A DNA stretch of 64,000 nucleotides. Origin: Gracilinema caldarium DSM 7334. Its GTDB lineage: Bacteria; Spirochaetota; Spirochaetia; Treponematales; Breznakiellaceae. The position numbers and the translations under genes are program-made. Below are positions 1 through 64,000 of the stretch, piece by piece. The DNA is taken from the NCBI RefSeq assembly GCF_000219725.1, contig NC_015732.1:2294001-2358000 (forward strand). Reading direction: 5' to 3'. The notes under the pieces are model-generated. The model searched no databases. It was not told the DNA's origin and was given only the letters and a program-made list of their open reading frames with translations. How positions within the stretch are numbered: the stretch's first letter is position 1; each line of letters begins with the position of its first letter.

Positions 1-49
1 TAAAAATCAGTTTTGTGCCTCTTTAATACCTTTTCCGTTTAATGACTGC

Positions 50-69
50 CCCGGGGACGCATCCCCGGG
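50..69. terminator. GC-rich hairpin, candidate terminator
   Basis: A perfect 8-bp stem (CCCGGGGA paired with TCCCCGGG) closes a 4-base loop, and TATTTT follows on the plus strand. No coding region is visible in bases 1-164, so this is probably the terminator of a plus-strand gene that ends before the window. The short T tract makes it a candidate only. Confidence 0.5.
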
Positions 70-164
70 TATTTTGCGAGATCCCTTCTTAGTTATTCGC
101 ATTTTTTACCAATTATTTACCTTCTGCTAACCGAATATTCATCTATCTCAAATATGTTTTTAGT

Positions 165-1259
165 ATGAGTTTTAAAGATTTTTATCTTTCCTTTCAAAGC
201 ATGATAAAACAGGCTCCCCAGGAGCCTCTGAAAACCACACAACGCTATGTCATTTTGAGCGATCTCCACATGGGTGATGGTGGTACCCGGGATGATCTTA
301 AACCTAACCAGACAATTCTCGAGACAGCTCTGGAACAGTATTATCTTGATAATAATTTTATTCTTATTCTTAATGGTGACATAGAGGATCTGAACAAGTT
401 TGATTTACCAAGCATTCAGAAGGCATGGCCCAAGCTCTACAGCATCTTCAATCGTTTTGCCCAGGTGGGGCGGTTACGGAAAATTGTAGGGAACCATGAT
501 CTGGCGCTGATCAGAGAAAAGGAATATCCCTATCCATTGCTCCATGCCCTCAATTTAGTAAAGGACGAAATAGTCATATCCATTTTTCATGGACACCAGG
601 CATCCAAACTATTCAGTAGTTTTGACTATATTTCTGAATTTATTGTCCGGTATATGGCAAAACCCTTACACATTAAAAACGCTAGTATAGCTCATCATTC
701 AAAACGGCGCTTTTCTACAGAGCGAAAAATTTATCGGGCAGCCCGAAATATGGGTATCATCGCCATCACCGGGCATACCCATAGGCCCCTCTTTGAATCC
801 CTTTCTAAATATGATAGTCTCCGTTGGTCCATCGAAGAATTGCTTCGGGAATATGCGGTAGCTGATCTGGAACATCGAACACAGATTAAAGCTCTCATCG
901 ATTTATACCGTAGCGAATTAGAGCGGATCAGCAAGAACGGCAAAAAAAAGGAAATTTCCCACAGCCTGTATAGTACCGATGCACTCCTGGTCCCCTGTCT
1001 CTTTAATTCCGGCTGTGCTACCGGCAAGCATGGGATTACCGCTATTGAGCTGGACGGGGGCAACATTACTCTTGTACATTGGACCCAAAAAGGGAAAAAC
1101 CGTCTCTACATTGAAAAAGAAGCCCTCTATAAGGATCGATGTAATGGGGATATTTTCAAGTATACCTTAAAAACAGATAATCTTGATCAGATTGGGATGC
1201 GGATAGCCCTGCTGAGCAAACGAAAAGAAGCAGAAAGCTTTACACCCTTAAAAGTTTGA
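165..1259 (+). CDS. Calcineurin-like metallophosphoesterase
   Basis: A 364-residue cytoplasmic protein with the ordered metal-binding blocks of the calcineurin-type phosphoesterase fold. These are SDLHMGDG near residue 32, LNGDIEDL near 70, GNHD near 109, FHGH near 141 and ITGHTHRP near 201. This set predicts a dinuclear metal centre that hydrolyses a phosphomonoester or phosphodiester. The family is broad (nucleotidases, UDP-diacylglucosamine hydrolases, cAMP diesterases), and nothing here identifies the substrate. About 150 residues beyond GHTH include a charged helical stretch not typical of the minimal fold. No signal peptide is seen. The CDF transporter follows on the same strand after 33 bases and may be co-transcribed. 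Confidence 0.85.
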   Translation: MSFKDFYLSFQSMIKQAPQEPLKTTQRYVILSDLHMGDGGTRDDLKPNQTILETALEQYYLDNNFILILNGDIEDLNKFDLPSIQKAWPKLYSIFNRFAQVGRLRKIVGNHDLALIREKEYPYPLLHALNLVKDEIVISIFHGHQASKLFSSFDYISEFIVRYMAKPLHIKNASIAHHSKRRFSTERKIYRAARNMGIIAITGHTHRPLFESLSKYDSLRWSIEELLREYAVADLEHRTQIKALIDLYRSELERISKNGKKKEISHSLYSTDALLVPCLFNSGCATGKHGITAIELDGGNITLVHWTQKGKNRLYIEKEALYKDRCNGDIFKYTLKTDNLDQIGMRIALLSKRKEAESFTPLKV

Positions 1260-1292
1260 TTGCTATAACCCGGTCTTTTAGTCCATACTGGG

Positions 1293-2222
1293 ATGATGAA
1301 TGCGACAAAAGCCAGGTTGATAAAAACCGCTTCTATTATTGCCATGGCTGGCAATGCCCTGCTGGCCCTGCTCAAAATTATTATCGGCCTTATAGCAGGC
1401 AGTCTTGCCGTTGTGGGTGACGGAATTGATTCATCCACCGATGTTTTTATTGCCCTGATGTCCCTCATCGTTGCAGGTATCATTGCCCAGCCTGCCGATG
1501 CGGAACACCCCTGGGGGCATGGCCGGGCAGAGACAATTGCGACCACCATACTCGCCTTTATACTCTTTTTTGCCGGCGGTCAGCTCATTATTCATGCGCT
1601 GACCAATCTCTTCTCGGGAACCAGTCCCGATATTCCCTCACCTCTGGCCCTTGGGGTGACCCTCTTTTCTATTCTGGGAAAATTAGGATTAGCCTGGTCC
1701 CAATATTATTTCGGTAAAAAGGCAGGCTCAGCCATGTTACAAGCCAATGGGAAAAACATGGTAGGGGATGTGGTGATTTCGTCCGGGGTCCTTGTAGGGG
1801 TGGGTCTTTCCATTGTGCTCCACCAGGGAATCATCGATCCCATTATCGCCAGCCTCGTTGGCCTCTGGGTTATCCGGTCTGCGGTAAGTATCTTTTTAGA
1901 AGCCAATATGGAGTTGATGGACGGAAGTTCTGATACGGCAATATATACGGCCGTCTTTAATGCTGTGCGTTCCGTTCCCGGCACCATCAATCCCCACAGA
2001 ACCCGAATGCGCCGCATTGCCGGCCTTTGGGATATCGATATTGATATCGAAGTAGACCCGGAAATGAAGGTCCGGGATGCCCATCATATTGCAAACCAGG
2101 TAGAAAGGGCGATAAAGAACTCGGTAGAAGGGGTCTATGACATTGTGGTCCATATTGAACCGGCGGGAGAAGAAGACAAACACGAAAAGGAACAGTATGG
2201 TCTGCGGGAATCAGAATTATAG
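1293..2222 (+). CDS. Cation diffusion facilitator family transporter
   Basis: A 309-residue inner-membrane protein with the CDF plan: about six hydrophobic helices, the HPWGHGRAE block after the second helix, and a soluble C-terminal domain of about 90 residues containing DIDIDIEVDPEMKVRDAHH. Such proteins export divalent metals by proton antiport. The transport site should lie in helix 2 (DSSTD, an Asp-x3-Asp pair) and helix 5 (NMVGD). Zinc-type CDFs have His-x3-Asp in helix 5, but here the first position is Asn, a composition more like manganese or iron CDFs. Two ATGs occur in tandem at the start (1293 and 1296); no strong ribosome site distinguishes them. Confidence 0.9.
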   Translation: MMNATKARLIKTASIIAMAGNALLALLKIIIGLIAGSLAVVGDGIDSSTDVFIALMSLIVAGIIAQPADAEHPWGHGRAETIATTILAFILFFAGGQLIIHALTNLFSGTSPDIPSPLALGVTLFSILGKLGLAWSQYYFGKKAGSAMLQANGKNMVGDVVISSGVLVGVGLSIVLHQGIIDPIIASLVGLWVIRSAVSIFLEANMELMDGSSDTAIYTAVFNAVRSVPGTINPHRTRMRRIAGLWDIDIDIEVDPEMKVRDAHHIANQVERAIKNSVEGVYDIVVHIEPAGEEDKHEKEQYGLRESEL

Positions 2223-2284
2223 AAGAGCCTCATAAAAGCAGGCCCTATACGAAGCCCCCTTGTTACGGCATCGTCACAGCCTTA

Positions 2285-3058
2285 TTACAGCCCCACCAAG
2301 GCTGGCAGGCTCACATCTTCTACCCGCCGGGCATTTCCGAGAAAATAGCTCAATCGGTTCAGCAGATTCTGATAAAACCTTCGTAAAAAGACCGAATTTT
2401 CTCTATCAGCGGCATCCGAACTAATGGTCCCGGTGCGCACCACATCCGCTGAAGCAGTATCCCCTCCTGCAGTATGCTCATGGTAAGGCAGTTCCAGTAC
2501 CAGCAAGGTCCATCGGGAGCCCCCGGGGCCGGGGTCTTTTAGTTCAAAGGCCCGAAGCACCCCTGTAACAAGGCGCTCATCCTCATTCCGCTCTGCCGCC
2601 GTCACTCTGGCTGCCGCCACCACAGCTTCTGCCGCCCATGCGACTTCTGCCAGCCGCCATTGCCGGTTGACCTCTGCTGACAGGGGAGCTTCGGCGGTCC
2701 AGAGCCCGCTCTTAAAGTAGAGCCATTCCTGGCTTAACCAGACCTGCACCACCACAGGGGGGCTCCTGTCCCGGCTTTGGACAAGATAGGTCCCCTTCAG
2801 GGCAGGAATGGCATTCCGTCCAAAGCCGGGAAGGCCCCGTACCGGGGCCGTCCCCCGGACCAGGAGCCCCCCCTGCACCACAGAGGAGACCTCTTTGTAA
2901 TTCCACCCCTGACCTTCATCAATATAACCCTGAAATATCCGAACCTGAGCTGTCCCGCCCTGCTCAGTACCAGAGGATATAAAACCCGCTGGAGAACAGG
3001 CAGCTAAGTAACCAGTAATGATGATAAGGCTCATCAGGAGACAAGTTCGGATCCTCAT
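2285..3058 (-). CDS. Hypothetical lipoprotein
   Basis: A 257-residue protein of unknown function. It begins with a lipoprotein signal: MRIR, a hydrophobic stretch, then the lipobox LAAC near residue 21. It should therefore be exported and lipidated on Cys. The mature part is rich in Gly, Ala and Val, with no enzymatic motif I recognise. It lies 10 bases downstream of glmS on the same strand, so it is probably translated from the glmS transcript. No link to amino-sugar synthesis can be read from its sequence. Confidence 0.75.
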   Translation of the reverse strand: MRIRTCLLMSLIIITGYLAACSPAGFISSGTEQGGTAQVRIFQGYIDEGQGWNYKEVSSVVQGGLLVRGTAPVRGLPGFGRNAIPALKGTYLVQSRDRSPPVVVQVWLSQEWLYFKSGLWTAEAPLSAEVNRQWRLAEVAWAAEAVVAAARVTAAERNEDERLVTGVLRAFELKDPGPGGSRWTLLVLELPYHEHTAGGDTASADVVRTGTISSDAADRENSVFLRRFYQNLLNRLSYFLGNARRVEDVSLPALVGL

Positions 3059-3068
3059 ACCGAAAAGC

Positions 3069-4892
3069 TTACTCTACGGTAACACTTTTTGCCAGATTCC
3101 GCGGCTGATCCACATCACGGCCCAGTTCCAGAGCACAGAAATAGGCAAAGAGCTGGAGGGGAATAATCAAGATAAAGGGATAAAAGAGCTCATCCACCGC
3201 TGGAACCGGAATAATATCGTCGGCAATGGCTGCCACTTCCGCATCACCCTCGGTGCACAGGGCAATAATAGGCCCCTTACGGGCTTTAATTTCCTTCATG
3301 TTGGATATAACCTTTTCCCGTAAGTAATCCCGGGGAACGAGGAATACCGAAGGAGTTTCCTCATTAACAAGGGCGATGGGCCCATGTTTAATTTCTCCCG
3401 CCGAATAGCCTTCCGCATGGATATAGGAGATTTCCTTAAGTTTGAGGGCACCCTCTAACGCAACTGGGTACTCAAGCCCCCGGCCAAGAAACAGAAAATC
3501 CCGGGCCTTGTAATATTTTTTTGCCAGGGCCTGAATATGGTCCCGCTGTTTCAGCACCTCCCGGACCTTTTCCGGTATTCCCTGAAGCTCTTTTACAAAA
3601 CGCTGGCCCGCTGAAACTGACATATCCCGCATCCGGGCCATCAGCAATGCAAAGACATAGAAAACCGCCAGCTGACTGGTAAAGGCCTTGGTAGAGGCCA
3701 CCGCAATCTCAGGCCCAGCATGGGTATACACCCCGCCGTCGGATTCCCGGGCTATGGTAGAGCCTACCACATTGCAGATACCCAGAACCCGGGCACCTTT
3801 CCGTTTCAGTTCCCGCATAGCATAGAGGGTATCGGCGGTTTCACCGGACTGGGTTACCGCGAAGTAGATGGTATCAGGCTCGACCACCGAGTTCCGGTAC
3901 CGGAGCTCACTGGAAAGTTCCGCACTGGCAGGGATACGAGCCAGGGTTTCGATGAGGTATGCACCAACAAGCCCTGCATGCCAGCTCGTGCCGGCGGCAA
4001 CGATTTTTATCCGTTTTACCGCAAGCAGTTCCCGGCTGGTCATATTAAGGCCCCCAAGTTTACCGGTAGCATATTCAAGATCCAGGCGTCCGCTTAAGGT
4101 CCTGGCAATCGATTCGGGCTGTTCAAAAATCTCCTTTTCCATAAAACAGGCAAAGCCTTCTTTTTCGATAGCCTCCAGGTCCCACTGAATTTCATCAACC
4201 TGCTTATCAACCTGCTGATCATTCAAATCGGTAATGGTGTAGGTATCCTTTGTTAAAGACACCAGTTCTCCGTCTTCGAGATAGACAACCTGTTTGGTAT
4301 GGGCAATCATGGCAGTAACATCCGAAGCAAGAAGCATCTCACCGTCTCCCACACCGATGACCAGGGGAGACCCATAACGGGCACCCACAATCCGGCCGGG
4401 CTCATCCAGGTGGATGACCGCAATACCATAGGTGCCTTTTACCTGCCTGAGGGCCTGGCGGACCGCCTTTTCCAGGTCGCCCTGGTAATAATAGGCAATC
4501 AGGTGGGGAAGCACTTCGCTGTCTGTTTCGCTGACAAAATGAACACCCTGTTTTTCAAGGCTTGCCTTAAGGGCAGTATAGTTTTCGATAATGCCGTTAT
4601 GTACTACCGCAATTTTTCCGCTTGCATCCAGATGAGGATGGGCATTGATATCCGTTACTCCTCCATGGGTAGCCCATCGGGTATGTCCGATACCGCAATG
4701 CCCTTCAAGGTTAACCGATACGATTGCCCTGAGATCCTGAATCTTACCGGTTCGCTTAATGACCTTTATTGCATCGCTTCCTTCTACTGCAATACCCGCC
4801 GAATCATAACCCCGGTATTCAAGCCGTTTCAACCCATCAAGCAGGATGGGCGTTACACTTTTAGGACCGCAGTAACCAACTATTCCACACAT
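3069..4892 (-). CDS. glmS: Glutamine--fructose-6-phosphate aminotransferase (isomerizing)
   Basis: A 607-residue GlmS that makes glucosamine 6-phosphate from fructose 6-phosphate and glutamine, the first step to UDP-GlcNAc. The ATG at 4892 was chosen because it puts the catalytic Cys directly after Met (MCGIVGYCG), as this amidotransferase family requires, and because AAGGAG lies 10 bases upstream. A longer frame to 4913 exists but would bury the Cys. The N-terminal glutaminase domain shows RGYDSAG, HTRWATHG and HNGIIEN. Two SIS domains follow, with TSWHAG, TQSGETADT and LKLKEISYIHAEGY. The C-terminus LAKSVTVE is the canonical tail. A lipoprotein gene follows after 10 bases. Confidence 0.98.
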   Translation of the reverse strand: MCGIVGYCGPKSVTPILLDGLKRLEYRGYDSAGIAVEGSDAIKVIKRTGKIQDLRAIVSVNLEGHCGIGHTRWATHGGVTDINAHPHLDASGKIAVVHNGIIENYTALKASLEKQGVHFVSETDSEVLPHLIAYYYQGDLEKAVRQALRQVKGTYGIAVIHLDEPGRIVGARYGSPLVIGVGDGEMLLASDVTAMIAHTKQVVYLEDGELVSLTKDTYTITDLNDQQVDKQVDEIQWDLEAIEKEGFACFMEKEIFEQPESIARTLSGRLDLEYATGKLGGLNMTSRELLAVKRIKIVAAGTSWHAGLVGAYLIETLARIPASAELSSELRYRNSVVEPDTIYFAVTQSGETADTLYAMRELKRKGARVLGICNVVGSTIARESDGGVYTHAGPEIAVASTKAFTSQLAVFYVFALLMARMRDMSVSAGQRFVKELQGIPEKVREVLKQRDHIQALAKKYYKARDFLFLGRGLEYPVALEGALKLKEISYIHAEGYSAGEIKHGPIALVNEETPSVFLVPRDYLREKVISNMKEIKARKGPIIALCTEGDAEVAAIADDIIPVPAVDELFYPFILIIPLQLFAYFCALELGRDVDQPRNLAKSVTVE

Positions 4893-5037
4893 ATAACTAT
4901 CGCTCCTTGTCATGTTTAATGAAACTTCAATAAAATAACCATGGTTTTCAGAAGTTCCTTTTATGGATTATAGCTATCATAAAGCGCAAAGACCATAGAA
5001 ATCACTAAAATGATTGTCCTTTTGCCCGATTCCGGTT

Positions 5038-6978
5038 ATGATAGAAGATATGAATTCTGGCACAGACCTGTTTACGATATTACGATTGTACGCCAACAAA
5101 AACCGCATCCCCCAGGTAAGTGTGGCGGTGTTTTTACAATTTCTGGAAAAATACGCCAAGCATTATGAGGCTGAACGGGCGGATCTGGCCTATTGGTCAC
5201 AGGATACGGGCAGAAAGGTATGGGCAGAACTTTCGAAACTGGCGGAACAGGGAAAGATTGAGCTTATCACCGATGAAGCTGGTACCGTCATCGCAATTCA
5301 TCAATTTTATATTGATGTAATTCAACAGGCTTATAAAAATATTGATGAATCGGCAGAACTGCCCTTTCCCGATGAAAGCAGCCTTGGCATAGTAGTCCCC
5401 GCTCATCAAATTCGTAATATCAATATTGAATATGATCTTCCCAATCTCATTGCACAGCCTCCCCAGGATAACCCTCCTATTCTGAAACTAACCTTTCCTG
5501 ATAATAGCGGTTCAGCGCTCCTCCTCTCCCCGATGATACAAAAAAGATTGTTAGAAATTGCCCTCCTCAAAGTGCGACATTATCTGAGGAGTCATAACAA
5601 TAAAGAATATTTGCAACATAAATTGGCTCCTGCTTTTCATGGTAAGGAAACCCAGTTACGGGATACCTTAAATCACCTTCTGGTCCGGCCCTTTGATGCA
5701 ATCCGTGACATGGAAAATTCCGGAGACTTTATTTATCCCTTTTGGGCGTACCTTTGTACCCAGATAAAAAACGATATTAAGAAGAAAAATGACCGGCTTC
5801 CGGAGGATATAGCCGCATTACAGGCGGTTCTCATCGTCGAAGTATACAATAACTATTTTAAAGGTAAGGTAACCCGGGAAAAGGAAGCGGAAACAGCGTT
5901 TCGAAATCTGGAATTACAACTCGAAAAAGCTCCATTTTTCTATACCCTTGATGAAATAATTCGCTTTACTGATACCAAAGGAGTACCCCTTCTTGGACAG
6001 TATACCCAAGAAGCCTTAGAACACTATTTAAAAGCAAAAACAACCACTACTGAAGCTAAGGAAACGCTTCCAGATTTGCTCATTGTCCTGGGACATACGG
6101 GCGAAAAATGGTTTATTAAAAAAAACAAAATGCTCGTGCTCTGTTTTAAACTACTAGGAGAAGTACGTCCCAAAGTAAAAACTGCCATATCCCAGCGCTG
6201 GTATCGGCTTATGCAAAACTATGAAACAGAACCGGCCATGCAAAATGAAGAAGCCTTTGAACAGGAACTCTGGGAACTCATAGACCGGCTTTCTCCACCT
6301 TTGTCGGCACTTCTGAATGATAAAAAATTATATCTAGTACATACAGAGTTTGAAAACGGTGAGCATGGGATACCAGAACATACCAGGCTTTTTTATAAAG
6401 GGTCTTTGGTACCATTAAGTGAACTTCTCTTATTGAAACAAAAGGATCTACTTACTGATGTGAAGGTTCTACTCCCCTTTTGGTATTCACTACCTATCAT
6501 TTCATCAATCATTGCTTTTTTTAAACAGCAAAGAAAAAAATTAAAAAAGGTGAAAAAAAATGTATCAACAGTTGCTCCTCAGCATGACCTAGAGGAAATT
6601 GAAACTGATGAAAGGAATAATTCTGGGGTTAAACAAAAAGATCACCGAAAAGAGCTACGTGAAGTAGCCCTTAAAGCCAGAAGCAGCCTCATCCCCGAAG
6701 GACACACCCTGGATTCGTATATGGATGAACTGCGTGACCACTGGAATAGGCTCATCAATGTGGAAGCAAAAAACAACTTGACAGAAGATGTTAACTCCCT
6801 CATTAGAGATTATCTTCGCAGGACCATCCGAAGCCTAAAGCATGCTCACTTTACGGCAGATAGAATTTCCAATTTAGCAGAAGCATTGGTAAATACACCT
6901 AACTTACAAAAACTACCAGCCCAGGAATCATTAAAACTCTATATTCAGCTCTATATCATTAAACTGCTTTCTGAATAG
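5038..6978 (+). CDS. Conserved protein of unknown function
   Basis: A protein of about 646 residues that I do not recognise. It is soluble and rich in Leu, Glu and Lys, mostly predicted helical, with no signal peptide and no clear membrane segment apart from a short hydrophobic patch (FWYSLPIISSIIAFF) near residue 490. A lysine-rich linker with KKLKKVKKN follows. The C-terminal 110 residues look like a compact helical domain. Possible starts are TTG 5014, ATG 5038 and ATG 5050; none has a convincing ribosome site, and 5038 is a compromise. It is transcribed divergently from glmS. No function is proposed. Confidence 0.7.
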   Translation: MIEDMNSGTDLFTILRLYANKNRIPQVSVAVFLQFLEKYAKHYEAERADLAYWSQDTGRKVWAELSKLAEQGKIELITDEAGTVIAIHQFYIDVIQQAYKNIDESAELPFPDESSLGIVVPAHQIRNINIEYDLPNLIAQPPQDNPPILKLTFPDNSGSALLLSPMIQKRLLEIALLKVRHYLRSHNNKEYLQHKLAPAFHGKETQLRDTLNHLLVRPFDAIRDMENSGDFIYPFWAYLCTQIKNDIKKKNDRLPEDIAALQAVLIVEVYNNYFKGKVTREKEAETAFRNLELQLEKAPFFYTLDEIIRFTDTKGVPLLGQYTQEALEHYLKAKTTTTEAKETLPDLLIVLGHTGEKWFIKKNKMLVLCFKLLGEVRPKVKTAISQRWYRLMQNYETEPAMQNEEAFEQELWELIDRLSPPLSALLNDKKLYLVHTEFENGEHGIPEHTRLFYKGSLVPLSELLLLKQKDLLTDVKVLLPFWYSLPIISSIIAFFKQQRKKLKKVKKNVSTVAPQHDLEEIETDERNNSGVKQKDHRKELREVALKARSSLIPEGHTLDSYMDELRDHWNRLINVEAKNNLTEDVNSLIRDYLRRTIRSLKHAHFTADRISNLAEALVNTPNLQKLPAQESLKLYIQLYIIKLLSE

Positions 6979-7051
6979 CTCAATTTTTTTGTTTTTTTTC
7001 TCACCCATTAAAGCAGAGATAGCTTAAAAACTTGTACAAAAGATGAATATG

Positions 7052-7071
7052 AGGGACCGATACAGGTCCCT
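7052..7071 (+). other. Hairpin in the ssb leader
   Basis: A 7-bp perfect stem (AGGGACC with GGTCCCT) closes a 6-base loop. It ends 17 bases before the ribosome-binding site of ssb (GGGAGG) and is followed by ATCCTTTAC. It may be a weak terminator for the upstream gene or a leader structure; the sequence does not decide. Confidence 0.4.
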
Positions 7072-7095
7072 ATCCTTTACAATCGGGAGGCACCG

Positions 7096-7566
7096 ATGAA
7101 CAATTTAAATTCCATATTGATAGAAGGGAACCTGGTACGGGATCCCTTACTTCGTTCCACCGCCAAAGGCACCCCTGTCTGTACCTTCAGCCTGGCATCG
7201 AACCGTTTTTATAAACAAGACACGGGTTTTGAGAAGGAAGTGAGCTTTTTCGATGTCGAAACCTGGTCTAAGCTGGCAGAAAACTGCTATAACCTTGGCC
7301 ATAAAGGCCGAGGGGTACGGGTTGTGGGTAGACTTAAACAGGAACGTTGGCAGGGAACTGATGGGAAACCCCACGCAAAGATCGTTATCGTTGCCGAGCA
7401 CGTCGAGTTCCGGCCGGAATTTTCAGATAAAAAATCGACTTCTCAGGAAACTGATCTTGAAGGACAGACTTCCGATGCCGATGTGGGACAGGAAGACCTG
7501 ATTCCTAACGATCTTGTGGCTTCCGAGATTGCCGAGGATGCGATGGTAGAGACGATGGTTTTTTAG
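7096..7566 (+). CDS. ssb: Single-stranded DNA-binding protein
   Basis: A 156-residue SSB that coats single-stranded DNA during replication, repair and recombination. The OB-fold occupies about residues 1-108: MNNLNSILIEGNLVRDP, FSLASNR, FFDVETW, GRGVRVVGRLKQERW and IVAEHVEF. The flexible tail is acidic but ends in AMVETMVF instead of the usual DDxxPF tip that recruits partner proteins. The start is supported by GGGAGG upstream. The last 62 bases overlap, tail to tail, the convergent U32-family gene, so the unusual tail sequence is also constrained by coding on the other strand. Confidence 0.95.
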   Translation: MNNLNSILIEGNLVRDPLLRSTAKGTPVCTFSLASNRFYKQDTGFEKEVSFFDVETWSKLAENCYNLGHKGRGVRVVGRLKQERWQGTDGKPHAKIVIVAEHVEFRPEFSDKKSTSQETDLEGQTSDADVGQEDLIPNDLVASEIAEDAMVETMVF

Positions 7567-9625
7567 GACCTTCATCGGGATTAGCATAAAAACCATCCTT
7601 CCAATTAAATCTGGTAGTCTGAGGAAGACTTTTACCCGCTTTTAGAGCTACCATAACATCCTTATAGTCGACCTTTTTCAGGGGTGGACCGGAAAAGTCC
7701 AGGATAAATCGTCTGAAGCCGGCATCCTTGAGAAAGGTCTCTTTATCAATGATCGAAAGGGGTTTCTCTGGTAACACAAAACTCCCCTCAGGAGAACTGA
7801 GAAGCCTGAAATTTTCATCCTTTCCGTCTGAGAAATATTGGAATCGGTATATCTTGGAAAGGTCCGCCCTGATACGGAATAGAGCTGGATACGCAAAGAG
7901 GGTGACAAAAGTGAAGGGTCGCAGATCCTCACACACTGTTCGTTCCAGATTTTGTCGGTTGTTTTCCAGGGGACTTACCTTATAAAGAAATCCCATGTCA
8001 TGGATCTGAGCAAATGACCAGCTATTAAAAGTATACAAGTAAGGCCCTGCAATAAGCTGTGCATCGGTGCCTCTGAATAAGGATAGATGCGCTATGTTAT
8101 TAACCACAAACTGTCGGTATCCTACAGCAAGTAACTGGGGAATTTCTTCGGAAATGATGCTATCTAGGGCTTCAGGATAATAAGGGTCAAAAACCAGTAT
8201 AAGCTCGTTTTTAGAAAACGGTAAACCTTCCTTTCGATCTAGAATAGTTTGAGCAACAGCTCTGGTATATGAAAGCATAACCCGCACGGGTTTTACCGAC
8301 TGTACAATATATAAATCTTCGATGCGGGATACGGCAACATAGATGCCTTCGGGAAACTTGTCCTTGTCTTGCTTTTCAGGTTTAGGTAGCTGTACAGGGG
8401 GCGCAGTTTCTCGACCTGGCATCCGTCGAAACGGGCTCAAATCCTTAGGAAGCACTGATGGATAACGTTTGGTCATTGCCCTGGTCTGAATGATATAGAC
8501 CGAATCACCTACATCAAAGGTGTCAGGAATAGAAATCCAAACCCCATCTTCAGTGGTTTCCACAAAGTTAATTTTATGAGATTGCCGGTCTGAATCATCT
8601 TTTTTATGAAGTCTGATAGAATCCCCTACTTCGATAGTAATAGCTGTTTTACCCAGCATACCCCGGCGCTCGGTTTCGCCACCCTTCACTTTGATTATTT
8701 TTCCGAGGGGAATGCCCGTTCCCCCAGCCTGGTTTGGATCGAGCCATGCAGAAGATCCCTGGGCTTCCATATAAAAGGAAGTCTTTGGCCGGGCGAAATC
8801 ATGCTTTAATATGGCTTTTGCTTCGGCTAACGCCTTTTCCTGGTCACCCTCTATATTATCCAAGAGATGCCGATAGGCAGAAACGACCGTACCCACATAT
8901 TCGGCACTTTTCATACGGCCTTCAATTTTAAGAGAAGCAATACCCATATCGGCCAAGGCTGGTACCTGATCGAGCAACTGCAAGTCTGCAGGGCTGAAAT
9001 AATAGCCAGATTCTTCATTAACCCGGTAAAGTCTCCGACACGCCTGGGTACACATACCGCGATTAGCCGATTTACCTCCCAAGTAACTCGAAAAGAGACA
9101 AAGACCTGATTCACTTACACAGAGGGCGCCATGAACAAAAACTTCCAATTCTACCGTCGTCCGTTCACGAATGGTGCGTATTTCTTCCAGATAGAGCTCG
9201 CGGCTTAAAACAACCCGACTGAAGCCCTGACGAGAAAGTACATTAGCCCCACGAGCGCTGGATATATTCATTTGAGTTGATGCATGGAGTTTTAAGGTCG
9301 GAAAACATTGGCGAACCATGCGGCTTACACCAAGATCTTGAACAATGATACCATCTGGTTCTATAGTCGCAAGATATTTTAGAAATTGGTACATTCGGTC
9401 AGCTTCCCGTTGTTCAAAGACAGTATTGACCGTAACATAGATTTTTTTACCCATCCGATGTAGACTTTTTACCGCCCCTTCGAATTGAGAATAGGCAAAG
9501 TTACTGGTTCTAAGCCGAGCATTAAAGTTTTTCAGACCTAAATAGACCGCATCGGCACCTTCATTAATAGCTGCATCCAAAGCTTCTGGAGACCCTGCGG
9601 GGGCCAGCAATTCTATCGCCTTCAT
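7505..9625 (-). CDS. Peptidase U32-family protein, RlhA/YdcP-like
   Basis: A 706-residue protein of the U32 family. The family signature is intact near residues 165-185: EVFVHGALCVSESGLC, followed by GMCTQACRR, giving the conserved cysteines expected to hold an Fe-S centre. The N-terminus MKAIELLAPAGSPEALDAA is typical. Long members with an extra C-terminal region of about 300 residues include E. coli RlhA (YdcP), which hydroxylates C2501 of 23S rRNA in a prephenate-dependent way. Shorter members (TrhP) act on tRNA U34. The length favours the RlhA group, but the substrate is inferred. It starts inside the end of marC (4-base overlap) and its 3' end overlaps ssb. Confidence 0.85.
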   Translation of the reverse strand: MKAIELLAPAGSPEALDAAINEGADAVYLGLKNFNARLRTSNFAYSQFEGAVKSLHRMGKKIYVTVNTVFEQREADRMYQFLKYLATIEPDGIIVQDLGVSRMVRQCFPTLKLHASTQMNISSARGANVLSRQGFSRVVLSRELYLEEIRTIRERTTVELEVFVHGALCVSESGLCLFSSYLGGKSANRGMCTQACRRLYRVNEESGYYFSPADLQLLDQVPALADMGIASLKIEGRMKSAEYVGTVVSAYRHLLDNIEGDQEKALAEAKAILKHDFARPKTSFYMEAQGSSAWLDPNQAGGTGIPLGKIIKVKGGETERRGMLGKTAITIEVGDSIRLHKKDDSDRQSHKINFVETTEDGVWISIPDTFDVGDSVYIIQTRAMTKRYPSVLPKDLSPFRRMPGRETAPPVQLPKPEKQDKDKFPEGIYVAVSRIEDLYIVQSVKPVRVMLSYTRAVAQTILDRKEGLPFSKNELILVFDPYYPEALDSIISEEIPQLLAVGYRQFVVNNIAHLSLFRGTDAQLIAGPYLYTFNSWSFAQIHDMGFLYKVSPLENNRQNLERTVCEDLRPFTFVTLFAYPALFRIRADLSKIYRFQYFSDGKDENFRLLSSPEGSFVLPEKPLSIIDKETFLKDAGFRRFILDFSGPPLKKVDYKDVMVALKAGKSLPQTTRFNWKDGFYANPDEGPKKPSSLPSHPRQSRKPQDR

Positions 9626-10269
9626 TGAACAACCTTCATAATAATTCCAAGTTTTACGAGCCCATCATAGACAAACTGGATTGACATTCCTGACAGGAGC
9701 AAACCCATAATCCGCTCGATAACCGAAACACCGGTTCGTCCCAGGGCTTTTAATATTAATTCTGAAGCTCCCATAGAGAAACCTGTAACAAGAAGTGTAC
9801 ACAATACAGCTACAAAGAGCATGGGGACTATGATATAGAGTGGATACTGAGAGCTTGTGAAAAGCAAGATAGTGGTGATCGCGCCAGGACCTGCGAGCAT
9901 TGGAATAGCAAGAGGGAAAATTGCCACAGAAGTACGTTCATCCTCATCTTCTTCGCTTGGCCTTTCATTATTTGAAACCTTGGATCGATTTGCCTGACCA
10001 AACAACATTTCCAAAGAGACAATAAATAACATAATACCACCAGCGATAAAAAAAGATCCGGGATGTACATTTAAAATAAGGAGTACCCATTTTCCGGCTA
10101 TAATGAAAAGAGTCAAAATAAGAAATGCTGTAATGAGGGCTCGCTTAATAGTCCGCTTTTTTTCTTCTGCCGTGAGCCGAGCCGTAAGACCAATATACAT
10201 GGGAACAATACCAAAGGGATCAACGACAACAAAAATCGTAAAAAGAATTTGAATAAATAGTGTCACCAT
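9622..10269 (-). CDS. MarC family integral membrane protein
   Basis: A 215-residue polytopic membrane protein with about six hydrophobic segments and the MarC/SnatA signature DPFGIVPMYIGLT near residue 17, FFIAGGIMLF in the middle and PLAIPMLAGPGAITT near 117. Members sit in the inner membrane; some have been linked to amino-acid export, but most have no known role. It is the first gene of a two-gene unit with the U32-family gene, which overlaps it by 4 bases. No strong ribosome site precedes the ATG. Confidence 0.9.
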   Translation of the reverse strand: MVTLFIQILFTIFVVVDPFGIVPMYIGLTARLTAEEKKRTIKRALITAFLILTLFIIAGKWVLLILNVHPGSFFIAGGIMLFIVSLEMLFGQANRSKVSNNERPSEEDEDERTSVAIFPLAIPMLAGPGAITTILLFTSSQYPLYIIVPMLFVAVLCTLLVTGFSMGASELILKALGRTGVSVIERIMGLLLSGMSIQFVYDGLVKLGIIMKVVQ

Positions 10270-10354
10270 AGGAGCCAGACTATACCCTATTTCTTTACCT
10301 TGGTACAGACATGGTCCTAGTCTATTGCATGTTTCAGATCTTGCAGAAAAACCT

Positions 10355-10383
10355 TTGCCTTTTTTATTGTATTTATGTAGTAT
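10355..10383 (+). promoter_or_regulatory. Candidate sigma70 promoter of trxA
   Basis: TTGCCT at 10355-10360 and TAGTAT at 10378-10383 are separated by 17 bases, and trxA starts 69 bases downstream. A small hairpin (AAGGGT, TAT, ACCCTT) lies in the resulting leader. This is a visual match only. Confidence 0.45.
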
Positions 10384-10451
10384 ATAGCTAGCGGCCCATA
10401 AGGGTTATACCCTTTACCACGCCTCGAATCATCAATAACAAGGAGCCCCCC

Positions 10452-10775
10452 ATGAGCGCAGAAGTTACCCTGACCTCAGCAAATTTTGATACAGAGGTTA
10501 TGCAGTCAACCACTCCCGTCTTAATAGATTTTTGGGCAGAATGGTGTATGCCCTGTAAAATGTTAGCCCCCCTTATCGACCAGATTGCTTCTCAATATGC
10601 GGGTAAACTTAAGGTTGGCAAAGTTAATGTAGATGAAGACAGTGAATTAGCCAACCGTTTTGGTATCGTTTCCATCCCAACCTTGCTTGTTATGAAGGAT
10701 GGGAATGTGATACGGCAACGGGTAGGGGCTTTACCAAAACATGAACTCGAAAACCTGTTTAAGGATCTTATATAA
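10452..10775 (+). CDS. trxA: Thioredoxin
   Basis: A 107-residue thioredoxin, the usual length, that reduces protein disulfides in the cytoplasm. The active site reads WAEWCMPCK near residues 28-36, with Met in the place of the common Gly of WCGPC. The cis-Pro loop is present as SIPTLLVMKDG near residues 75-85. AAGGAG lies 7 bases before the ATG. It stands alone, with its own promoter candidate upstream and a long hairpin downstream. Confidence 0.95.
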   Translation: MSAEVTLTSANFDTEVMQSTTPVLIDFWAEWCMPCKMLAPLIDQIASQYAGKLKVGKVNVDEDSELANRFGIVSIPTLLVMKDGNVIRQRVGALPKHELENLFKDLI

Positions 10776-10852
10776 TTAGTAACTATCTAAAACAGAATAA
10801 TACAAAGAATAAATTCCTTTTATTTTTATAATTTTTGTAAGCAATTTTCATT

Positions 10853-10884
10853 ATAGGGATATTCAATGTACTGAATATCCCTAT
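10853..10884. terminator. Bidirectional terminator hairpin
   Basis: A perfect 13-bp stem (ATAGGGATATTCA with its complement) closes a 6-base loop between the convergent trxA and the lipoprotein gene ending at 10919. Flanking A/T runs could serve both directions. Confidence 0.7.
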
Positions 10885-10918
10885 TGTTTCAATCTTGAAA
10901 TAGAGTACATCATGAATA

Positions 10919-11992
10919 TTATTTTTTGTTCTTTTTATTTATGATTACAGTTTTCGCAGTCTCTGAATATCGATCTGAACGGTTTGGAAAACCCGGTGTA
11001 GCACCACCCGTTACTGTTACATACCAATCCCGGGCACTGTTGGAATCAACCATCAATTCATCCCGACAAATAGTTCGGGTCGTTGTAGTAGTAGAACTTC
11101 CACAGGAATCTTGAGGTAACAGGGTTCCCGGCTGTCCATCCTTTTTTATCCAGGCTTTCGGACCCGCTAAAAATGTACTGAATTGTATAAGTTCCTGTTT
11201 AAGCCAATCACCACTTGTATACTCACTGAAGAATACCGCATCTAAAATATCATTATCTTGATTAACTAAAGCAATACCATCGGTTTTTCTGAGCCGTTCT
11301 TCATTTCCTTGTATCCAAAGATCCCGGACTTGGGGTGAGGTTTCGGTACCAGCAGATCGGGAAAGATCATCATCCAATTCATCACGACAACCTTCTTCTA
11401 TAGTTCTTAAATGGAGAACTATGTATTCACCCTGGGTGACTTCAACAGGGGGAAACTCATATATAGGTTTTCCCACACCATTAAGGGCGGTAATAACTGA
11501 TAGAGCCCCCAGATTACCAGCAGAACCGATGTATAGTTCGATATACTCTACCTTTGGTTTGCTATATTCGGTACGAACTTCATTAATCCGTAGCGAAGGC
11601 AGCCGATCATTCCGGGCACGGAAGGGAGTCAGCACGCTCAAGGTATTTTTCTTTTCATCAGCCACCAGGAGTTCTGCAACAAAAGGGTACCCTTCAGGTA
11701 ATGGACTCTTTACAGTAACAATAAGTCGCTGCCCCCCTTCGATATGGTCTATTTCAACAGGAGGATCAAAATGAACCGACGAGGCAGTCACAGGGACAGA
11801 AAAATCAAAGGCGATCTGGGTCGATGAAAGAGCCTTAACAGCTAAAAACACCGGCATGGTCGTATCAAAAGAAATAACATTTTCGAGTACCACCTCAGGT
11901 TTGCATGAAATAAGGAATGTAATGCCTGCTATAATAAAGGTTTTTTTAAGATTCCCTTGATGCTGCCAGTACAAGAATTTCATCAATTTCAT
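10919..11992 (-). CDS. Lipoprotein with lamin-tail-like region
   Basis: A 357-residue predicted lipoprotein. The start at 11992 is supported by AAGGAG five bases upstream, and it gives a short basic N-terminus, a hydrophobic segment and the lipobox LISC near residue 30. The region near residue 135 (LRINEVRTEYSKPKVEYIELYI) resembles the start of a lamin-tail beta-sandwich domain (INEV...EYIEL), a module seen in secreted bacterial proteins. The preceding 90 residues look like an Ig-like fold. The C-terminus ends in a lysine/asparagine-rich run. Function is unknown; a surface or periplasmic role is inferred from the signal. Confidence 0.7.
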   Translation of the reverse strand: MKLMKFLYWQHQGNLKKTFIIAGITFLISCKPEVVLENVISFDTTMPVFLAVKALSSTQIAFDFSVPVTASSVHFDPPVEIDHIEGGQRLIVTVKSPLPEGYPFVAELLVADEKKNTLSVLTPFRARNDRLPSLRINEVRTEYSKPKVEYIELYIGSAGNLGALSVITALNGVGKPIYEFPPVEVTQGEYIVLHLRTIEEGCRDELDDDLSRSAGTETSPQVRDLWIQGNEERLRKTDGIALVNQDNDILDAVFFSEYTSGDWLKQELIQFSTFLAGPKAWIKKDGQPGTLLPQDSCGSSTTTTTRTICRDELMVDSNSARDWYVTVTGGATPGFPNRSDRYSETAKTVIINKKNKK

Positions 11993-12096
11993 AGGCTCTC
12001 CTTGCATATGAGTACAAGCAGCACGAAGCAACATGCTTTAATATATCGATGCATCATCTACTTTAAAAACTTAGATTAACCTGCTACTATTAGAGT

Positions 12097-12528
12097 ATGA
12101 GTCTCAGCATTTATACTCTAGACCTTCGTGCGCCTTTTATGTATTCACGAAATGTGATGGATGATCCCTTTATCCAACCGATATATTATGAAGAACAAAT
12201 CGCCTGTTTTTCTCTTGATAAAGAGGCTTGTAAAGCTATAGAACCTGATATAAACCAGTTTCTTGGTCCCATCCTTTTTACAGGTATACAAACGAATGAA
12301 ATTCAAGAAGTAGAACATTGTTCTATTCCAAAGGGGTTGTATCTTTTTGCCCAACTCAGAGAATTCCCAAACAAAGAACTTTTTACTGCCATGGCGTTGG
12401 AAGTACAGAAGGAGGGACTCTGGAGAGGGCTGAGCATGGAACCAATTGTCTTTATGCGAGTTCTTAAAGAAGATGATGGGCTAGTAACCCAGGTATTTCG
12501 TCCTATAAGTTCCAATACACATAAGTAG
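12097..12528 (+). CDS. Hypothetical protein
   Basis: A 143-residue soluble protein with no signal peptide and no family I can name. It is rich in aromatic and acidic residues; the pattern PKGLYLFAQLREFPNKELFTAMALEVQKEG in the second half suggests an alternating strand-helix domain. It precedes the lipoate-ligase-like gene by 13 bases on the same strand, so the two are likely co-transcribed. That is the only clue to its role. Confidence 0.6.
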   Translation: MSLSIYTLDLRAPFMYSRNVMDDPFIQPIYYEEQIACFSLDKEACKAIEPDINQFLGPILFTGIQTNEIQEVEHCSIPKGLYLFAQLREFPNKELFTAMALEVQKEGLWRGLSMEPIVFMRVLKEDDGLVTQVFRPISSNTHK

Positions 12529-12541
12529 CAATTTCAGCTCG

Positions 12542-13282
12542 ATGGAATCCAGTATACAGCGAAAGAGAGTTATTTTTTCTCTTTCTAATAACATTTATGA
12601 AAATCTTGCTCTTGAAAATTACCTCTTTGAGCATCTTGATCCTCAAGAAGCATTATTATTTCTCTGGCGTAATACCTATACAGTAGTAATAGGTAGATTT
12701 CAGGACCCTGAGATCGAATGTAATCTCAAGGCACTTCAAGTTGATGGAATCCCCCTTGCTCGAAGACAAAGCGGTGGTGGTACTGTCTGGCATGACCTAG
12801 GGAACCTTTGTTTTACCTTTATGAGTTCAAAGAAATTCTTTAACAGAGACAATAATCTTATCTTGATTCAACGGGCTTTACAGAACTTAGGATTTCCTGT
12901 AGAAATTAATAATCGGCACGACATTCTTTTGCATGGAAAAAAGATTTCTGGTTCTGCCTTTCGAGAAAAAGCGGATCGATCTTTTCATCATGGGACAATA
13001 CTGGTCACCGCTGAGCTTGATAAACTTCATTATTACCTAAAACCAGAACTTGAAAAACCTCAGAGCCGCCATACCCGTTCAGTATCTTCACCGGTAAGCC
13101 AACTTTCCGCTTGGCAAAAGGACATTTGCATCTCAGATGTTGAAACTATGCTAAAGGATAGTTTTTCACCAAAACCCGCCGAAACCATCTCGATAGAGGC
13201 GGTACTACATGACCCACTTTATTTTAACTATTTATATCAAATGCAAAGCCGGGACTGGATCTATGGTCCCGGTGCAACTTAA
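12542..13282 (+). CDS. Lipoate--protein ligase A family protein
   Basis: A 246-residue protein of the biotin/lipoate ligase fold. The catalytic-domain landmarks are LFLWRNTYTVVIGRFQDPEIECN near residue 38, RRQSGGGTVWHDLGNLCFTF near 77 and NDILLHGKKISGSAFR near 130, with HHGTILV near 150. The Lys in GKKISGSA is the expected active-site residue. LplA enzymes activate lipoate (or octanoate transferases move octanoate) onto dehydrogenase E2 and GcvH proteins. The protein lacks the longer C-terminal accessory domain of E. coli LplA, so another subunit may be needed or it may be an octanoyltransferase. Its stop overlaps the convergent DUF2259 gene by 4 bases. Confidence 0.85.
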   Translation: MESSIQRKRVIFSLSNNIYENLALENYLFEHLDPQEALLFLWRNTYTVVIGRFQDPEIECNLKALQVDGIPLARRQSGGGTVWHDLGNLCFTFMSSKKFFNRDNNLILIQRALQNLGFPVEINNRHDILLHGKKISGSAFREKADRSFHHGTILVTAELDKLHYYLKPELEKPQSRHTRSVSSPVSQLSAWQKDICISDVETMLKDSFSPKPAETISIEAVLHDPLYFNYLYQMQSRDWIYGPGAT

Positions 13283-13986
13283 AGCCGAAGAGCTTCTACC
13301 ATATAGCGAATATCAGAGCCGGAAATTGCCTTTTTCGTCATCTCAATTACGAAAATCATGGAACCATCTTTGGGAGCAATCATAACCCTGCAGATACGGT
13401 AGGATTGTACAGCAGGACGTTTCAGTTGGGGAGTTCCTACTACGTATTTTTTTTTGCTTCCATCATTTTTAGTACATTCCAGATTGATGAAAAATGAAGA
13501 TTGGATATTATCACCTGATCCTTCTACAAGGCTTACAATATTGGCTACATAGGAATCTCCTGTTTCAAAGTCACGAAATTCAATCGAGGTATTGTTGCTG
13601 CTGGATCCAGCCTTCGAGTCCATTGAAAGATAGAGGGGACGACTTTGCCTCAGGAAATCTATACCATATTTACTAAAAAGAGAGCCATTACTTGAAAGCA
13701 AAGAGTACAGAGCTCCACTTCCATCTTGTCCTTGTATAATTGGTGCTGAATGGACATAGGACAAACGACCACCACTAACGAAATTGTTCTTAGGAACATC
13801 CACCACAAAGATATCTGCCCAAGGTTTTAAGGTACCCGATTCTATTCCATACTGACCGAAAGCATAATATCTGCCATCCATGGAAAAGCCTAAATCCATA
13901 AAGGTTGCCACATCTCCAGCCCAGAGCGTACAAGCAAGACTGAGTCCCAAACCAATAGCAACTATAGTAAATCTTTGTTTATACAT
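13279..13986 (-). CDS. DUF2259 family secreted protein
   Basis: A 235-residue exported protein. A signal peptide is clear (MYKQR, hydrophobic core, cleavage near CTLWAG) and AAGGAG lies six bases before the ATG. The mature N-terminus, with FMDLGFSMDGRYYAFGQYG, matches my memory of the DUF2259 family of predicted secreted proteins common in spirochaetes. The pattern of a WD-like strand followed by FVVDVP suggests a small beta-rich protein. Function is unknown. Confidence 0.7.
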   Translation of the reverse strand: MYKQRFTIVAIGLGLSLACTLWAGDVATFMDLGFSMDGRYYAFGQYGIESGTLKPWADIFVVDVPKNNFVSGGRLSYVHSAPIIQGQDGSGALYSLLSSNGSLFSKYGIDFLRQSRPLYLSMDSKAGSSSNNTSIEFRDFETGDSYVANIVSLVEGSGDNIQSSFFINLECTKNDGSKKKYVVGTPQLKRPAVQSYRICRVMIAPKDGSMIFVIEMTKKAISGSDIRYMVEALRL

Positions 13987-14063
13987 CTGATGCTCCTTAT
14001 GTTTTTTATCGGCATCTATTTTATGGTCTTGAGTATAGCCTTATAGTAAGCTATGGTTATTAT

Positions 14064-14897
14064 ATGACATTATCTGGTAGAAATCGTCTGCTTCTCTTAG
14101 GGATCTTTTGGGCTTCTCTCATGCTTGTAGTATCTGTTCTTTTTGTAATTCAAACCTTTTCTATTTTTCCACAGATTGGAAAACAAGCTATGGGCCGTTC
14201 CTTTGGCTTTACGCATATTCTCATTGAACCTTTTACTTCAATAAATAGGTTTACCCCCTTGTTTTCAATACTTTTTTGTATGATCTATAGTCTTTCAGGA
14301 ATTATTATTATATATGTTCTTTTTGAAAAAACCCATGCGCCAGAAATTTTATTTTTTGCCAATTTTATATTATCTCTTTCTTTCGAAATAAGCCGTATGG
14401 CAATCCCATTAATTAGTTATTATAACACGTCATTAACCTATTCCATTTTTGCTGGCAAGATACTGTTATTTAGTCGCTTTTTTGGTCTTTTTTCTTTATT
14501 TCTAGCAAGTAATTATGCTGCGGGTCTTGAAATGCAACGCTATGGCATACTACTTCTCTTAAATGCTGCAATTTGTTTGGCGCTAGCCTCTGGAGTACCT
14601 ATAGACAGCATGAATTGGGATTCGGCTCTCACACCCCGTTTTGGTTTTGCGGAAATGTTCTTCTTTATCGAAGCAACAATCTTAAGCATTACGATCCTTA
14701 GTTTTTTCATATCAATCAAAAATAAAAGTAGTAAAGATTATTTATTTGTTAGTATTGGTATTTTATTTGTTTTAGTGGGAAGAGATTTCATCCTTCATGC
14801 AGACTCCTATATCGAACTGATGATAGGTGCACCAGCACTCGGATTAGGGACATGGATGTATTGTAAACATCTGCATCAATACTATTTATGGTTGTAA
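14064..14897 (+). CDS. Multi-pass membrane protein of unknown function
   Basis: A 277-residue protein with about seven to eight hydrophobic helices spread over its length, a short basic N-terminus (MTLSGRNR) and small loops. The order of helices resembles seven-helix sensor modules, but I see no attached signalling domain and cannot name a family. Its 3' end overlaps the convergent kinase-like gene by 12 bases. The ribosome site is weak. Confidence 0.65.
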   Translation: MTLSGRNRLLLLGIFWASLMLVVSVLFVIQTFSIFPQIGKQAMGRSFGFTHILIEPFTSINRFTPLFSILFCMIYSLSGIIIIYVLFEKTHAPEILFFANFILSLSFEISRMAIPLISYYNTSLTYSIFAGKILLFSRFFGLFSLFLASNYAAGLEMQRYGILLLLNAAICLALASGVPIDSMNWDSALTPRFGFAEMFFFIEATILSITILSFFISIKNKSSKDYLFVSIGILFVLVGRDFILHADSYIELMIGAPALGLGTWMYCKHLHQYYLWL

Positions 14898-15479
14898 GAA
14901 CCAAACGATAAACCCCACACCGATGGGCATTATAATATTGTCAAAGTCTTTAAGAGGGAATATTTCAATGAGTGTTGCAGCAATTGCTGTAAAAAAAGAC
15001 AGAGAAATAGATTTTGAAATCCTATAGGTTATTAAAAACACCGCAAAAAAACAGGCAAGAGATCCTTCTATACTTTTACCCATTAAAATGAGTGGCCTTA
15101 TTTTCCCAAAAACCTTACCGATAAGACTGGCTAAACCATCACCAAAGGCTAATGCATAAATTGCTATAGATGAAGCCGGTGCTGGATATAACAACAATGC
15201 AAGCATTGCCCCTATACCAAGCGTTACAGGACCTAAAACGAAGCGCCCCTGGTCACGTTTTCGTGCTGCCATGAATGTTACTTGAGAAATAAAAGGAACT
15301 ACAACACCGGATAAACGTAATGTTTCTGCATAAGAATACAGAATCACACCAAGCACTAGTAGTACAAGAGTTCCCGTAGTACTGATTATAGCAAGACTAG
15401 GAACTATCGCAATTAAAAAGTGTATAGATTTTCTAAATATTTCTGTTTTAATCTCATCTACAGTGTTTGCAAGTATCAT
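14886..15479 (-). CDS. Diacylglycerol/polyprenol kinase family protein
   Basis: A 197-residue inner-membrane protein with about six helices. It shows the features of the dolichol-kinase/SEC59-like group: EIFRKSIHFLIAIVP at the N-terminus, a central RKRDQGRFVLGPVTLGIGA loop and the motif ALAFGDGLASLIGK near residue 128. It also has GKSIEGSLACF and the ending KDFDNIIMPIGVG. Family members phosphorylate prenyl or lipid alcohols, often with CTP. The exact substrate cannot be read from the sequence. Confidence 0.8.
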   Translation of the reverse strand: MILANTVDEIKTEIFRKSIHFLIAIVPSLAIISTTGTLVLLVLGVILYSYAETLRLSGVVVPFISQVTFMAARKRDQGRFVLGPVTLGIGAMLALLLYPAPASSIAIYALAFGDGLASLIGKVFGKIRPLILMGKSIEGSLACFFAVFLITYRISKSISLSFFTAIAATLIEIFPLKDFDNIIMPIGVGFIVWFLQP

Positions 15480-15691
15480 ATTAAAACATATCCTTTTACA
15501 ACAAACTTATTTAAAGCATGCAATTTTCATGCCAATTTCATAAAAACTATAAATACAGATCACATCTCTTTTTACCATATATACATATATAATATATGCT
15601 AAAAACTTCAACAAGTATAATAACCATAAAGTCTACTTTTGTAGACACGAGATATTCAAATTTAACTATATTTTTGAACTACTGAATTACC
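15480..15691. other. AT-rich intergenic region without a gene
   Basis: I see no coding potential. The only structure is a perfect 6-bp hairpin with a TTTT loop at 15631-15646 (GTCTAC / GTAGAC). The region carries the upstream signals of the minus-strand kinase gene and leads into the tRNA-Val promoter. Confidence 0.5.
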
Positions 15692-15721
15692 TTGACAGAT
15701 AGACCTCTCTGGTGCTAGTAT
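15692..15721 (+). promoter_or_regulatory. Promoter of the tRNA-Val unit
   Basis: TTGACA at 15692-15697 and TAGTAT at 15716-15721 are separated by 18 bases, facing the tRNA. The transcript would carry a leader of roughly 80 bases before the tRNA at 15811. Confidence 0.6.
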
Positions 15722-15810
15722 CTGTTCCACAGATAAGAAAGTCCTCTAATAGGGTTTTAAACCAGAAGGAAAGTGTCATGCTGGCGATACTCTAAAAGGG
15801 GCAATCGTTA

Positions 15811-15882
15811 GGGCGATTAACTCAGCGGGAGAGTGCTACCTTCACACGGTAGAAGTCATTGGTTCAAATCCAATATCGCCCA
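15811..15882 (+). tRNA. tRNA-Val (anticodon CAC)
   Basis: The cloverleaf is complete: a 7-bp acceptor stem GGGCGAT/ATCGCCC, a D arm, anticodon stem CTACC/GGTAG around loop TTCACAC (anticodon CAC, codon GUG), and T stem ATTGG/CCAAT around TTCAAAT. The discriminator base is A. The 3' CCA is not encoded and must be added. Confidence 0.93.
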
Positions 15883-15929
15883 ATTAATTGTTTTACGCTT
15901 CTGCTTTAACTCAGCTTATTTTCATCTTA

Positions 15930-18900
15930 TCATTTTTCAAGTAACTCCTCCCATAAAGATGGCTCAAGGACGTCCTTATCTATAGGACTGTATATTTGCC
16001 TTTCATAGTTTTTAATCGGATACAAACTATTTCGAGTATTTAGAAACGCAAGGTTCTTAGATCCTGAACGAACCATACGTTTTGGATCCCTTGTAATGAG
16101 GTCCCACGCTCTTGAGGATTCGGCATACAGAGCAAGGGCTTGGGAACGAAGTTTATTATCACCTGTGACCTCTGCTAGGCTTTCTAAGGTAACAGCTAGA
16201 TTGTTCCGGGCCATCATAAGGCGTTCCACTAATTCCATATGGTCAGGCCTATCATTTGGAACCAACATTGGGAATCGGGATCGTTCTGTTTCAAGAATAT
16301 CAAGAAGACGATTGTAATATCCCTGAGCCGCATGATAATCGCCCCGCATATATGTTGCATTACCAAGGGCCAACAATAAACGACGATTCAGAGGAAATTC
16401 GAGGGATGTAATAAAAAATTTTTCTAAGGCCTCAGCCCAGTTTTTATTAGTATAATGTATGACACCAATACGATATTGGACTTCTGCAGGGGCCCACCCA
16501 TTTTCAAGGGATGACATATAGTGCTGTAAAGCACTTTCATAATTTCCAGCACTAAAATATTCTATATCTGCAAGATCAGCATACAGTCTACCAAATTCGG
16601 ATGAACGTGCCAATATTCGACGTTGCACAGCATCCTCATAAACTTTCAATCCAGCAACCAATTGAGCCTGAGCGGTTATAAATTCCCGATTATTGCGAAG
16701 TAGTAGAGCATAACGACGATAGGTATCGATATGGTACCCAATTCTGCGTGATGAAAGCTCTGGGGCAGTATCGAAAACTGAAAGAGCCTTTTCAAGCATT
16801 GCCTGTTCATCAACAGGTTTACCAAATTTGGAAAAATACCTTGCAAGATGATAGTATCCTTCCGGAATATTTCTATCAGTTTTAATTGCTCGTTCAAGAA
16901 CCTCTCGTAAACCTTCAATTCTGCTAATATTTTTATCTGGAACCCCTTTAACATCCTGTAATTTTTTATCTAGCAGATATCCCCCCATTTCAGCGAGGGT
17001 TGCTCCACTAATTTTCCGCTTCTTTGACTCCATAAAATAGACTTGCAAAGGTAGTACTTCTGCTAAATTATCAGTACGGATAAAATACTTTAGCATTCGT
17101 TCAAGAACGGGATCTTCCTTTCCATAACGTTCCATATAACGGGCAAAGGCTTTTCTTGCCTCTTCATAACGAACTGGTTCCATATCTCCCCAAGCAAGGT
17201 TAACATCCCCTAAGGCAAGTAAACCATCCTTATCGTCAATAGCATAATCAAGTATATGGTTTCTCAAAATTCTATCTGCTTTAACATAGTTATTCAGATA
17301 TGTTGCTTCAAAGTGTGCAAATTCCAGAGCGCCCTTTTTATCCCGGGGATAATAACGTAAAAGTTCTTCGTATTTCTGCTCTGCATAGATGTATTGTCGT
17401 TTATCCCTAAATTTTTGAGCGTACTTAAAAAACCAAGACTTTTTTCGCCATAGATTAAAGGCCTCAAAAAATCGTTCATTGGCGCGTTGGTAATCTCCTG
17501 CATCAATACGTTCAAAACCCTTTTTATAAATTGATTCAGCCTTTAACGGAGTGTAAATAAACTCAAAACTCAAATAAAAAATCGATGCTGTAAGGAGTAC
17601 AATAAAGGTAAATAATTCTAGAATAGGCAACATCCTATGGCGGAAAATATAAGCAAAACTAGCTTGTTCAGCCTCTAGTGCTTCGCCTGTCTTTTTTTCA
17701 AAGCTTTTAGGGATTGGAATACTTCGTCCTAATATCTTACTAGCAAAAGATGCTGTTTCCTTTGCAGAAGAACCACGAATGAGCATTTTTATCAGGGTAC
17801 TAAGCTGTTCAGGCAGTATTGCCTGCTCAGCGATCAACTCCTCACAAGCAATTCTAAGATTAAGAGGATACGACGTGAGAGTTTGTTCAAGCTTTTTAAA
17901 ATCTTCTTCAGAGAGGGTTATTTCTTCTACAATGGGGATTGGAATATTCCCTTTTTTACCTGAAGCCTCAGAAGCTTTTTCTATCGAGGCAGGCTCTTTA
18001 GTCTGCATAAAGAGCTCATCAATACCTGATAAAGAAAAATCCTCTACACCAGAAAGCCCTCCTTGAGATACATCAAGTTTATTAGTGATATCTTCATTGT
18101 CATTATGGATTTCTTGAAACGATTCAGATCCAAGAGAAAATTCATCATATTCACTGACTTCTGATCCCCCAAGAGAACCAAGATCCCCAAAAGTACTTGA
18201 TGAAGAAGGAGGTAATGTATCAGGGCTTGTTTCGGGAAAGGATCCTTCAAATTCTGGAATGGAAAAGTCAAATTCCTCTAATTTTGATGAAGTTGTAGGA
18301 TTTTGTGATAGTTCTGTGGTCTCTTGGGTTTCTTCAAAACCAAGTTCTTCTCCTCCTGAGCTTTCTAGATCGAGAATATCTGAAACTTGTTCTGTTGTTC
18401 CTTCATCATCGCCTGCTAATGTTTCCTCAACAACAGATTCTTGAGGTGTATGTATCAATTTAGAATCCTGCTCTGAACGGCTTTCTTCAATTTCTTCAGA
18501 AAAACCTTGCAATAAATCATCAGGAACCGAAAAGTCCATATTCTCTGGTACATCCACATGCTCAGTTTGATCAGAAAGAGTTTGCGGCAAACCAGTATCC
18601 AATACAGATTCGTCTTCTGTATTCTTCGGCTCCGTGAGGGCTTCTTCGCTGATAGAATCCAGGAAACTACCGAAGTCAAAATCTTCTTCGGTGGTCGAAG
18701 AAGTAGTAGATGGTTTTTCAAGATCATCTAAAGAAAAATCAACTTCATCAACCTGGTTGGATGGACTAAGTGAAGCCATCGAAGCAACTTCAGATGAAAC
18801 TTCAGAAGGGGCATCTTCGCTTGTACTTAGTTCAATTGGGATCGGTTCCGTATCAGGCAGAGGAAGATCATCATAGCCTTCCCCTGATTCTTGGAGGACA

Positions 18901-18965
18901 AAAGGCTCTCGACCTATGTTCTTTAATGAGGCTTTAAATTCCTGTAAATCCTGCAAAGAGGGCAT
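15930..18965 (-). CDS. Membrane-anchored TPR protein, flagellar-collar-like candidate
   Basis: A protein of about 1011 residues in three parts. Residues 1-340 are acidic, Ser/Glu-rich and apparently disordered. Next comes a small helical domain (LSEEDFKKLEQTLTSYPLN) and a single membrane span near residues 442-470. The last 540 residues are tetratricopeptide-like helical pairs (for example ALQHYMSSLENGW, AEVQYRIGVIHYTNKNWAEAL). The cytoplasmic tail-TM-periplasmic TPR plan recalls the spirochaete periplasmic flagellar collar protein FlcA (Borrelia BB0326); this is an inference from architecture, not from alignment. ATG 18965 (MPSLQDLQEF) is preferred over ATG 19007, because the latter abuts the divergent gene's start; neither has a good ribosome site. 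Confidence 0.7.
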   Translation of the reverse strand: MPSLQDLQEFKASLKNIGREPFVLQESGEGYDDLPLPDTEPIPIELSTSEDAPSEVSSEVASMASLSPSNQVDEVDFSLDDLEKPSTTSSTTEEDFDFGSFLDSISEEALTEPKNTEDESVLDTGLPQTLSDQTEHVDVPENMDFSVPDDLLQGFSEEIEESRSEQDSKLIHTPQESVVEETLAGDDEGTTEQVSDILDLESSGGEELGFEETQETTELSQNPTTSSKLEEFDFSIPEFEGSFPETSPDTLPPSSSSTFGDLGSLGGSEVSEYDEFSLGSESFQEIHNDNEDITNKLDVSQGGLSGVEDFSLSGIDELFMQTKEPASIEKASEASGKKGNIPIPIVEEITLSEEDFKKLEQTLTSYPLNLRIACEELIAEQAILPEQLSTLIKMLIRGSSAKETASFASKILGRSIPIPKSFEKKTGEALEAEQASFAYIFRHRMLPILELFTFIVLLTASIFYLSFEFIYTPLKAESIYKKGFERIDAGDYQRANERFFEAFNLWRKKSWFFKYAQKFRDKRQYIYAEQKYEELLRYYPRDKKGALEFAHFEATYLNNYVKADRILRNHILDYAIDDKDGLLALGDVNLAWGDMEPVRYEEARKAFARYMERYGKEDPVLERMLKYFIRTDNLAEVLPLQVYFMESKKRKISGATLAEMGGYLLDKKLQDVKGVPDKNISRIEGLREVLERAIKTDRNIPEGYYHLARYFSKFGKPVDEQAMLEKALSVFDTAPELSSRRIGYHIDTYRRYALLLRNNREFITAQAQLVAGLKVYEDAVQRRILARSSEFGRLYADLADIEYFSAGNYESALQHYMSSLENGWAPAEVQYRIGVIHYTNKNWAEALEKFFITSLEFPLNRRLLLALGNATYMRGDYHAAQGYYNRLLDILETERSRFPMLVPNDRPDHMELVERLMMARNNLAVTLESLAEVTGDNKLRSQALALYAESSRAWDLITRDPKRMVRSGSKNLAFLNTRNSLYPIKNYERQIYSPIDKDVLEPSLWEELLEK

Positions 18966-19007
18966 ACTCAAGATATTGAAGCATTGTCCGATAATTGTAA
19001 AGAACAT

Positions 19008-19787
19008 ATGAAACGCTTTGTGCTAATCTTTTTGCTCATCATCTTCCAAACTACCCTATTCAGCCTTGACATGGAATCTTTTCGATTCGTTGACCACCTT
19101 TTATCCATAAAAAATGCCGGGGCACCAGAAATTTTTGAGGATGCAATCATCTTCACCTTTCCGTCGAGCACTCGACGAGTAGGAGTAGCCTTTGCTCATG
19201 AAGGCTTCGGAACCGTTCATTGGTTTAAGAAATTAATGAAGGTAGCAAACGAAATTACCCTCGAGACTCAAAATACAAGTACGAAAAAGAAACCGACCAA
19301 TACTAATCCTGTTTATGTAGATTCGGGGATTTTATTCTATGTCTATGAATTCCCCGAACATATGAAGGAGCTTTCCTATCGGCTTATCATCGATGGACTC
19401 TGGATAGCAGATCCCAATAATCCCAACTTCCGTATGGATCCTTCTACAGGAATAGTGCAGTCTATTGTAAAGCTGCCTGAGGAGTACCCACTGGATATTG
19501 AAAAAAAGCCCATCGTGTATACTGCACCATCAGGAAATCTTCGGTTTGTGTTTGATGGAGAATCAGGCCAGCGAGTTACTGTGGCAGGGAGCTTTAATAA
19601 CTGGGATCCTTTTATGTATGAATTGCATGAAATTCGCCCTGGACATTATGAAATGATGCTTCCCTTGGCTCCGGGGACATACCGCTATGTTTTTTATTAT
19701 AAGGGAGAGCGCGTTCTAGACCCTAACAACCCTAGAAAAGTATATACAAAGGAGGGGTATACAGCATCTGAAGCTATCGTACGATAA
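19008..19787 (+). CDS. Secreted protein with C-terminal glycogen-binding (CBM48-like) domain
   Basis: A 259-residue exported protein. The ATG at 19008 gives a clean signal peptide, with basic residues then FVLIFLLIIFQTTLFS. The C-terminal 85 residues form a CBM48/AMPK-type carbohydrate-binding module: FVFDGESGQRVTVAGSFNNW, then LAPGTYRYVFYYKGE and a DPNNPRK end. The middle section (GVAFAHEGFGTVHWFKK) looks like a second beta-sandwich of the same kind. No catalytic domain is present, so binding of an alpha-glucan or a structural role is more likely than hydrolysis. It is transcribed divergently from the TPR gene, with only about 42 bases between the preferred starts. Confidence 0.75.
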   Translation: MKRFVLIFLLIIFQTTLFSLDMESFRFVDHLLSIKNAGAPEIFEDAIIFTFPSSTRRVGVAFAHEGFGTVHWFKKLMKVANEITLETQNTSTKKKPTNTNPVYVDSGILFYVYEFPEHMKELSYRLIIDGLWIADPNNPNFRMDPSTGIVQSIVKLPEEYPLDIEKKPIVYTAPSGNLRFVFDGESGQRVTVAGSFNNWDPFMYELHEIRPGHYEMMLPLAPGTYRYVFYYKGERVLDPNNPRKVYTKEGYTASEAIVR

Positions 19788-20046
19788 TTCATCCTGTACT
19801 GCATATGTCAGTACCCTGTCGTCAGCACCTTGCCAGACCAGCAACCACCATAGGCAGTGTCCCGAGGCAAGATACTGTGAGAAAAACCCTTTTACCCGGA
19901 TTTGTCATGATTTTACTGCGATTTTTGCATTGCAGAGCTACAAAAAAAGTGTATCACTCGGTTAAATTTTAAGAGACACCTAAGCACATGCTTATAAGAT
20001 TTGGATGCAAGCTCATGGTAGGTTTCTAAAAACCATAATTTTTAGA
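19788..20046. other. Intergenic region with nested inverted repeats
   Basis: No gene is visible. At 19809-19877, CAGTA and TACTG enclose CTTGCC (19829-19834) and GGCAAG (19866-19871), giving a nested stem. A 9-bp AT hairpin lies at 20024-20047 (TTCTAAAAA / TTTTTAGAA). The region might hold an untranslated RNA, but no known RNA family signature was recognised. Confidence 0.35.
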
Positions 20047-20082
20047 AGTCCCTTCAAAAAGCTTCTTGTAGGGGCTATTTTT
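20047..20082 (+). terminator. Candidate plus-strand terminator
   Basis: AGTCCCT pairs with AGGGGCT (7 bp with one G-T), with additional pairing inside (AAG / CTT), followed by ATTTTT. It lies just before the 3' end of the oppositely oriented initiator tRNA and would end transcripts reading through from the CBM48 gene. Confidence 0.5.
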
Positions 20083-20089
20083 AATTATT

Positions 20090-20162
20090 TAGCAGGGGCA
20101 GGACTCGAACCTGCGACCTCCGGGTTATGAGCCCGACGAGCTGCCAACTGCTCTACCCTGCG
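20090..20162 (-). tRNA. Initiator tRNA-Met (anticodon CAT)
   Basis: The minus strand reads CGCAGGG at the 5' end with a 1-72 mismatch (C against T), six acceptor pairs, and an anticodon stem ending in three G-C pairs (GGG / CCC) around CTCATAA. The T stem is GCAGG/CCTGC around TTCGAGT. The unpaired first position and the three G-C pairs are the identity features of formylmethionine initiator tRNA, so this is not an elongator. CCA is not encoded. Confidence 0.93.
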
Positions 20163-20253
20163 TCGTAAGCTACTGAACCATAACAAATATCTAAATTTAA
20201 GTCAAGTATACCGATTATCAAACTTCAACTTTTTAGTATCGTATCATAGAGGT

Positions 20254-20973
20254 TCATTGAGAAATGGTATCCTTTCGGTCTATTTTTGTAAGGGCAAGAA
20301 CCGATATAAGGGCGATACAAGCAATTGCTATCGGAATGACTGCAAATGCTGCGGAAAAAAGTAATAATAGATTATAGAATCCATGAATTAAAATAGCACT
20401 TATTCCGTAAAAAAGAGCTTTACCTATATTCTTGGATTTTTGGCTGGCTGTACCAAGAGACCATCCATAATATACCACTAGGGCTATCCTTGCTGAACAT
20501 GCAGCATGAAGTGGTGCGGAAGTTATGGTACGGATAATGACTAGCTGAAGATTCAGTAAACCATAGGAAATGTTTTCTATCATTGCAAACACGAAGCCAG
20601 CTAAAACACCTCTGTAAATCATTATGTCTCGAGAAGCATACATTGTGAATGTTTGTGGTATGGTTCTAGATTGCCCCATAATGGGAAGAATTACTAAAAT
20701 AAGCCAAAATGTAATAAGTCGCCCCAATTCTTCAGTAAAAGCATTCCGAACCAAAACACTGTAGAGCAGTGAAAGAATAGTGGTGTTTGTGTTCATTGGA
20801 AGTAAAAGCTGGAACATACTACCAATAAACAGAGAAAGACATCCAATAGCCATAGTAGAAAGCATAAATCCTATTTTTATCGAGGGAAATGTATACTTTA
20901 TATAAAGGCCTGTTATTACTACAGGTAAAACTGAAATACCGACAATACTAATTAAATAAATAGGCCCCTGCAA
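20254..20973 (-). CDS. PrsW-family intramembrane metalloprotease
   Basis: A 239-residue membrane protein with about seven helices and the spaced motifs of the PrsW/CPBP-like proteases: FTEELGR near residue 79, GFVFAMIENISYG near 125, SAPLHAAC near 151 and LIHGFYN near 196. The Glu pair and His residues would form a metal site inside the bilayer. PrsW of Bacillus cleaves an anti-sigma factor; the target here is unknown. The apparent start is TTG at 20973, preceded by AAGGGGG about nine bases upstream. The initiator tRNA is its downstream neighbour on the same strand. Confidence 0.75.
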   Translation of the reverse strand: MQGPIYLISIVGISVLPVVITGLYIKYTFPSIKIGFMLSTMAIGCLSLFIGSMFQLLLPMNTNTTILSLLYSVLVRNAFTEELGRLITFWLILVILPIMGQSRTIPQTFTMYASRDIMIYRGVLAGFVFAMIENISYGLLNLQLVIIRTITSAPLHAACSARIALVVYYGWSLGTASQKSKNIGKALFYGISAILIHGFYNLLLLFSAAFAVIPIAIACIALISVLALTKIDRKDTISQ

Positions 20974-21022
20974 TTTGTAGTACCCCCTTGCCTATTGTAG
21001 CAAAACAATTACTCTAGGGTCT

Positions 21023-21598
21023 ATGGAACAATACCACATACCATCAATCATAATATTAGTTGGGCCTAAGCATTCTGGGAAAACAAGCACCGGAAGAGCC
21101 CTCGCAAACTTAATCTCAGGCACCTTTTTTGATCTAGACAATGAAATTACTCGGATTTATGGGAAATCTCCCAGAGAGCTGTTCAATGAGGGAGAACAGA
21201 TTTTTCGAAACGCTGAGTTAGAAGCTGTACAGAAACTTCTGCAGCTTATTAATAATAAAGATACTAGCTATCTTGCTAAGCCAATTATCGTTGCAACTGG
21301 CGGTGGAATAGTCGATAATTTTAAGGCTATAACACTGTTACAACAAACAGGCTTTATTATTTATTTAGAATTATCTTCCCAGACAGCCTGGGAACGGATT
21401 TGGTATACCGCAGAGCGCAGTGGTGACCTTCCTCCCTTCCTGAAAACCGAAAATCCGGAAACCACACACCGCAACCTACATGTACGTAGATCTCAGCTCT
21501 ATCGGGACCTGGCAAACCTCATTATTGACGCTGAAATTGAACCACCAGAGGCCCGAGCTCAAGAAATTCTTAAAAAACTCAGCCAGAAAATACCTTGA
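21023..21598 (+). CDS. Shikimate kinase family protein
   Basis: A 191-residue P-loop kinase. Walker A is GPKHSGKTSTGRALA near residue 14, an Asp pair region FFDLDNEI near 36 and the shikimate-binding block VATGGGIVDN near 92. The lid region has the form AERSGDLPPFL, followed by RRSQLYRDLANLIID. These fit AroK/AroL, which phosphorylates shikimate in aromatic amino-acid synthesis. A lid substitution (SGDLPPF in place of the usual RPLL) is visible, so a related small-molecule kinase is possible. It precedes the response regulator gene on the same strand. Confidence 0.75.
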   Translation: MEQYHIPSIIILVGPKHSGKTSTGRALANLISGTFFDLDNEITRIYGKSPRELFNEGEQIFRNAELEAVQKLLQLINNKDTSYLAKPIIVATGGGIVDNFKAITLLQQTGFIIYLELSSQTAWERIWYTAERSGDLPPFLKTENPETTHRNLHVRRSQLYRDLANLIIDAEIEPPEARAQEILKKLSQKIP

Positions 21599-21631
21599 CC
21601 TATGTTACAATTACATTATACTTAGACCAAT

Positions 21632-23692
21632 ATGGCTAATGAACGGGTTCTGATTGTTGAAGATGAAAAAATAATTGCCCTTGACCTCCAACGCCGTCTC
21701 GAACGTTTTGGTTATACCATTTGCGAAACCTGTTCTGAAGGTGTGGATGCTATAGAAAAGGCAAAACTCCACAGCCCAGATATCATATTGATGGATATCA
21801 TGCTCAACGGTCCCATGGATGGCATAGAAGCGGCTAAAATAATTAAACAAGACCTGAGAATTCCTATTGTTTTTTTAACCGCCTATATAGATGACCGAAC
21901 CCTGGAGCGGGCAAAAACTGCAGAACCCTATGGATATATACTGAAACCCTTTAAAGAACGGGAACTCTATACCGCTATCGATATTGCACTCTATAAATTC
22001 AACTCAGAACAACACATAAAAAGACAAGAACGGCTTTTTTCAGCGATTTTGCACAGTGTAAATGATGGACTTATCGCGGTAGACAATGATTTAGCAGTAC
22101 TTTTTATAAACCCTGTAGCTTCTCATCTAAGTGGATGGAACGAGGAAGAGTGCCAGGGCAAACCATTACATCAAATGATTTCAATGATAGATTCAAAAAC
22201 CCTGAATCCTATACTTCCATCTATGCTTCCCGAAGGAGAGATTTCTAATAAATTTCACGATGTGATCCTTAAGGGGCGGCTGGGACAATCCTTTGTGTTA
22301 GATGGGGCAATTACAAAAATACACCAGGCAGGAAATGAAGTAGAAGGTTACGTCATTGCCTTCAGAGACGTTACCGAGCTGAGAAAGCTTTCTGCAACAG
22401 TGGACTACCAAACCAGTCATGATAAATTAACAGGGCTGGGTAATCGGGAAGATTTTGCTAATAAATTGCAGGCCATATTGGAAGAACTAGTTCGGTATGG
22501 TGGCACTCACACCCTTCTTCAATTAGACGTAGATCGCTTTAAAATTGTCAATGATACCTGTGGTACCTTGGCAGGGGATGAACTGCTTCGTCAGGTAGCC
22601 ACCTATATTCAGACCCTCACCCAACGAAATGATATCGCTGCCAGACTGGGAGGAGATGAGTTTGCGGTGGTTCTGAAGGACTGCGTTCTGGAGAATGCAC
22701 TGCAGGTAGCTCAGCGTCTGCAAGAGGCAGTCCAGAATCATAAATTTATTTGGCAGAATAACTTATTTCCTATTACCCTTAGTATAGGTCTGGTTCCTTT
22801 AAGTGGCGAAGATATAGATATTCACATGGTTATGGCTGCAGCAGACGATGCCTGCTATATTGCAAAGGAGGAGGGGGGCAATCGTATCCGAGTATTCCAG
22901 CGGGATGAAGAAAAATACATACTCCGCCGGGGTCAAATGGAGTGGGTAAGTAAAATAAACCAAGCTTTAGAGTCCAATAAATTCAGACTCTGGTATCAGC
23001 TCATTGAGCCAATAAGGCCGCTTCCAGGGATACATCCTAAACTGGAAATCCTTATCCGCATGGAAAGCGATGATGGTTCCATTGTCAGCCCCGGCGCCTT
23101 TATCCCTTCCGCTGAACGGTATGGCCTTATTTCTACCATTGACCGATGGGTTTTTGAAACAACCATAAAAGCCTGGGTCCAATTAAAAACCCAGAACCAT
23201 GAGCTGGTTCAGCGGCTTTTTTCTGTTAATCTCTCAGGAGCGACCTTACTTGACGAAACCTTCATCGATTTTGCTATTAACATCATAAATAAATATGGGG
23301 CAAGCCCGGGTAACTTCTGTTTGGAAATTACCGAAACCTCAGCGATTCAGAATCTTTCCTATGCTATCCGCTTTATCGAAAAACTGAAAAGCCATGGCTT
23401 TACCTTTTCCCTAGACGATTTTGGTTCTGGCTTTTCATCCTTTAATTATCTTAAAAACTTACCAGTAGACTACCTGAAGATTGATGGTTCTATAGTCCAG
23501 AATATTGATGAAAGCCTCATCAACTTCACAATGGTAGAATCCATCAATTCGATGGGGCATGTTATCGGCTTAAAAACTATTGCAGAATTTGCACGAAATC
23601 CCTCTATTGTGGAGCGGCTGCATCGGATAGGTGTGGATTATGCCCAGGGCTATGCAATCGCTGAACCAAAACCATTGCCCTATACTCATTGA
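21632..23692 (+). CDS. Response regulator with PAS, GGDEF and EAL domains
   Basis: A 686-residue cytoplasmic regulator of cyclic di-GMP. A receiver domain covers residues 1-120 (VEDE, phosphoacceptor Asp in LMDIML, Lys in ILKPFK). A PAS domain follows (about 130-245), then a diguanylate cyclase domain with ARLGGDEFAVVL near residue 335, and an EAL domain over the last 250 residues. The EAL motif reads LEILIR, keeping the Glu. VNLS, LEITE, LDDFGSG, LKIDG and YAQGY are intact, so phosphodiesterase activity is plausible. The inhibitory site before GGDEF reads QRND where RxxD is expected, so product inhibition may be lost. The histidine kinase gene begins 3 bases after its stop. Confidence 0.92.
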   Translation: MANERVLIVEDEKIIALDLQRRLERFGYTICETCSEGVDAIEKAKLHSPDIILMDIMLNGPMDGIEAAKIIKQDLRIPIVFLTAYIDDRTLERAKTAEPYGYILKPFKERELYTAIDIALYKFNSEQHIKRQERLFSAILHSVNDGLIAVDNDLAVLFINPVASHLSGWNEEECQGKPLHQMISMIDSKTLNPILPSMLPEGEISNKFHDVILKGRLGQSFVLDGAITKIHQAGNEVEGYVIAFRDVTELRKLSATVDYQTSHDKLTGLGNREDFANKLQAILEELVRYGGTHTLLQLDVDRFKIVNDTCGTLAGDELLRQVATYIQTLTQRNDIAARLGGDEFAVVLKDCVLENALQVAQRLQEAVQNHKFIWQNNLFPITLSIGLVPLSGEDIDIHMVMAAADDACYIAKEEGGNRIRVFQRDEEKYILRRGQMEWVSKINQALESNKFRLWYQLIEPIRPLPGIHPKLEILIRMESDDGSIVSPGAFIPSAERYGLISTIDRWVFETTIKAWVQLKTQNHELVQRLFSVNLSGATLLDETFIDFAINIINKYGASPGNFCLEITETSAIQNLSYAIRFIEKLKSHGFTFSLDDFGSGFSSFNYLKNLPVDYLKIDGSIVQNIDESLINFTMVESINSMGHVIGLKTIAEFARNPSIVERLHRIGVDYAQGYAIAEPKPLPYTH

Positions 23693-23695
23693 TCG

Positions 23696-24760
23696 ATGTT
23701 CGAAGAATTGCATGTGCTATCGGTTGAACGGCAGCTCTATGCAAGGTTATATAGCTGCGAAAAACCAGCTCAAATTTTTATCATTCTAGAACAAGCAATC
23801 AGGCAATTACTACCCTTTGAAGGCCTCTACATTCGTTATAAAAATCAATATAACGAGGATTTAGAACAGCTTTATGGCCCAAGAGGATTGGAAGCAAAAA
23901 AAGCCATAGAGACCGAAGCAAAGGATGAGATTTCTGACTTATCATGGTTTCAGTTTTCCTTCGGTGAGGGCCATGGATTTCAGGGAATGTTATCGCTCGT
24001 CTTCGAACGGCAACCAAGCCCCAGTATACTCTGCAGTATCGAGCGAATGATACAATTCTGTTCCCGTAGTCTGTATCAGTATGAATTATTACAAAGGATT
24101 GCAAATTATGCAAAAGAACAGGAATTACTGTTACGGGAGCTACGACATCGCACTCATAACAATTTACAATTTATGCTTGGGATATTCCCCTATCTCATTG
24201 GTACTTCAGAGGAATTATCTACAGAGTATAAAGAACAATTGGAACAACGATTCCAGGGCCTTATTCATTTAAGCTCTATTTGGGATACCCAATCTATCGA
24301 TGCCATGGTCTCTGCCCCTTCCTATTTCATCTCTGTAGTGCGAACTTTACGACAGCTCTGGATTGAAGGGAGAGGAAGTCTCGAACTTTCATTAGAGATT
24401 GATGAAACCCTTGTGCTTTCCAAAGAGATGGCCACATCGATGGCTCTCATTGTAAATGAACTCATTACCAATACCTTAAAACATTCACAGGAAATGTTTC
24501 CTATTATCAAACTTAACATTGAACAAAAGGAAACACAGCTTTTACTTGATTACGAAGAAATCACCACAGGGTACAGCGTAGTCGACACGGTTTACGAACA
24601 AGCACCTCTCTACCAACCTGGTGCAAACAGAGGAGGAGAGGGTAAAGGTATTATCAAGGGACTGGTTAGCCGTGTGGGCGGTTCTATTCTTTCAGATACT
24701 ATGCCTGGAAATATGACAGTATATCAATTCAGCGCGTCTTTCCCTCTTGCAAGAGACTAA
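23696..24760 (+). CDS. Sensor histidine kinase (HisKA_2/HWE-like)
   Basis: A 354-residue soluble kinase with no membrane segment. Residues 1-140 resemble a GAF-like sensory region. The dimerisation/phosphoacceptor box is LLLRELRHRTHNNLQFMLG near residue 150, the HisKA_2 style in which the His lies in an H-x-x-x-N-N-L pattern. The ATP-binding domain shows NELITNTLKHS near 258 and a glycine-rich lid GKGIIKGLVSRVGGS near 322. It is 3 bases downstream of the GGDEF/EAL response regulator and is its likely cognate kinase. As it lacks a transmembrane sensor, the input is probably cytoplasmic. Confidence 0.85.
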   Translation: MFEELHVLSVERQLYARLYSCEKPAQIFIILEQAIRQLLPFEGLYIRYKNQYNEDLEQLYGPRGLEAKKAIETEAKDEISDLSWFQFSFGEGHGFQGMLSLVFERQPSPSILCSIERMIQFCSRSLYQYELLQRIANYAKEQELLLRELRHRTHNNLQFMLGIFPYLIGTSEELSTEYKEQLEQRFQGLIHLSSIWDTQSIDAMVSAPSYFISVVRTLRQLWIEGRGSLELSLEIDETLVLSKEMATSMALIVNELITNTLKHSQEMFPIIKLNIEQKETQLLLDYEEITTGYSVVDTVYEQAPLYQPGANRGGEGKGIIKGLVSRVGGSILSDTMPGNMTVYQFSASFPLARD

Positions 24761-24833
24761 GGGTAGTACAACAAAGGGGCCTGTTAATACCTGCTAATAA
24801 CTGTTGTTTTTATGTTGCCACAATTACTTTATC

Positions 24834-25940
24834 CTATTCATTACCCAGACAGGTACCAACTGATCGGGCGGTGTCGATCATGTAGTGGTCTTCGGGAACC
24901 GTTTTAACCCGCCCTGCGGGCTCGCTCAGGTCTACTGAACCTACTTCATTACCCTTAAGGCTGACCATTTTGCCGTATTCACCCCGGGCAAGGAGTTCCG
25001 CAGCGGCGGTTCCAAAGGTGGTGGCCAGGACCCGGTCCCAGGCGCTGGGTATACCGCCCCGCTGGAGGTAACCTAAAACGGTAACCCGGGTTTCCATTCC
25101 CGTTTCTGCTTCAATTTCCCGGGCTACCCGGTAGCCGATGGAAGGCTTTGCGGTCTTTTCACGGTACTTTTTCCGTTCCTTCTTATCCATTTTTGCTTCT
25201 TCTACCGACTGGGCCCCTTCGGCTACAACCACTATGGAGAAGCTCTTGCCGTCCCGAGCCCGCTTTAAGAGGTGCCGGCCTATGGCATCGATATCATAGG
25301 GAATCTCAGGGATAAGGATAATGTCCCCGCCGCCAGCGACCCCTGCATACAGGGAGAGCCAGCCCGCCTTATGCCCCATAAGTTCAATCACCATGACCCG
25401 GTTATGGCTATGGGCGGTGGAATGCAGGCGGTCGATGGCTTCGGTGGCGATTGATACGGCAGAATGGAAGCCAAAGGTCATATCGGTGCCGACAATATCG
25501 TTATCTATCGTTTTGGGGAGACCGATCACATTCAGTCCTTCCTGGGAAAGCAGATACCCCGTAGTATTGGTTCCATTTCCGCCCAGGACCACAAGACAGT
25601 CCAGATTTAACTTTTTATAATTTTCTTTAATTACTTCTACCTTGTCCTGTCCCACATCGGCATCATACTCGCCATTTCGGGACTTAAAGGGCTTTTCCCT
25701 ACTAGTTCCAAGAATGGTACCGCCCCGGGTTAGAATACCAGAAAAATCTTCAGGCCTCAGGAGTCGAGCGTCACCATCGATCAATCCACGGTACCCATTA
25801 GCGATCCCAATGATGCTCATGTTATAGCGGTCATAGGCTGCCCGGCACACGCCCCGGATGGCGGCGTTAAGGCCGGGGCAATCCCCGCCGGAGGTAAGAA
25901 TTCCTATGGTCTTCGTGACACTTTTCTTGCGATCTCCCAT
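24834..25940 (-). CDS. pfkA: 6-Phosphofructokinase
   Basis: A 368-residue phosphofructokinase that converts fructose 6-phosphate to fructose 1,6-bisphosphate. The start ATG 25940 is preferred because GAGGAGG lies six bases upstream. Motifs: GILTSGGDCPGLNAAIRG, GYRGL, GGNGT near residue 105, PKTIDNDIVGTD near 128 and ELMGHKAGWLS near 170. The phosphodonor site has Gly after Asn (GGNGT) with Lys in PKTIDND. Pyrophosphate enzymes usually have GGDD with PKTIDND, and classic ATP enzymes GGDG with PGTIDND. This mixed G/K signature is known from group III enzymes that use ATP, such as that of Streptomyces, so ATP is the more likely donor. Confidence 0.93.
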   Translation of the reverse strand: MGDRKKSVTKTIGILTSGGDCPGLNAAIRGVCRAAYDRYNMSIIGIANGYRGLIDGDARLLRPEDFSGILTRGGTILGTSREKPFKSRNGEYDADVGQDKVEVIKENYKKLNLDCLVVLGGNGTNTTGYLLSQEGLNVIGLPKTIDNDIVGTDMTFGFHSAVSIATEAIDRLHSTAHSHNRVMVIELMGHKAGWLSLYAGVAGGGDIILIPEIPYDIDAIGRHLLKRARDGKSFSIVVVAEGAQSVEEAKMDKKERKKYREKTAKPSIGYRVAREIEAETGMETRVTVLGYLQRGGIPSAWDRVLATTFGTAAAELLARGEYGKMVSLKGNEVGSVDLSEPAGRVKTVPEDHYMIDTARSVGTCLGNE

Positions 25941-26037
25941 CAATGGCCTCCTCTCTGGTATTCAGTATAAAATGGTCGCATGGCTTTGTACAGGCGCCGA
26001 GCTACACAAAAGGCTTCTTTTAGGATATGGTAGGGTT

Positions 26038-28218
26038 ATGCGGAAGTTTCTCGTTCTATTTGGTTTTATTTCAGTGCTGTCCTTAGAGGCCCAAACAGGT
26101 CTAAAGGGGACCATCATCCGGGAAGCCGGACCCTATCAGAGTCTCCTGCTTGGTACCACTGGGGGGCTGTACCGGCTTTCAGAAAATAACGCTCCGGTTC
26201 TGCTGTGGTCCGGCGGCTTGATAAAAAAAATACTGTCCTCTCCTCAGGGGTACTATCTGCTTACGGACCGGGGAATATGGTTTTCCCGGGACCTGACCAA
26301 TTGGGAGGAGCGGAACCAGGGGCTCCCGATAAAGGTGCTTAAAGAGATTGTTCAGGGGAAAAAACAATTTATCCAGCAAATACAGGATCTTAAGGACCTG
26401 GAATATAATCTTTCTGACCCGACGATGCTGGTTACGGCTACCAAAGATGGGGTATTTCTTTCCCGGGATGGGGGAATATCCTGGAAGAATCTGGGGATGC
26501 CTCCGGCTAAAACCAATGGGCTAAAGGCGGTGGCGGTGGCTGATTTGAATGGGCCCGTGGTTTTTGCAACCCATGGAATTTATGGAGTCTATGCCCTTGC
26601 GTTAAAGTCCACCGAACCGGCAGGGGGGAACTCAGGTTCAGCGAAAACCCCTGGGACACAAAAATGGATACCCTTGAACCAGGGCCTGGAATTGCATGAG
26701 ACGACAGAAAACCCCGATGAGGTGGCGGATATTCTGGCAGATACCAGTTCCGGAAGAACTCGCATTTTTGCCCTTCAGACGTTTCGGGAGCGGCTGTATG
26801 AACTTAATTGGGAAACCAAATCTTTTAACCTGCTGTATAAGGGTGGGGATGATTTTAAAGCCCAGGATGGGCTTTTACGGCTGAATAACAGTCTTTTATA
26901 TATTCAGCAGGGGAATCTGGCTCGTTTTTCTTTACCAGATACGGCTAACACCGATTCAGAATCAGCAAAGGCCATACCTACCACGGACCAGATGATGGCG
27001 GCACTGCGAAAAGCGGAAGCGCTCATCCCGGAAAGGCTCATGACCGCCGCCTTTATCCCATCATCAATATGGAAGAGCTCTGGGGCTGTACCGGTTAGCC
27101 TATCCGAATTATGGCTCCTGCAGGAACCCTTTGGACAGAACAATGGGAAGCCCTTTTTAAAGACCGCCTTGAACCGGGAAGGCCTGTACCTGCCGGTGAA
27201 CCACGCGCTGGATCAGAAGGCCCTGAACCGCTATGTGCAGATTCTGGACAGCAAAAAACTTAACATGGTGGTCATTGATATGAAGGATGATTACGGCCGG
27301 CTTCGGTTTGCTCCGCAGAATCCTGAAATTACCGCCAAAGGCAGAGTGTTTAATCCGATTAATCTAGAGCAGTTTGTTTCTACCATGAAGGCCCATGGGG
27401 CATATCTGGTGGCCCGGGTGGTGGTGTTCAAAGACCCGGAACTGTATAAAAAGGAAGGGGGTAAGTACGCGGTTTGGGATTCGGTTCTGAACAGTCCCTG
27501 GCAGGGCTATTACGAAAATGCCGATGGGACCCGTACGGACTATGATGAAAAATGGGTGGACCCCTACTCGGAAGAGGTCTGGGCCTATATTGCCAATATT
27601 TCCCAGGAATTGCACCAGCGGGGTTTTGATGAGATTCAGTTTGATTATATCCGTTTTCCCACCGATGGCCTTAACCTGAGCCAGGCCCGTTTCCGTTGGC
27701 GAGATGCGGGTATGGATATGGAAAGCGCCATTCTTTCCTTTTTGCGTTATGTACGAAGCCATGTGGATGCACCCATATCCATCGATATCTATGGAGCAAA
27801 CGGCTGGTATCGCACCGGCGCCCGGACCGGCCAGGAGGTCGAGGTTCTTTCCCGCTACGTAGATGTCATCTGTCCCATGTATTATCCGAGCCATTTTGAG
27901 CAGACCTTTTTGGCTAACAATCCGCCGGAACTGCGACCCTACCGTATTTACTATCTGGGGACCCTGCGGGCCATGACTATTGCCCGGAACCAGGTGATTA
28001 TCCGGCCCTATATGCAGGCCTTTTACATGAATGTGGCCTATGACCGGAAATATTACAACAATGATTATGTCCTGCGTCAGCTTTTAGGGGTACAGAATGC
28101 GGGTAACTTCGGCTATACCTACTGGAATAACCTGGGCCGCTATGACGAAATTCCCCTGCCTGAAACGAGACTGACCGCTGGTCCTGCCCTGCTTTTTAAA
28201 TCTGTAAAAATTGATTGA
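26038..28218 (+). CDS. Secreted DUF4015 putative glycoside hydrolase
   Basis: A 726-residue exported protein. The ATG at 26038 gives a signal peptide (MRKF, hydrophobic core, LSLEAQTG); a longer frame to 25858 lacks one. Residues 20-330 look like repeated beta blades with a BNR-type DGGISWKNLG near residue 143, suggesting a propeller. Residues 370-720 match the DUF4015 barrel: LNMVVIDMKDDYGRLRF, AYLVARVVVFKD, GFDEIQFDYIRFPTDG and DVICPMYYPSHF. These are spaced as strands of a TIM barrel related to GH13-like hydrolases. Substrate unknown; secretion suggests an envelope or external polysaccharide. It ends within the promoter of the sulfoquinovosidase operon. Confidence 0.8.
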   Translation: MRKFLVLFGFISVLSLEAQTGLKGTIIREAGPYQSLLLGTTGGLYRLSENNAPVLLWSGGLIKKILSSPQGYYLLTDRGIWFSRDLTNWEERNQGLPIKVLKEIVQGKKQFIQQIQDLKDLEYNLSDPTMLVTATKDGVFLSRDGGISWKNLGMPPAKTNGLKAVAVADLNGPVVFATHGIYGVYALALKSTEPAGGNSGSAKTPGTQKWIPLNQGLELHETTENPDEVADILADTSSGRTRIFALQTFRERLYELNWETKSFNLLYKGGDDFKAQDGLLRLNNSLLYIQQGNLARFSLPDTANTDSESAKAIPTTDQMMAALRKAEALIPERLMTAAFIPSSIWKSSGAVPVSLSELWLLQEPFGQNNGKPFLKTALNREGLYLPVNHALDQKALNRYVQILDSKKLNMVVIDMKDDYGRLRFAPQNPEITAKGRVFNPINLEQFVSTMKAHGAYLVARVVVFKDPELYKKEGGKYAVWDSVLNSPWQGYYENADGTRTDYDEKWVDPYSEEVWAYIANISQELHQRGFDEIQFDYIRFPTDGLNLSQARFRWRDAGMDMESAILSFLRYVRSHVDAPISIDIYGANGWYRTGARTGQEVEVLSRYVDVICPMYYPSHFEQTFLANNPPELRPYRIYYLGTLRAMTIARNQVIIRPYMQAFYMNVAYDRKYYNNDYVLRQLLGVQNAGNFGYTYWNNLGRYDEIPLPETRLTAGPALLFKSVKID

Positions 28219-28243
28219 CGGGTCGGTGAAACCATGATTTACT
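28215..28243 (+). promoter_or_regulatory. Promoter of the sulfoquinovosidase operon
   Basis: TTGACG at 28215-28220 and TTTACT at 28238-28243 are 17 bases apart. The -10 element lies inside the left arm of the operator palindrome, the geometry of a repressed promoter. The ABC operon promoter has the same layout. Confidence 0.6.
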
Positions 28244-28266
28244 TACTTAGTGTAAGTAAATCATGG
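28232..28266. promoter_or_regulatory. Operator O1, perfect 15-bp inverted repeat
   Basis: CCATGATTTACTTAC (28232-28246) and its exact complement (28252-28266) surround the centre TTAGT. It overlaps the -10 element and touches the ribosome site of the next gene. A closely related copy lies upstream of the ABC operon and weaker ones upstream of the ROK gene and of the transketolase operon. The nearby ROK repressor is the likely binding protein. Confidence 0.75.
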
Positions 28267-28274
28267 AGTATCCA

Positions 28275-30446
28275 ATGACCCCAAACCAAGAGCCCCTGCA
28301 CATCATCACTGATAAGAAAAATCTGAGACTGCTCTTTAAGGGCGAAGAAATTTTCGCCCACTCGCCGGAACAGCCCTTTGTCTATGCTGGCAGAGGTACC
28401 GGAAACTACCGTATGTTCCGGGGTAATTTTCATATTTCTGAACGGCTTAAAGAGCTAGTAGGTTTGCAGGATTGGGATTTGCTCGAGTCTGAGCCAAACC
28501 GTCTGGTAATTCGCTTTAGCCAGGGCTGTTCAATTTATCATGGCAGAAAAAGTCATTACAACCTGATCCTCCAGGCGGCTGTGGTGTCTGATCGGCTTGA
28601 GCTTTCCTGTACAACCGAGACAGAAACCGGCCAAGCCCCACAATATAAGCCCAATCGGTGGCGCTTCCATTTTTCAGCCCAAACCAATGAACAGGTCTAT
28701 GGCTGCGGCGAACAGTTTAGCTACTTGAACCTCCGCGGCAGAGCCTTTCCCCTGTGGACCAGCGAACAGGGTGTAGGGAGAAACAAGAAAAGCTATGTTA
28801 CCTGGCTTGCCGATGTGGCTGAAGGGGCCGGCGGTGACTATTACTGGACCTTTTTCCCCCAAACAAGCTTTGTAAGTTCCCGGCATCTGTGGTGCTATGC
28901 GGACTGTCCTGCCTATTCGGTCTTTGATTTTTCTGCTCCTGATCACCATGAATTGTATTTCTGGGACCTGCCTTCCCGTTTTGTATTCGGACTTAAACCT
29001 AGCATGGTCGAAACCATTCAGGATCAATCGGCCTACTTTGGCCGCCAGGGTATGCTTCCCGATTGGGTGATGGAGGGGGTAATCCTCGGCGTTCAGGGGG
29101 GAACCGAAACCTGCGAGCATAAACTTGCCGTGGCCCGAAAGGCTCACGTTCCTGTGGTTGGGATCTGGGCCCAGGACTGGGAGGGAATCCGGATAACCAG
29201 TTTCGGCCAGCGACTGCGCTGGAATTGGGTCTGGGACCAGGAACGGTATCCAGGTTTGGACCGGGCCATAAAAACCTGGAATCGGGATGGGGTCCGGTTC
29301 CTAGGGTACATTAATCCCTATGTTTTGCAGGACCATTCCCTGTTTCAGGAAGCCGAACCGCAGGGGTACCTGGCAAAAAATGGGGAGGGCCGCACGTACC
29401 TGGTGGATTTCGGCGAATTTTATGCAGGAATAGTGGACCTTACGAATCCCGAAGCATTCCGGTGGTTCAAAGGGGTTATTAAACACAACTTGCTTGATTT
29501 CGGGTTATCCGGCTGGATGGTTGACTTTGGCGAGTACCTGCCCACCGATACGGTGCTCTATTCGGGCCGTTCAGCAGAGCTGGCCCATAATGAGTGGCCT
29601 GCCCTCTGGGCCCGCTGTAACTATGAGGCGGTCCAGGAGTGGTATCAGGACCACCCTGAAAAACAGGGACAAATTGTGTATTTTATGCGGGCCGGCGGGC
29701 CCGGTTCGCAGAAATGGTGCCCCCTCATGTGGGCAGGGGACCAGAATGTGGACTGGTCCGAGGATGACGGGCTTCCGTCGATTATTCCGGCGGCCCTGTC
29801 CCTGGCCATGTCCGGTCATGGACTCCACCATAGTGACATCGGCGGGTATACAACCCTCTTCGGTATGAAGCGCACCAAGGAACTCTTTATGCGCTGGGCC
29901 GAACTGGCATCTTTAACTCCGGTCATGCGGGGCCATGAGGGAAACAGACCCCGGGACAACTGGCAATTCGACTCAGATCAAGAGACCCTGGCCCACCTGG
30001 CTCGGATGGGGCATCTGCATCGTGCATTGTTGCCCTACCTTAGGACCCTGGTAGTAGAAAACGCTGAAAGGGGTATCCCGGTTATGAGGCCCCTATTCCT
30101 GCATTATGAAGAGGATTCGGAAGCCTGGCATATCAAGGACCAGTACCTGTTAGGTCCCGACCTCCTGGTGGCCCCTGTGTTAGAGCCGGCAAGGAATGAA
30201 CGAAAACTTCACCTGCCTCCGGGGATATGGTGTCATCTCTGGAGCGGCGAAACCTTTCACAGCCCCGGACCGGCGGGTATGAGCTGTACCGTGCGGGCGT
30301 ATCTGGGGGAGCCACCGGTCTTTTATCGCGCCGGTACTGCATGGGAAGCCCTCTTCCGGGAAGCTCTTACAACCTGTGAAGCCCTGTATCCCAGCCGGCC
30401 CGTAAGCAAGACCGATGCGATTACGGTACAGGATATATCCAAATAA
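28275..30446 (+). CDS. yihQ: Sulfoquinovosidase (GH31, YihQ-like)
   Basis: A 723-residue GH31 glycosidase predicted to release sulfoquinovose from its glycosides, such as sulfoquinovosyl glycerol from plant and cyanobacterial sulfolipid. The start 28275 is chosen because GGAG lies six bases upstream; the earlier in-frame ATG (28263) is inside the operator. Residues that define sulfoquinovosidases are present with the E. coli YihQ spacing: Gln300 in WAQDW, Arg313 and Trp316 in QRLRWNW (YihQ Q288, R301, W304), and Tyr525 in GGYTTL (Y508). The nucleophile is Asp417 in VDFGEYLP and the acid/base Asp489 in WAGDQNVDWS, 36 residues before the Tyr as in YihQ. No signal peptide, so it acts in the cytoplasm on imported substrate. 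Confidence 0.92.
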   Translation: MTPNQEPLHIITDKKNLRLLFKGEEIFAHSPEQPFVYAGRGTGNYRMFRGNFHISERLKELVGLQDWDLLESEPNRLVIRFSQGCSIYHGRKSHYNLILQAAVVSDRLELSCTTETETGQAPQYKPNRWRFHFSAQTNEQVYGCGEQFSYLNLRGRAFPLWTSEQGVGRNKKSYVTWLADVAEGAGGDYYWTFFPQTSFVSSRHLWCYADCPAYSVFDFSAPDHHELYFWDLPSRFVFGLKPSMVETIQDQSAYFGRQGMLPDWVMEGVILGVQGGTETCEHKLAVARKAHVPVVGIWAQDWEGIRITSFGQRLRWNWVWDQERYPGLDRAIKTWNRDGVRFLGYINPYVLQDHSLFQEAEPQGYLAKNGEGRTYLVDFGEFYAGIVDLTNPEAFRWFKGVIKHNLLDFGLSGWMVDFGEYLPTDTVLYSGRSAELAHNEWPALWARCNYEAVQEWYQDHPEKQGQIVYFMRAGGPGSQKWCPLMWAGDQNVDWSEDDGLPSIIPAALSLAMSGHGLHHSDIGGYTTLFGMKRTKELFMRWAELASLTPVMRGHEGNRPRDNWQFDSDQETLAHLARMGHLHRALLPYLRTLVVENAERGIPVMRPLFLHYEEDSEAWHIKDQYLLGPDLLVAPVLEPARNERKLHLPPGIWCHLWSGETFHSPGPAGMSCTVRAYLGEPPVFYRAGTAWEALFREALTTCEALYPSRPVSKTDAITVQDISK

Positions 30447-30457
30447 GGAACCACAAA

Positions 30458-31141
30458 ATGACTATCGAAACCCTACGAACACTGAATCCTGGACTTAACT
30501 TTATTACTGCAGAAGACGACCACTTTGCCCCATTCGGCAGAACTTTTAAGCACCCCCATATGGGGGCCATCCTTGAACAAGCCAACCCTCTTGTTCCCGA
30601 CGGGCTCGAAGAAAACCAATATGTAGCATCAGTTCCTGAACTGGAGGCCCTGCCGGGCAAGGAGCTCTATGACCAGATATTCGGAGCAATTTCCATACAG
30701 GTTGGTTTTGTGGTAGGGCCCAATATGAGCCTTAACGGTCTTGAATATCATAAATCGCCGGAAGTATTAATCGCCTTGACAGACCAGGTCTTGCTTCTGG
30801 GAAAATGGGAAGATATAGATCCCGACTGGCAGTATGATTCAAGCCAGGTGATTGGCCTGTATCTAAAAAAGGGAGACGCCATAGAATTATATCCTAGAAC
30901 GCTCCATTTTTCGCCCTGCCGTGTACAGGATGGGGGCTTTAAAAGCCTCATCATCCTCCCCCGGGGCACCAATACCCCCCTCTCTGAAACAATCCTGGAA
31001 CAGCGAACACCGGGAACCGAAGCTCAATGCCTTTTTATGAAAAATAAGTGGCTTTTAGCCCACCCTGAACGAAAACCGCTTATGCAAAAAGGTGCCTATC
31101 CCGGTATTCGGGGTAAAAACATAGTGGTGCAATATAGGTAA
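30458..31141 (+). CDS. DUF4867-like cupin protein, candidate sulfoquinovose isomerase
   Basis: A 227-residue soluble protein with cupin-like strands (YDQIFGAISIQVGFVVGP, VIGLYLKKGDAIELYPRTLHFSPC, KSLIILPRGTN). It resembles the DUF4867 family, members of which, as I recall, sit in Firmicutes sulfoquinovose clusters and isomerise sulfoquinovose to 6-deoxy-6-sulfofructose. His and Glu residues in the HFSPC and LEYHKSPE blocks could bind a metal. It lies 11 bases after the glycosidase and 20 before the symporter, with AAGGA near its ATG, so it is the second gene of the operon. The catalytic assignment rests on context and remembered family, not on an alignment. Confidence 0.65.
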   Translation: MTIETLRTLNPGLNFITAEDDHFAPFGRTFKHPHMGAILEQANPLVPDGLEENQYVASVPELEALPGKELYDQIFGAISIQVGFVVGPNMSLNGLEYHKSPEVLIALTDQVLLLGKWEDIDPDWQYDSSQVIGLYLKKGDAIELYPRTLHFSPCRVQDGGFKSLIILPRGTNTPLSETILEQRTPGTEAQCLFMKNKWLLAHPERKPLMQKGAYPGIRGKNIVVQYR

Positions 31142-31161
31142 ATATCTAAAGGAGACTCTCT

Positions 31162-32598
31162 ATGGCAGAACAGAAAAAACGGCTTGGGATCGGAGCTCTG
31201 ATATCCTATGGTATGGGAGACATCTACGGCGGCGGGTCCTTTTTAATTATTTCGACCCTGTTTATCTATTTTCTTACCGATGTGGTGGGCCTTTCGCCCC
31301 TGCTCGCAGGGCTGGTTGTATTGGTTGGCAAAGCCTGGGATGCCATTTCAGACCCCCTCATGGGGCTCATTTCGGATCGCACCAAGTCCCGCTTCGGCCG
31401 CCGCAGGGTTTACTTTTTAGTCAGTATTATTCCTGTGTTCTTAAGCTTTTGGATGCTCTGGCTCACCCTGCGCTTTGAAAACCAACTGGCAACCTTTTTC
31501 TATTACCTCTTCAGCTACGTTCTGTTCTGTACGGTCTACACGATTGTTATGGTCCCCTACTCGTCCCTGCCCACCGAAATGAGCGGCGACTATCGGGAAC
31601 GGGCCCGGCTGTCCGGTGCCCGGATGTTATTTTCTCAGCTCTCAGCCCTCATAGCAGGGACTATACCGGGCTTCCTTGTTAAAAATGTATACCGGGACAA
31701 CCCCTCCCAGGGCTTTTTCATGGTAGGCCTCATCTTTGGACTCCTCTATGCCCTGCCCTGGATTATTGTATTCCTGGGAACCTGGGAAGAGGATATTCCA
31801 ACAGCCCGAAAGGCTCAGCATAATGCGGGGCTTATACAATCCTTTAAGGATCTCCGAAGTCTCATTTCCTGCCGTTCCTTCAGACTTCACATCGGGATGT
31901 ACCTTCTGGGCTACACTGCCCTGGATATTTTGTCCGCATCCTTTGTGTATTTTGTGACCTACTATATTGGCCGGGGGAATATTTATACCCTCTGTCTCGG
32001 CTCCATACTGATTTTCCAACTCCTTTCCCTGCCCCTGCACATCACCATCGCAAATCGTATCGGCAAGGGAAGATCCTATGCCATCGGCGCGGGGATTGTC
32101 TTCCTGGTGGCAATCTTTTTTATCACCCTGACTCCTGCAAGTCCCACCATATTGATTCTCGCCTCCTCGGCCTTGCTCGGCCTGGGACTGTCTCCTGTGG
32201 TGGCCATGCCCTGGGCAATGCTGCCCGAATCCTCCGATGCGGATGAGCTTACCAACCATATTGAACGGGCAGGCAGTGTGGCTGGGGTATTTACGCTCTG
32301 CAGGAAACTGGTCCAGGCAGTAACCCTCTGGTTTTTTGGCGTTTTATTGCAGGCTATCGGGTACAGTGCCGGGGCAACCCAGCAGTCAGCCTCAGCAATC
32401 CAGGGGATTCGGTACATTTTCGTCTTTGGTCCCCTCCTTTTTATCGGACTTGGCACTATACTGGCCATTCTGTACCCCATTACGCCTAAAACCTTTGCTT
32501 TAATGAGAAAAACCCTGGAAGCAGCCCGATCAGGCCAGGCTTCCCCCTGTACCGAACCAGAGGAAGCATCACTGAAAAGGATTACAGGGAAGAAATAG
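31162..32598 (+). CDS. GPH-family sugar:cation symporter (YihO/YihP type)
   Basis: A 478-residue inner-membrane transporter with twelve predicted helices. The N-terminal signature of the glycoside-pentoside-hexuronide family is clear: DVVGLSPLLAGLVVLVGKAWDAISDPLMG, then ISDRTKSRFGRRR. GPH members YihO and YihP accompany sulfoquinovosidase in the E. coli sulfo-EMP cluster, and one of them is thought to import the glycoside. Its position directly behind the sulfoquinovosidase and candidate isomerase suggests import of sulfoquinovose or its glyceride. AAGGAG precedes the ATG. A hairpin that may end transcription lies just after the stop. Confidence 0.9.
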   Translation: MAEQKKRLGIGALISYGMGDIYGGGSFLIISTLFIYFLTDVVGLSPLLAGLVVLVGKAWDAISDPLMGLISDRTKSRFGRRRVYFLVSIIPVFLSFWMLWLTLRFENQLATFFYYLFSYVLFCTVYTIVMVPYSSLPTEMSGDYRERARLSGARMLFSQLSALIAGTIPGFLVKNVYRDNPSQGFFMVGLIFGLLYALPWIIVFLGTWEEDIPTARKAQHNAGLIQSFKDLRSLISCRSFRLHIGMYLLGYTALDILSASFVYFVTYYIGRGNIYTLCLGSILIFQLLSLPLHITIANRIGKGRSYAIGAGIVFLVAIFFITLTPASPTILILASSALLGLGLSPVVAMPWAMLPESSDADELTNHIERAGSVAGVFTLCRKLVQAVTLWFFGVLLQAIGYSAGATQQSASAIQGIRYIFVFGPLLFIGLGTILAILYPITPKTFALMRKTLEAARSGQASPCTEPEEASLKRITGKK

Positions 32599-32616
32599 AC
32601 AGAAAGGATATTAAAA

Positions 32617-32654
32617 GGCGCCTCTCATAACTCCATAAGCATTTTAGAGGCGTC
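32617..32654. terminator. Hairpin between convergent operons
   Basis: A 9-bp stem (32617-32625 with 32646-32654, one G-T) with a 20-base loop lies between the symporter gene and the convergent isomerase-like gene. It could serve both directions, though T tracts are short. Confidence 0.45.
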
Positions 32655-32712
32655 TCATATAAAGGCGAATTAATTCATCAATAAAAATAGCAAATGCCCT
32701 TTGCTTTATTTT

Positions 32713-34035
32713 TTATTTTACAATCTCCCAACCTTCTATGTGAGCCAGGATTTCAAAGGGTTTAACATAGGTGCCATACACCACCGAGGCATGATGGGCG
32801 ATGCCGTTATTTACCACTGTTGCGAGTACATCTTCAACCTTCCGTTCGAACACAACCTTCATATAGGTGCCTTTAAGGAGCTTGTCCATGGGTACAGCTC
32901 TGGCGGTATCCAGAAGGAGCCGGAACTTGCCATCGCAGGAATCGAGCCGGAGGATTGAAAGGTCACCGCTTTTTAGTACAAAGTCCGCAGTAACGCCCTT
33001 GCCGCCGGCAAAATAGGTATCCAAGGACCGGACACAGCGGCCATCCCAGAGGTTGCAGGGGGCCACACCGCAGTGCCAGAACAGGGCAAAGTTCTGTTCC
33101 AGATCGATCTGGGAAAAATCGAACAGGAAGGGAGTTTCAGCCCCAACCGCCCGGTGGGCCAGCATGGAGAGAGCTCCTTCCACATCCCCCTCGCAGGCCA
33201 GGATCCGGTCCTCCGCCTGGAGGAGGCTCATGGCGGCACAGGGACTGATGCCATAGGTGGCGGCAAATTCGGGCCAGCACCGGATAGCCAGAGCTGTCAG
33301 CCGCTTGGCAGTCAAAAAGGCATCCAGCTTAGCCGAGAGGGCTGCCACCTTATCAAGCTGGTCACCGGTAATTCCAGAAACATCAAAGACCTGTTGCAGC
33401 TGTTCCTTACGGCGGGCTACCTCTGAGTCAGGCACCGGGTAACTAAATACCTCATCCAATTCAAAATGGTCCACCAGCACGCCAAGCTGATTATAGAGAG
33501 CCAGGTCGGCGGTGCTCAGGTTAAAGAAACCGTGGGCCCGGTACCCGATAATCCCGACCCGGGCGGTCGAAAGGGCTATCCTGACCCGGATTGCATCGAG
33601 CCAGTCCTGGTCCATGTCGGGCCGAACCACCACTCGGTAATTCCGGATACCACCCTTGTACAGGTTCGAGGCATTCAAATTGGCCCCGCACACTGAATTG
33701 AGCCGGATTTTTCCACCATCATAGGGCAGTTCCGGCAGGGCCCAGAGCAGTATGGGCTTTTTCACCTGTTTTGCAATCACCAGTGCCAGATGCCCCAGAT
33801 GAAAGGTGCCGGAAATAATGGCCACCGCATCAACCCGTTTTTCTGCGAGCAGTTCCGCAGCCTTTTCCGCTTCCTCTACTTCGATAACCAGATCTTCCGG
33901 AGTAACGAGGGTTACCTGTTCCAGTTGAGACAGGTCCTGCCGGAGCTTTTTCCAGATTTCCCCTGCGGTTTTCCAGTCATAGGTCTTCCGTGCCAGGCAG
34001 ACCACACCGAGGGTAATATGTTGTTTCATGTTCAT
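32713..34035 (-). CDS. L-fucose/L-arabinose isomerase-like protein
   Basis: A 440-residue protein of the fucose/arabinose isomerase superfamily. Expected metal-site regions are present: IRCWPEFAATYGISPCAAM near residue 245 (Glu), ACEGDVEGALS near 280 (Asp), and a late His in GIAHHASVVYG. FWHCGVAPCNLWDG is also characteristic. Such enzymes interconvert aldoses and ketoses with a divalent metal; short members often have unknown sugar substrates. ATG 34035 begins one base after the upstream permease stop, with AAAGGA in that permease's 3' end. It is the last gene of the ABC operon and shares the operator with the sulfoquinovosidase operon. A sulfosugar substrate, for example in either isomerisation of sulfoglycolysis, is possible but unproven. 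Confidence 0.8.
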   Translation of the reverse strand: MNMKQHITLGVVCLARKTYDWKTAGEIWKKLRQDLSQLEQVTLVTPEDLVIEVEEAEKAAELLAEKRVDAVAIISGTFHLGHLALVIAKQVKKPILLWALPELPYDGGKIRLNSVCGANLNASNLYKGGIRNYRVVVRPDMDQDWLDAIRVRIALSTARVGIIGYRAHGFFNLSTADLALYNQLGVLVDHFELDEVFSYPVPDSEVARRKEQLQQVFDVSGITGDQLDKVAALSAKLDAFLTAKRLTALAIRCWPEFAATYGISPCAAMSLLQAEDRILACEGDVEGALSMLAHRAVGAETPFLFDFSQIDLEQNFALFWHCGVAPCNLWDGRCVRSLDTYFAGGKGVTADFVLKSGDLSILRLDSCDGKFRLLLDTARAVPMDKLLKGTYMKVVFERKVEDVLATVVNNGIAHHASVVYGTYVKPFEILAHIEGWEIVK

Positions 34036-34036
34036 C

Positions 34037-34918
34037 CTATCCTTTGACCGCACCGGCGGTCAGCCCGGAAATGATCCGGTTATGAAGCATCGTATACAGG
34101 GCAATGCTGGGAATGATCGATATCATAATGGCGGCATACATGGAGGTATAATCCGTCACGAATTGGCTGGTAAAAAAGCGGATACCCAACTGCAGGGTAC
34201 GGCTGGCGGAAGAGCTTGTGAGCAGAAGGGCCATAATAAACTCATTCCAGGCATAGATAAAGCAGAAGGTTCCCGCCGTAACGAGCCCCGTCTGAGCCAG
34301 GGGCAGTACAATTTTTGTATAGCGCTGAAGAAATGAACAACCATCGATGACCGCCGCTTCTTCCATTTCCTTTGGAATGGATCGCATAAAAGCAGTTACC
34401 AGGAATATCGATACGGGTATATTGATGGACCCATAGACGATGATGAGGGCGAGGAGGCGGTCATAGAGCTTAAGGCGGGTAATGAGGGTAAAATAGGGAA
34501 CCATAAAGGAAATAATAGGCACCAAAACCCCGGCGGTGAGCAGGGTATATATCAGTTCCCTGCCCCGGAATTGTTCTCTTGCAAGGACAAAGCCGGCCAT
34601 GCTTGTTACAAGGAGGTTTAATAGCACCGCACCAAAAGCAACGTAGATTGAATGGAGAAACAGGGATGGTAGGTTTGCCAGCTTAAGGGCGTTTTCATAG
34701 TTAGTCCACTGTAAAACCTTGGGTAAGGTAAAGGGAGAGACTTGCAATTCCAGGTTGGTTTTTAATGAAGAAATAAAAAGCCAGACGAGCGGAAAGGCTG
34801 CAATGAGGAAAAAGAATGCAAGGACGGTTATAACGCCGATGGTACCCGCAAGAGCTATAATCCGCTGAAGGGGGCGCTGTTTCATTGTGTTTATCTGCTG
34901 TAGTGAATTCGCTTTCAT
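34037..34918 (-). CDS. ABC sugar transporter permease, MalG type
   Basis: A 293-residue inner-membrane protein with six helices. The EAA loop that docks the ATPase reads EEAAVIDGCSFLQRYTKIVLPLAQTG near residue 195, typical of carbohydrate importer permeases of the CUT1 class. It overlaps the upstream permease by 4 bases and is followed directly by the isomerase-like gene. No ATPase gene lies in the cluster; CUT1 systems often share one ATPase encoded elsewhere, as MsiK does. Confidence 0.93.
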   Translation of the reverse strand: MKANSLQQINTMKQRPLQRIIALAGTIGVITVLAFFFLIAAFPLVWLFISSLKTNLELQVSPFTLPKVLQWTNYENALKLANLPSLFLHSIYVAFGAVLLNLLVTSMAGFVLAREQFRGRELIYTLLTAGVLVPIISFMVPYFTLITRLKLYDRLLALIIVYGSINIPVSIFLVTAFMRSIPKEMEEAAVIDGCSFLQRYTKIVLPLAQTGLVTAGTFCFIYAWNEFIMALLLTSSSASRTLQLGIRFFTSQFVTDYTSMYAAIMISIIPSIALYTMLHNRIISGLTAGAVKG

Positions 34919-35811
34919 TGGGCAGCCTCCGCCATGGGATCATTTTTAGAAAGCAGGGAACGGATCAGTACAATAAGAACGGTCCCAAGCAATATCAGTA
35001 TGGCTCCGATGGCGCTTGCCTCCCCATACCGGAAGGCATCCATTTTATTGTAGAGCTGTATGCCCATGGTGGTGGTGGCATAGGCTGGGCCGCCGCCGGT
35101 CATAAGGAAGGTGGCCTCGAAATGGCGCATACCATAGGCCATAGCCAGGGTGATGCTGGTCACCAGGGTCCCGGTAATCGTAGGGAGGGTAATCCTGAAG
35201 GTTTGCTGAATCACCGAAGCGCCGTCAATCTCGGCGGCTTCATAGAGGCTGTCTGGAATATTGCTGATCGCCGCCAGGATGATGATCATAAAGTAGCCGA
35301 TATAAAGGACCGACTGGGCGATTACGGCAGTCAGGGCGGTGGCGGTGTCCCCGAGCCAGTTGTGGCCCTTCATGCCCACCAGTGCAAGGAGCCCATTTAA
35401 AAGCCCATAGGTGGGATTATAAATAGCCTTCCAGAGCATGGCCAGGGCCACCGCTGATATAACATTGGGAAGAAAGTAGAGGGTCCGCAGGAATTTCCAC
35501 AGGGGAGGCTTGCGGGCTAATATAAGGGCTACCAGGGTAGCCAGGGGTATTTGGATAAAACCGGAAGCAAAGGCCCAGATAAAGTTGTTCCGAATTCCCA
35601 AGGTAAAGGTGCTGTCGGAAAAAAGCTTTTTGTAGTTTGCAAAACCTACAAACTGAGCTTTTGATATGCCGGTCCATTCCATCAAGCTGGTTATACTGAT
35701 GAAAAACAAAGGATACAGAAAAAAGGCCCCATACAAGATCAAGACGGGAGCGAGAAATATCCCGATCCCCAGTCTATGACGGCCAGAGAAGGTGCTCCCG
35801 CCTCGTCTCAT
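34915..35811 (-). CDS. ABC sugar transporter permease, MalF type
   Basis: A 298-residue inner-membrane protein with six helices and a CUT1 EAA loop, YEAAEIDGASVIQQTFRITLPTITG, near residue 195. It begins one base after the binding-protein stop, with AAGGAG inside that gene's 3' end. With the second permease it forms the membrane channel for the sugar delivered by the neighbouring binding protein. Confidence 0.93.
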   Translation of the reverse strand: MRRGGSTFSGRHRLGIGIFLAPVLILYGAFFLYPLFFISITSLMEWTGISKAQFVGFANYKKLFSDSTFTLGIRNNFIWAFASGFIQIPLATLVALILARKPPLWKFLRTLYFLPNVISAVALAMLWKAIYNPTYGLLNGLLALVGMKGHNWLGDTATALTAVIAQSVLYIGYFMIIILAAISNIPDSLYEAAEIDGASVIQQTFRITLPTITGTLVTSITLAMAYGMRHFEATFLMTGGGPAYATTTMGIQLYNKMDAFRYGEASAIGAILILLGTVLIVLIRSLLSKNDPMAEAAQ

Positions 35812-35812
35812 A

Positions 35813-37078
35813 TTACCGTTTCTCCTTGGCTGCCACAGCTTTCATAAATTCTTCCGGAGTAGCCTGGCCGAGGGCCATCTTGGCTAACTGCTGGCCAAAT
35901 TCGGCGACGACCTCAGCGCCCCGGGCGCCTTCCAGGTGCATCACGTTAAAGGCAGATTTGTTGGATAGATCGTAGAACTGCTTCATCAGGGGATCCACCG
36001 CATCCGCATCGGTCAGGTCAAAGGAGACAGCGAACATGGCCCCAGAGGAAAGGGCAATCCGCTTTACGTTTTCAGGCTTGGTCATCCATTTTAGGAATGC
36101 AATCTGGGCGGCCTTCTTAGCGGGATCCTTGGTATTACCTGCGGCAATATTTGCTTGGAGGAAACCAATCATGGCATTTTTATAGGTTCCAGCGGCAGGG
36201 GCGGGAGCCACTTTCGCATTGGCAAAAACCTCGGGGGCTTCTTTCTGGACCCGACCAATATACCAGGGGCCATTGGTAAAGAGCGCAGTCCGGCCAGCCA
36301 GGAAATGACCGCCAGCCACACCCGCATCGCCGCCCACTGCATCGGGGGTCGTATTTCCATTTTCATACATTTTCTTGAGCAGGGCCGCGGCCTGGACAAA
36401 AACTGGGTCGGTAAGGGGTTTATCCCAGACTTTGGGGCCGCCGAGAGATGCGGCAAAATGGGAGAACCAGAGCATGCTGGTCCAGGCATTGGTACCACCA
36501 GTCATCTGGCTTGCGGGGGTAATACCTGCGGCCTTGAGCTTTTCAAAGACGGTCCACATTTCATTGACTGTCTTGGGATAGGTAACACCCACTTTTTTCA
36601 GGAGGGCCTCATTATACCAGATGGGGGTGATGGCAATTTCATAGGGAATCGATTTCATGACCCCATTGATGGTAGCCTGTTCCAGGGTGCCTGCCTTAAA
36701 GGAAGCCTTCCAGTCGCTGGTAATTTCCTTGGAGAAATCCAAAAGGAGGTCAGATTTGTAATACTCAGCGGTGGTTGGATTCAGTTTCAGGGTAAAAATA
36801 TCAGGGACAATGCCTGCGGCAATAGAGGTACGAATCTTCTGTTCGTATCCATCATAATCGGGCTGGGGCTCAATTTCTACCCGGATTTTCCCTGCATTAG
36901 CTGCATTAAATTCGTTAACCAGTTTTTCCACTTCCGCAGCCTTGGAATCCTTGCCAACCCAGATGCAGGGCCATTTAAGCACTACTTCCTTGGAACCGGC
37001 ATCTTTCTGTCCTTCTGCCATAGAAAAAAAAGATGTTGCCAGTAAAAGGATACCTATCAATCCTAGCGTTCGTTTCAT
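35813..37078 (-). CDS. ABC sugar-binding periplasmic protein
   Basis: A 421-residue extracellular solute-binding protein of the family 1 type that accompanies CUT1 importers. The ATG at 37078 has AAAGGAGG just upstream; a longer frame to 37120 would begin inside the operator. The signal peptide (MKRTLGLIGILLLATSFFS) ends without a lipobox Cys, so it is secreted rather than lipidated. Family features include EFNAANAGKIRVEIEPQPDYDGYEQKI, FLAGRTALFTNGPWYIG and a C-terminal MTKPENVKRIA. A helix-rich sugar pocket is likely, but the ligand cannot be read. Agrobacterium uses a similar ABC importer for sulfoquinovosyl glycerol, which fits the shared operator here. Confidence 0.92.
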   Translation of the reverse strand: MKRTLGLIGILLLATSFFSMAEGQKDAGSKEVVLKWPCIWVGKDSKAAEVEKLVNEFNAANAGKIRVEIEPQPDYDGYEQKIRTSIAAGIVPDIFTLKLNPTTAEYYKSDLLLDFSKEITSDWKASFKAGTLEQATINGVMKSIPYEIAITPIWYNEALLKKVGVTYPKTVNEMWTVFEKLKAAGITPASQMTGGTNAWTSMLWFSHFAASLGGPKVWDKPLTDPVFVQAAALLKKMYENGNTTPDAVGGDAGVAGGHFLAGRTALFTNGPWYIGRVQKEAPEVFANAKVAPAPAAGTYKNAMIGFLQANIAAGNTKDPAKKAAQIAFLKWMTKPENVKRIALSSGAMFAVSFDLTDADAVDPLMKQFYDLSNKSAFNVMHLEGARGAEVVAEFGQQLAKMALGQATPEEFMKAVAAKEKR

Positions 37079-37092
37079 ACCGAACCTCCTTT

Positions 37093-37122
37093 GTTTACTT
37101 TCACTAAGTAAGTAAAACATGG
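37093..37122. promoter_or_regulatory. Operator O2 upstream of the ABC operon
   Basis: The core from 37094 to 37117 has the same half sites (TTTACTT and AAGTAAGTAAA) around a 5-base centre as the operator of the sulfoquinovosidase operon. The two agree at 27 of 31 positions when aligned without gaps. It covers the -10 element of the ABC operon promoter. Confidence 0.75.
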
Positions 37123-37139
37123 AAACCCACAGTTGTCAA
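37111..37139 (-). promoter_or_regulatory. Promoter of the ABC operon
   Basis: On the minus strand TTGACA (37139-37134) is followed 17 bases later by TTTACT (37116-37111). The -10 element is inside the operator, as at the sulfoquinovosidase operon. A second TTGACA lies slightly farther upstream. Confidence 0.65.
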
Positions 37140-37395
37140 TAAAAATGTCAAGAGAGTAACAGCTTTCAAACAGCCGATAATGATATTGATCCCGAAGTAT
37201 CGAAACGAGCAGAAACACATTATAAAAAAGCAGCTGAGGTGCCAGCGTACAGAGAGACCTACCCTTCCAGCCGGCTCGTTACCCCCCTCTCCATGTAGGG
37301 GGACAAGGGATGGGTTTAGAAAAGTGAGCTCATTCTGTTTCCATTAGCATCGAGTAACATGATTGAAAACAAGGGATCCTGGGGACTTAAAAACC

Positions 37396-39648
37396 TTACA
37401 GATCTATCTGGATATGATTTGTTAATTTGATGCCATTGGCATTCCATGCATCCACTTCCAGAATAGTACCCTCTTCATCATTGATCCATCGAATCCGTGC
37501 TGCACCAGTTATATCATTAGCAGGCTTATTGTTTGTATCATAATAATATAACTCTTCAAGAAATCCATTTTTATCGTATTTCATAACCTTTTTATGTATA
37601 CCCTCTAAATTAGCGGCAGGTTTATTGTTACTGGCAAATAAAAGGGTTTCTGTAACATTCCCATCAGCATTATAGCTATAGAGCTCTCTGCTAAACCCTG
37701 TCATTGTATTTACCTCTTTTCCAGCCACATCAGCATATACCGTTTTTACGTTGAGGCCATTAACAAGGGAATAAAATATTATGGAAAAACCATATACACA
37801 TAGGGCTGGATTACCCTTTTGATCCAGAATTTCATATACTATTTTATCCCTGCTTATGGTGTTCCTTTCCATCCAAAGGTCACCTTTTTTCATACATGGC
37901 TGTAATGTTGTATCATAAAAGCTTGTTTCCAATTTAAAACTTGTTGCCCCTTGGATAATGTTCTCCAAAACTCTATGGACCCCTATAGACTGTGCAAGTG
38001 CTGGTTTTCCATCAATTCCAAAATAACGAATATCATAGCTGTTACCCTGTTTGATAATACGTACCATGGAGTAACCAAAATAGGAGGTGCTATTCCGTCC
38101 TGATCCATCCAGATAATAGTATTCATAACCACCCGGAACTCTGGACTGTTTTATGCTCCACATACCATTTTCGTTGACAATTCTTCGGCCATCACTGGCA
38201 TAAAACTCAAGATATTGCCCATCCGTTTTGTTTCGTATGTATAAGATGGCAAATCCATCTGAATTGTTTATAAGCTTACCCTTTGCATTTTTCCAATACC
38301 ATCGTTCACCAGTTTCATCCCGTACAATTTCAACTTGTGCAGCATCAAAGAAATCCTCATCCTGATATAATTTTCCCTTATATACAGATTCGATAGCAAT
38401 AAGTTCATTTTTATTATTATACGAGAATCGATAGGCTTTGGTTGCAAGGGCTTCTTTTTCTTTCATAGGTAAAAAACCTATAAAATCGGTATAACCATAA
38501 TCATTATACGTTCCATACCAGCTTATTTTTACTGTTTCAGGCCGAAGGGGAAGCGTTTTTTGTGTTACAGACGATGTTTCAGAAGCAAGATAAGCAGTCA
38601 TAGTCTGATCGGGCAGCCTATATGTAAAACCGTTAAGGAAGTGCTGCCGGGCCTTAAGAACAAAGGGCTCCATATACATATACATATTTTGTATGATCCG
38701 TAATTTTTCAAATACGGCGTTATGATATTGCTGGAAATCTGTATTAGAAGCAGGAATGACTGATTGTAGAGCAAGCAGAACCCAGGGATACACCATCAAC
38801 ATCGTCCTTACATAGGACCCCGTATGTATCATCTGCTGATTTTTATACCCTAGACCATAAATGATCTGGAACATATCCGTAAGCATTTGAGGATTTATTT
38901 CATACATACTTTTATACAGATTAAACACCTGATTATAATTAGAAAGATTCATCAGCTCCCGGATATAATAATAGGCAAGGCTCATTTGGGTGCTATAACA
39001 ATGTAGGGCCACATCTTCAAGATTATCATACTGTGCAGAATTCAGAAGCCACTCATGCCAATCTTTTGCTATGGAAGACAGTTTATTAAAGGGAACAATT
39101 TCTCGCAGATATATCGATTCTATATGATTGCCAGTCATAAATGCAGAAAACTCATAGAGGGGATTACGGTCGTTTTTCCATACTGCGGGATATCTCTCTA
39201 CATTTATATAATATAGTGTTGAAATGGCCCGAAGTAAGGAAGCTCTGAGCAGATATGGCTCCTGTTGGAGATACTCCAGATCTTCAGAACTAATTACTAT
39301 GGCATATTCTGACTGATTTCCCATGGCAGGCCAGAAACCAGGACTTGGAGGATTCTCATTGATAATCCTAAATGTATGACTGGTACCAGATCGTATATTC
39401 TCTACAAAGTTAAAAAGATATTCGAATTCCTTATACCGGCCTGCAAGTTCCATATCGCGGGCAATGTCCTGCAGGATAGGGGCCGGATCATAAGCTTCTT
39501 GGATAGGAGCGGTCCCAAGGCGGACCCATGGCACAGTTGCATCCCACAGCTTTATACTATAGTCAAGTAAATCAAAGAATGATGTATCAGCGTACACAGA
39601 TACTATGCTTAGGGTAAGCAGGAATAGAACTCCTGTGATTTTTTTCAT
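37396..39648 (-). CDS. Secreted protein of unknown function with C-terminal repeat region
   Basis: A 750-residue exported protein. Starting at ATG 39648 gives a signal peptide (MKK, ITGVLFLLTLSIVSVYA), and GAGG lies about 9 bases upstream. Residues 20-360 are helical, with many Tyr and Asn. Residues 370-750 contain short strand repeats of the type YDKNGFLEELYYYDTNNKPAND, reminiscent of YD/RHS-like beta repeats that end in GxxARxRW. No catalytic motif is seen. It is probably periplasmic or surface-located. It sits between the ABC operon and the ROK gene, lower in G+C than either, and has no recognisable operator, so it may be unrelated to them. Confidence 0.7.
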   Translation of the reverse strand: MKKITGVLFLLTLSIVSVYADTSFFDLLDYSIKLWDATVPWVRLGTAPIQEAYDPAPILQDIARDMELAGRYKEFEYLFNFVENIRSGTSHTFRIINENPPSPGFWPAMGNQSEYAIVISSEDLEYLQQEPYLLRASLLRAISTLYYINVERYPAVWKNDRNPLYEFSAFMTGNHIESIYLREIVPFNKLSSIAKDWHEWLLNSAQYDNLEDVALHCYSTQMSLAYYYIRELMNLSNYNQVFNLYKSMYEINPQMLTDMFQIIYGLGYKNQQMIHTGSYVRTMLMVYPWVLLALQSVIPASNTDFQQYHNAVFEKLRIIQNMYMYMEPFVLKARQHFLNGFTYRLPDQTMTAYLASETSSVTQKTLPLRPETVKISWYGTYNDYGYTDFIGFLPMKEKEALATKAYRFSYNNKNELIAIESVYKGKLYQDEDFFDAAQVEIVRDETGERWYWKNAKGKLINNSDGFAILYIRNKTDGQYLEFYASDGRRIVNENGMWSIKQSRVPGGYEYYYLDGSGRNSTSYFGYSMVRIIKQGNSYDIRYFGIDGKPALAQSIGVHRVLENIIQGATSFKLETSFYDTTLQPCMKKGDLWMERNTISRDKIVYEILDQKGNPALCVYGFSIIFYSLVNGLNVKTVYADVAGKEVNTMTGFSRELYSYNADGNVTETLLFASNNKPAANLEGIHKKVMKYDKNGFLEELYYYDTNNKPANDITGAARIRWINDEEGTILEVDAWNANGIKLTNHIQIDL

Positions 39649-39805
39649 AAAAGTCGCCCTCACCATGCATTTTTAAGATTATCATTTACGATGGCTTTAC
39701 GATGCCCTGTATCTTTTTCGTATGTTGATTGTACACTTTAATATTATTTTTGGGAAAGCAACAACTGAAAAAAACGGTTAAATACAGGAAGCTTATTTAT
39801 GCATC

Positions 39806-41017
39806 TTATATTGGTCTCTGCGGTTCTTTCAGGAACTGTTCAATCACGAGGTCGGTGGCACCGCGACCGATGCGACGGGAATCATAGACATCGGATACGA
39901 TTTTGATAGGATCCTGGGCTCGGTGAACCAAATCGGAAAGCCGTGTTTCCAAGGCTTCTTTAAGGAGCCGGGCATAACCGGGGAAGCGGCTGATAATAAG
40001 ATAGCTTTCCGGAGAAAAGAGGGTGTGAATATTGCGGACCGCCAGTTCAAACATATGAAGGGGTTCATCCAGTCCTGCCTGAATACGGGAACCTAGGGGG
40101 CTATCGAGCACCGTCTCCAGATCTGCCAGCCCAGTCCCGGGGGCAACCTTTTGTATCCGATTCAGGATAGCATCCTCAGCGATATAGGCTTCCAGGCAGC
40201 CCTGGCCGCCACAGGTACAGTGGGGCCCTTCACAGTTAAAGGAAAGGTGGCCCACTTCGAGGGCAGTTTTACCAAGGACCGTAAAGGGTTGGGTATTTTC
40301 AATATAGGCCCCGCCAACCCCGGAGCGGACGAGAAACGCAAAGAGGCTTTTCGAACCCCGGGCTTCGCCATACTTGAGTTCGGCCAGGGCTGCCAGGCTT
40401 GCGTTGTTATGGAGGTACACAGGAACTGCATAGCGTTCCTGCAATCTGGCAACCAACGGAAAATTGATAAGCCCCCTAATGCGGGGATAGGAAAGAATGA
40501 GCCCCTGATCCAGGTCAATCCGGCCCGGCGCTCCGATACCAAAGCCCAGAAGCCGGGAGATATCGATTTTACAAATCTCCAGAGCCCGCTCAATTAACCC
40601 ATGGAGGGCAGCGACCAGGGTGTCTGCGTCCAGATCTTCGGGGAACAGCCCTTCATCAACATAACGGATTTCCCCTGAAAAATCACTGAGAGCCAGGGTG
40701 GCAGAGCGGGACCAGAAATCAATCCCGATACTATAAAAGGCTTCCGGGACCACTTCGAAATACTGGGGTTTTCGCCCTTTTTTTTCCTCCCCAGCAGTTT
40801 GACCAGCCTGAGCCTCCTCATACCGGGCTAGCTGCACCGGCCTGATAAGCCCCTGTTTTTCGAGGTCTGTAAAAATGCGAAAAATAGTGGGAGCCCTGAG
40901 TCCGGTGAGGCTCACGACCTCTGATTGGGAAAGGTACTTGCGCTGTCTTAGGAGACCCAGTATAATTTTGACATTCCGTTCCCGGATATCAGCACTTCGC
41001 AGGGGCAATCCACTCAT
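39806..41017 (-). CDS. ROK family transcriptional repressor
   Basis: A 403-residue regulator. A winged helix-turn-helix occupies residues 14-75 (LSQSEVVSLTGLRAPTIFRIFTDLEKQGLI). A ROK sugar-kinase-like domain follows, with FGIGAPGRIDLDQG, the zinc motif GPHCTCGGQGCLEAY near residue 265 and EVGHLSF. ROK repressors of the NagC/XylR type bind palindromes and are released by a sugar ligand; the kinase motifs help form the ligand pocket. A third operator copy lies 2 bases before its ATG, suggesting autoregulation. It is the natural candidate to control the glycosidase, ABC and possibly transketolase operons, with a sulfosugar or its metabolite as ligand. Confidence 0.88.
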   Translation of the reverse strand: MSGLPLRSADIRERNVKIILGLLRQRKYLSQSEVVSLTGLRAPTIFRIFTDLEKQGLIRPVQLARYEEAQAGQTAGEEKKGRKPQYFEVVPEAFYSIGIDFWSRSATLALSDFSGEIRYVDEGLFPEDLDADTLVAALHGLIERALEICKIDISRLLGFGIGAPGRIDLDQGLILSYPRIRGLINFPLVARLQERYAVPVYLHNNASLAALAELKYGEARGSKSLFAFLVRSGVGGAYIENTQPFTVLGKTALEVGHLSFNCEGPHCTCGGQGCLEAYIAEDAILNRIQKVAPGTGLADLETVLDSPLGSRIQAGLDEPLHMFELAVRNIHTLFSPESYLIISRFPGYARLLKEALETRLSDLVHRAQDPIKIVSDVYDSRRIGRGATDLVIEQFLKEPQRPI

Positions 41018-41018
41018 A

Positions 41019-41044
41019 GTTACTTCCAGTAAATAAGTATTAAC
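41019..41044. promoter_or_regulatory. Operator O3 directly upstream of the ROK gene
   Basis: GTTACTTCCAGTAAATAAGT and the following bases match O2 at 18 of 25 ungapped positions and O1 at about 17 of 24. It lies between the ROK start codon (41015-41017) and its upstream region, so binding would block its own promoter or ribosome site. Confidence 0.55.
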
Positions 41045-41134
41045 CTATTCTAAACCCAGTTTCTTTATTTGTACAGAGCATTTTGATGTTCCTCTTTTCC
41101 GGAGTACCGGAGTAAACCCGCTTTATTAAAGGCC

Positions 41135-41884
41135 TTATGAAAGACCGAAATCCTTGTTTACCCGGCGGTGTACCAGGTCCCGGACCACCCAGGAAGCGAT
41201 AAGAAGCCCCGCCGCAGGGGGCACAAAAGCCGTACTGCCGGGAAGGTGTTTCCCCGGGTTATCCGTTTCGGTAAAGGCCCGCTCCCCATTCTGGAGTACT
41301 ACCGGGCTTTCCCGGGAATAGACCACCGTGAGGGACCGTACTCCCCGCTTTTTCAGTTCCCGTCTGAGCACCCTGGCCAGGGGACAGGTACTCGTTTCAT
41401 AAATATCAGCCACTTCCAGCTTTGAGGGGTCCAACTTGTTTCCGGTTCCCATGGAGCTGATTATCGGAATTCCCCGGGCCTGGGAACGCAGAATGAGGTC
41501 GATCTTGGCGCTGACCATATCGATGGCATCGACCACATAATCGATGGGGCTAGAAAAAAAGCTTTCGGCCCTTGCCGGGGTATAGGTTTCCTGCCGGGCC
41601 TCGACCTGGGCTTGGGGATTAATGTCCAGAATCCGTTCCTGCATCACCTGAGCCTTTGGTTTTCCTATAGTAGAATGTAGGGCAATGACCTGCCGGTTCA
41701 GATTGGTGATGGAGACCACATCAAAATCGACGAGGAGTAAGCGGCCAACCCCTGACCGGGCCAGGGCTTCCGCAGCCATCCCCCCTACCCCGCCCAGACC
41801 AAAGACCGCTACCCGGCTCTCTTTAAGTACCTGCAAAGCCTCGGAGCCCAGAATCAGCTCCGTTCGCATAAATTGATGAACCAT
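41135..41884 (-). CDS. tcdA: tRNA threonylcarbamoyladenosine dehydratase
   Basis: A 249-residue protein of the E1-like ThiF/MoeB/HesA family. The nucleotide fold begins VAVFGLGGVGGMAAEALARSG near residue 25. DFDVVSITNLNRQ near 56, the catalytic-Cys region ETSTCPLARVLRRELKKRGV near 168 and the C-terminal PGSTAFVPPAAGLLIASWVVRDL follow. This is the TcdA (CsdL/YgdL) pattern; the enzyme uses ATP to cyclise the t6A side chain at tRNA position 37. It is a core gene and marks the chromosomal backbone at the left edge of the defence island. It is divergent from the DUF499 gene, with only 46 bases between them. Confidence 0.92.
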   Translation of the reverse strand: MVHQFMRTELILGSEALQVLKESRVAVFGLGGVGGMAAEALARSGVGRLLLVDFDVVSITNLNRQVIALHSTIGKPKAQVMQERILDINPQAQVEARQETYTPARAESFFSSPIDYVVDAIDMVSAKIDLILRSQARGIPIISSMGTGNKLDPSKLEVADIYETSTCPLARVLRRELKKRGVRSLTVVYSRESPVVLQNGERAFTETDNPGKHLPGSTAFVPPAAGLLIASWVVRDLVHRRVNKDFGLS

Positions 41885-41930
41885 AGTTACCTATTGCCTT
41901 AATTACAGAAGTGACTAATAATAACCTATT

Positions 41931-44900
41931 ATGAATTTATTTACAAACTGCAAACCCAGAGCCTCCGTGTTCGATAGGAACCGGAGAGACACGGTCCTTA
42001 ATCTAAGTGATTTTTTAAATCATCATTTTGATGAAAATTCTGCAAAGCAATTTTTGAGTGAGAATTTTGTTACTTCGGGCATGAAATTGCTCATTCAAAA
42101 AAGCTTTGACCGCCTTTCAAGCACCCATGATCAACCCTCGGCGTATCTGTTATCCCAGGCCATGGGCGGCGGTAAAACCCATAGCATGATTGTCCTTGGT
42201 TTATTGGCCCGTTATCCTGAATTACGACAAAACCTTGGTTTAAAACTACCGGATCCGCTTAAAAAGTATACCGTCATTGGGTTTGATGGCCGCGAATCGG
42301 ACTATCCCTATGGCCTTTGGGGAGCCCTGGCCAAGCAATTGGGGAAAGAGGAGCTCTTTAAGGACCATTACACCCCCCTTAAAGCACCGGGAGTTACGTC
42401 CTGGATTAGCCTGTTACAGGGGGAGCCGGTTATTATTTTATTAGATGAACTGCCACCCTATTTTGACAATGCCCGTTCCATACAGATTGGGGCTTCCAAT
42501 TTGGCGGATGTCACTGCAACCGCATTGTCCAATTTATTAGTGGCCGCCAATAAGGCAGAACTGGCGAATGTGGTTATTGTTATTTCAGACCTATCAGCAA
42601 CGGCTTACGCTGAAGGCTCTGGTTTCATTAATCAGGCCCTCGAGAACCTTAGGCAGGAGACCCAACGCAGTATTGTCCCCATTGAACCGGTAGCAACCCA
42701 GGGAGATGAAATCTTTCATATTCTCAGAACCCGGTTATTTGAAAGCCTCCCTGGTATTGCAGAAATTGACAGGGTTGCATGCCGCTATGCCGAAGCGGTT
42801 GAGCAGGCAAAACACATGGAACTCACTGCCCAATCATCAGCCTCATTTGCCGCCTTAATTCGGGAATCCTATCCCTTCCATTATGCCTTAAGGGACCTCT
42901 ATGGCAGGTTTAAGGCAAATCCTGGATTTCAGCAGACCCGGGGCTTACTGCGTTTAATGCGGGCTGTGGTATCCAATCTCTGGGAAACAGAACGGGCGAA
43001 ACAGCTTGAGCTGATTCATCCCTATGATATCGACCTGAATAATCAGGAAATTTTCAGCGAATTTTCTACCATCAACCCAAACCTTAATGAAGCGGTTCGC
43101 CTTGATATTGCCAACCATGGGACTTCCCATGCAGAAGCATTGGATGCCAAACTTGGCGGCGGCACCCAAGCCCAGGATGCGGCCAAACTGCTCTATGTGG
43201 CTTCCCTTTCTACAGCCCAGAATCCCGAACTGGGACTCAGGGACAGCGAACTCATTGCATGGCTTTGCAGGCCCGATTATGATATTTCTAGGCTAAAAAC
43301 CGATGTCCTGGAACAGCTCCCGACAAGCGCCTGGTACCTTCATGTTTCCACCGATGGCCGCTTATATTTTAAGAATGTACGAAACCTGGCGGCAACCCTG
43401 CACAGCTATGTCGAATCCTATACACAAGAAACAAGAATCAAAGAGTTAAAGGAATATCTCAGCAGTTTATTTAAGCCTACTCTGGGGGATGTTTACCAGG
43501 CTTGCCTTGTGCTTCCCCTATGGCAAGAAGTGCAACCGGAACAGGATAAGACCATTCTTGTGGTAACCGAACCCTACCAGGTTCAAGGTCAGGATCAAAT
43601 ACCCTTACACCCCGATTTTATTCGGCTCTATGAACAGCTTGAATATAAGAACCGGATTCTCTTTTTAACCGGCGATCGGGATACCATGACAGAGGTTCTG
43701 AAAAATGCCGCGTTGCTCAAGGCTATCGAAACCATCCTGGCTGAACAGGATAGTGAAAGACTTTCTGAACGGGATCCCCAGCGAATTGAGGCAAAAAAAA
43801 GTAAGGACAGGATTTTAATCAACCTGAGGAGTGCCATTCAACAAACCTACAGCACCGTAGTATACCCCTCCGCAGACAGACTGCGGAAAGAAATCATACG
43901 GTTCAACTTTGACAATAACAACTATGAGGGGGAAAGCCAGATTCGCTCAGCCCTGCTTAATGCCCGTAAATTCAGTGATGATACAAAAAATCTGGATGCC
44001 TGGATTGGAAAGGTAGAAGAACGGCTCTTTGACAACCAAAACCCGGTACGCTGGAAGGATGTAAAAGCCCGGGCCGCCAGCAAAACAAACTGGCAATTGC
44101 ATCTTCCCCGACTGCTCGATGACATAAAGGGACATGCGGTACGTACCGGCAAATGGCGGGAAGAAGGGGAGTATGTCCGAAAAGGCCCGTTCCCCAAGGA
44201 ACCTACCGGCATAAGCGTCATTGTTAAAAACCGGGATGAAAACACCGGCAAAGCAATCCTGGAAATACGCCCTATTGGGGGCACCAAGGTGCTCTATGAA
44301 ATTGGGGACATTATACCCACCACTGCCAGCTCTCCGGTTCCCAATTATAGTGCCTTTGAAACAGATGACTTAAAGCTCACCTTTGTTTGTATCGATGAAA
44401 ATGACCCAAACCATGAAGCTAGGCCGGTGGTTTGGAAAAACAAAGTCAGCTTAAAAAGCAGGATCTTTGAACAAGCCGGAGAACGGTACATAGAGTTTGT
44501 TTCCGCACCACAAGTACCAATTTTTTATACCACCGATGGGTCTGACCCCCGCACCAGGGGTGTCCCCTACGCAGGACCTTTCCCCATTCCCCGCAGTTGC
44601 CGGGTCATACAGGCTCTCGCAAAAAAAGATGACATAGAAAGCGAGATCCTCAGCCGGGACGTAACCCAACAGGAACGTACCGCAGTAGACCCCGCAAAAC
44701 CACTCACCTGGAAAACAAAGCGGTTCCAAAACATAGCAACAAGCGAAGCCTGGCAGGTAGTTACAAGACTCATTGAACATAGCGGAGAGGCAGAGGGCCT
44801 TACCATTTACTTTGAACTCCCGGAAACCGGAGGTGAGGAATTTAACTATACCGCTCCGGAGGGTATCCGTAAAAGTGGAGAAGATATAAAAGATATTCTG

Positions 44901-45041
44901 GAACTTGTCAGCAATTATGCGGGAACTGTGAATATCGGCCTCACGATCCAACGGATCCACTTTTCCCGGGGTCAGGACTTTCTGGATTGGACCAATAAGG
45001 ACAAAATTCCCTATGACTTTACGAGCGAGGTCCGGCAGTGA
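41931..45041 (+). CDS. DUF499 family AAA+ ATPase (defence-associated)
   Basis: A 1036-residue ATPase. The Walker A is AMGGGKTHSM near residue 80, in the DUF499 context DQPSAYLLSQAMGGGKTH, and Walker B is VIILLDELPPYF near 168. A sensor-like VIVISDLSATAY follows. The C-terminal third contains a chitobiase-like segment (YIEFVSAPQVPIFYTTDGSDPRTRG), an unusual partner for an AAA+ domain. DUF499 proteins occur beside DUF1156 methylases, DUF3780 proteins and PLD helicases in clusters annotated as anti-phage. The next gene's GTG start overlaps its stop by 4 bases, so the two are translationally coupled. Exact activity of the family is not known to me. Confidence 0.88.
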   Translation: MNLFTNCKPRASVFDRNRRDTVLNLSDFLNHHFDENSAKQFLSENFVTSGMKLLIQKSFDRLSSTHDQPSAYLLSQAMGGGKTHSMIVLGLLARYPELRQNLGLKLPDPLKKYTVIGFDGRESDYPYGLWGALAKQLGKEELFKDHYTPLKAPGVTSWISLLQGEPVIILLDELPPYFDNARSIQIGASNLADVTATALSNLLVAANKAELANVVIVISDLSATAYAEGSGFINQALENLRQETQRSIVPIEPVATQGDEIFHILRTRLFESLPGIAEIDRVACRYAEAVEQAKHMELTAQSSASFAALIRESYPFHYALRDLYGRFKANPGFQQTRGLLRLMRAVVSNLWETERAKQLELIHPYDIDLNNQEIFSEFSTINPNLNEAVRLDIANHGTSHAEALDAKLGGGTQAQDAAKLLYVASLSTAQNPELGLRDSELIAWLCRPDYDISRLKTDVLEQLPTSAWYLHVSTDGRLYFKNVRNLAATLHSYVESYTQETRIKELKEYLSSLFKPTLGDVYQACLVLPLWQEVQPEQDKTILVVTEPYQVQGQDQIPLHPDFIRLYEQLEYKNRILFLTGDRDTMTEVLKNAALLKAIETILAEQDSERLSERDPQRIEAKKSKDRILINLRSAIQQTYSTVVYPSADRLRKEIIRFNFDNNNYEGESQIRSALLNARKFSDDTKNLDAWIGKVEERLFDNQNPVRWKDVKARAASKTNWQLHLPRLLDDIKGHAVRTGKWREEGEYVRKGPFPKEPTGISVIVKNRDENTGKAILEIRPIGGTKVLYEIGDIIPTTASSPVPNYSAFETDDLKLTFVCIDENDPNHEARPVVWKNKVSLKSRIFEQAGERYIEFVSAPQVPIFYTTDGSDPRTRGVPYAGPFPIPRSCRVIQALAKKDDIESEILSRDVTQQERTAVDPAKPLTWKTKRFQNIATSEAWQVVTRLIEHSGEAEGLTIYFELPETGGEEFNYTAPEGIRKSGEDIKDILELVSNYAGTVNIGLTIQRIHFSRGQDFLDWTNKDKIPYDFTSEVRQ

Positions 45042-45622
45042 AGCCCCGTTTTCCCGGTTTTGGTTTTGATCCGGAACAGCAAGCCCATTTTTTTGCGGTT
45101 CACTTTCCTGCCAGCACAAAAGAAGACAGCCCCATAAAGGTTGTGGAGCATTTTGAATGGAAAGGCGATATACCCGACGATGCAGACATACCTAATGAGC
45201 ACCGGGACCTTAAAACGATCATAAGGCGGGATTATTTTAAGGAAATAGCCGATCCAGTTAAGGCAGAATTCAACCGACGGCTTACGGCTCAAGGCTTAGC
45301 TAGTGGTAAATGGCTAATTCGTGGCGGCACCACCCTTCTTTCTGCTAGCTTTGGCAAGGAATTGCTGCTCCTCTTATGGGCCATAGAAGATGCCACCTTA
45401 AATGATGTTCAGAATGCAGTACATAACTGGCAGGGACTGTCACCAGAAGAACGCTGGTGGCTCTATACCATGACCAATGCGGCCACGGGGCAGGCTTTTG
45501 CAGGCCGCAACCGGGGCTGGCGTAAGGCCGTACGCTTTGCACTGTGTGAAAACCCGGTATCGGCTCCTATTATACGAAAACGCCCTATCCTTGAACCAAC
45601 CTTGTTTGACGGGGCTGACTAA
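45038..45622 (+). CDS. DUF3780 family defence-associated protein
   Basis: A 194-residue soluble protein beginning with GTG. The N-terminus (PRFPGFGFDPEQQAHFFAVHFP) and the central LSPEERWWLYTMTNAATGQA followed by GWRKAVRFAL match my memory of DUF3780, a small family found only with DUF499 and DUF1156 genes. The biochemical role is unknown; a scaffold or adapter is an inference from its size and constant company. It overlaps DUF499 by 4 bases and the AAA gene starts directly after its stop. Confidence 0.8.
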   Translation: MKPRFPGFGFDPEQQAHFFAVHFPASTKEDSPIKVVEHFEWKGDIPDDADIPNEHRDLKTIIRRDYFKEIADPVKAEFNRRLTAQGLASGKWLIRGGTTLLSASFGKELLLLLWAIEDATLNDVQNAVHNWQGLSPEERWWLYTMTNAATGQAFAGRNRGWRKAVRFALCENPVSAPIIRKRPILEPTLFDGAD

Positions 45623-47296
45623 ATGATACAGCGCATTGAGTTAACCAATTTTAAGACCTTTGAAAAACTTGCTATACCCCTTGGCCAGGTTACGATCCTT
45701 GTGGGGCCTAATAATTCGGGAAAAACGACCCTGCTCCAGGCTTTGACCCTATGGGATATAGCCCTGCGGAAATGGTGGGACCAAAAAGCCTCCAGCAAAG
45801 CAAAGGAACGAAAGGGCGTTACCATTAACCGGCAGGATTTGTATGCCATTCCTATTCCGGAAGCAAAGCTACTTTGGCATGACATACACACCCGTTCCGG
45901 TACAGGTGAAAACAGTACCGTTTATATGATCATTCAATTGGAAGGCTTTACACAAGAAAAAAGCTGGAAAGCAGCTTTGCAATTTTACTATGCAAACCCA
46001 GAATCCCTGTATGCCCGGCCGGTAGAAGGCATTGGGACGATAAAGGACCTGCAATTAGCCCTAAATGAAACCATGGCATACCTCCCACCCATGTCGGGCC
46101 TCTCGGCCTTTGAAGAACGGCTGGAAGAAGGAAGCATTCGCCGGCGCATCGGCGAAGGTCGTACCGCAGAAGTTTTAAGAAATCTGATATGGAAAATTTA
46201 TGATACCAATCGTAGTTCCTGGGAACTGCTCTGCAACACAGTACAGGAAGGCTTTGGTGCAGAACTCTTAACTCCTGAATATAACCAGGCAACCAGTATT
46301 ATCACCTGTTCCATACAGGAAGGAAAAAAACCTGTGATGGATTTGAGTACCAGCGGACGGGGGTTCCAGCAATTTTTGCTGCTCTACAGCTATCTGTTTT
46401 ACCAGCCCCACACGGTTTTAATGCTCGATGAACCCGATGCCCATCTCGAGTACCTTAGGCAACAGGGGTTGTATCGTGCCCTGGTACAACAAACAAATGA
46501 AAAGGGTACCCAATTACTCATTGCAACCCATTCAGAGGCTATGTTAGACCTGGCTTTTGAACATGATGATACCGTTATTGCTTTTGTCCGGAACCCCCAC
46601 CCCATCAGAAAAGCAAAAGCAAGGGAGTTAAAAAAGGCTCTCCTAGAAATTCCTGCAAAGGATTATCTTTTAGCGGAAGAGCAGAAAAGGATCCTGTATC
46701 TCGAAGGAAGCACAGACCTGGCTTTGTTAAAAGCCTTTGCAAAAGTCCTAAGACACCCGGGGGCACAAGCATTGGAACGAGCCTGGGTCATATTTATCAA
46801 TACAAACAATCTGGACAAATGCAGGAGCCATTTTACAGGGTTACAAGAAGAAGTTCCAGACTTGAAAGGACTGCTCCTCACCGACAACCTGGGGCGAAAC
46901 TTTGAGTTTCCCCCTGGTTTAGAGCACCTGCAATTACAACGGAACGAGATTGAATGTTATCTACCCTTGCCAGACATTTTGTATCGGTACTTTGGGGAGC
47001 CAGCGGCCAATGCCATGGAACTGTTCGAATCCACCACTATCGATACCCTAAGGCAGATAATCCAGGATGAGACCATACCAGCGGCGCTCCGGGATAAAAA
47101 CCATGATTTTTGGAAAACCACTAAAATTTCCGATGACTGGTTGGCAAAAATACTGGAGCGGTACTACAAAGAACTACAGCTTCCTGTACAAATCAGAAAG
47201 GGAGAATACTACCGCTTTGCGGAAAAGGCCCAGCCTGATGAACTGGATCCGGAAGTAAAAGCAACACTTGATAGGATACACACTTTTTTATCATAA
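45623..47296 (+). CDS. OLD-like AAA ATPase with possible TOPRIM region
   Basis: A 557-residue protein of the RecF/OLD-type ATPases. Walker A is VGPNNSGKTTLLQAL near residue 31. Signature region DLSTSGRGFQQFLLLYSY near 241 and Walker B VLMLDEPDAHLEYL near 265 are intact, with the H-loop IATHSEAMLD near 299. The C-terminal half has YLEGSTDLALLKAF near 356 and GLLLTDNLG near 415, spaced like the Glu and Asp motifs of a TOPRIM nuclease, though the second motif is D-N rather than D-x-D. OLD nucleases act in phage exclusion, so an effector role in this system is plausible. It is not a usual component of the DUF499 clusters I recall. Confidence 0.8.
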   Translation: MIQRIELTNFKTFEKLAIPLGQVTILVGPNNSGKTTLLQALTLWDIALRKWWDQKASSKAKERKGVTINRQDLYAIPIPEAKLLWHDIHTRSGTGENSTVYMIIQLEGFTQEKSWKAALQFYYANPESLYARPVEGIGTIKDLQLALNETMAYLPPMSGLSAFEERLEEGSIRRRIGEGRTAEVLRNLIWKIYDTNRSSWELLCNTVQEGFGAELLTPEYNQATSIITCSIQEGKKPVMDLSTSGRGFQQFLLLYSYLFYQPHTVLMLDEPDAHLEYLRQQGLYRALVQQTNEKGTQLLIATHSEAMLDLAFEHDDTVIAFVRNPHPIRKAKARELKKALLEIPAKDYLLAEEQKRILYLEGSTDLALLKAFAKVLRHPGAQALERAWVIFINTNNLDKCRSHFTGLQEEVPDLKGLLLTDNLGRNFEFPPGLEHLQLQRNEIECYLPLPDILYRYFGEPAANAMELFESTTIDTLRQIIQDETIPAALRDKNHDFWKTTKISDDWLAKILERYYKELQLPVQIRKGEYYRFAEKAQPDELDPEVKATLDRIHTFLS

Positions 47297-47307
47297 AGGA
47301 CTCCCCC

Positions 47308-48933
47308 ATGCGTTACACCCCTTTTATAGAAACCCAATTCCCCATTGCCCGTCTTTCGGCGGAAAGTTACAAGGAACGCAAGGCCGGTTCAGGCCAGACC
47401 CTGACGGGGCTCGGCAAGTGGTGGGGCCGGAAGCCCCTCGTCCTGGTACGGGCGGCTATCCTCGCTCTCCTCATGCCCGCCTCGGACAAGCCTGAGCAAG
47501 ACCGGGAAATCTTTTACAAGATCCTCACCATGGATGAAGACGGCCTCTGGCGGCGCAAAACCAAAGCCCTGGGAGCTTCCGGCATTGCGCAAAGCTTAAA
47601 GCCGGAAGAATATGCAGGCCTTATCGAGCTTAGGGGGGGAAAGCCCGCCTGGGCAAGCGGGGTGACTGCTGACCAAAAAGAAAGCCTCGAAAAACTCGCC
47701 TTTGCCCGGCTCCCCTATGAAGAAAAATTAACCTACTGCTGCCGCCCGGAAGAAATCGACGGCCCAAGCCCAACAACCTGGGAGGAAATCAATCGCCACC
47801 TGGGGACACGGGCACAGAACCTACAAGAGCTCTTTGCCGAGCTTTCCCAAAAAGCCTTTGGGCACCTGGCCCGAGTCGGGGACTGTTTCTGCGGGGGCGG
47901 CTCGGTCCCCTTTGAGGCCGCCCGGCTGGGTCTTGAGGCCTACGGCTCTGACCTCAATCCCGTGGCGGTGCTCCTCACCTGGGGCGCTATCAACTTAATT
48001 GGGGGCGGCACAGAAGTTCAGGAGGAGGTCCGCAAGGCCCAGGAAGAAGTCTGGCGCAAAGTTGATGAACAGATTACCGCCTGGGGCATCGAACACGATG
48101 GCCAGGGCAACCGGGCCGATGCCTACCTCTATTGTGTGGAAGCCCGCTGTCCTGCTACAGGGCTCTGGGTGCCCCTGGCTCCGAGCTGGGTGATCAGCGA
48201 AAAATACCGTGTCGTAGCGGTGCTCCGCCGCAACGACGAGCGGCAAGGGTACGACATTGACATTGTAACAGGAGCCAGCGAGGCACAAATGAAGGCCGCA
48301 AAACAAGGCACCGTTCAAAAGTCTGCCCTGGTAGACCCGGAAGACCCGAGCCGCACCTACCCCATCGCCTCCCTCCGGGGGGACCGCCGGGGTCCGAATG
48401 GGGAAACCATCTATGGACTCAGGCTCTGGGAAAACGAAGACCTGGTGCCCCGGCCCGATGATGTCTTTCAGGAACGGCTCTACTGTGTCCGCTGGGTAAC
48501 ACCGGAAGGGGAGCGGATCTACAAGGCCGTTACCGAAGCAGACCTTGAACGGGAACGCAAAGTCCTTGCGCTCCTTACAGAACGCTTTGCCGAGTGGCAG
48601 GAGAAGGGCTACATCCCGTCAAAAAAAATTACTCCAGGTTACAATACAGAACAGCCTATCCGCGAACGCGGCTGGACCCACTGGCACCACCTCTTTAACC
48701 CGCGGCAGTTATTGGTGCATGGGTTGTTGATGGAAAATTTAAAATTTCAAAATAAATTACTGAAAGTTGCAAATATGCTATTTTTAGGATATATTTGTGA
48801 CAACGATAGTAAACTTTGTGCCTGGAATCCACATTTTTCAAAAGGCCCAGGTAATACTAGGAATACTTTTTCAAATCAAGCTTTAAATACACTCTTTAAT
48901 TTTGGTGTTAAGAGCATAATTTGGGCTTCCTGA
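47308..48933 (+). pseudogene. DUF1156 DNA methylase, 5' fragment (IS-interrupted)
   Basis: The N-terminal part of a DUF1156-type adenine methylase, with AAGGA before the ATG. The DUF1156 region opens with MRYTPFIETQFPIARLSAES and GLGKWWGRKPLVLVRAAI. The SAM-binding motif I is DCFCGGGSVPFEAARLGLEA near residue 192. Genuine sequence runs to base 48922, in GVKSII. After that the frame crosses into the IS element and stops 11 bases later. The catalytic DPPY motif lies beyond the element in the 3' fragment, so this piece alone cannot methylate. The interruption predicts that host DNA is no longer marked by this system unless excision or an intact copy elsewhere restores it. Confidence 0.9.
48917..48922. 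repeat. Target-site duplication, left copy
   Basis: TAATTT directly before the left end of the IS element, identical to bases 50572-50577 after the right end. A clean duplication implies a single transposition event that is not ancient. Confidence 0.8.
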
Positions 48934-48985
48934 AAAACAAACAACTCTTTACAAAAGAAGCAAATACAGAGATAATCTCAATAAG

Positions 48986-49029
48986 AAGTGCACGGAAGAA
49001 AGGGGTAAGGCCTTAAAAAGCGTGCACTT
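48986..49029 (+). other. Hairpin in the IS leader
   Basis: AAGTGCACG at 48986-48994 pairs perfectly with CGTGCACTT at 49021-49029, 16 bases before the transposase ATG. Structures at this position in other IS elements can stop transposase expression driven by outside promoters; that role is inferred here. Confidence 0.5.
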
Positions 49030-49044
49030 TACTATGGGGTAACG

Positions 49045-50508
49045 ATGTATAAGGAAAAGGAACAGGTACCTGAGTTTGAAGACTTTTATGTACCCTTCGG
49101 AGGACATTTACGAGAAGATAATCGATGGGTACGATTAGCCGCAATTATTCCATGGGAAGAGATAGAAGCTGAATATAAAAAATGTTTTTCAAAACGAATT
49201 GGAAGAACAGCCAAGACCGTACGGCTCGCCTTGGGATCATTATTGATAAAAGAGAAATTACAATTAACAGATGAAGAAACGGTAGAAACAATACGAGAGA
49301 ACCATTACCTGCAATATTTTTTAGGATATGAATCTTACAAAGATGAAAAACCCTTTGATCCAAGCATGATGGTTCATTTTCGAAAACGGCTTGGACCTGA
49401 TGCAATAGCACAGATAAATGAGTTGATAGCGAAACGGTATCAAGAACAGGTAGAAGCAGAATCTGAAAAAAAACAGAACAAAGAAAACCAAAAGGATGAC
49501 CATGATCATGGAAATCGAGGGCAACTCATTATAGATGCCACGTGCGTCCCCCAGGATATCCGGCATCCCCATGATGTCACTTTATTGGATGAAGCGCGAA
49601 GGAAAACAGAAAAGATAATTGATACGTTATATGAAGCGAGTGAGCTCACCATAAAACCACGAACCTATAGAAAACAGGCCCGTATCAAATATCTCAATTT
49701 TATACGAGGGCGACGAAGAACAAAAAAAGAAATACGCAGAGCGATTCGGACCCAACTCCAATACATACGACGTAATTTACGGACTATCAATGAATTACAA
49801 AACAAGGTTCCCAGTACAACGTTGAGTGCAAAACAGCGACGTGATCTTATCGTGATACATGAGGTTTACCGGCAACAGGTACAGATGTATAAGGGAAAGA
49901 CCCATTCGATATCGGGAAAAATCGTCAGTATCAGTCAACCCCATGTACGACCAATAGCCCGAGGTAAAGCAAAAGCGGCCTTTGAATTCGGAGCAAAACT
50001 ATCAGCATCGATGACCGAACACGGGATGATTTTTATAGATCGATTACAATGGGAACCCTATAACGAACAAGAAGATTTGCCAACACAAATAGAAAAATAT
50101 AAGAGGCGATGTGGTCGATATCCGGAATCGGTGCATGCCGATAAAATATATCGGACACGAGCAAACCGAGCCTATTGTGAAGCTCGAGGAATACGATTGT
50201 CTGGACCACCCTTAGGCAGACCGATTAAAGAAACATTAGAGAATAAAAAGATAGTACGACAGCTACGAAAGATTCAAAGACTTGACGAAGCCATTCGACA
50301 AGCGATTGAAGGTGGCTTTGGATATATGAAACGAAAGTTTGGTCTTGGTACAATCTATGAAAAATTACGCGAAACTAGTGAAACAGCAATCATGGTATGT
50401 GTATTGCTGACCAACTGTGAAAAGATCCTGAGGGATCTTTTTATGCGCTTTTTATTTTTACTTGGTTTTAAACCTCATAAATCATATTTGAAAGTTTTAG
50501 TATACTAA
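49045..50508 (+). CDS. IS5-superfamily DDE transposase
   Basis: A 487-residue transposase, apparently intact. The N-terminal DUF772-type domain contains RLALGSLLIKEKLQLTDEE and YFLGYESYKDEKPFDPSMM, then HFRKRLG near residue 115. The first catalytic Asp is in QLIIDATCVPQDIRHPHD near 168. The second Asp is in PESVHADKIYRTRANR near 370, and the Glu is in IEGGFGYMKRKFGLG near 429. A Lys/Arg-rich central insertion with RGRRRTKKEIRRAI separates the first two. The spacing matches IS5-type DDE enzymes. GGGG precedes the ATG. Confidence 0.9.
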   Translation: MYKEKEQVPEFEDFYVPFGGHLREDNRWVRLAAIIPWEEIEAEYKKCFSKRIGRTAKTVRLALGSLLIKEKLQLTDEETVETIRENHYLQYFLGYESYKDEKPFDPSMMVHFRKRLGPDAIAQINELIAKRYQEQVEAESEKKQNKENQKDDHDHGNRGQLIIDATCVPQDIRHPHDVTLLDEARRKTEKIIDTLYEASELTIKPRTYRKQARIKYLNFIRGRRRTKKEIRRAIRTQLQYIRRNLRTINELQNKVPSTTLSAKQRRDLIVIHEVYRQQVQMYKGKTHSISGKIVSISQPHVRPIARGKAKAAFEFGAKLSASMTEHGMIFIDRLQWEPYNEQEDLPTQIEKYKRRCGRYPESVHADKIYRTRANRAYCEARGIRLSGPPLGRPIKETLENKKIVRQLRKIQRLDEAIRQAIEGGFGYMKRKFGLGTIYEKLRETSETAIMVCVLLTNCEKILRDLFMRFLFLLGFKPHKSYLKVLVY

Positions 50509-50571
50509 ATTAAACCCATTTTAACGTAAAAAAGTTTTGAAATATCATTTTTAGACATTTTCAGTAGGCCC

Positions 50572-50577
50572 TAATTT
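50572..50577. repeat. Target-site duplication, right copy
   Basis: TAATTT directly after the right end of the IS element. Removing the element with one copy rejoins the methylase reading frame exactly (agc-ata-att-tct-ttt). Confidence 0.8.
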
Positions 50578-51872
50578 CTTTTTTTAATGAACAAACAAAT
50601 TTTACTGCTTCATTAGTAAAAAGAGATCATATAAATGCTGTGCTCGACGCCCGGGATGTAACCTATACCGCCGACCTGTGGATTACGGACCCGCCCTATG
50701 CCGATGCGGTGAACTACCATGAGCTCGCGGACTTCTTTCTTGCCTGGTACGAAAAGCACCTCCCTAAGCTCTTTCCCGACTGGTATGCCGACAGCCGCGC
50801 CGCCCTCGCGGTCCGCGGTGCCGACGAGGATTTTAAGAAAAGCATGGTGGACATCTACTCCAACCTGGCCCGCCACATGAGCGACAATGGCCTCCAGCTT
50901 GTCATGTTCACCCATCAGGATGCAGGAGTCTGGGCAGACCTGGGCATGATCCTTTGGGCTGCGGGTTTGCAGGTTACCGCCGCCTGGACCATCGGTACCG
51001 AAACCTCAAGCGGCCTTAAGGAAGGCAACTATGTCCAGGGAACCGTGTGCCTCGTGCTCCGCAAGCGCCTTGGCGAGCGCAGGGCCTGGCTCGATGAGCT
51101 CTATCCCCAGGTGGAGGATGAGGTAAAGCGCCAGTTCGACAGCATGAAGGCTATCGACGACAATCTCCAGCCCCAGTTTGGCGATACGGACTACCAGCTT
51201 GCGGCCTATGCGGCGGCCTTGCGGGTGCTGACGGGCTTTTCCAGCATCGAGGATATGGACATCCGCTATGAGCTCTTCCGAGCCCGCGCCAAAAACGAAG
51301 CAAGCGAATTTGAAAAGATCATCGACCGGGCCGTGAGCATCGCCACCAACTACCGCATTCCCCAGGGAATTTCCCAGTATACCTGGCGCAACCTGGAAGC
51401 CATCGAACGGCTCTATCTTTCGGGGCTTGAGCTTGAGCGGCATGGGGAAGCCCGCCATGGGGCCTACCAGGAACTGGCCCGGGGCTTTGGGGTAGCGGAA
51501 TACAAATTCATGCTCGGGGACAGCGAAGCCAACCATGCCCGCTTCCGCACCCCCAGCGAGTTCAAGCGCATGTACCTAGCATCCAGCCAGAATAGTAGTG
51601 ACAGAGGGGCCGGTGCATTTTCAGAAAGCCTCGTACGGGAGCTCCTCTTTGCCGTGTATGAGTCAGTCCGTACCGAAAACCCACGGGAGGGCATGAATTA
51701 CCTCAAGGCTGAACGGCAAGACTACTGGACGAGGCGGGAGGACATCATCAACCTGTTAGACTACTTTGCGGCCTCCCGCAATGTCAGTGCCCTTACCCAC
51801 TGGAAAGAGGATGCCGCCATGGCACAGCTCCTCTCAGGCCTCGTCCGCAACGACTATGTGGGTTCCCGATAA
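50578..51872 (+). pseudogene. DUF1156 DNA methylase, 3' fragment
   Basis: The C-terminal part of the interrupted methylase. Read in the frame of the restored gene it continues FFNEQTNFTASLVKRDHINA and then VLDARDVTYTADLWITDPPY. It carries the catalytic DPPYAD motif of N6-adenine methylases and the following NYHELADFFLAWYEK. A GTG at 50640 could start an internal product, but that product would lack the SAM-binding motif. Joined to the 5' fragment the frame is 970 codons including stop, the size I expect of DUF1156 proteins. The winged-helix gene follows after 23 bases. Confidence 0.88.
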
Positions 51873-51895
51873 CATAAATTAGAGGAGAGCCCGGG

Positions 51896-52189
51896 ATGAG
51901 AGCAGAGAGAGTTCGGACGCTGATAGCAAATACCCCGCAAGCTGCCGGGCAAGCTACCGGGCAATCTACCGAGCAAGCTGAAGCAGAACGAACGAGAAGG
52001 ATTCTTGAATTCTGCAGAACTCCCCGCTCAAGAGAAGAAATCCAAGCTATGCTTGGATTAAAGCATCGCGAATATTTCCGTAAAGATATTCTCGAGCCGC
52101 TTATAGCATCAGGTAAGCTTGAACTTACTGAGCCCGACAAGCCCACAAGTCCGAAACAGCGGTATAAAACCAAGGATTCAGCCCTATGA
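51896..52189 (+). CDS. Small winged-helix protein (RecG/Fic C-terminal-like)
   Basis: A 97-residue basic protein with GAGGAG before its ATG. A Gln/Ala/Thr-rich linker near residues 15-30 (PQAAGQATGQSTEQAEAE) precedes a winged helix-turn-helix (ILEFCRTPRSREEIQAMLGL, then YFRKDILEPLIASGKLELT). This domain is often found at the C-terminus of Fic proteins and RecG-like ATPases as a DNA-binding unit; here it stands alone. The helicase start overlaps its stop by 4 bases, so the two are co-translated and a role as a helicase partner is likely. Confidence 0.7.
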   Translation: MRAERVRTLIANTPQAAGQATGQSTEQAEAERTRRILEFCRTPRSREEIQAMLGLKHREYFRKDILEPLIASGKLELTEPDKPTSPKQRYKTKDSAL

Positions 52190-54921
52190 TTTACCGTCAT
52201 GTCTTTCAGCGTTCCCGGTCCATGCCGGGGAAGCGTTTTCTGGAGACCCGTCTTACTGGGGCTATTGGCTATGACAGAATTGCCGGCTATTTTGACTCTT
52301 CCCTCTTTGAACTTGCCGGGGAAGCGCTGGAGCAGGTCCAAGGGACGATTCGCATCATCTGTAACTCGGATATTCGAGCTGAAGATGTGGAAGCCGCAGC
52401 AGCGGCGGCCCGGGACCAGGCTCAGCGGCTTTCCTTTTTTAAGCATGACCCGGAAGACCTTGCCAGGGCCGGAACAGAGAGACTTACACGGCTCGCCCGT
52501 TTGCTTTCCGGACAGGGAACGGCAAAATTGGAGGTTAGGGTACTGCCGGATAAGGCTTTTGGCCTTATTCATGGTAAAGCCGGAGTTATCACCTATCAGG
52601 ATGGCCGCCGTACCAGTTTTCTGGGCAGTGCCAACGAAACATTAGCAGGCTGGGCCTTGAACTATGAGCTTGTATGGGAAGATGACAGCCCGGAAGCCTG
52701 TGACTGGGTTCAGGGAGAATTTAATCGCCTCTGGGAACATCCCCTGGCGATGCCCCTGGCCATGGCGGTTGTTCAGGAGATAGAGCGGCTATCGATACGC
52801 AAGGAGCTTTCGTTCGAGGAATGGGAACAAGCGCTGGATCCGGGCAGTGTTGCCGTAGAAGCGCCGGTATACCGGGAACAATTTGGACTCTGGCCGCATC
52901 AAAAGTATTTTGTAACCCAGGCTTGGAGGGCTCACCAGGCCTACGGAGCCCGGTTTGTATTGGCAGATCAGGTAGGATTGGGAAAAACAGTCCAACTGGG
53001 CATGCTTGCCCAGCTTATTGCGTTAACCTCAGAAAAGCCGGTTTTGGTCCTCCTGCCTAAAACACTCATGGAACAATGGCAGAACGAACTCTGGGACCTC
53101 TTACAGGTTCCCAGCGCCCGTTGGAATGGTTCATGCTGGATTGATGAAGGGGGCTATGAATACCCGCCGAGCGGGAAAGAACCCCTCCTTGCCTGTCCTC
53201 GCAAAATTGGGCTTATCTCTCAGGGATTGGTGATTCACAGCCCGGAAACAACCGCCTGTCTTCTTAACCGTGAATGGTCCTGTGTTATTGTCGATGAAGC
53301 CCATCGGGCTCGGAGAAGGAAACTACCCGATCCTGCTGAACGGGGACCCGGTATTAGAAATCCCGATGAAGAATGCAACAGGCTCTATGCATTTCTTTTT
53401 AAGCTCGCTTCCAAAACAACCAGCATGGTGTTGGCTACCGCTACGCCGGTACAATTACACCCCATAGAAGCCTGGGACCTGCTCTACCTCTTATCCCAGA
53501 ATAATCCTCATGTCTTAGGTGATATAGGAAGCTATTGGCTCGATCCGGACAAGGCTTTGCCACCCATACTCGGTGAAATTACTGTGCCTGAAGACCCCTC
53601 TGATATCTGGCCCTGGGTAAAAAACCCTTTCCCGCCATCCTGGGAAAGTCCCGATGCAAAACGTCTACGCAAGGATAAAAATCTGACTGAAGAACGGCCG
53701 GTCTACAACCTCGCGTTTCAAGCACTGAGGCTTGCCGCAAGAACATGGGCCAGTAACCTTTGCAGGGTCTTTTTTGACCAGCATACACCCTTTGTGCGCA
53801 GTATTATTCGCAGAACCAGGGCATATTTGGAAAATACCATCAATCCAGCCACAAAAGAACCCTATCTTGTACCCATCGGCATAGAATTATATGGTGAAAC
53901 GGAACCGATTCCTCTTGTCGGATATCTCAATGAAGCCTACGAATCGGCGGAAGAATTTTGTAAATTGCTTGCAAAACGAATCCATGCCGCCGGCTTCCTA
54001 AAAACCCTTCTTTTACGGCGGATTGGCAGTTCCATGGAAGCTGGACGAAAAACCGTAGAAGCCATGTTAGGGACCTCCGGGAATGGACTTTCAGAGGAAT
54101 CAGAGGACTATGAAGGAGATGAAGCATATCAGGATACTGATAACCAAACCCTTTCGGCCTTATACCCTTTAACTCAAGAAGAGAAAGCAATCCTTGAGCG
54201 ATGTAAATTTTATTTACAATTCTCAGAAGGGGACCCAAAATTAGGGGTCATCCTTGAATATTTACAAACCAAAGGATGGGCACAGGAAGGCTGTATTCTA
54301 TTTTCCCAATATTACGATACGGCATACTGGGTGGCTACCCATATTGCACAGCACTTCCCCGATCAACCCATCGGACTCTATGCAGGTTCAGGAAAGTCCT
54401 TGCTGATTCAGGGTAACAGAATTTTGCGAAAGGACCGGGAAGAGCTTAAGCGGATGGTTAAAAACTATGAGCTTACCATCCTGGTTGGCACCGATGCGGC
54501 TAGTGAAGGCCTTAACCTTCAAAGCCTGGGGACCCTCATCAACATAGACTTGCCCTGGAACCCCACGAGGCTTGAACAGCGCAAAGGCCGGATACAACGA
54601 ATAGGACAAAAACGGGCTTCGGTGAAAATATTAAATCTCAGGTACCAGGACTCCATAGAAGACCGGGTTCATGAAGTGCTTGCCCAGCGCCTAGAGGATA
54701 TTTATAAATTATTCGGTCAAATTCCGGACGTCCTGGAAGATGTCTGGATTGATATAGCCCTGGGTGAAAAAGAAAAAGTTCAACAAGAACTGGACCGACT
54801 GCCAAAGATCAATCCCTTTGATGAACGATACAGCAAGATGGACCAGACAGAAGATTGGGAAACCTGTGCTGGGGTACTTAACCGTATAGAAAAACTCTCC
54901 CTGCTTAAAAAAGCCTGGTAA
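52186..54921 (+). CDS. PLD-domain SNF2-like helicase (defence-associated)
   Basis: A 911-residue protein. Residues 1-165 form a phospholipase-D-like domain with an HKD-type motif, GLIHGKAGVITYQD near 127 and SFLGSANETLAGW near 143. Residues 220-880 are a superfamily 2 SNF2-type ATPase: DQVGLGKTVQLG near 264, VIVDEAHRARR near 366, ATATPVQLHP near 417, VGTDAASEGLNLQ near 767 and DLPWNPTRLEQRKGRIQRIGQ near 788. The PLD part may cut DNA or simply bind it. This fits the helicase annotated as anti-phage beside DUF499 and DUF1156 genes. It ends IEKLSLLKKAW; the same 3' end recurs 1.7 kb downstream after the XRE-PIN cassette. Confidence 0.9.
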   Translation: MIYRHVFQRSRSMPGKRFLETRLTGAIGYDRIAGYFDSSLFELAGEALEQVQGTIRIICNSDIRAEDVEAAAAAARDQAQRLSFFKHDPEDLARAGTERLTRLARLLSGQGTAKLEVRVLPDKAFGLIHGKAGVITYQDGRRTSFLGSANETLAGWALNYELVWEDDSPEACDWVQGEFNRLWEHPLAMPLAMAVVQEIERLSIRKELSFEEWEQALDPGSVAVEAPVYREQFGLWPHQKYFVTQAWRAHQAYGARFVLADQVGLGKTVQLGMLAQLIALTSEKPVLVLLPKTLMEQWQNELWDLLQVPSARWNGSCWIDEGGYEYPPSGKEPLLACPRKIGLISQGLVIHSPETTACLLNREWSCVIVDEAHRARRRKLPDPAERGPGIRNPDEECNRLYAFLFKLASKTTSMVLATATPVQLHPIEAWDLLYLLSQNNPHVLGDIGSYWLDPDKALPPILGEITVPEDPSDIWPWVKNPFPPSWESPDAKRLRKDKNLTEERPVYNLAFQALRLAARTWASNLCRVFFDQHTPFVRSIIRRTRAYLENTINPATKEPYLVPIGIELYGETEPIPLVGYLNEAYESAEEFCKLLAKRIHAAGFLKTLLLRRIGSSMEAGRKTVEAMLGTSGNGLSEESEDYEGDEAYQDTDNQTLSALYPLTQEEKAILERCKFYLQFSEGDPKLGVILEYLQTKGWAQEGCILFSQYYDTAYWVATHIAQHFPDQPIGLYAGSGKSLLIQGNRILRKDREELKRMVKNYELTILVGTDAASEGLNLQSLGTLINIDLPWNPTRLEQRKGRIQRIGQKRASVKILNLRYQDSIEDRVHEVLAQRLEDIYKLFGQIPDVLEDVWIDIALGEKEKVQQELDRLPKINPFDERYSKMDQTEDWETCAGVLNRIEKLSLLKKAW

Positions 54922-54931
54922 AAACCTCTTT
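54889..54931. repeat. 43-bp direct repeat, left copy
   Basis: Covers the last 11 codons and stop of the helicase gene and 10 bases beyond. It matches bases 56611-56653 at 42 of 43 positions. With its partner it brackets the XRE-ImmA/IrrE and PIN genes. Confidence 0.9.
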
Positions 54932-54943
54932 TTCCATATGAAA

Positions 54944-55020
54944 TTTGTTCAACAAAGCATCGACAAAAATACTCCATCATGGTAGACAATTCAAGTTTTA
55001 TTACTTATATTTGTTAACAA
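54944..55020. promoter_or_regulatory. Pair of palindromes upstream of the XRE gene
   Basis: TTTGTTCAACAAA at 54944-54956 and TTGTTAACAA at 55011-55020 share the half site TTTGTT/AACAAA and are centred about 65 bases apart, close to six helical turns. They flank the probable promoter of the XRE-PIN pair and may be bound by the XRE protein. Confidence 0.45.
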
Positions 55021-55035
55021 GAAGGGAGATAAAAA

Positions 55036-56109
55036 ATGAATATGTCTGAGACTTTCGGACAACGGCTCAAAGCAGCCAGGGTCATGGCCGGTCTTTCGAT
55101 GGATGCTCTTGTCAAAAGGCTGGGCAAACGCCTTTCCAAATCCGCCATTAGCAAATACGAAAATGGGCTTATGATGCCCGACAGTGAGCATCTTATCCTC
55201 CTCGCTGATGCCCTCAACGTCTCCCCTGATTTCTTCTTTTCCAGAAGTATACTTGAACTCTCCGCGGTAAACTTTCGTAAGAATTCGTCACTTGGGAAGC
55301 GAGATGTCGAATCTCTTATTGAGCGTGTCAGAGATTCCATAGATCGATATCTCGAACTGGAGAGTCTTCTTGACCTTGTTGAACCCTTTGAAAACCCGCT
55401 GGAAGGTTTTATCGTTGACAGTTCTGATGCAATCGAAGAAGCGGCGCTTAAACTCCGTTCTGAGTGGGGTATTGGAGTCGATGTTGCGATCCCCCACGTT
55501 CTTGACCTTTTGGAGGAACATTCAGTTAAGGTAATCGAGATTGATGATATGAACGATTTCGATGGAGTTTCGGGTAAAGCAAAGGGACAGCCCTTTATAA
55601 TTCTTAACCGGAATCGCCCCACCGACCGGAAACGCTTAACCGCACTTCACGAGTTTGCTCATCAGAGTATCACCTTCAAAGCCGACATCCCGGATGCCAA
55701 AATAGAAAAACTCTGTCATACCTTCGGAAGCGCTTTTCTGATGCCAGCCACTATTTTAAAGCGGGAACTTGGTGAGAAGCGAAGCGAAATATCCTTGCCT
55801 GAGCTCCGCACCCTTAAGGAGCAGTATGGCATATCAATGCAAGCTATAATGTATCGGGCGAAATTGCATGGGATCATCACCGAACATGTCTATGAGCGTT
55901 TTTTACGATTAATAAGCGCACAGGGCTGGCGCAAGAAGGAGCCGGTGGATTACCTTGTTCCTGATGCTCCCCACCGCTTCGAGCAACTAATCCATAGAGC
56001 CCTTGCAGAAGAAGTGATCAGCATCTCCAAGGCAGCGTATTTGTCTGGGAAATCCATACAGGAGATCGAAAAGGAGCTCGTTTTAAACGATGCGAATCCT
56101 CATTCATGA
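55036..56109 (+). CDS. XRE regulator fused to ImmA/IrrE metallopeptidase
   Basis: A 357-residue protein with two recognisable parts. Residues 7-65 are a Cro/CI-type helix-turn-helix (FGQRLKAARVMAGLSMDALV, then SKSAISKYENG). Residues 150-270 are an ImmA/IrrE (COG2856) zinc peptidase with HEFAH near residue 206 as the HExxH-type motif and a supporting Phe/Gly block FGSAFLMP. Such proteins cleave repressors or act as antitoxin-like regulators. GGGAG precedes the ATG. The PIN gene overlaps its end by 20 bases, so they form a coupled pair. The C-terminal 70 residues have no known motif and may contact the PIN protein. Confidence 0.87.
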   Translation: MNMSETFGQRLKAARVMAGLSMDALVKRLGKRLSKSAISKYENGLMMPDSEHLILLADALNVSPDFFFSRSILELSAVNFRKNSSLGKRDVESLIERVRDSIDRYLELESLLDLVEPFENPLEGFIVDSSDAIEEAALKLRSEWGIGVDVAIPHVLDLLEEHSVKVIEIDDMNDFDGVSGKAKGQPFIILNRNRPTDRKRLTALHEFAHQSITFKADIPDAKIEKLCHTFGSAFLMPATILKRELGEKRSEISLPELRTLKEQYGISMQAIMYRAKLHGIITEHVYERFLRLISAQGWRKKEPVDYLVPDAPHRFEQLIHRALAEEVISISKAAYLSGKSIQEIEKELVLNDANPHS

Positions 56110-56593
56110 CGCAAGCGTTCTAATCGACCTCATTGCAGTGGATATCCTCGAAACAGCGCTAAGCCTTCCATACAAAATGGAAACAACCGATCTCGTAGAA
56201 ACCGAGATATTTCGCGGGGGACAAAAAGACATACTCGCGAGGATGGTGGCGGCGCGAAAATTAGAAGTAATACGCTCAACAAAAGAAGAAATTAGTGGCA
56301 TCGCGGAGCTCTATAATCTCACCCCTGCGCTGTCCCTCGCAGACTGCTCGGTGCTTTTCCATGCTGTAGCGAAAGGCGCGGTGGTCCTCTCTGGTGATGC
56401 TCGACTCAGGCGTATCGCCAAAGAGCGCTCCCTTTCCGTCCATGGGACACTCTGGATTTTATCCGAATTAGTTGACAATGGACTTTTAGTAAGAGCTGAG
56501 GCTACCGAAATTCTGGAACGTCTAATGAAAATTAACCCTCGACTTCCACTTTCTGAGTGCCGGGAATTACTGGCCCTATGGAAAAATCCGTAG
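56090..56593 (+). CDS. PIN-domain protein, candidate toxin
   Basis: A 167-residue protein with a PIN-like fold, the nuclease domain of many toxins. Acidic residues expected at the metal site are Asp in IHDASVLIDL near residue 7, Glu in DLVETEIFRG near 36, Asp in LSLADCSVLFHA near 84 and Asp in VLSGDARLRRIA near 100. The C-terminal 40 residues (EILERLMKINPRLPLSECR) resemble the DUF3368-type extension. It overlaps the XRE-ImmA/IrrE gene by 20 bases. With that gene it forms a putative toxin-antitoxin module, though the antitoxin role is an inference from gene order. Confidence 0.78.
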   Translation: MRILIHDASVLIDLIAVDILETALSLPYKMETTDLVETEIFRGGQKDILARMVAARKLEVIRSTKEEISGIAELYNLTPALSLADCSVLFHAVAKGAVVLSGDARLRRIAKERSLSVHGTLWILSELVDNGLLVRAEATEILERLMKINPRLPLSECRELLALWKNP

Positions 56594-56610
56594 AGCAAAA
56601 CCCTGGAATC

Positions 56611-56653
56611 GAAAAACTCTCCCTGCTTAAAAAAGCCTGGTAAATACCTCTTT
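56611..56653. repeat. 43-bp direct repeat, right copy
   Basis: A copy of the helicase 3' end (42 of 43 bases) lying after the PIN gene. A small in-frame ORF from ATG 56578 would end IEKLSLLKKAW, the same residues and frame as the helicase. The copy ends at the probable promoter of the transketolase operon. Confidence 0.9.
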
Positions 56654-56682
56654 ACAAAGGGACGGGGCAATGGTACTCTTTT

Positions 56683-56706
56683 ATTAGTTTCTTTCTGTAA
56701 GTAATT
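56683..56706. promoter_or_regulatory. Operator O4 candidate upstream of the transketolase operon
   Basis: Matches O1 at 18 of 24 ungapped positions, with nine identical bases in a row (TGTAAGTAA) and the same 5-base centre spacing. It is less palindromic than O1. It lies 57 bases before the transketolase start. A weak TTTACA-17-TACTCT promoter (56651-56679) is just upstream of it. Confidence 0.5.
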
Positions 56707-56763
56707 ACAAACGCCGCACCGAAGCATCGGCGGTTTTCAGCCTTTGTGCAAACAGGAGTTGCT

Positions 56764-57603
56764 ATGACAAACGAAGAACGGGTAGCCATAGAAGCCTTTG
56801 CCCGGGAGATACGGATTCACACCATCCGGGCTATTGGAACCTTAGGGGTAGGCCACATTGGGGGCGCCATGTCGATTGTGGAGGTCCTGGCGGTCCTTTA
56901 CAGCAAACACTTACGGCATGATCCAAAGAATCCCGCATGGCGGGAACGGGACCGGCTCGTGCTTTCCAAGGGACACGCGGGGCCCGCCCTCTATTCGGCC
57001 CTGGCCCTGCGGGGATTCTTTCCTTTAGACTGGCTCCTGACACTGAATCAGGGCGGGACCCGCCTGCCGAGCCACTGCGACCGGACCAAAACACCGGGGA
57101 TTGATATGACCACGGGCTCCCTTGGCCAGGGGCTTTCCGCCGCCTGCGGCATCGCCTACGGAAACCGGCTCGATGGGCTTGAGTCCTACACCTATGCCAT
57201 CATCGGGGACGGCGAAAGCGACGAAGGGCAAAACTGGGAAGCGGCCATGTTTGCTTCCCACAAAAAGCTGGACCATCTTATCGCCTTTACGGACTACAAC
57301 AAGATGCAGATCGATGGCTATACCCAGGATATTTTGGACCTGGGGGACATTGAAGGGAAATGGTGGGGCTTTGGCTGGCGAGTTCTGCGGTTGGACGGCC
57401 ACAACGTAGAAGCCCTGGACTCAGCCATCAGCCTGGCAAAAACGACCAGGGGCCAGCCGGTGATGATCATCATGGATACCATTAAAGGCAAGGGTTGCAG
57501 TTTTGCCGAAGGGAACCTGGGAAATCACAACATGAATGTCACGAAGGAACAGATGGAAGCAGCCCTGGCGGCATTGGCCGGGGAAGGCCGGGAGGGAAAA
57601 TAA
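56764..57603 (+). CDS. sqwG: Transketolase N-terminal subunit (sulfoglycolytic candidate)
   Basis: A 279-residue protein equal to the thiamine-diphosphate half of transketolase. AGGAG lies 5 bases before ATG 56764. Motifs: GVGHIGGAMSIVEVLAVLYS, LSKGHAGPALYSALALRG, and the TPP site IIGDGESDEGQNWEAAMFA with DYNKMQIDG. It pairs with the next gene, whose ATG overlaps its stop. Split transketolases occur in many bacteria, but here the downstream RpiB-like isomerase, iron alcohol dehydrogenase and TauE exporter match the sulfoglycolytic transketolase route reported in Clostridium and relatives. There a split enzyme moves two-carbon units from sulfofructose and sulfoerythrulose to glyceraldehyde 3-phosphate. 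The symbol follows that system and is provisional. Confidence 0.85.
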   Translation: MTNEERVAIEAFAREIRIHTIRAIGTLGVGHIGGAMSIVEVLAVLYSKHLRHDPKNPAWRERDRLVLSKGHAGPALYSALALRGFFPLDWLLTLNQGGTRLPSHCDRTKTPGIDMTTGSLGQGLSAACGIAYGNRLDGLESYTYAIIGDGESDEGQNWEAAMFASHKKLDHLIAFTDYNKMQIDGYTQDILDLGDIEGKWWGFGWRVLRLDGHNVEALDSAISLAKTTRGQPVMIIMDTIKGKGCSFAEGNLGNHNMNVTKEQMEAALAALAGEGREGK

Positions 57604-58547
57604 TGGAAACCAGGGAAATGCGCACCGTGTTTATCAATACACTTATAGAAGCAGGCAAAAAGGATGATCGGATCGTTCTGATTGATGCAGACCTGGGCAA
57701 GGCCGGCGCTACGGCGTCCTTTGCCCAAACCTTTCCTGAGCGGCACATCAATGTGGGGGTCGCCGAGGCAAACATGATCGGCGTCTCCGCAGGCCTGGCC
57801 AGCGTCGGTAAAATACCGGTAGCCCAGACCTTTGGGTGCTTTGCAAGCCGCCGGGTCTTTGATCAATTTTTTATATCCGTAGCCTATGCCCATCTGCCGG
57901 TAAAACTCGTGGGTACCGATCCGGGAATTTCCGCGGCCTTTAACGGGGGAACCCACATGCCCTTTGAAGACCTGGGAACCATGCGGCTCATTCCTGATCT
58001 TACGATTGTGGAACCCTCCGATCCGGTTTCCCTTGCAGGGCTCTTACCGGAAGTGCTTGCCCAGCAAAAACCCGCCTACATTCGGCTGTACCGGAAACCT
58101 CTGCCGGTCCTGTACAGTGAAGGGGAACCATTCCAAATCGGGAAATGCAAGGTCCTCCGCCAGGGAGGCCCCAATTCGGTACTGCTCATAGCCCTTGGTG
58201 GCATTATGGTACAGGAAGCGCTGGAGGCGGCAAAAATCCTGGAAGCCCAGGGCATTTCGGTGACCATTATCGATGTGCTTACTTTAAAGCCCATTGATGC
58301 GGAGGGGCTCCTTTCGGCTATGAAGAACGCCCGGGCAGTAATAAGCTGTGAGAATCATCAAATCCATGGCGCCTTAGGCAGTGCGGTGGCGGAGCTCATG
58401 GCCGAGTACCGAATATATAAGCCCTTTGGCAGAATTGGTATCCGGGACGAGTTTGGTCAGGTCGGAACAGAGCAATGGCTTAAGGAGCACTTTAAGCTGG
58501 ACAGCCGCTCTATCGTTGAGGCGGCAACAGGACTGTTACAAAAGTAA
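57603..58547 (+). CDS. sqwH: Transketolase C-terminal subunit (sulfoglycolytic candidate)
   Basis: A 314-residue protein with the pyrimidine-binding and C-terminal domains of transketolase. ATG 57603 overlaps the partner's TAA, so the subunits are translationally coupled. Key features are DADLGKAG near residue 25, the catalytic Glu in VGVAEANMIGVSAGLA near 52, QTFGCFASRRVFDQ and PKTxAKEP-like GTDPGIS. The last 100 residues form the C-terminal domain (LIALGGIMVQEALEAA). In ordinary metabolism such enzymes also serve the pentose phosphate pathway, so an alternative role in sugar-phosphate balance remains possible. The operon context favours sulfosugar cleavage. Confidence 0.85.
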   Translation: METREMRTVFINTLIEAGKKDDRIVLIDADLGKAGATASFAQTFPERHINVGVAEANMIGVSAGLASVGKIPVAQTFGCFASRRVFDQFFISVAYAHLPVKLVGTDPGISAAFNGGTHMPFEDLGTMRLIPDLTIVEPSDPVSLAGLLPEVLAQQKPAYIRLYRKPLPVLYSEGEPFQIGKCKVLRQGGPNSVLLIALGGIMVQEALEAAKILEAQGISVTIIDVLTLKPIDAEGLLSAMKNARAVISCENHQIHGALGSAVAELMAEYRIYKPFGRIGIRDEFGQVGTEQWLKEHFKLDSRSIVEAATGLLQK

Positions 58548-58598
58548 GGGAACAGGAATCGTTCATCAATATAAAGAACTTAGTAGAGGAGTATGACT

Positions 58599-59087
58599 AT
58601 GGCAGACAAGATTACCCTGGCAATCGCCAGCGACCTTTCGGGATTTCCCCTCGCCCGGGAAATTGTTAAACATCTAAAGGAAAACCATCCGGAGCTTACC
58701 GTGATTGATTATGGCATCATGAGTGCCGATAAGCCTGAGCCCTACTTCGTGCAGGCTCCTAAGGTCGCCAAGGCCGTACAGCGGGGAGAGGCCCAGAAGG
58801 GGATTCTCATTTGCGGGACCGGTCAGGGCATGGCCATTGTTGCCAACAAGCATAGGGGGGTCTATGCCTGTGTGGTGGATGACATTTTTTCCGGCGAACG
58901 GGCAAAGATTATCAACAATGCCAACGTGATTACCCTGGGGGGCTGGATTACGGCGCCCTTCCTGGGTTGCCAAATCGTGGATGCCTGGCTTGCCATGTCC
59001 TTTACCCAGAAGATGGAGTTTAAAAAGGACTTTCTCACCAATGCCTTTAACCAGGTGGTTGCCCTGGAGGAAGAGAACTTTAAATGA
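58599..59087 (+). CDS. RpiB/LacAB-family isomerase, candidate sulfoerythrose isomerase
   Basis: A 162-residue protein of the RpiB fold. GAGGAG is correctly spaced for ATG 58599; an ATG two codons earlier is too close. The catalytic loop GILICGTGQGMAIVANK is intact with its Cys. Residues that RpiB uses for the phosphorylated, ring-closed substrate differ: the His of GCDHxGF is Leu here (ASDLSGF), and the His before NDTN is Ile (IINNANV). The two C-terminal Arg that bind phosphate in E. coli RpiB are not obvious. This fits a non-phosphorylated, open-chain substrate such as 4-deoxy-4-sulfoerythrose, and the operon position matches the isomerase of the sulfo-transketolase pathway. Confidence 0.8.
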   Translation: MADKITLAIASDLSGFPLAREIVKHLKENHPELTVIDYGIMSADKPEPYFVQAPKVAKAVQRGEAQKGILICGTGQGMAIVANKHRGVYACVVDDIFSGERAKIINNANVITLGGWITAPFLGCQIVDAWLAMSFTQKMEFKKDFLTNAFNQVVALEEENFK

Positions 59088-60346
59088 TCGGTGCCATTGC
59101 TTCTCCCACGAACATTATTGAGCTACCCCAGTTTACCGCGGCAGCGCTGGATGAGGTGCTGGTCTACAGCACCGGCCTTTCCGGCGCTGGCAACGTCGTC
59201 GCCAGTACAAACGACCGCACTGGTGCCGGTGCCGGCCCGGTGCTCTGCATCATCGACCCGCGGCCCTTCCCCCTGCGGGATCGGGTCCTGGCCGATCTGG
59301 GCCGCCGCTGGAAGCTCAGCATCATGGACCAGGTGGTACCGAACCCGGCGAGCAAAGATATTATGGCCATGGCGGAAGCAGCCCGCCAGCAGCGGCCTGC
59401 GGCGGTGCTCGGCATTGGCGGCGGCTCCACCCTGGATTCTGCCAAGGCGGTGGCCATGCTCCTGGAAAATCCGGGGGATTTGGATGAGTACCTGGGGCCC
59501 GATGCATCCCGGAAGCCCCAGAGCCGGTGTATACCTCTGCTCCTCATCCCCACCACCACAGGAACCGGCTCGGAGGTTACCCGATTCGGGGTCTATACCG
59601 TCCGGTCGGGCCGGAAGTACACCCTGAACAGCCCGGTCCTGCAGGCTGAGACCGCTCTCCTTTCCCCGGACCTGGTGGCAGACCTCCCCCCAGCCCTGGT
59701 GGCCGCCACGGGCTATGATGCCCTGACCCATGCCCTGGAAACCCTCTGGAATAAAAACGCGACCGCCCTTTCTGACCGGCTTGCCCTGGAGGCCGCTGCG
59801 GCGGTGCTCCGCAGTCTCGAACCGGCCTGGCGTGCAAGTCAGGGCCAGGGCCCCGCAGCAGCCCTGGCAGAGCTCCAGCAAGCTGCAACCCTGGCAGGCA
59901 TAGCCTTTAACAAGACGGGCACCGCCGCAATCCATGCCCTTTCTTTTATACTTTCAGAGGAATGGCACCTGAGCCATGGGGCGGCCTGTGCCTTCTTTAC
60001 CCAAAATATATTCGATATCAACATGCAGGACCCGGCGGTGCGGACGAAGTTTTTAACGCTGGCAAAACGGGTCTATGCAGAAGCAGGCGAGTCCAGCGCT
60101 TCACCGCTCTCCGATGAGGGGTACCTCCAGTACCTTCGGGACCGGCTTGTCGCATTAAAGCGGCTCATGGGCCTGCCGGACCGCTTCTCCGACATCCCGG
60201 GCTTTACCTTGCCGGGAAATGCCGATGAACAGGAAAAAATCGCCGCCCTCTTTGACAAGGCCCAGAATGATTTTAAGCTGAAAAACAACCCCGTACCCTG
60301 TACGCCTGAGCTTGTCCGGAAGCTGGTGCTGGAGAAGTTGCAATGA
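59084..60346 (+). CDS. Iron-containing alcohol dehydrogenase, candidate sulfoacetaldehyde reductase
   Basis: A 420-residue group III dehydrogenase. The cofactor site is LGIGGGSTLDSAKAVA near residue 108 and PTTTGTGSEVTRF near 158. The metal residues are Asp and His in TGYDALTHALE near 211, and His in KTGTAAIHALSF and EEWHLSHGAACAFF near 285-304. The gene overlaps the isomerase by 4 bases and the exporter by 4. In the sulfo-transketolase route a related enzyme reduces sulfoacetaldehyde to isethionate with NADH, which balances redox in an anaerobe. Because this family is broad, an aldehyde or alcohol substrate of another kind is possible. An acylating aldehyde dehydrogenase is absent, so sulfoacetate formation is less likely. 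Confidence 0.87.
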   Translation: MIGAIASPTNIIELPQFTAAALDEVLVYSTGLSGAGNVVASTNDRTGAGAGPVLCIIDPRPFPLRDRVLADLGRRWKLSIMDQVVPNPASKDIMAMAEAARQQRPAAVLGIGGGSTLDSAKAVAMLLENPGDLDEYLGPDASRKPQSRCIPLLLIPTTTGTGSEVTRFGVYTVRSGRKYTLNSPVLQAETALLSPDLVADLPPALVAATGYDALTHALETLWNKNATALSDRLALEAAAAVLRSLEPAWRASQGQGPAAALAELQQAATLAGIAFNKTGTAAIHALSFILSEEWHLSHGAACAFFTQNIFDINMQDPAVRTKFLTLAKRVYAEAGESSASPLSDEGYLQYLRDRLVALKRLMGLPDRFSDIPGFTLPGNADEQEKIAALFDKAQNDFKLKNNPVPCTPELVRKLVLEKLQ

Positions 60347-61122
60347 GCCCCCTCGTTTTTGGCCTGGTGGGCCTTACGGTTCTTATAACCCACGCCCTGG
60401 AGGCAATTACCGGCTTCGGCTGCACCGTATTAGCCTTACCCTTTGTAACGGCTCTCGTAGGGGTAAAAACCGGAGTGCCTATACTGGCAAGTCTCGCCTG
60501 GCTATTGGCTCTCTATATTGTCATCACCAAATGGAAATTCATCAATTTTAAAGAATTCGCCATCATCGTGTTCTTTGTCGGGCTTGGTCTTCCTTTTGGC
60601 ATGCTGGCCTTTAAAAACCTCGACGCCCGGATGCTTAAAAAAATCCTGGCGGTGTTCATCACATTGAGCGCAGCCTGGCAGGTATACCGCCGCTTTAAAA
60701 GGCCCAACCGGACTAACCCGAACTGCCCCGCCGCCCCGGAAGCGCCCCTGTCCGGAAGCCCCTGGGGCCGCCTGCCCTATTACCTGCTGCTTATTCTGGG
60801 CGGCATGGTCCACGGTGCCTTTGCTTCAGGGGGGCCCCTCGTGGTGCTCTATGCCTCAAAAACCCTAACCGACAAGGGCAGTTTTCGGGCGACCCTCTGC
60901 CTGCTCTGGACCACCTTAAACACCATACTCCTTATGAACTACCTGCGATCCGGAGTCTTTACGGCCCCCATCATCAGCGGGACCGCCGGGATGCTGCCAT
61001 TCTTGGTAGCGGGAATCATAGTCGGAGAAAAAATCCATTATAAGGTTGATGGAGAGATCTTCGGTAAGCTTATCTTTCTTGTGCTTTTTGCAACCGGCAT
61101 CTTTATGCTTTTCCTTGCATGA
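60343..61122 (+). CDS. TauE/SafE family anion exporter
   Basis: A 259-residue inner-membrane protein with about eight helices. The TSUP/TauE signature is seen in both halves: GLTVLITHALEAITGFGCTV with LPFVTALVG, and LILGGMVHGAFASGGPLVVLYASKTL. Members export sulfite, sulfoacetate and other C2 sulfonates. Placed last in the operon, it is the expected exporter for isethionate or a related sulfonate, which the cell cannot degrade further if no C-S lyase is present. It overlaps the dehydrogenase by 4 bases. Confidence 0.9.
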   Translation: MSPLVFGLVGLTVLITHALEAITGFGCTVLALPFVTALVGVKTGVPILASLAWLLALYIVITKWKFINFKEFAIIVFFVGLGLPFGMLAFKNLDARMLKKILAVFITLSAAWQVYRRFKRPNRTNPNCPAAPEAPLSGSPWGRLPYYLLLILGGMVHGAFASGGPLVVLYASKTLTDKGSFRATLCLLWTTLNTILLMNYLRSGVFTAPIISGTAGMLPFLVAGIIVGEKIHYKVDGEIFGKLIFLVLFATGIFMLFLA

Positions 61123-61194
61123 CCAGCAAGCCTAAGGAACACAGTTCAAGGGGCCCCCAGGAGCATGTCGGACTCGGACAAGTCGGACAAACTG

Positions 61195-61629
61195 CTAGAT
61201 AACCCAGTCACCAAAACCTGACGCCTGTTGGCCCTGGCGTACCAGGTCCTCCAGGGTGTGAGCCTTGAGGGGGTTAGCAAGGGAGGCCGTAAGGAGGCTC
61301 TGCATGACCTTGAGAGAATTGTTCAGAAACTCCTGGGAAGCGAACCCAGAGAGGGGCTCGAACTGGGGAAGTTCCCCCTCTAAGGCCAGTAGTGTTTCGT
61401 AAAGAGAAATCGAAGCAGGGTGTCGGGCTAAATAATAGCCCCCCTGGGCTCCTCGACTGGACAGGACCAGTGGGGAAGCGCGGAGGGTGAGCATAATTTG
61501 CCCAATATACTTTTCTGTTGTCCCAGTAACCGTGGCTAGTTCTGAGCCTTGTACAGGCGCTCCGCCATAGCGGAGCGCCAGATAGCAGAGGATCTGAAAA
61601 CCAAACTGGGTTCGGGAGGATACTTTCAT
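61195..61629 (-). CDS. Rrf2 family regulator, CymR-like
   Basis: A 144-residue Rrf2-type repressor. The winged helix reads [17 protein letters not shown], then [35 protein letters not shown]. Rrf2 proteins such as IscR and NsrR carry three Cys for an Fe-S cluster; here the corresponding region has none, and the only Cys is in the N-terminal helix. That places it nearer CymR, the Bacillus cysteine regulator, which has no cluster and binds CysK. The gene overlaps cysK by 4 bases, consistent with such a pair. Cysteine-pool sensing through CysK is therefore a reasonable inference. Confidence 0.85.
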
Positions 61630-62561
61630 AGATCTTGGTACAGCACCGTGGAAAGATATCGTTCTCCCGTATCGGGAAGCAGTACTACAATGCGTTTACC
61701 CACATATTCAGACCTCCTGGCTACCTGAGTTGCCGCAAAGGCAGCGGCTCCGCTAGAAATACCGACCAGGACACCTTCGGTTCGTGCAAGCCTGCGGGCG
61801 GTACTTACCGCTTCTTCGGTCTTTACCTGGATAATTTCATCGATAATCGAGGTATTTAATACGGGAGGCACAAAGCCTGCTCCAATTCCCTGTATCTTGT
61901 GGGGTCCCGGCTTACCGCCAGAGAGGACTGGCGAATCGGCAGGCTCTACCGCAACGATTTTAATGGCCGGATTATGCTGTTTCAGCACTTCCCCAACCCC
62001 GGTGATGGTTCCGCCGGTGCCGACCCCAGCCACAAAAACAGCCAGTTCCCCCTCTGTATCCCGTAGTATTTCCTGGGCTGTAGTTTTTCTGTGAATTTCA
62101 GGATTTGCTGAATTGGCAAACTGCTGGAGTATCAGGCTGTTCGGAATTTGTGCGTGCAGTTCCTCTGCCTTAGCAATAGCTCCTTTCATACCCTCAGGGC
62201 CCGGAGTCAACACAAGTTCGGCCCCCAGCATTTTAAGCAGAGCCCGGCGTTCGAGACTCATGGTCTCGGGCATGGTCAGAATAAGCCGGTAACCCCGGGA
62301 AGCGGCAACAAAGGAAAGGGCTATCCCCGTATTGCCGCTGGTGGGTTCAATCAGCACCGTATCGGGCTTAATTAAGCCCTTTTCTTCTGCATCGGCAATC
62401 ATCGCATAGCCGATACGATCTTTAACACAGCCCAGGGGGTTAAAGGATTCCAATTTTGCTATAAGATGGGCTTGCAATTTTTCCTGATGTCCATAATTCT
62501 CCAGTTCTAAAAGTGGAGTATTTCCGATTAAATCGGTGAGTTTCTTTGCAATGTGGGCCAT
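61626..62561 (-). CDS. cysK: Cysteine synthase A (O-acetylserine sulfhydrylase)
   Basis: A 311-residue PLP enzyme that makes cysteine from O-acetylserine and sulfide. The ATG at 62561 is chosen because GGAGGAG lies three bases upstream; the ATG at 62573 would make that site coding. Motifs: [13 protein letters not shown] near residue 9, the PLP Lys in [15 protein letters not shown] near 43, [12 protein letters not shown] near 69 and [13 protein letters not shown] near 176. [13 protein letters not shown] is near the end. The Rrf2 gene overlaps its 3' end. The gene and its regulator lie on the strand opposite to the sulfonate operon, in a sulfur-metabolism neighbourhood. Confidence 0.95.
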
Positions 62562-62590
62562 AAGCTCCTCCATTTACTAGTATGGTTATA

Positions 62591-62619
62591 GTATTACTAA
62601 ATATTACTTATTTTGTCAA
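62591..62619 (-). promoter_or_regulatory. Promoter of the cysK-Rrf2 operon with overlapping inverted repeat
   Basis: On the minus strand TTGACA (62619-62614) and TAATAC (62596-62591) are 17 bases apart. The element TAGTA-A-TACTA overlaps the -10 box and a second ATACTAG lies just downstream, so the site may be bound by the co-transcribed Rrf2 regulator. Confidence 0.6.
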
Positions 62620-62775
62620 GATAAAAATGATCCATAAAATATTGTTTTTATATACTCAAATGAGGACATCTTTTTTCTATATAAAATCTTCAGAAAAATG
62701 CTTGTATTATCACTAATTTCCCATTTTAATACTTAGTAAGAAGTTTCGAGACTCAAAAGGCAGGACAAATTAATT

Positions 62776-63708
62776 ATGGAAAGTATCTATCAAAACATGT
62801 ACCAATGGGGACTGGATATAATCCGGTTTATTCAGCACTATGAATCCCCTACTCTATCGTTGATGATGAAAATCATCACTAGTCTGGGATCTGAATTGGC
62901 CTATCTCGCTGTATTACCCCTTATTTTTTGGTGTATTGATGAAAGACGGGGGCTTCGCCTGGGAACTGCGGTCCTCCTTTCTGCATGGCTTAATGGAACC
63001 GTTAAAAATGTGCTGAAACAGCCCCGGCCCTATCAGCTTGATCCATCAGTAGGACGGGCTGTAGAAGACTCGTACGGTATTCCATCAGGTCATGCTCAGA
63101 GGTCTCTCACCTTTTGGGGAATTATTGGTGGATGGATTCGCCAGCCCTTGGGGCTGATTCTTGCTGTTGCCCTTCCGCTGCTCATCAGTTTTAGTAGACT
63201 CTACCTTGGTGTTCACTTCCCAACCGACCTGTTTGCTGGCTGGATTCTTGCCCTCAGTATTCTAGGTACCTATTACTTGGGGTCAGAGAGTATTGAAAAA
63301 ATTTTTAATACCCTGAATATCCGATTTAAAATCCTGACGGTAGCTCTTATTGCTTTTATCATGAATGGACTGAATCCTCAAGATACCAGTATGGGGGGCG
63401 CCTTTTTCGGTATAACAACTGGTTATTTCGTTATGATAGAATACTTTGCCTTTTCAGCCCGCCATAACGCCCGGGGAAAGTCACCTCGGTTTCGGGAATT
63501 GTTTTTGCGCTACTTGATAGGCATGACCGGTGCAGGTATCATATATGTTAGTCTTAAACAGGTATTTCCCGGAGAAAGTTCCCCCTGGTATGCGATGGGA
63601 CGTTTTATTCGCTATGGGCTATTGGGATTCTGGACTTCCGCCGGTGCCCCCTGGGTATTTTTAGGGCTCAAACTTGCAGGTTCAGAAAGTACTGTTGTAA
63701 ATCAATAA
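62776..63708 (+). CDS. PAP2 family phosphatase
   Basis: A 310-residue inner-membrane protein with the three phosphatase motifs in order: KNVLKQPRPY near residue 75, PSGHAQ near 99 and SRLYLGVHFPTD near 143. Helices surround them, and four more helices make a longer C-terminal half than in simple PAP2 enzymes. Family members dephosphorylate lipid phosphates or undecaprenyl diphosphate. Here the substrate is unknown. GCAGGA lies about 10 bases upstream. A gene cut by the window edge follows on the same strand. Confidence 0.88.
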   Translation: MESIYQNMYQWGLDIIRFIQHYESPTLSLMMKIITSLGSELAYLAVLPLIFWCIDERRGLRLGTAVLLSAWLNGTVKNVLKQPRPYQLDPSVGRAVEDSYGIPSGHAQRSLTFWGIIGGWIRQPLGLILAVALPLLISFSRLYLGVHFPTDLFAGWILALSILGTYYLGSESIEKIFNTLNIRFKILTVALIAFIMNGLNPQDTSMGGAFFGITTGYFVMIEYFAFSARHNARGKSPRFRELFLRYLIGMTGAGIIYVSLKQVFPGESSPWYAMGRFIRYGLLGFWTSAGAPWVFLGLKLAGSESTVVNQ

Positions 63709-63723
63709 CAAATGTGAAACAAT

Positions 63724-64000
63724 ATGATGAATAATAACTACCGGAATCGATATTATCGATTATTAGCAAAATATAAATACGTTGTACAGTATACAAAAAA
63801 AGCTAAAACACTTATTATTCGCCTGCATAATAGTTATGTTAGGCTAAAACAGCATTATTTTAAAACACTACAAAAAGCTGCATATAATACTAAAACTTTA
63901 CTTGAACAGTCTATTAAAGAAAAATATCCCCTCATACTCGATCACCGGCGGCGCGTTGTTTATATTTCAGGAAAACTGCTTGATGCGATGGAAATGACAA
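63724..64000 (+). CDS. Hypothetical protein, 3' end beyond the window
   Basis: An open frame from ATG 63724 continues past base 64000. The first 90 residues are very rich in Tyr, Lys and Asn (for example MMNNNYRNRYYRLLAKYKY) with two helical blocks, KAKTLIIRLHNSYVRLKQHY and LLEQSIKEKYPLIL. No signal peptide or motif is visible. It begins 15 bases after the PAP2 gene and could share its transcript. The true length is unknown. Confidence 0.55.
   Translation, partial: MMNNNYRNRYYRLLAKYKYVVQYTKKAKTLIIRLHNSYVRLKQHYFKTLQKAAYNTKTLLEQSIKEKYPLILDHRRRVVYISGKLLDAMEMT

Follow-up and report, generated by a model that had tools for sequence, protein, structure and literature searches.

An ABC importer and SqvD/SftI-family isomerase operon as the probable entry module of a sulfo-TK pathway in the spirochaete Gracilinema caldarium

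In Gracilinema caldarium DSM 7334, a single minus-strand operon encodes an isomerase together with a binding protein and two permeases, and it is very likely that this operon serves as the uptake and first-step module of a complete sulfo-TK pathway for the plant sulfosugar sulfoquinovose (SQ), including a shared ATPase and control by a ROK-family regulator. The operon lies at 32713-37078 of the window, by which is meant the whole analysed stretch of 64,000 nucleotides (bases 2,294,001-2,358,000 of the complete 3.24-Mb genome). Its gene ends overlap or almost touch. The start of the binding protein is placed at 37078, because the first ATG of the frame, at 37120, precedes both the operator and a good ribosome site. 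An earlier note had described these four genes as a set without an ATPase gene, and this is confirmed by the gene calls and Pfam matches; an ATPase gene is absent from the operon and from the 6 kb on either side. The remaining sulfo-TK genes, SqwG-H-I-F-E, occupy 56746-61122 of the same window. The features are as follows.

28238..28260, plus strand: operator of the yihQ operon, reference copy TTTACTTACTTAGTGTAAGTAAA
28263..30446, plus strand: YihQ sulfoquinovosidase (GH31), 55% identical to E. coli YihQ
30458..31141, plus strand: SqvB/SftX, a DUF4867 cupin, putative SQ mutarotase or ring-opening enzyme (PF16161, E 8.8e-68; role from PMC9594981)
31162..32598, plus strand: GPH-family symporter (TIGR00792, above cut-off)
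32713..34035, minus strand, start at about 34035: SqvD/SftI-family isomerase, predicted sulfoquinovose isomerase (NF048012; weak Fucose_iso_C Pfam match)
34037..34918, minus strand: ABC permease 2 (PF00528, BPD_transp_1; 51% orthologue in the Clostridium MAG L020)
34915..35811, minus strand: ABC permease 1 (PF00528, BPD_transp_1)
35813..37078, minus strand: CUT1-type solute-binding protein, 421 aa (PF01547/PF13416, SBP_bac_1/8)
37094..37116, minus strand: operator of the binding-protein operon (1 mismatch to the yihQ site; conserved in L015 and L027)
39806..41017, minus strand: ROK-family regulator, proposed repressor (PF00480; homologues near sqvD in relatives)
41019..41041, minus strand: weak copy of the operator upstream of the ROK gene (6 mismatches, as against 5 in L027, a sister genome)
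56683..56705, plus strand: weak copy of the operator upstream of sqwG (6 mismatches, as against 2 in L027 and 5 in G012)
56746..57603, plus strand: SqwG, transketolase N-terminal half (PF00456)
57603..58547, plus strand: SqwH, transketolase C-terminal half (PF02779/PF02780)
58593..59087, plus strand: SqwI, RpiB-like putative sulfoerythrose isomerase (PF02502, the sole one in the genome)
59084..60346, plus strand: SqwF, iron-type alcohol dehydrogenase, probable sulfoacetaldehyde reductase (PF00465, family level)
60343..61122, plus strand: SqwE, TauE/SafE exporter, probable isethionate exporter (PF01925, family level)

The importer operon is connected to the sulfoquinovosidase gene by a 23-bp palindrome, which is situated directly upstream of yihQ and recurs with a single mismatch before the binding-protein gene. 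At up to three mismatches these two copies are the only ones in the whole 3.24-Mb genome, and none was observed in 100 shuffles of the window. The earlier note had proposed such a common operator, and the proposal is borne out. The 6-mismatch copies before the ROK gene and sqwG are of a grade present in 0.9% of random 160-bp pieces of the window. Copies are also known from relatives. In sister genome G014, the mismatches number 0 at yihQ, 2 at the binding protein, 2 at sqwG and 5 at the ROK gene. G012, of another genus, carries copies before sqvD (4 mismatches) and sqwG (5), while L018 has one before sqvD (4) and G033 one before the binding-protein gene (3). As judged from these copies at matching promoters here and in relatives, the shared site marks a sulfosugar regulon. 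In the sister genome, yihQ-sqvB-GPH, the binding protein and permeases with sqvD, the ROK gene and sqwGHIFE all lie within one stretch, with operators before yihQ, the binding-protein gene, the ROK gene and sqwG; the idea of one regulon with the sulfoquinovosidase and a sulfosugar-related role is supported. Homologues of the ROK protein are encoded close to sqvD in several relatives, and this protein is probably the regulator of the operator-marked regulon, its binding being predicted. No report of a ROK regulator of SQ use was found in the literature searched.

Between a ThiF-like gene and sqwG, an anti-phage-associated island extends over 41931-56593, with genes for DUF499, DUF3780, an AAA ATPase, a DUF1156 methyltransferase, a PLD-helicase, an HTH-IrrE protein and a PIN-like protein. 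The methyltransferase (47308-51872) is interrupted by a transposase at 49045-50508, and its two parts match one model at profile positions 14-514 and 539-942. Since the ThiF-like gene directly adjoins sqwG in the sister genome, with the operator in between, the sqw promoter is probably the site at which the island entered, and the operator there is weak today.

The enzymes encoded around the operon are those of a known route. By family membership, SqwG-H-I-F-E constitute an isethionate-forming sulfo-TK set, and a search of the complete genome, made one protein family at a time, found no match to TAL_FSA (PF00923), the SF transaldolase of sulfo-TAL. In the YihQ of the window, the positions corresponding to Q288, R301, W304, D405, D472, Y508 and H537 of E. 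coli YihQ are conserved, and these include the catalytic and sulfonate-binding residues. The earlier note needs one correction of wording: the sulfoquinovosidase operon contains YihQ, the DUF4867 cupin and the GPH symporter, and the RpiB-like protein belongs to the third operon, at 56746-61122. Variants of these clusters were also observed elsewhere. In a Spirochaetota MAG (L018:13039-18634), an aldehyde dehydrogenase, an ATP-grasp CoA ligase and a sodium:sulfate-type symporter follow sqvD-sqwGHI, a gene set that fits a sulfoacetate-forming sulfo-TK variant. In the G012 cluster (L029:3671-4753), a GFO/IDH/MocA oxidoreductase gene between yihQ and the permeases is a candidate NAD-dependent (SqgA-like) sulfoquinovosidase. 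A YihQ-like gene is present on two plasmid records of the spirochaete Entomospira.

The distribution of the importer links it to the use of sulfoquinovose. Of 200 family genomes searched, 6 have a close orthologue of permease 1, and a full sqvD is present in five of these; in the sixth, on a short contig, the 3' end of sqvD comes directly before the importer. Importer orthologues adjoin the isomerase in three other genera, binding-protein orthologues in SQ clusters are 38-93% identical, and the Clostridium MAG L020 has an orthologous ABC importer inside a sulfo-TK cluster. As compared with the SmoF-type SQ-glycerol importer of A. tumefaciens and the rhizobial sulfo-ED clusters, which is also of the CUT1 class and adjoins YihQ, the permeases are 30-36% identical. 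Three SmoF-like proteins encoded on rhizobial plasmids, one of them itself compared with the SmoF chains in the PDB (7ofy, 7qhv), share about 21-24% identity with the binding protein, which by this comparison is not a SmoF orthologue. From its gene context, the protein is a probable receptor for SQ or its glyceride. The segments WVG-DSKA, NAWTSMLW, GHF and NG-W--GR hold residues that are invariant among its orthologues. SmoF and other named SQ-binding structures were absent among the best 60 PDB matches of the binding-protein profile, an absence uninformative alone. The structure model of the protein (pLDDT 48, from four alignable sequences) was set aside.

How is such an importer energized? 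A ugpC ATPase gene is part of the rhizobial SmoF-type clusters, whereas the window operon is without one. The earlier note had expected the ATPase to come from elsewhere, and the genome agrees with this: its only ATPase with a MalK-type OB domain (OB_MalK) lies at 1,036,190, matches UgpC above the curated cut-off and has no permease match within 100 kb. Furthermore, 20 of the 26 permease pairs in the genome are without an ATPase within 6 kb, so that a shared ATPase is the general rule here. With no ATPase gene of its own and an orphan UgpC-type one in the genome, the importer fits the CUT1 class served by a shared MsmX/UgpC ATPase. As with the known MsmX/UgpC multitask ATPases, one orphan CUT1 ATPase stands here beside many ATPase-less importers. 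The importer is thus probably powered by the single orphan UgpC/MsmX-type ATPase, a pairing that we infer. In the Clostridium stretch around the L020 importer, no homologue of the orphan ATPase was found.

A second question is what the ABC importer carries beside the GPH symporter of the yihQ operon. In 10-40 kb stretches around the loci, the clusters outside Gracilinema have either the ABC importer without the symporter (L020, G012) or the symporter type without the ABC importer (L019, L026; Caloramator is of this second kind), never both, and this suggests that the cargoes overlap. The loci of the Gracilinema group keep both transporters. The earlier note had assigned to the ABC importer a different sulfolipid breakdown product; such a division, for example SQ-glycerol for one and free SQ for the other, or the reverse, would make the two complementary and not redundant. 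It would be in line with the retention of both in the Gracilinema group, with a binding protein unlike SmoF and with the differing cargos assigned to the two GPH transporters of E. coli, YihO and YihP. Nevertheless, the one-or-the-other pattern in the remaining clusters points to interchangeable cargo, and a division is therefore possible but unlikely. Less probable still is that the symporter exports a product and leaves the ABC importer as the sole route of entry. GPH members can export, YihP being annotated as an exporter, and the window symporter is equally far from YihO and YihP (28% to each); however, the sqw operon already has the TauE-type exporter SqwE, and the GPH gene sits in the glycosidase operon and not alongside sqwF. 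Overlapping import by the ABC system and the symporter remains the favoured reading.

For the last gene of the operon, the SQ isomerase SftI model NF048012 is the only NCBIfam match (210.5 bits, E 3.8e-62). The score is below the curated 700-bit equivalog cut-off of the model, and another six isomerases, which belong to relatives and come from clusters of the sulfo-TAL, the sulfo-TK or an unassigned type, reach 193-214 bits. As the relatives' isomerases score so low as well, the cut-off alone is no argument against an SQ isomerase function; going by these scores, it marks a narrower group, and the window isomerase belongs to the same wider family, outside that equivalog. In its structure model (pLDDT 87), the protein has the L-arabinose/L-fucose isomerase (AraA/FucI) type of fold, with a Z score of 34 to AraA (433 residues aligned) and of 28 to FucI. 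E282 of an EGD motif and the pair H414 and H415, candidate metal ligands, are invariant in 13 homologues and align with the EGD and HH motifs of AraA in a profile alignment. A Gracilinema caldarium MAG (L016) carries the isomerase at 93% identity.

In published schemes, the conversion of SQ to sulfofructose is assigned to SqvD, a FucI-family enzyme; the DUF4867 protein is named SqvB and taken as a putative mutarotase, and the PF02502 protein, SqwI, as a putative sulfoerythrose isomerase (PMC9594981). As a member of the SqvD/SftI family, the window isomerase should make sulfofructose. It would fill a pathway step that is otherwise vacant, other steps being assigned already to the cupin and the RpiB-like protein (PMC9594981). 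The earlier suggestion that it might take over a step from either of these two proteins is not supported, given its sole NCBIfam match and the steps assigned to SqvB and SqwI. That its substrate is sulfoerythrose or an ordinary sugar such as fucose or arabinose, so that it replaces SqwI or serves another pathway, is very improbable: the fold common to L-arabinose and L-fucose isomerases and the weak Fucose_iso_C match would allow it, but the family match is to an SQ isomerase, a separate SqwI is encoded, and close homologues are also present in clusters of the sulfo-TAL type, which do not produce sulfoerythrose; for this last reason a replacement of SqwI was rejected. One such cluster is L019, with TAL_FSA, a sulfolactaldehyde-reductase-like gene and a close isomerase homologue; in Caloramator, the same isomerase type is found in a cluster with a transaldolase.

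Two further homologues of the isomerase were recorded. One of 30% identity in G190, a member of the same bacterial family, had no yihQ, sqvB or sqw match in the surrounding 20 kb and was left out. A SqvD 58% identical to that of the window is encoded at L025:10010-11338, on a contig that binning assigned to the Asgard archaeon Candidatus Sigynarchaeum springense; the 11.7 kb of this contig have no match to other window genes, and either contamination or transfer may account for it.

Taken as a whole, the pathway with SqvD at its first isomerization is proposed to run as follows. The binding protein and the two permeases would import SQ or its glyceride, powered by the orphan UgpC/MsmX-type ATPase, and YihQ would release SQ from its glycosides. 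SqvB would then open or mutarotate the SQ ring, and the SqvD isomerase would convert SQ to 6-deoxy-6-sulfofructose at a FucI/AraA-type metal site. SqwGH would take off two C2 units, with SqwI working in between, and SqwF would reduce sulfoacetaldehyde to isethionate for export by SqwE. The ROK regulator probably represses all these operons via the shared palindrome.

The type of pathway to which the operon belongs is already known, and sulfo-TK has been published for Spirochaetes (PMC12890257; PMC13219744), including a transcribed cluster from a rumen spirochaete (PMC13219744). The sulfo-TK cluster of Clostridium sp. MSTE9 (SqvD-SqvB-SqwGH-SqwI-SqwF-SqwE), compared by its published description, is like the window in its enzyme set, in having YihQ and a clustered ABC importer, and in isethionate as its predicted product (PMC9594981; PMC11659671). 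In contrast, the window genes are spread over three operons, the third set apart by the anti-phage island, and a GPH symporter and a ROK-family regulator are added. Similarly, the rumen Neosphaerochaeta fermentans shares phylum and pathway with the window organism but, by its description, belongs to another family, the Sphaerochaetaceae (PMC13219744). In that paper, the legend to a figure of such clusters also lists SftX (DUF4867) and a SmoFGH transporter.

What may be new is modest, namely the ROK/palindrome regulon and the non-SmoF receptor. It is tentatively put forward, with slightly less than an even chance of being right on both counts, that the binding protein represents a second, SmoF-unrelated type of SQ or SQ-glycerol receptor in anaerobic sulfo-TK bacteria of two phyla, and that a sulfosugar-sensing ROK repressor controls the regulon via the 23-bp palindrome. 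A thermophilic spirochaete genus is thus seen to hold a complete known SQ gene set of the isethionate-forming sulfo-TK type, in which each gene is assigned and a candidate operator is supplied. Isethionate feeds sulfide-producing bacteria, and knowing which anaerobes produce it helps to map the flow of sulfur.
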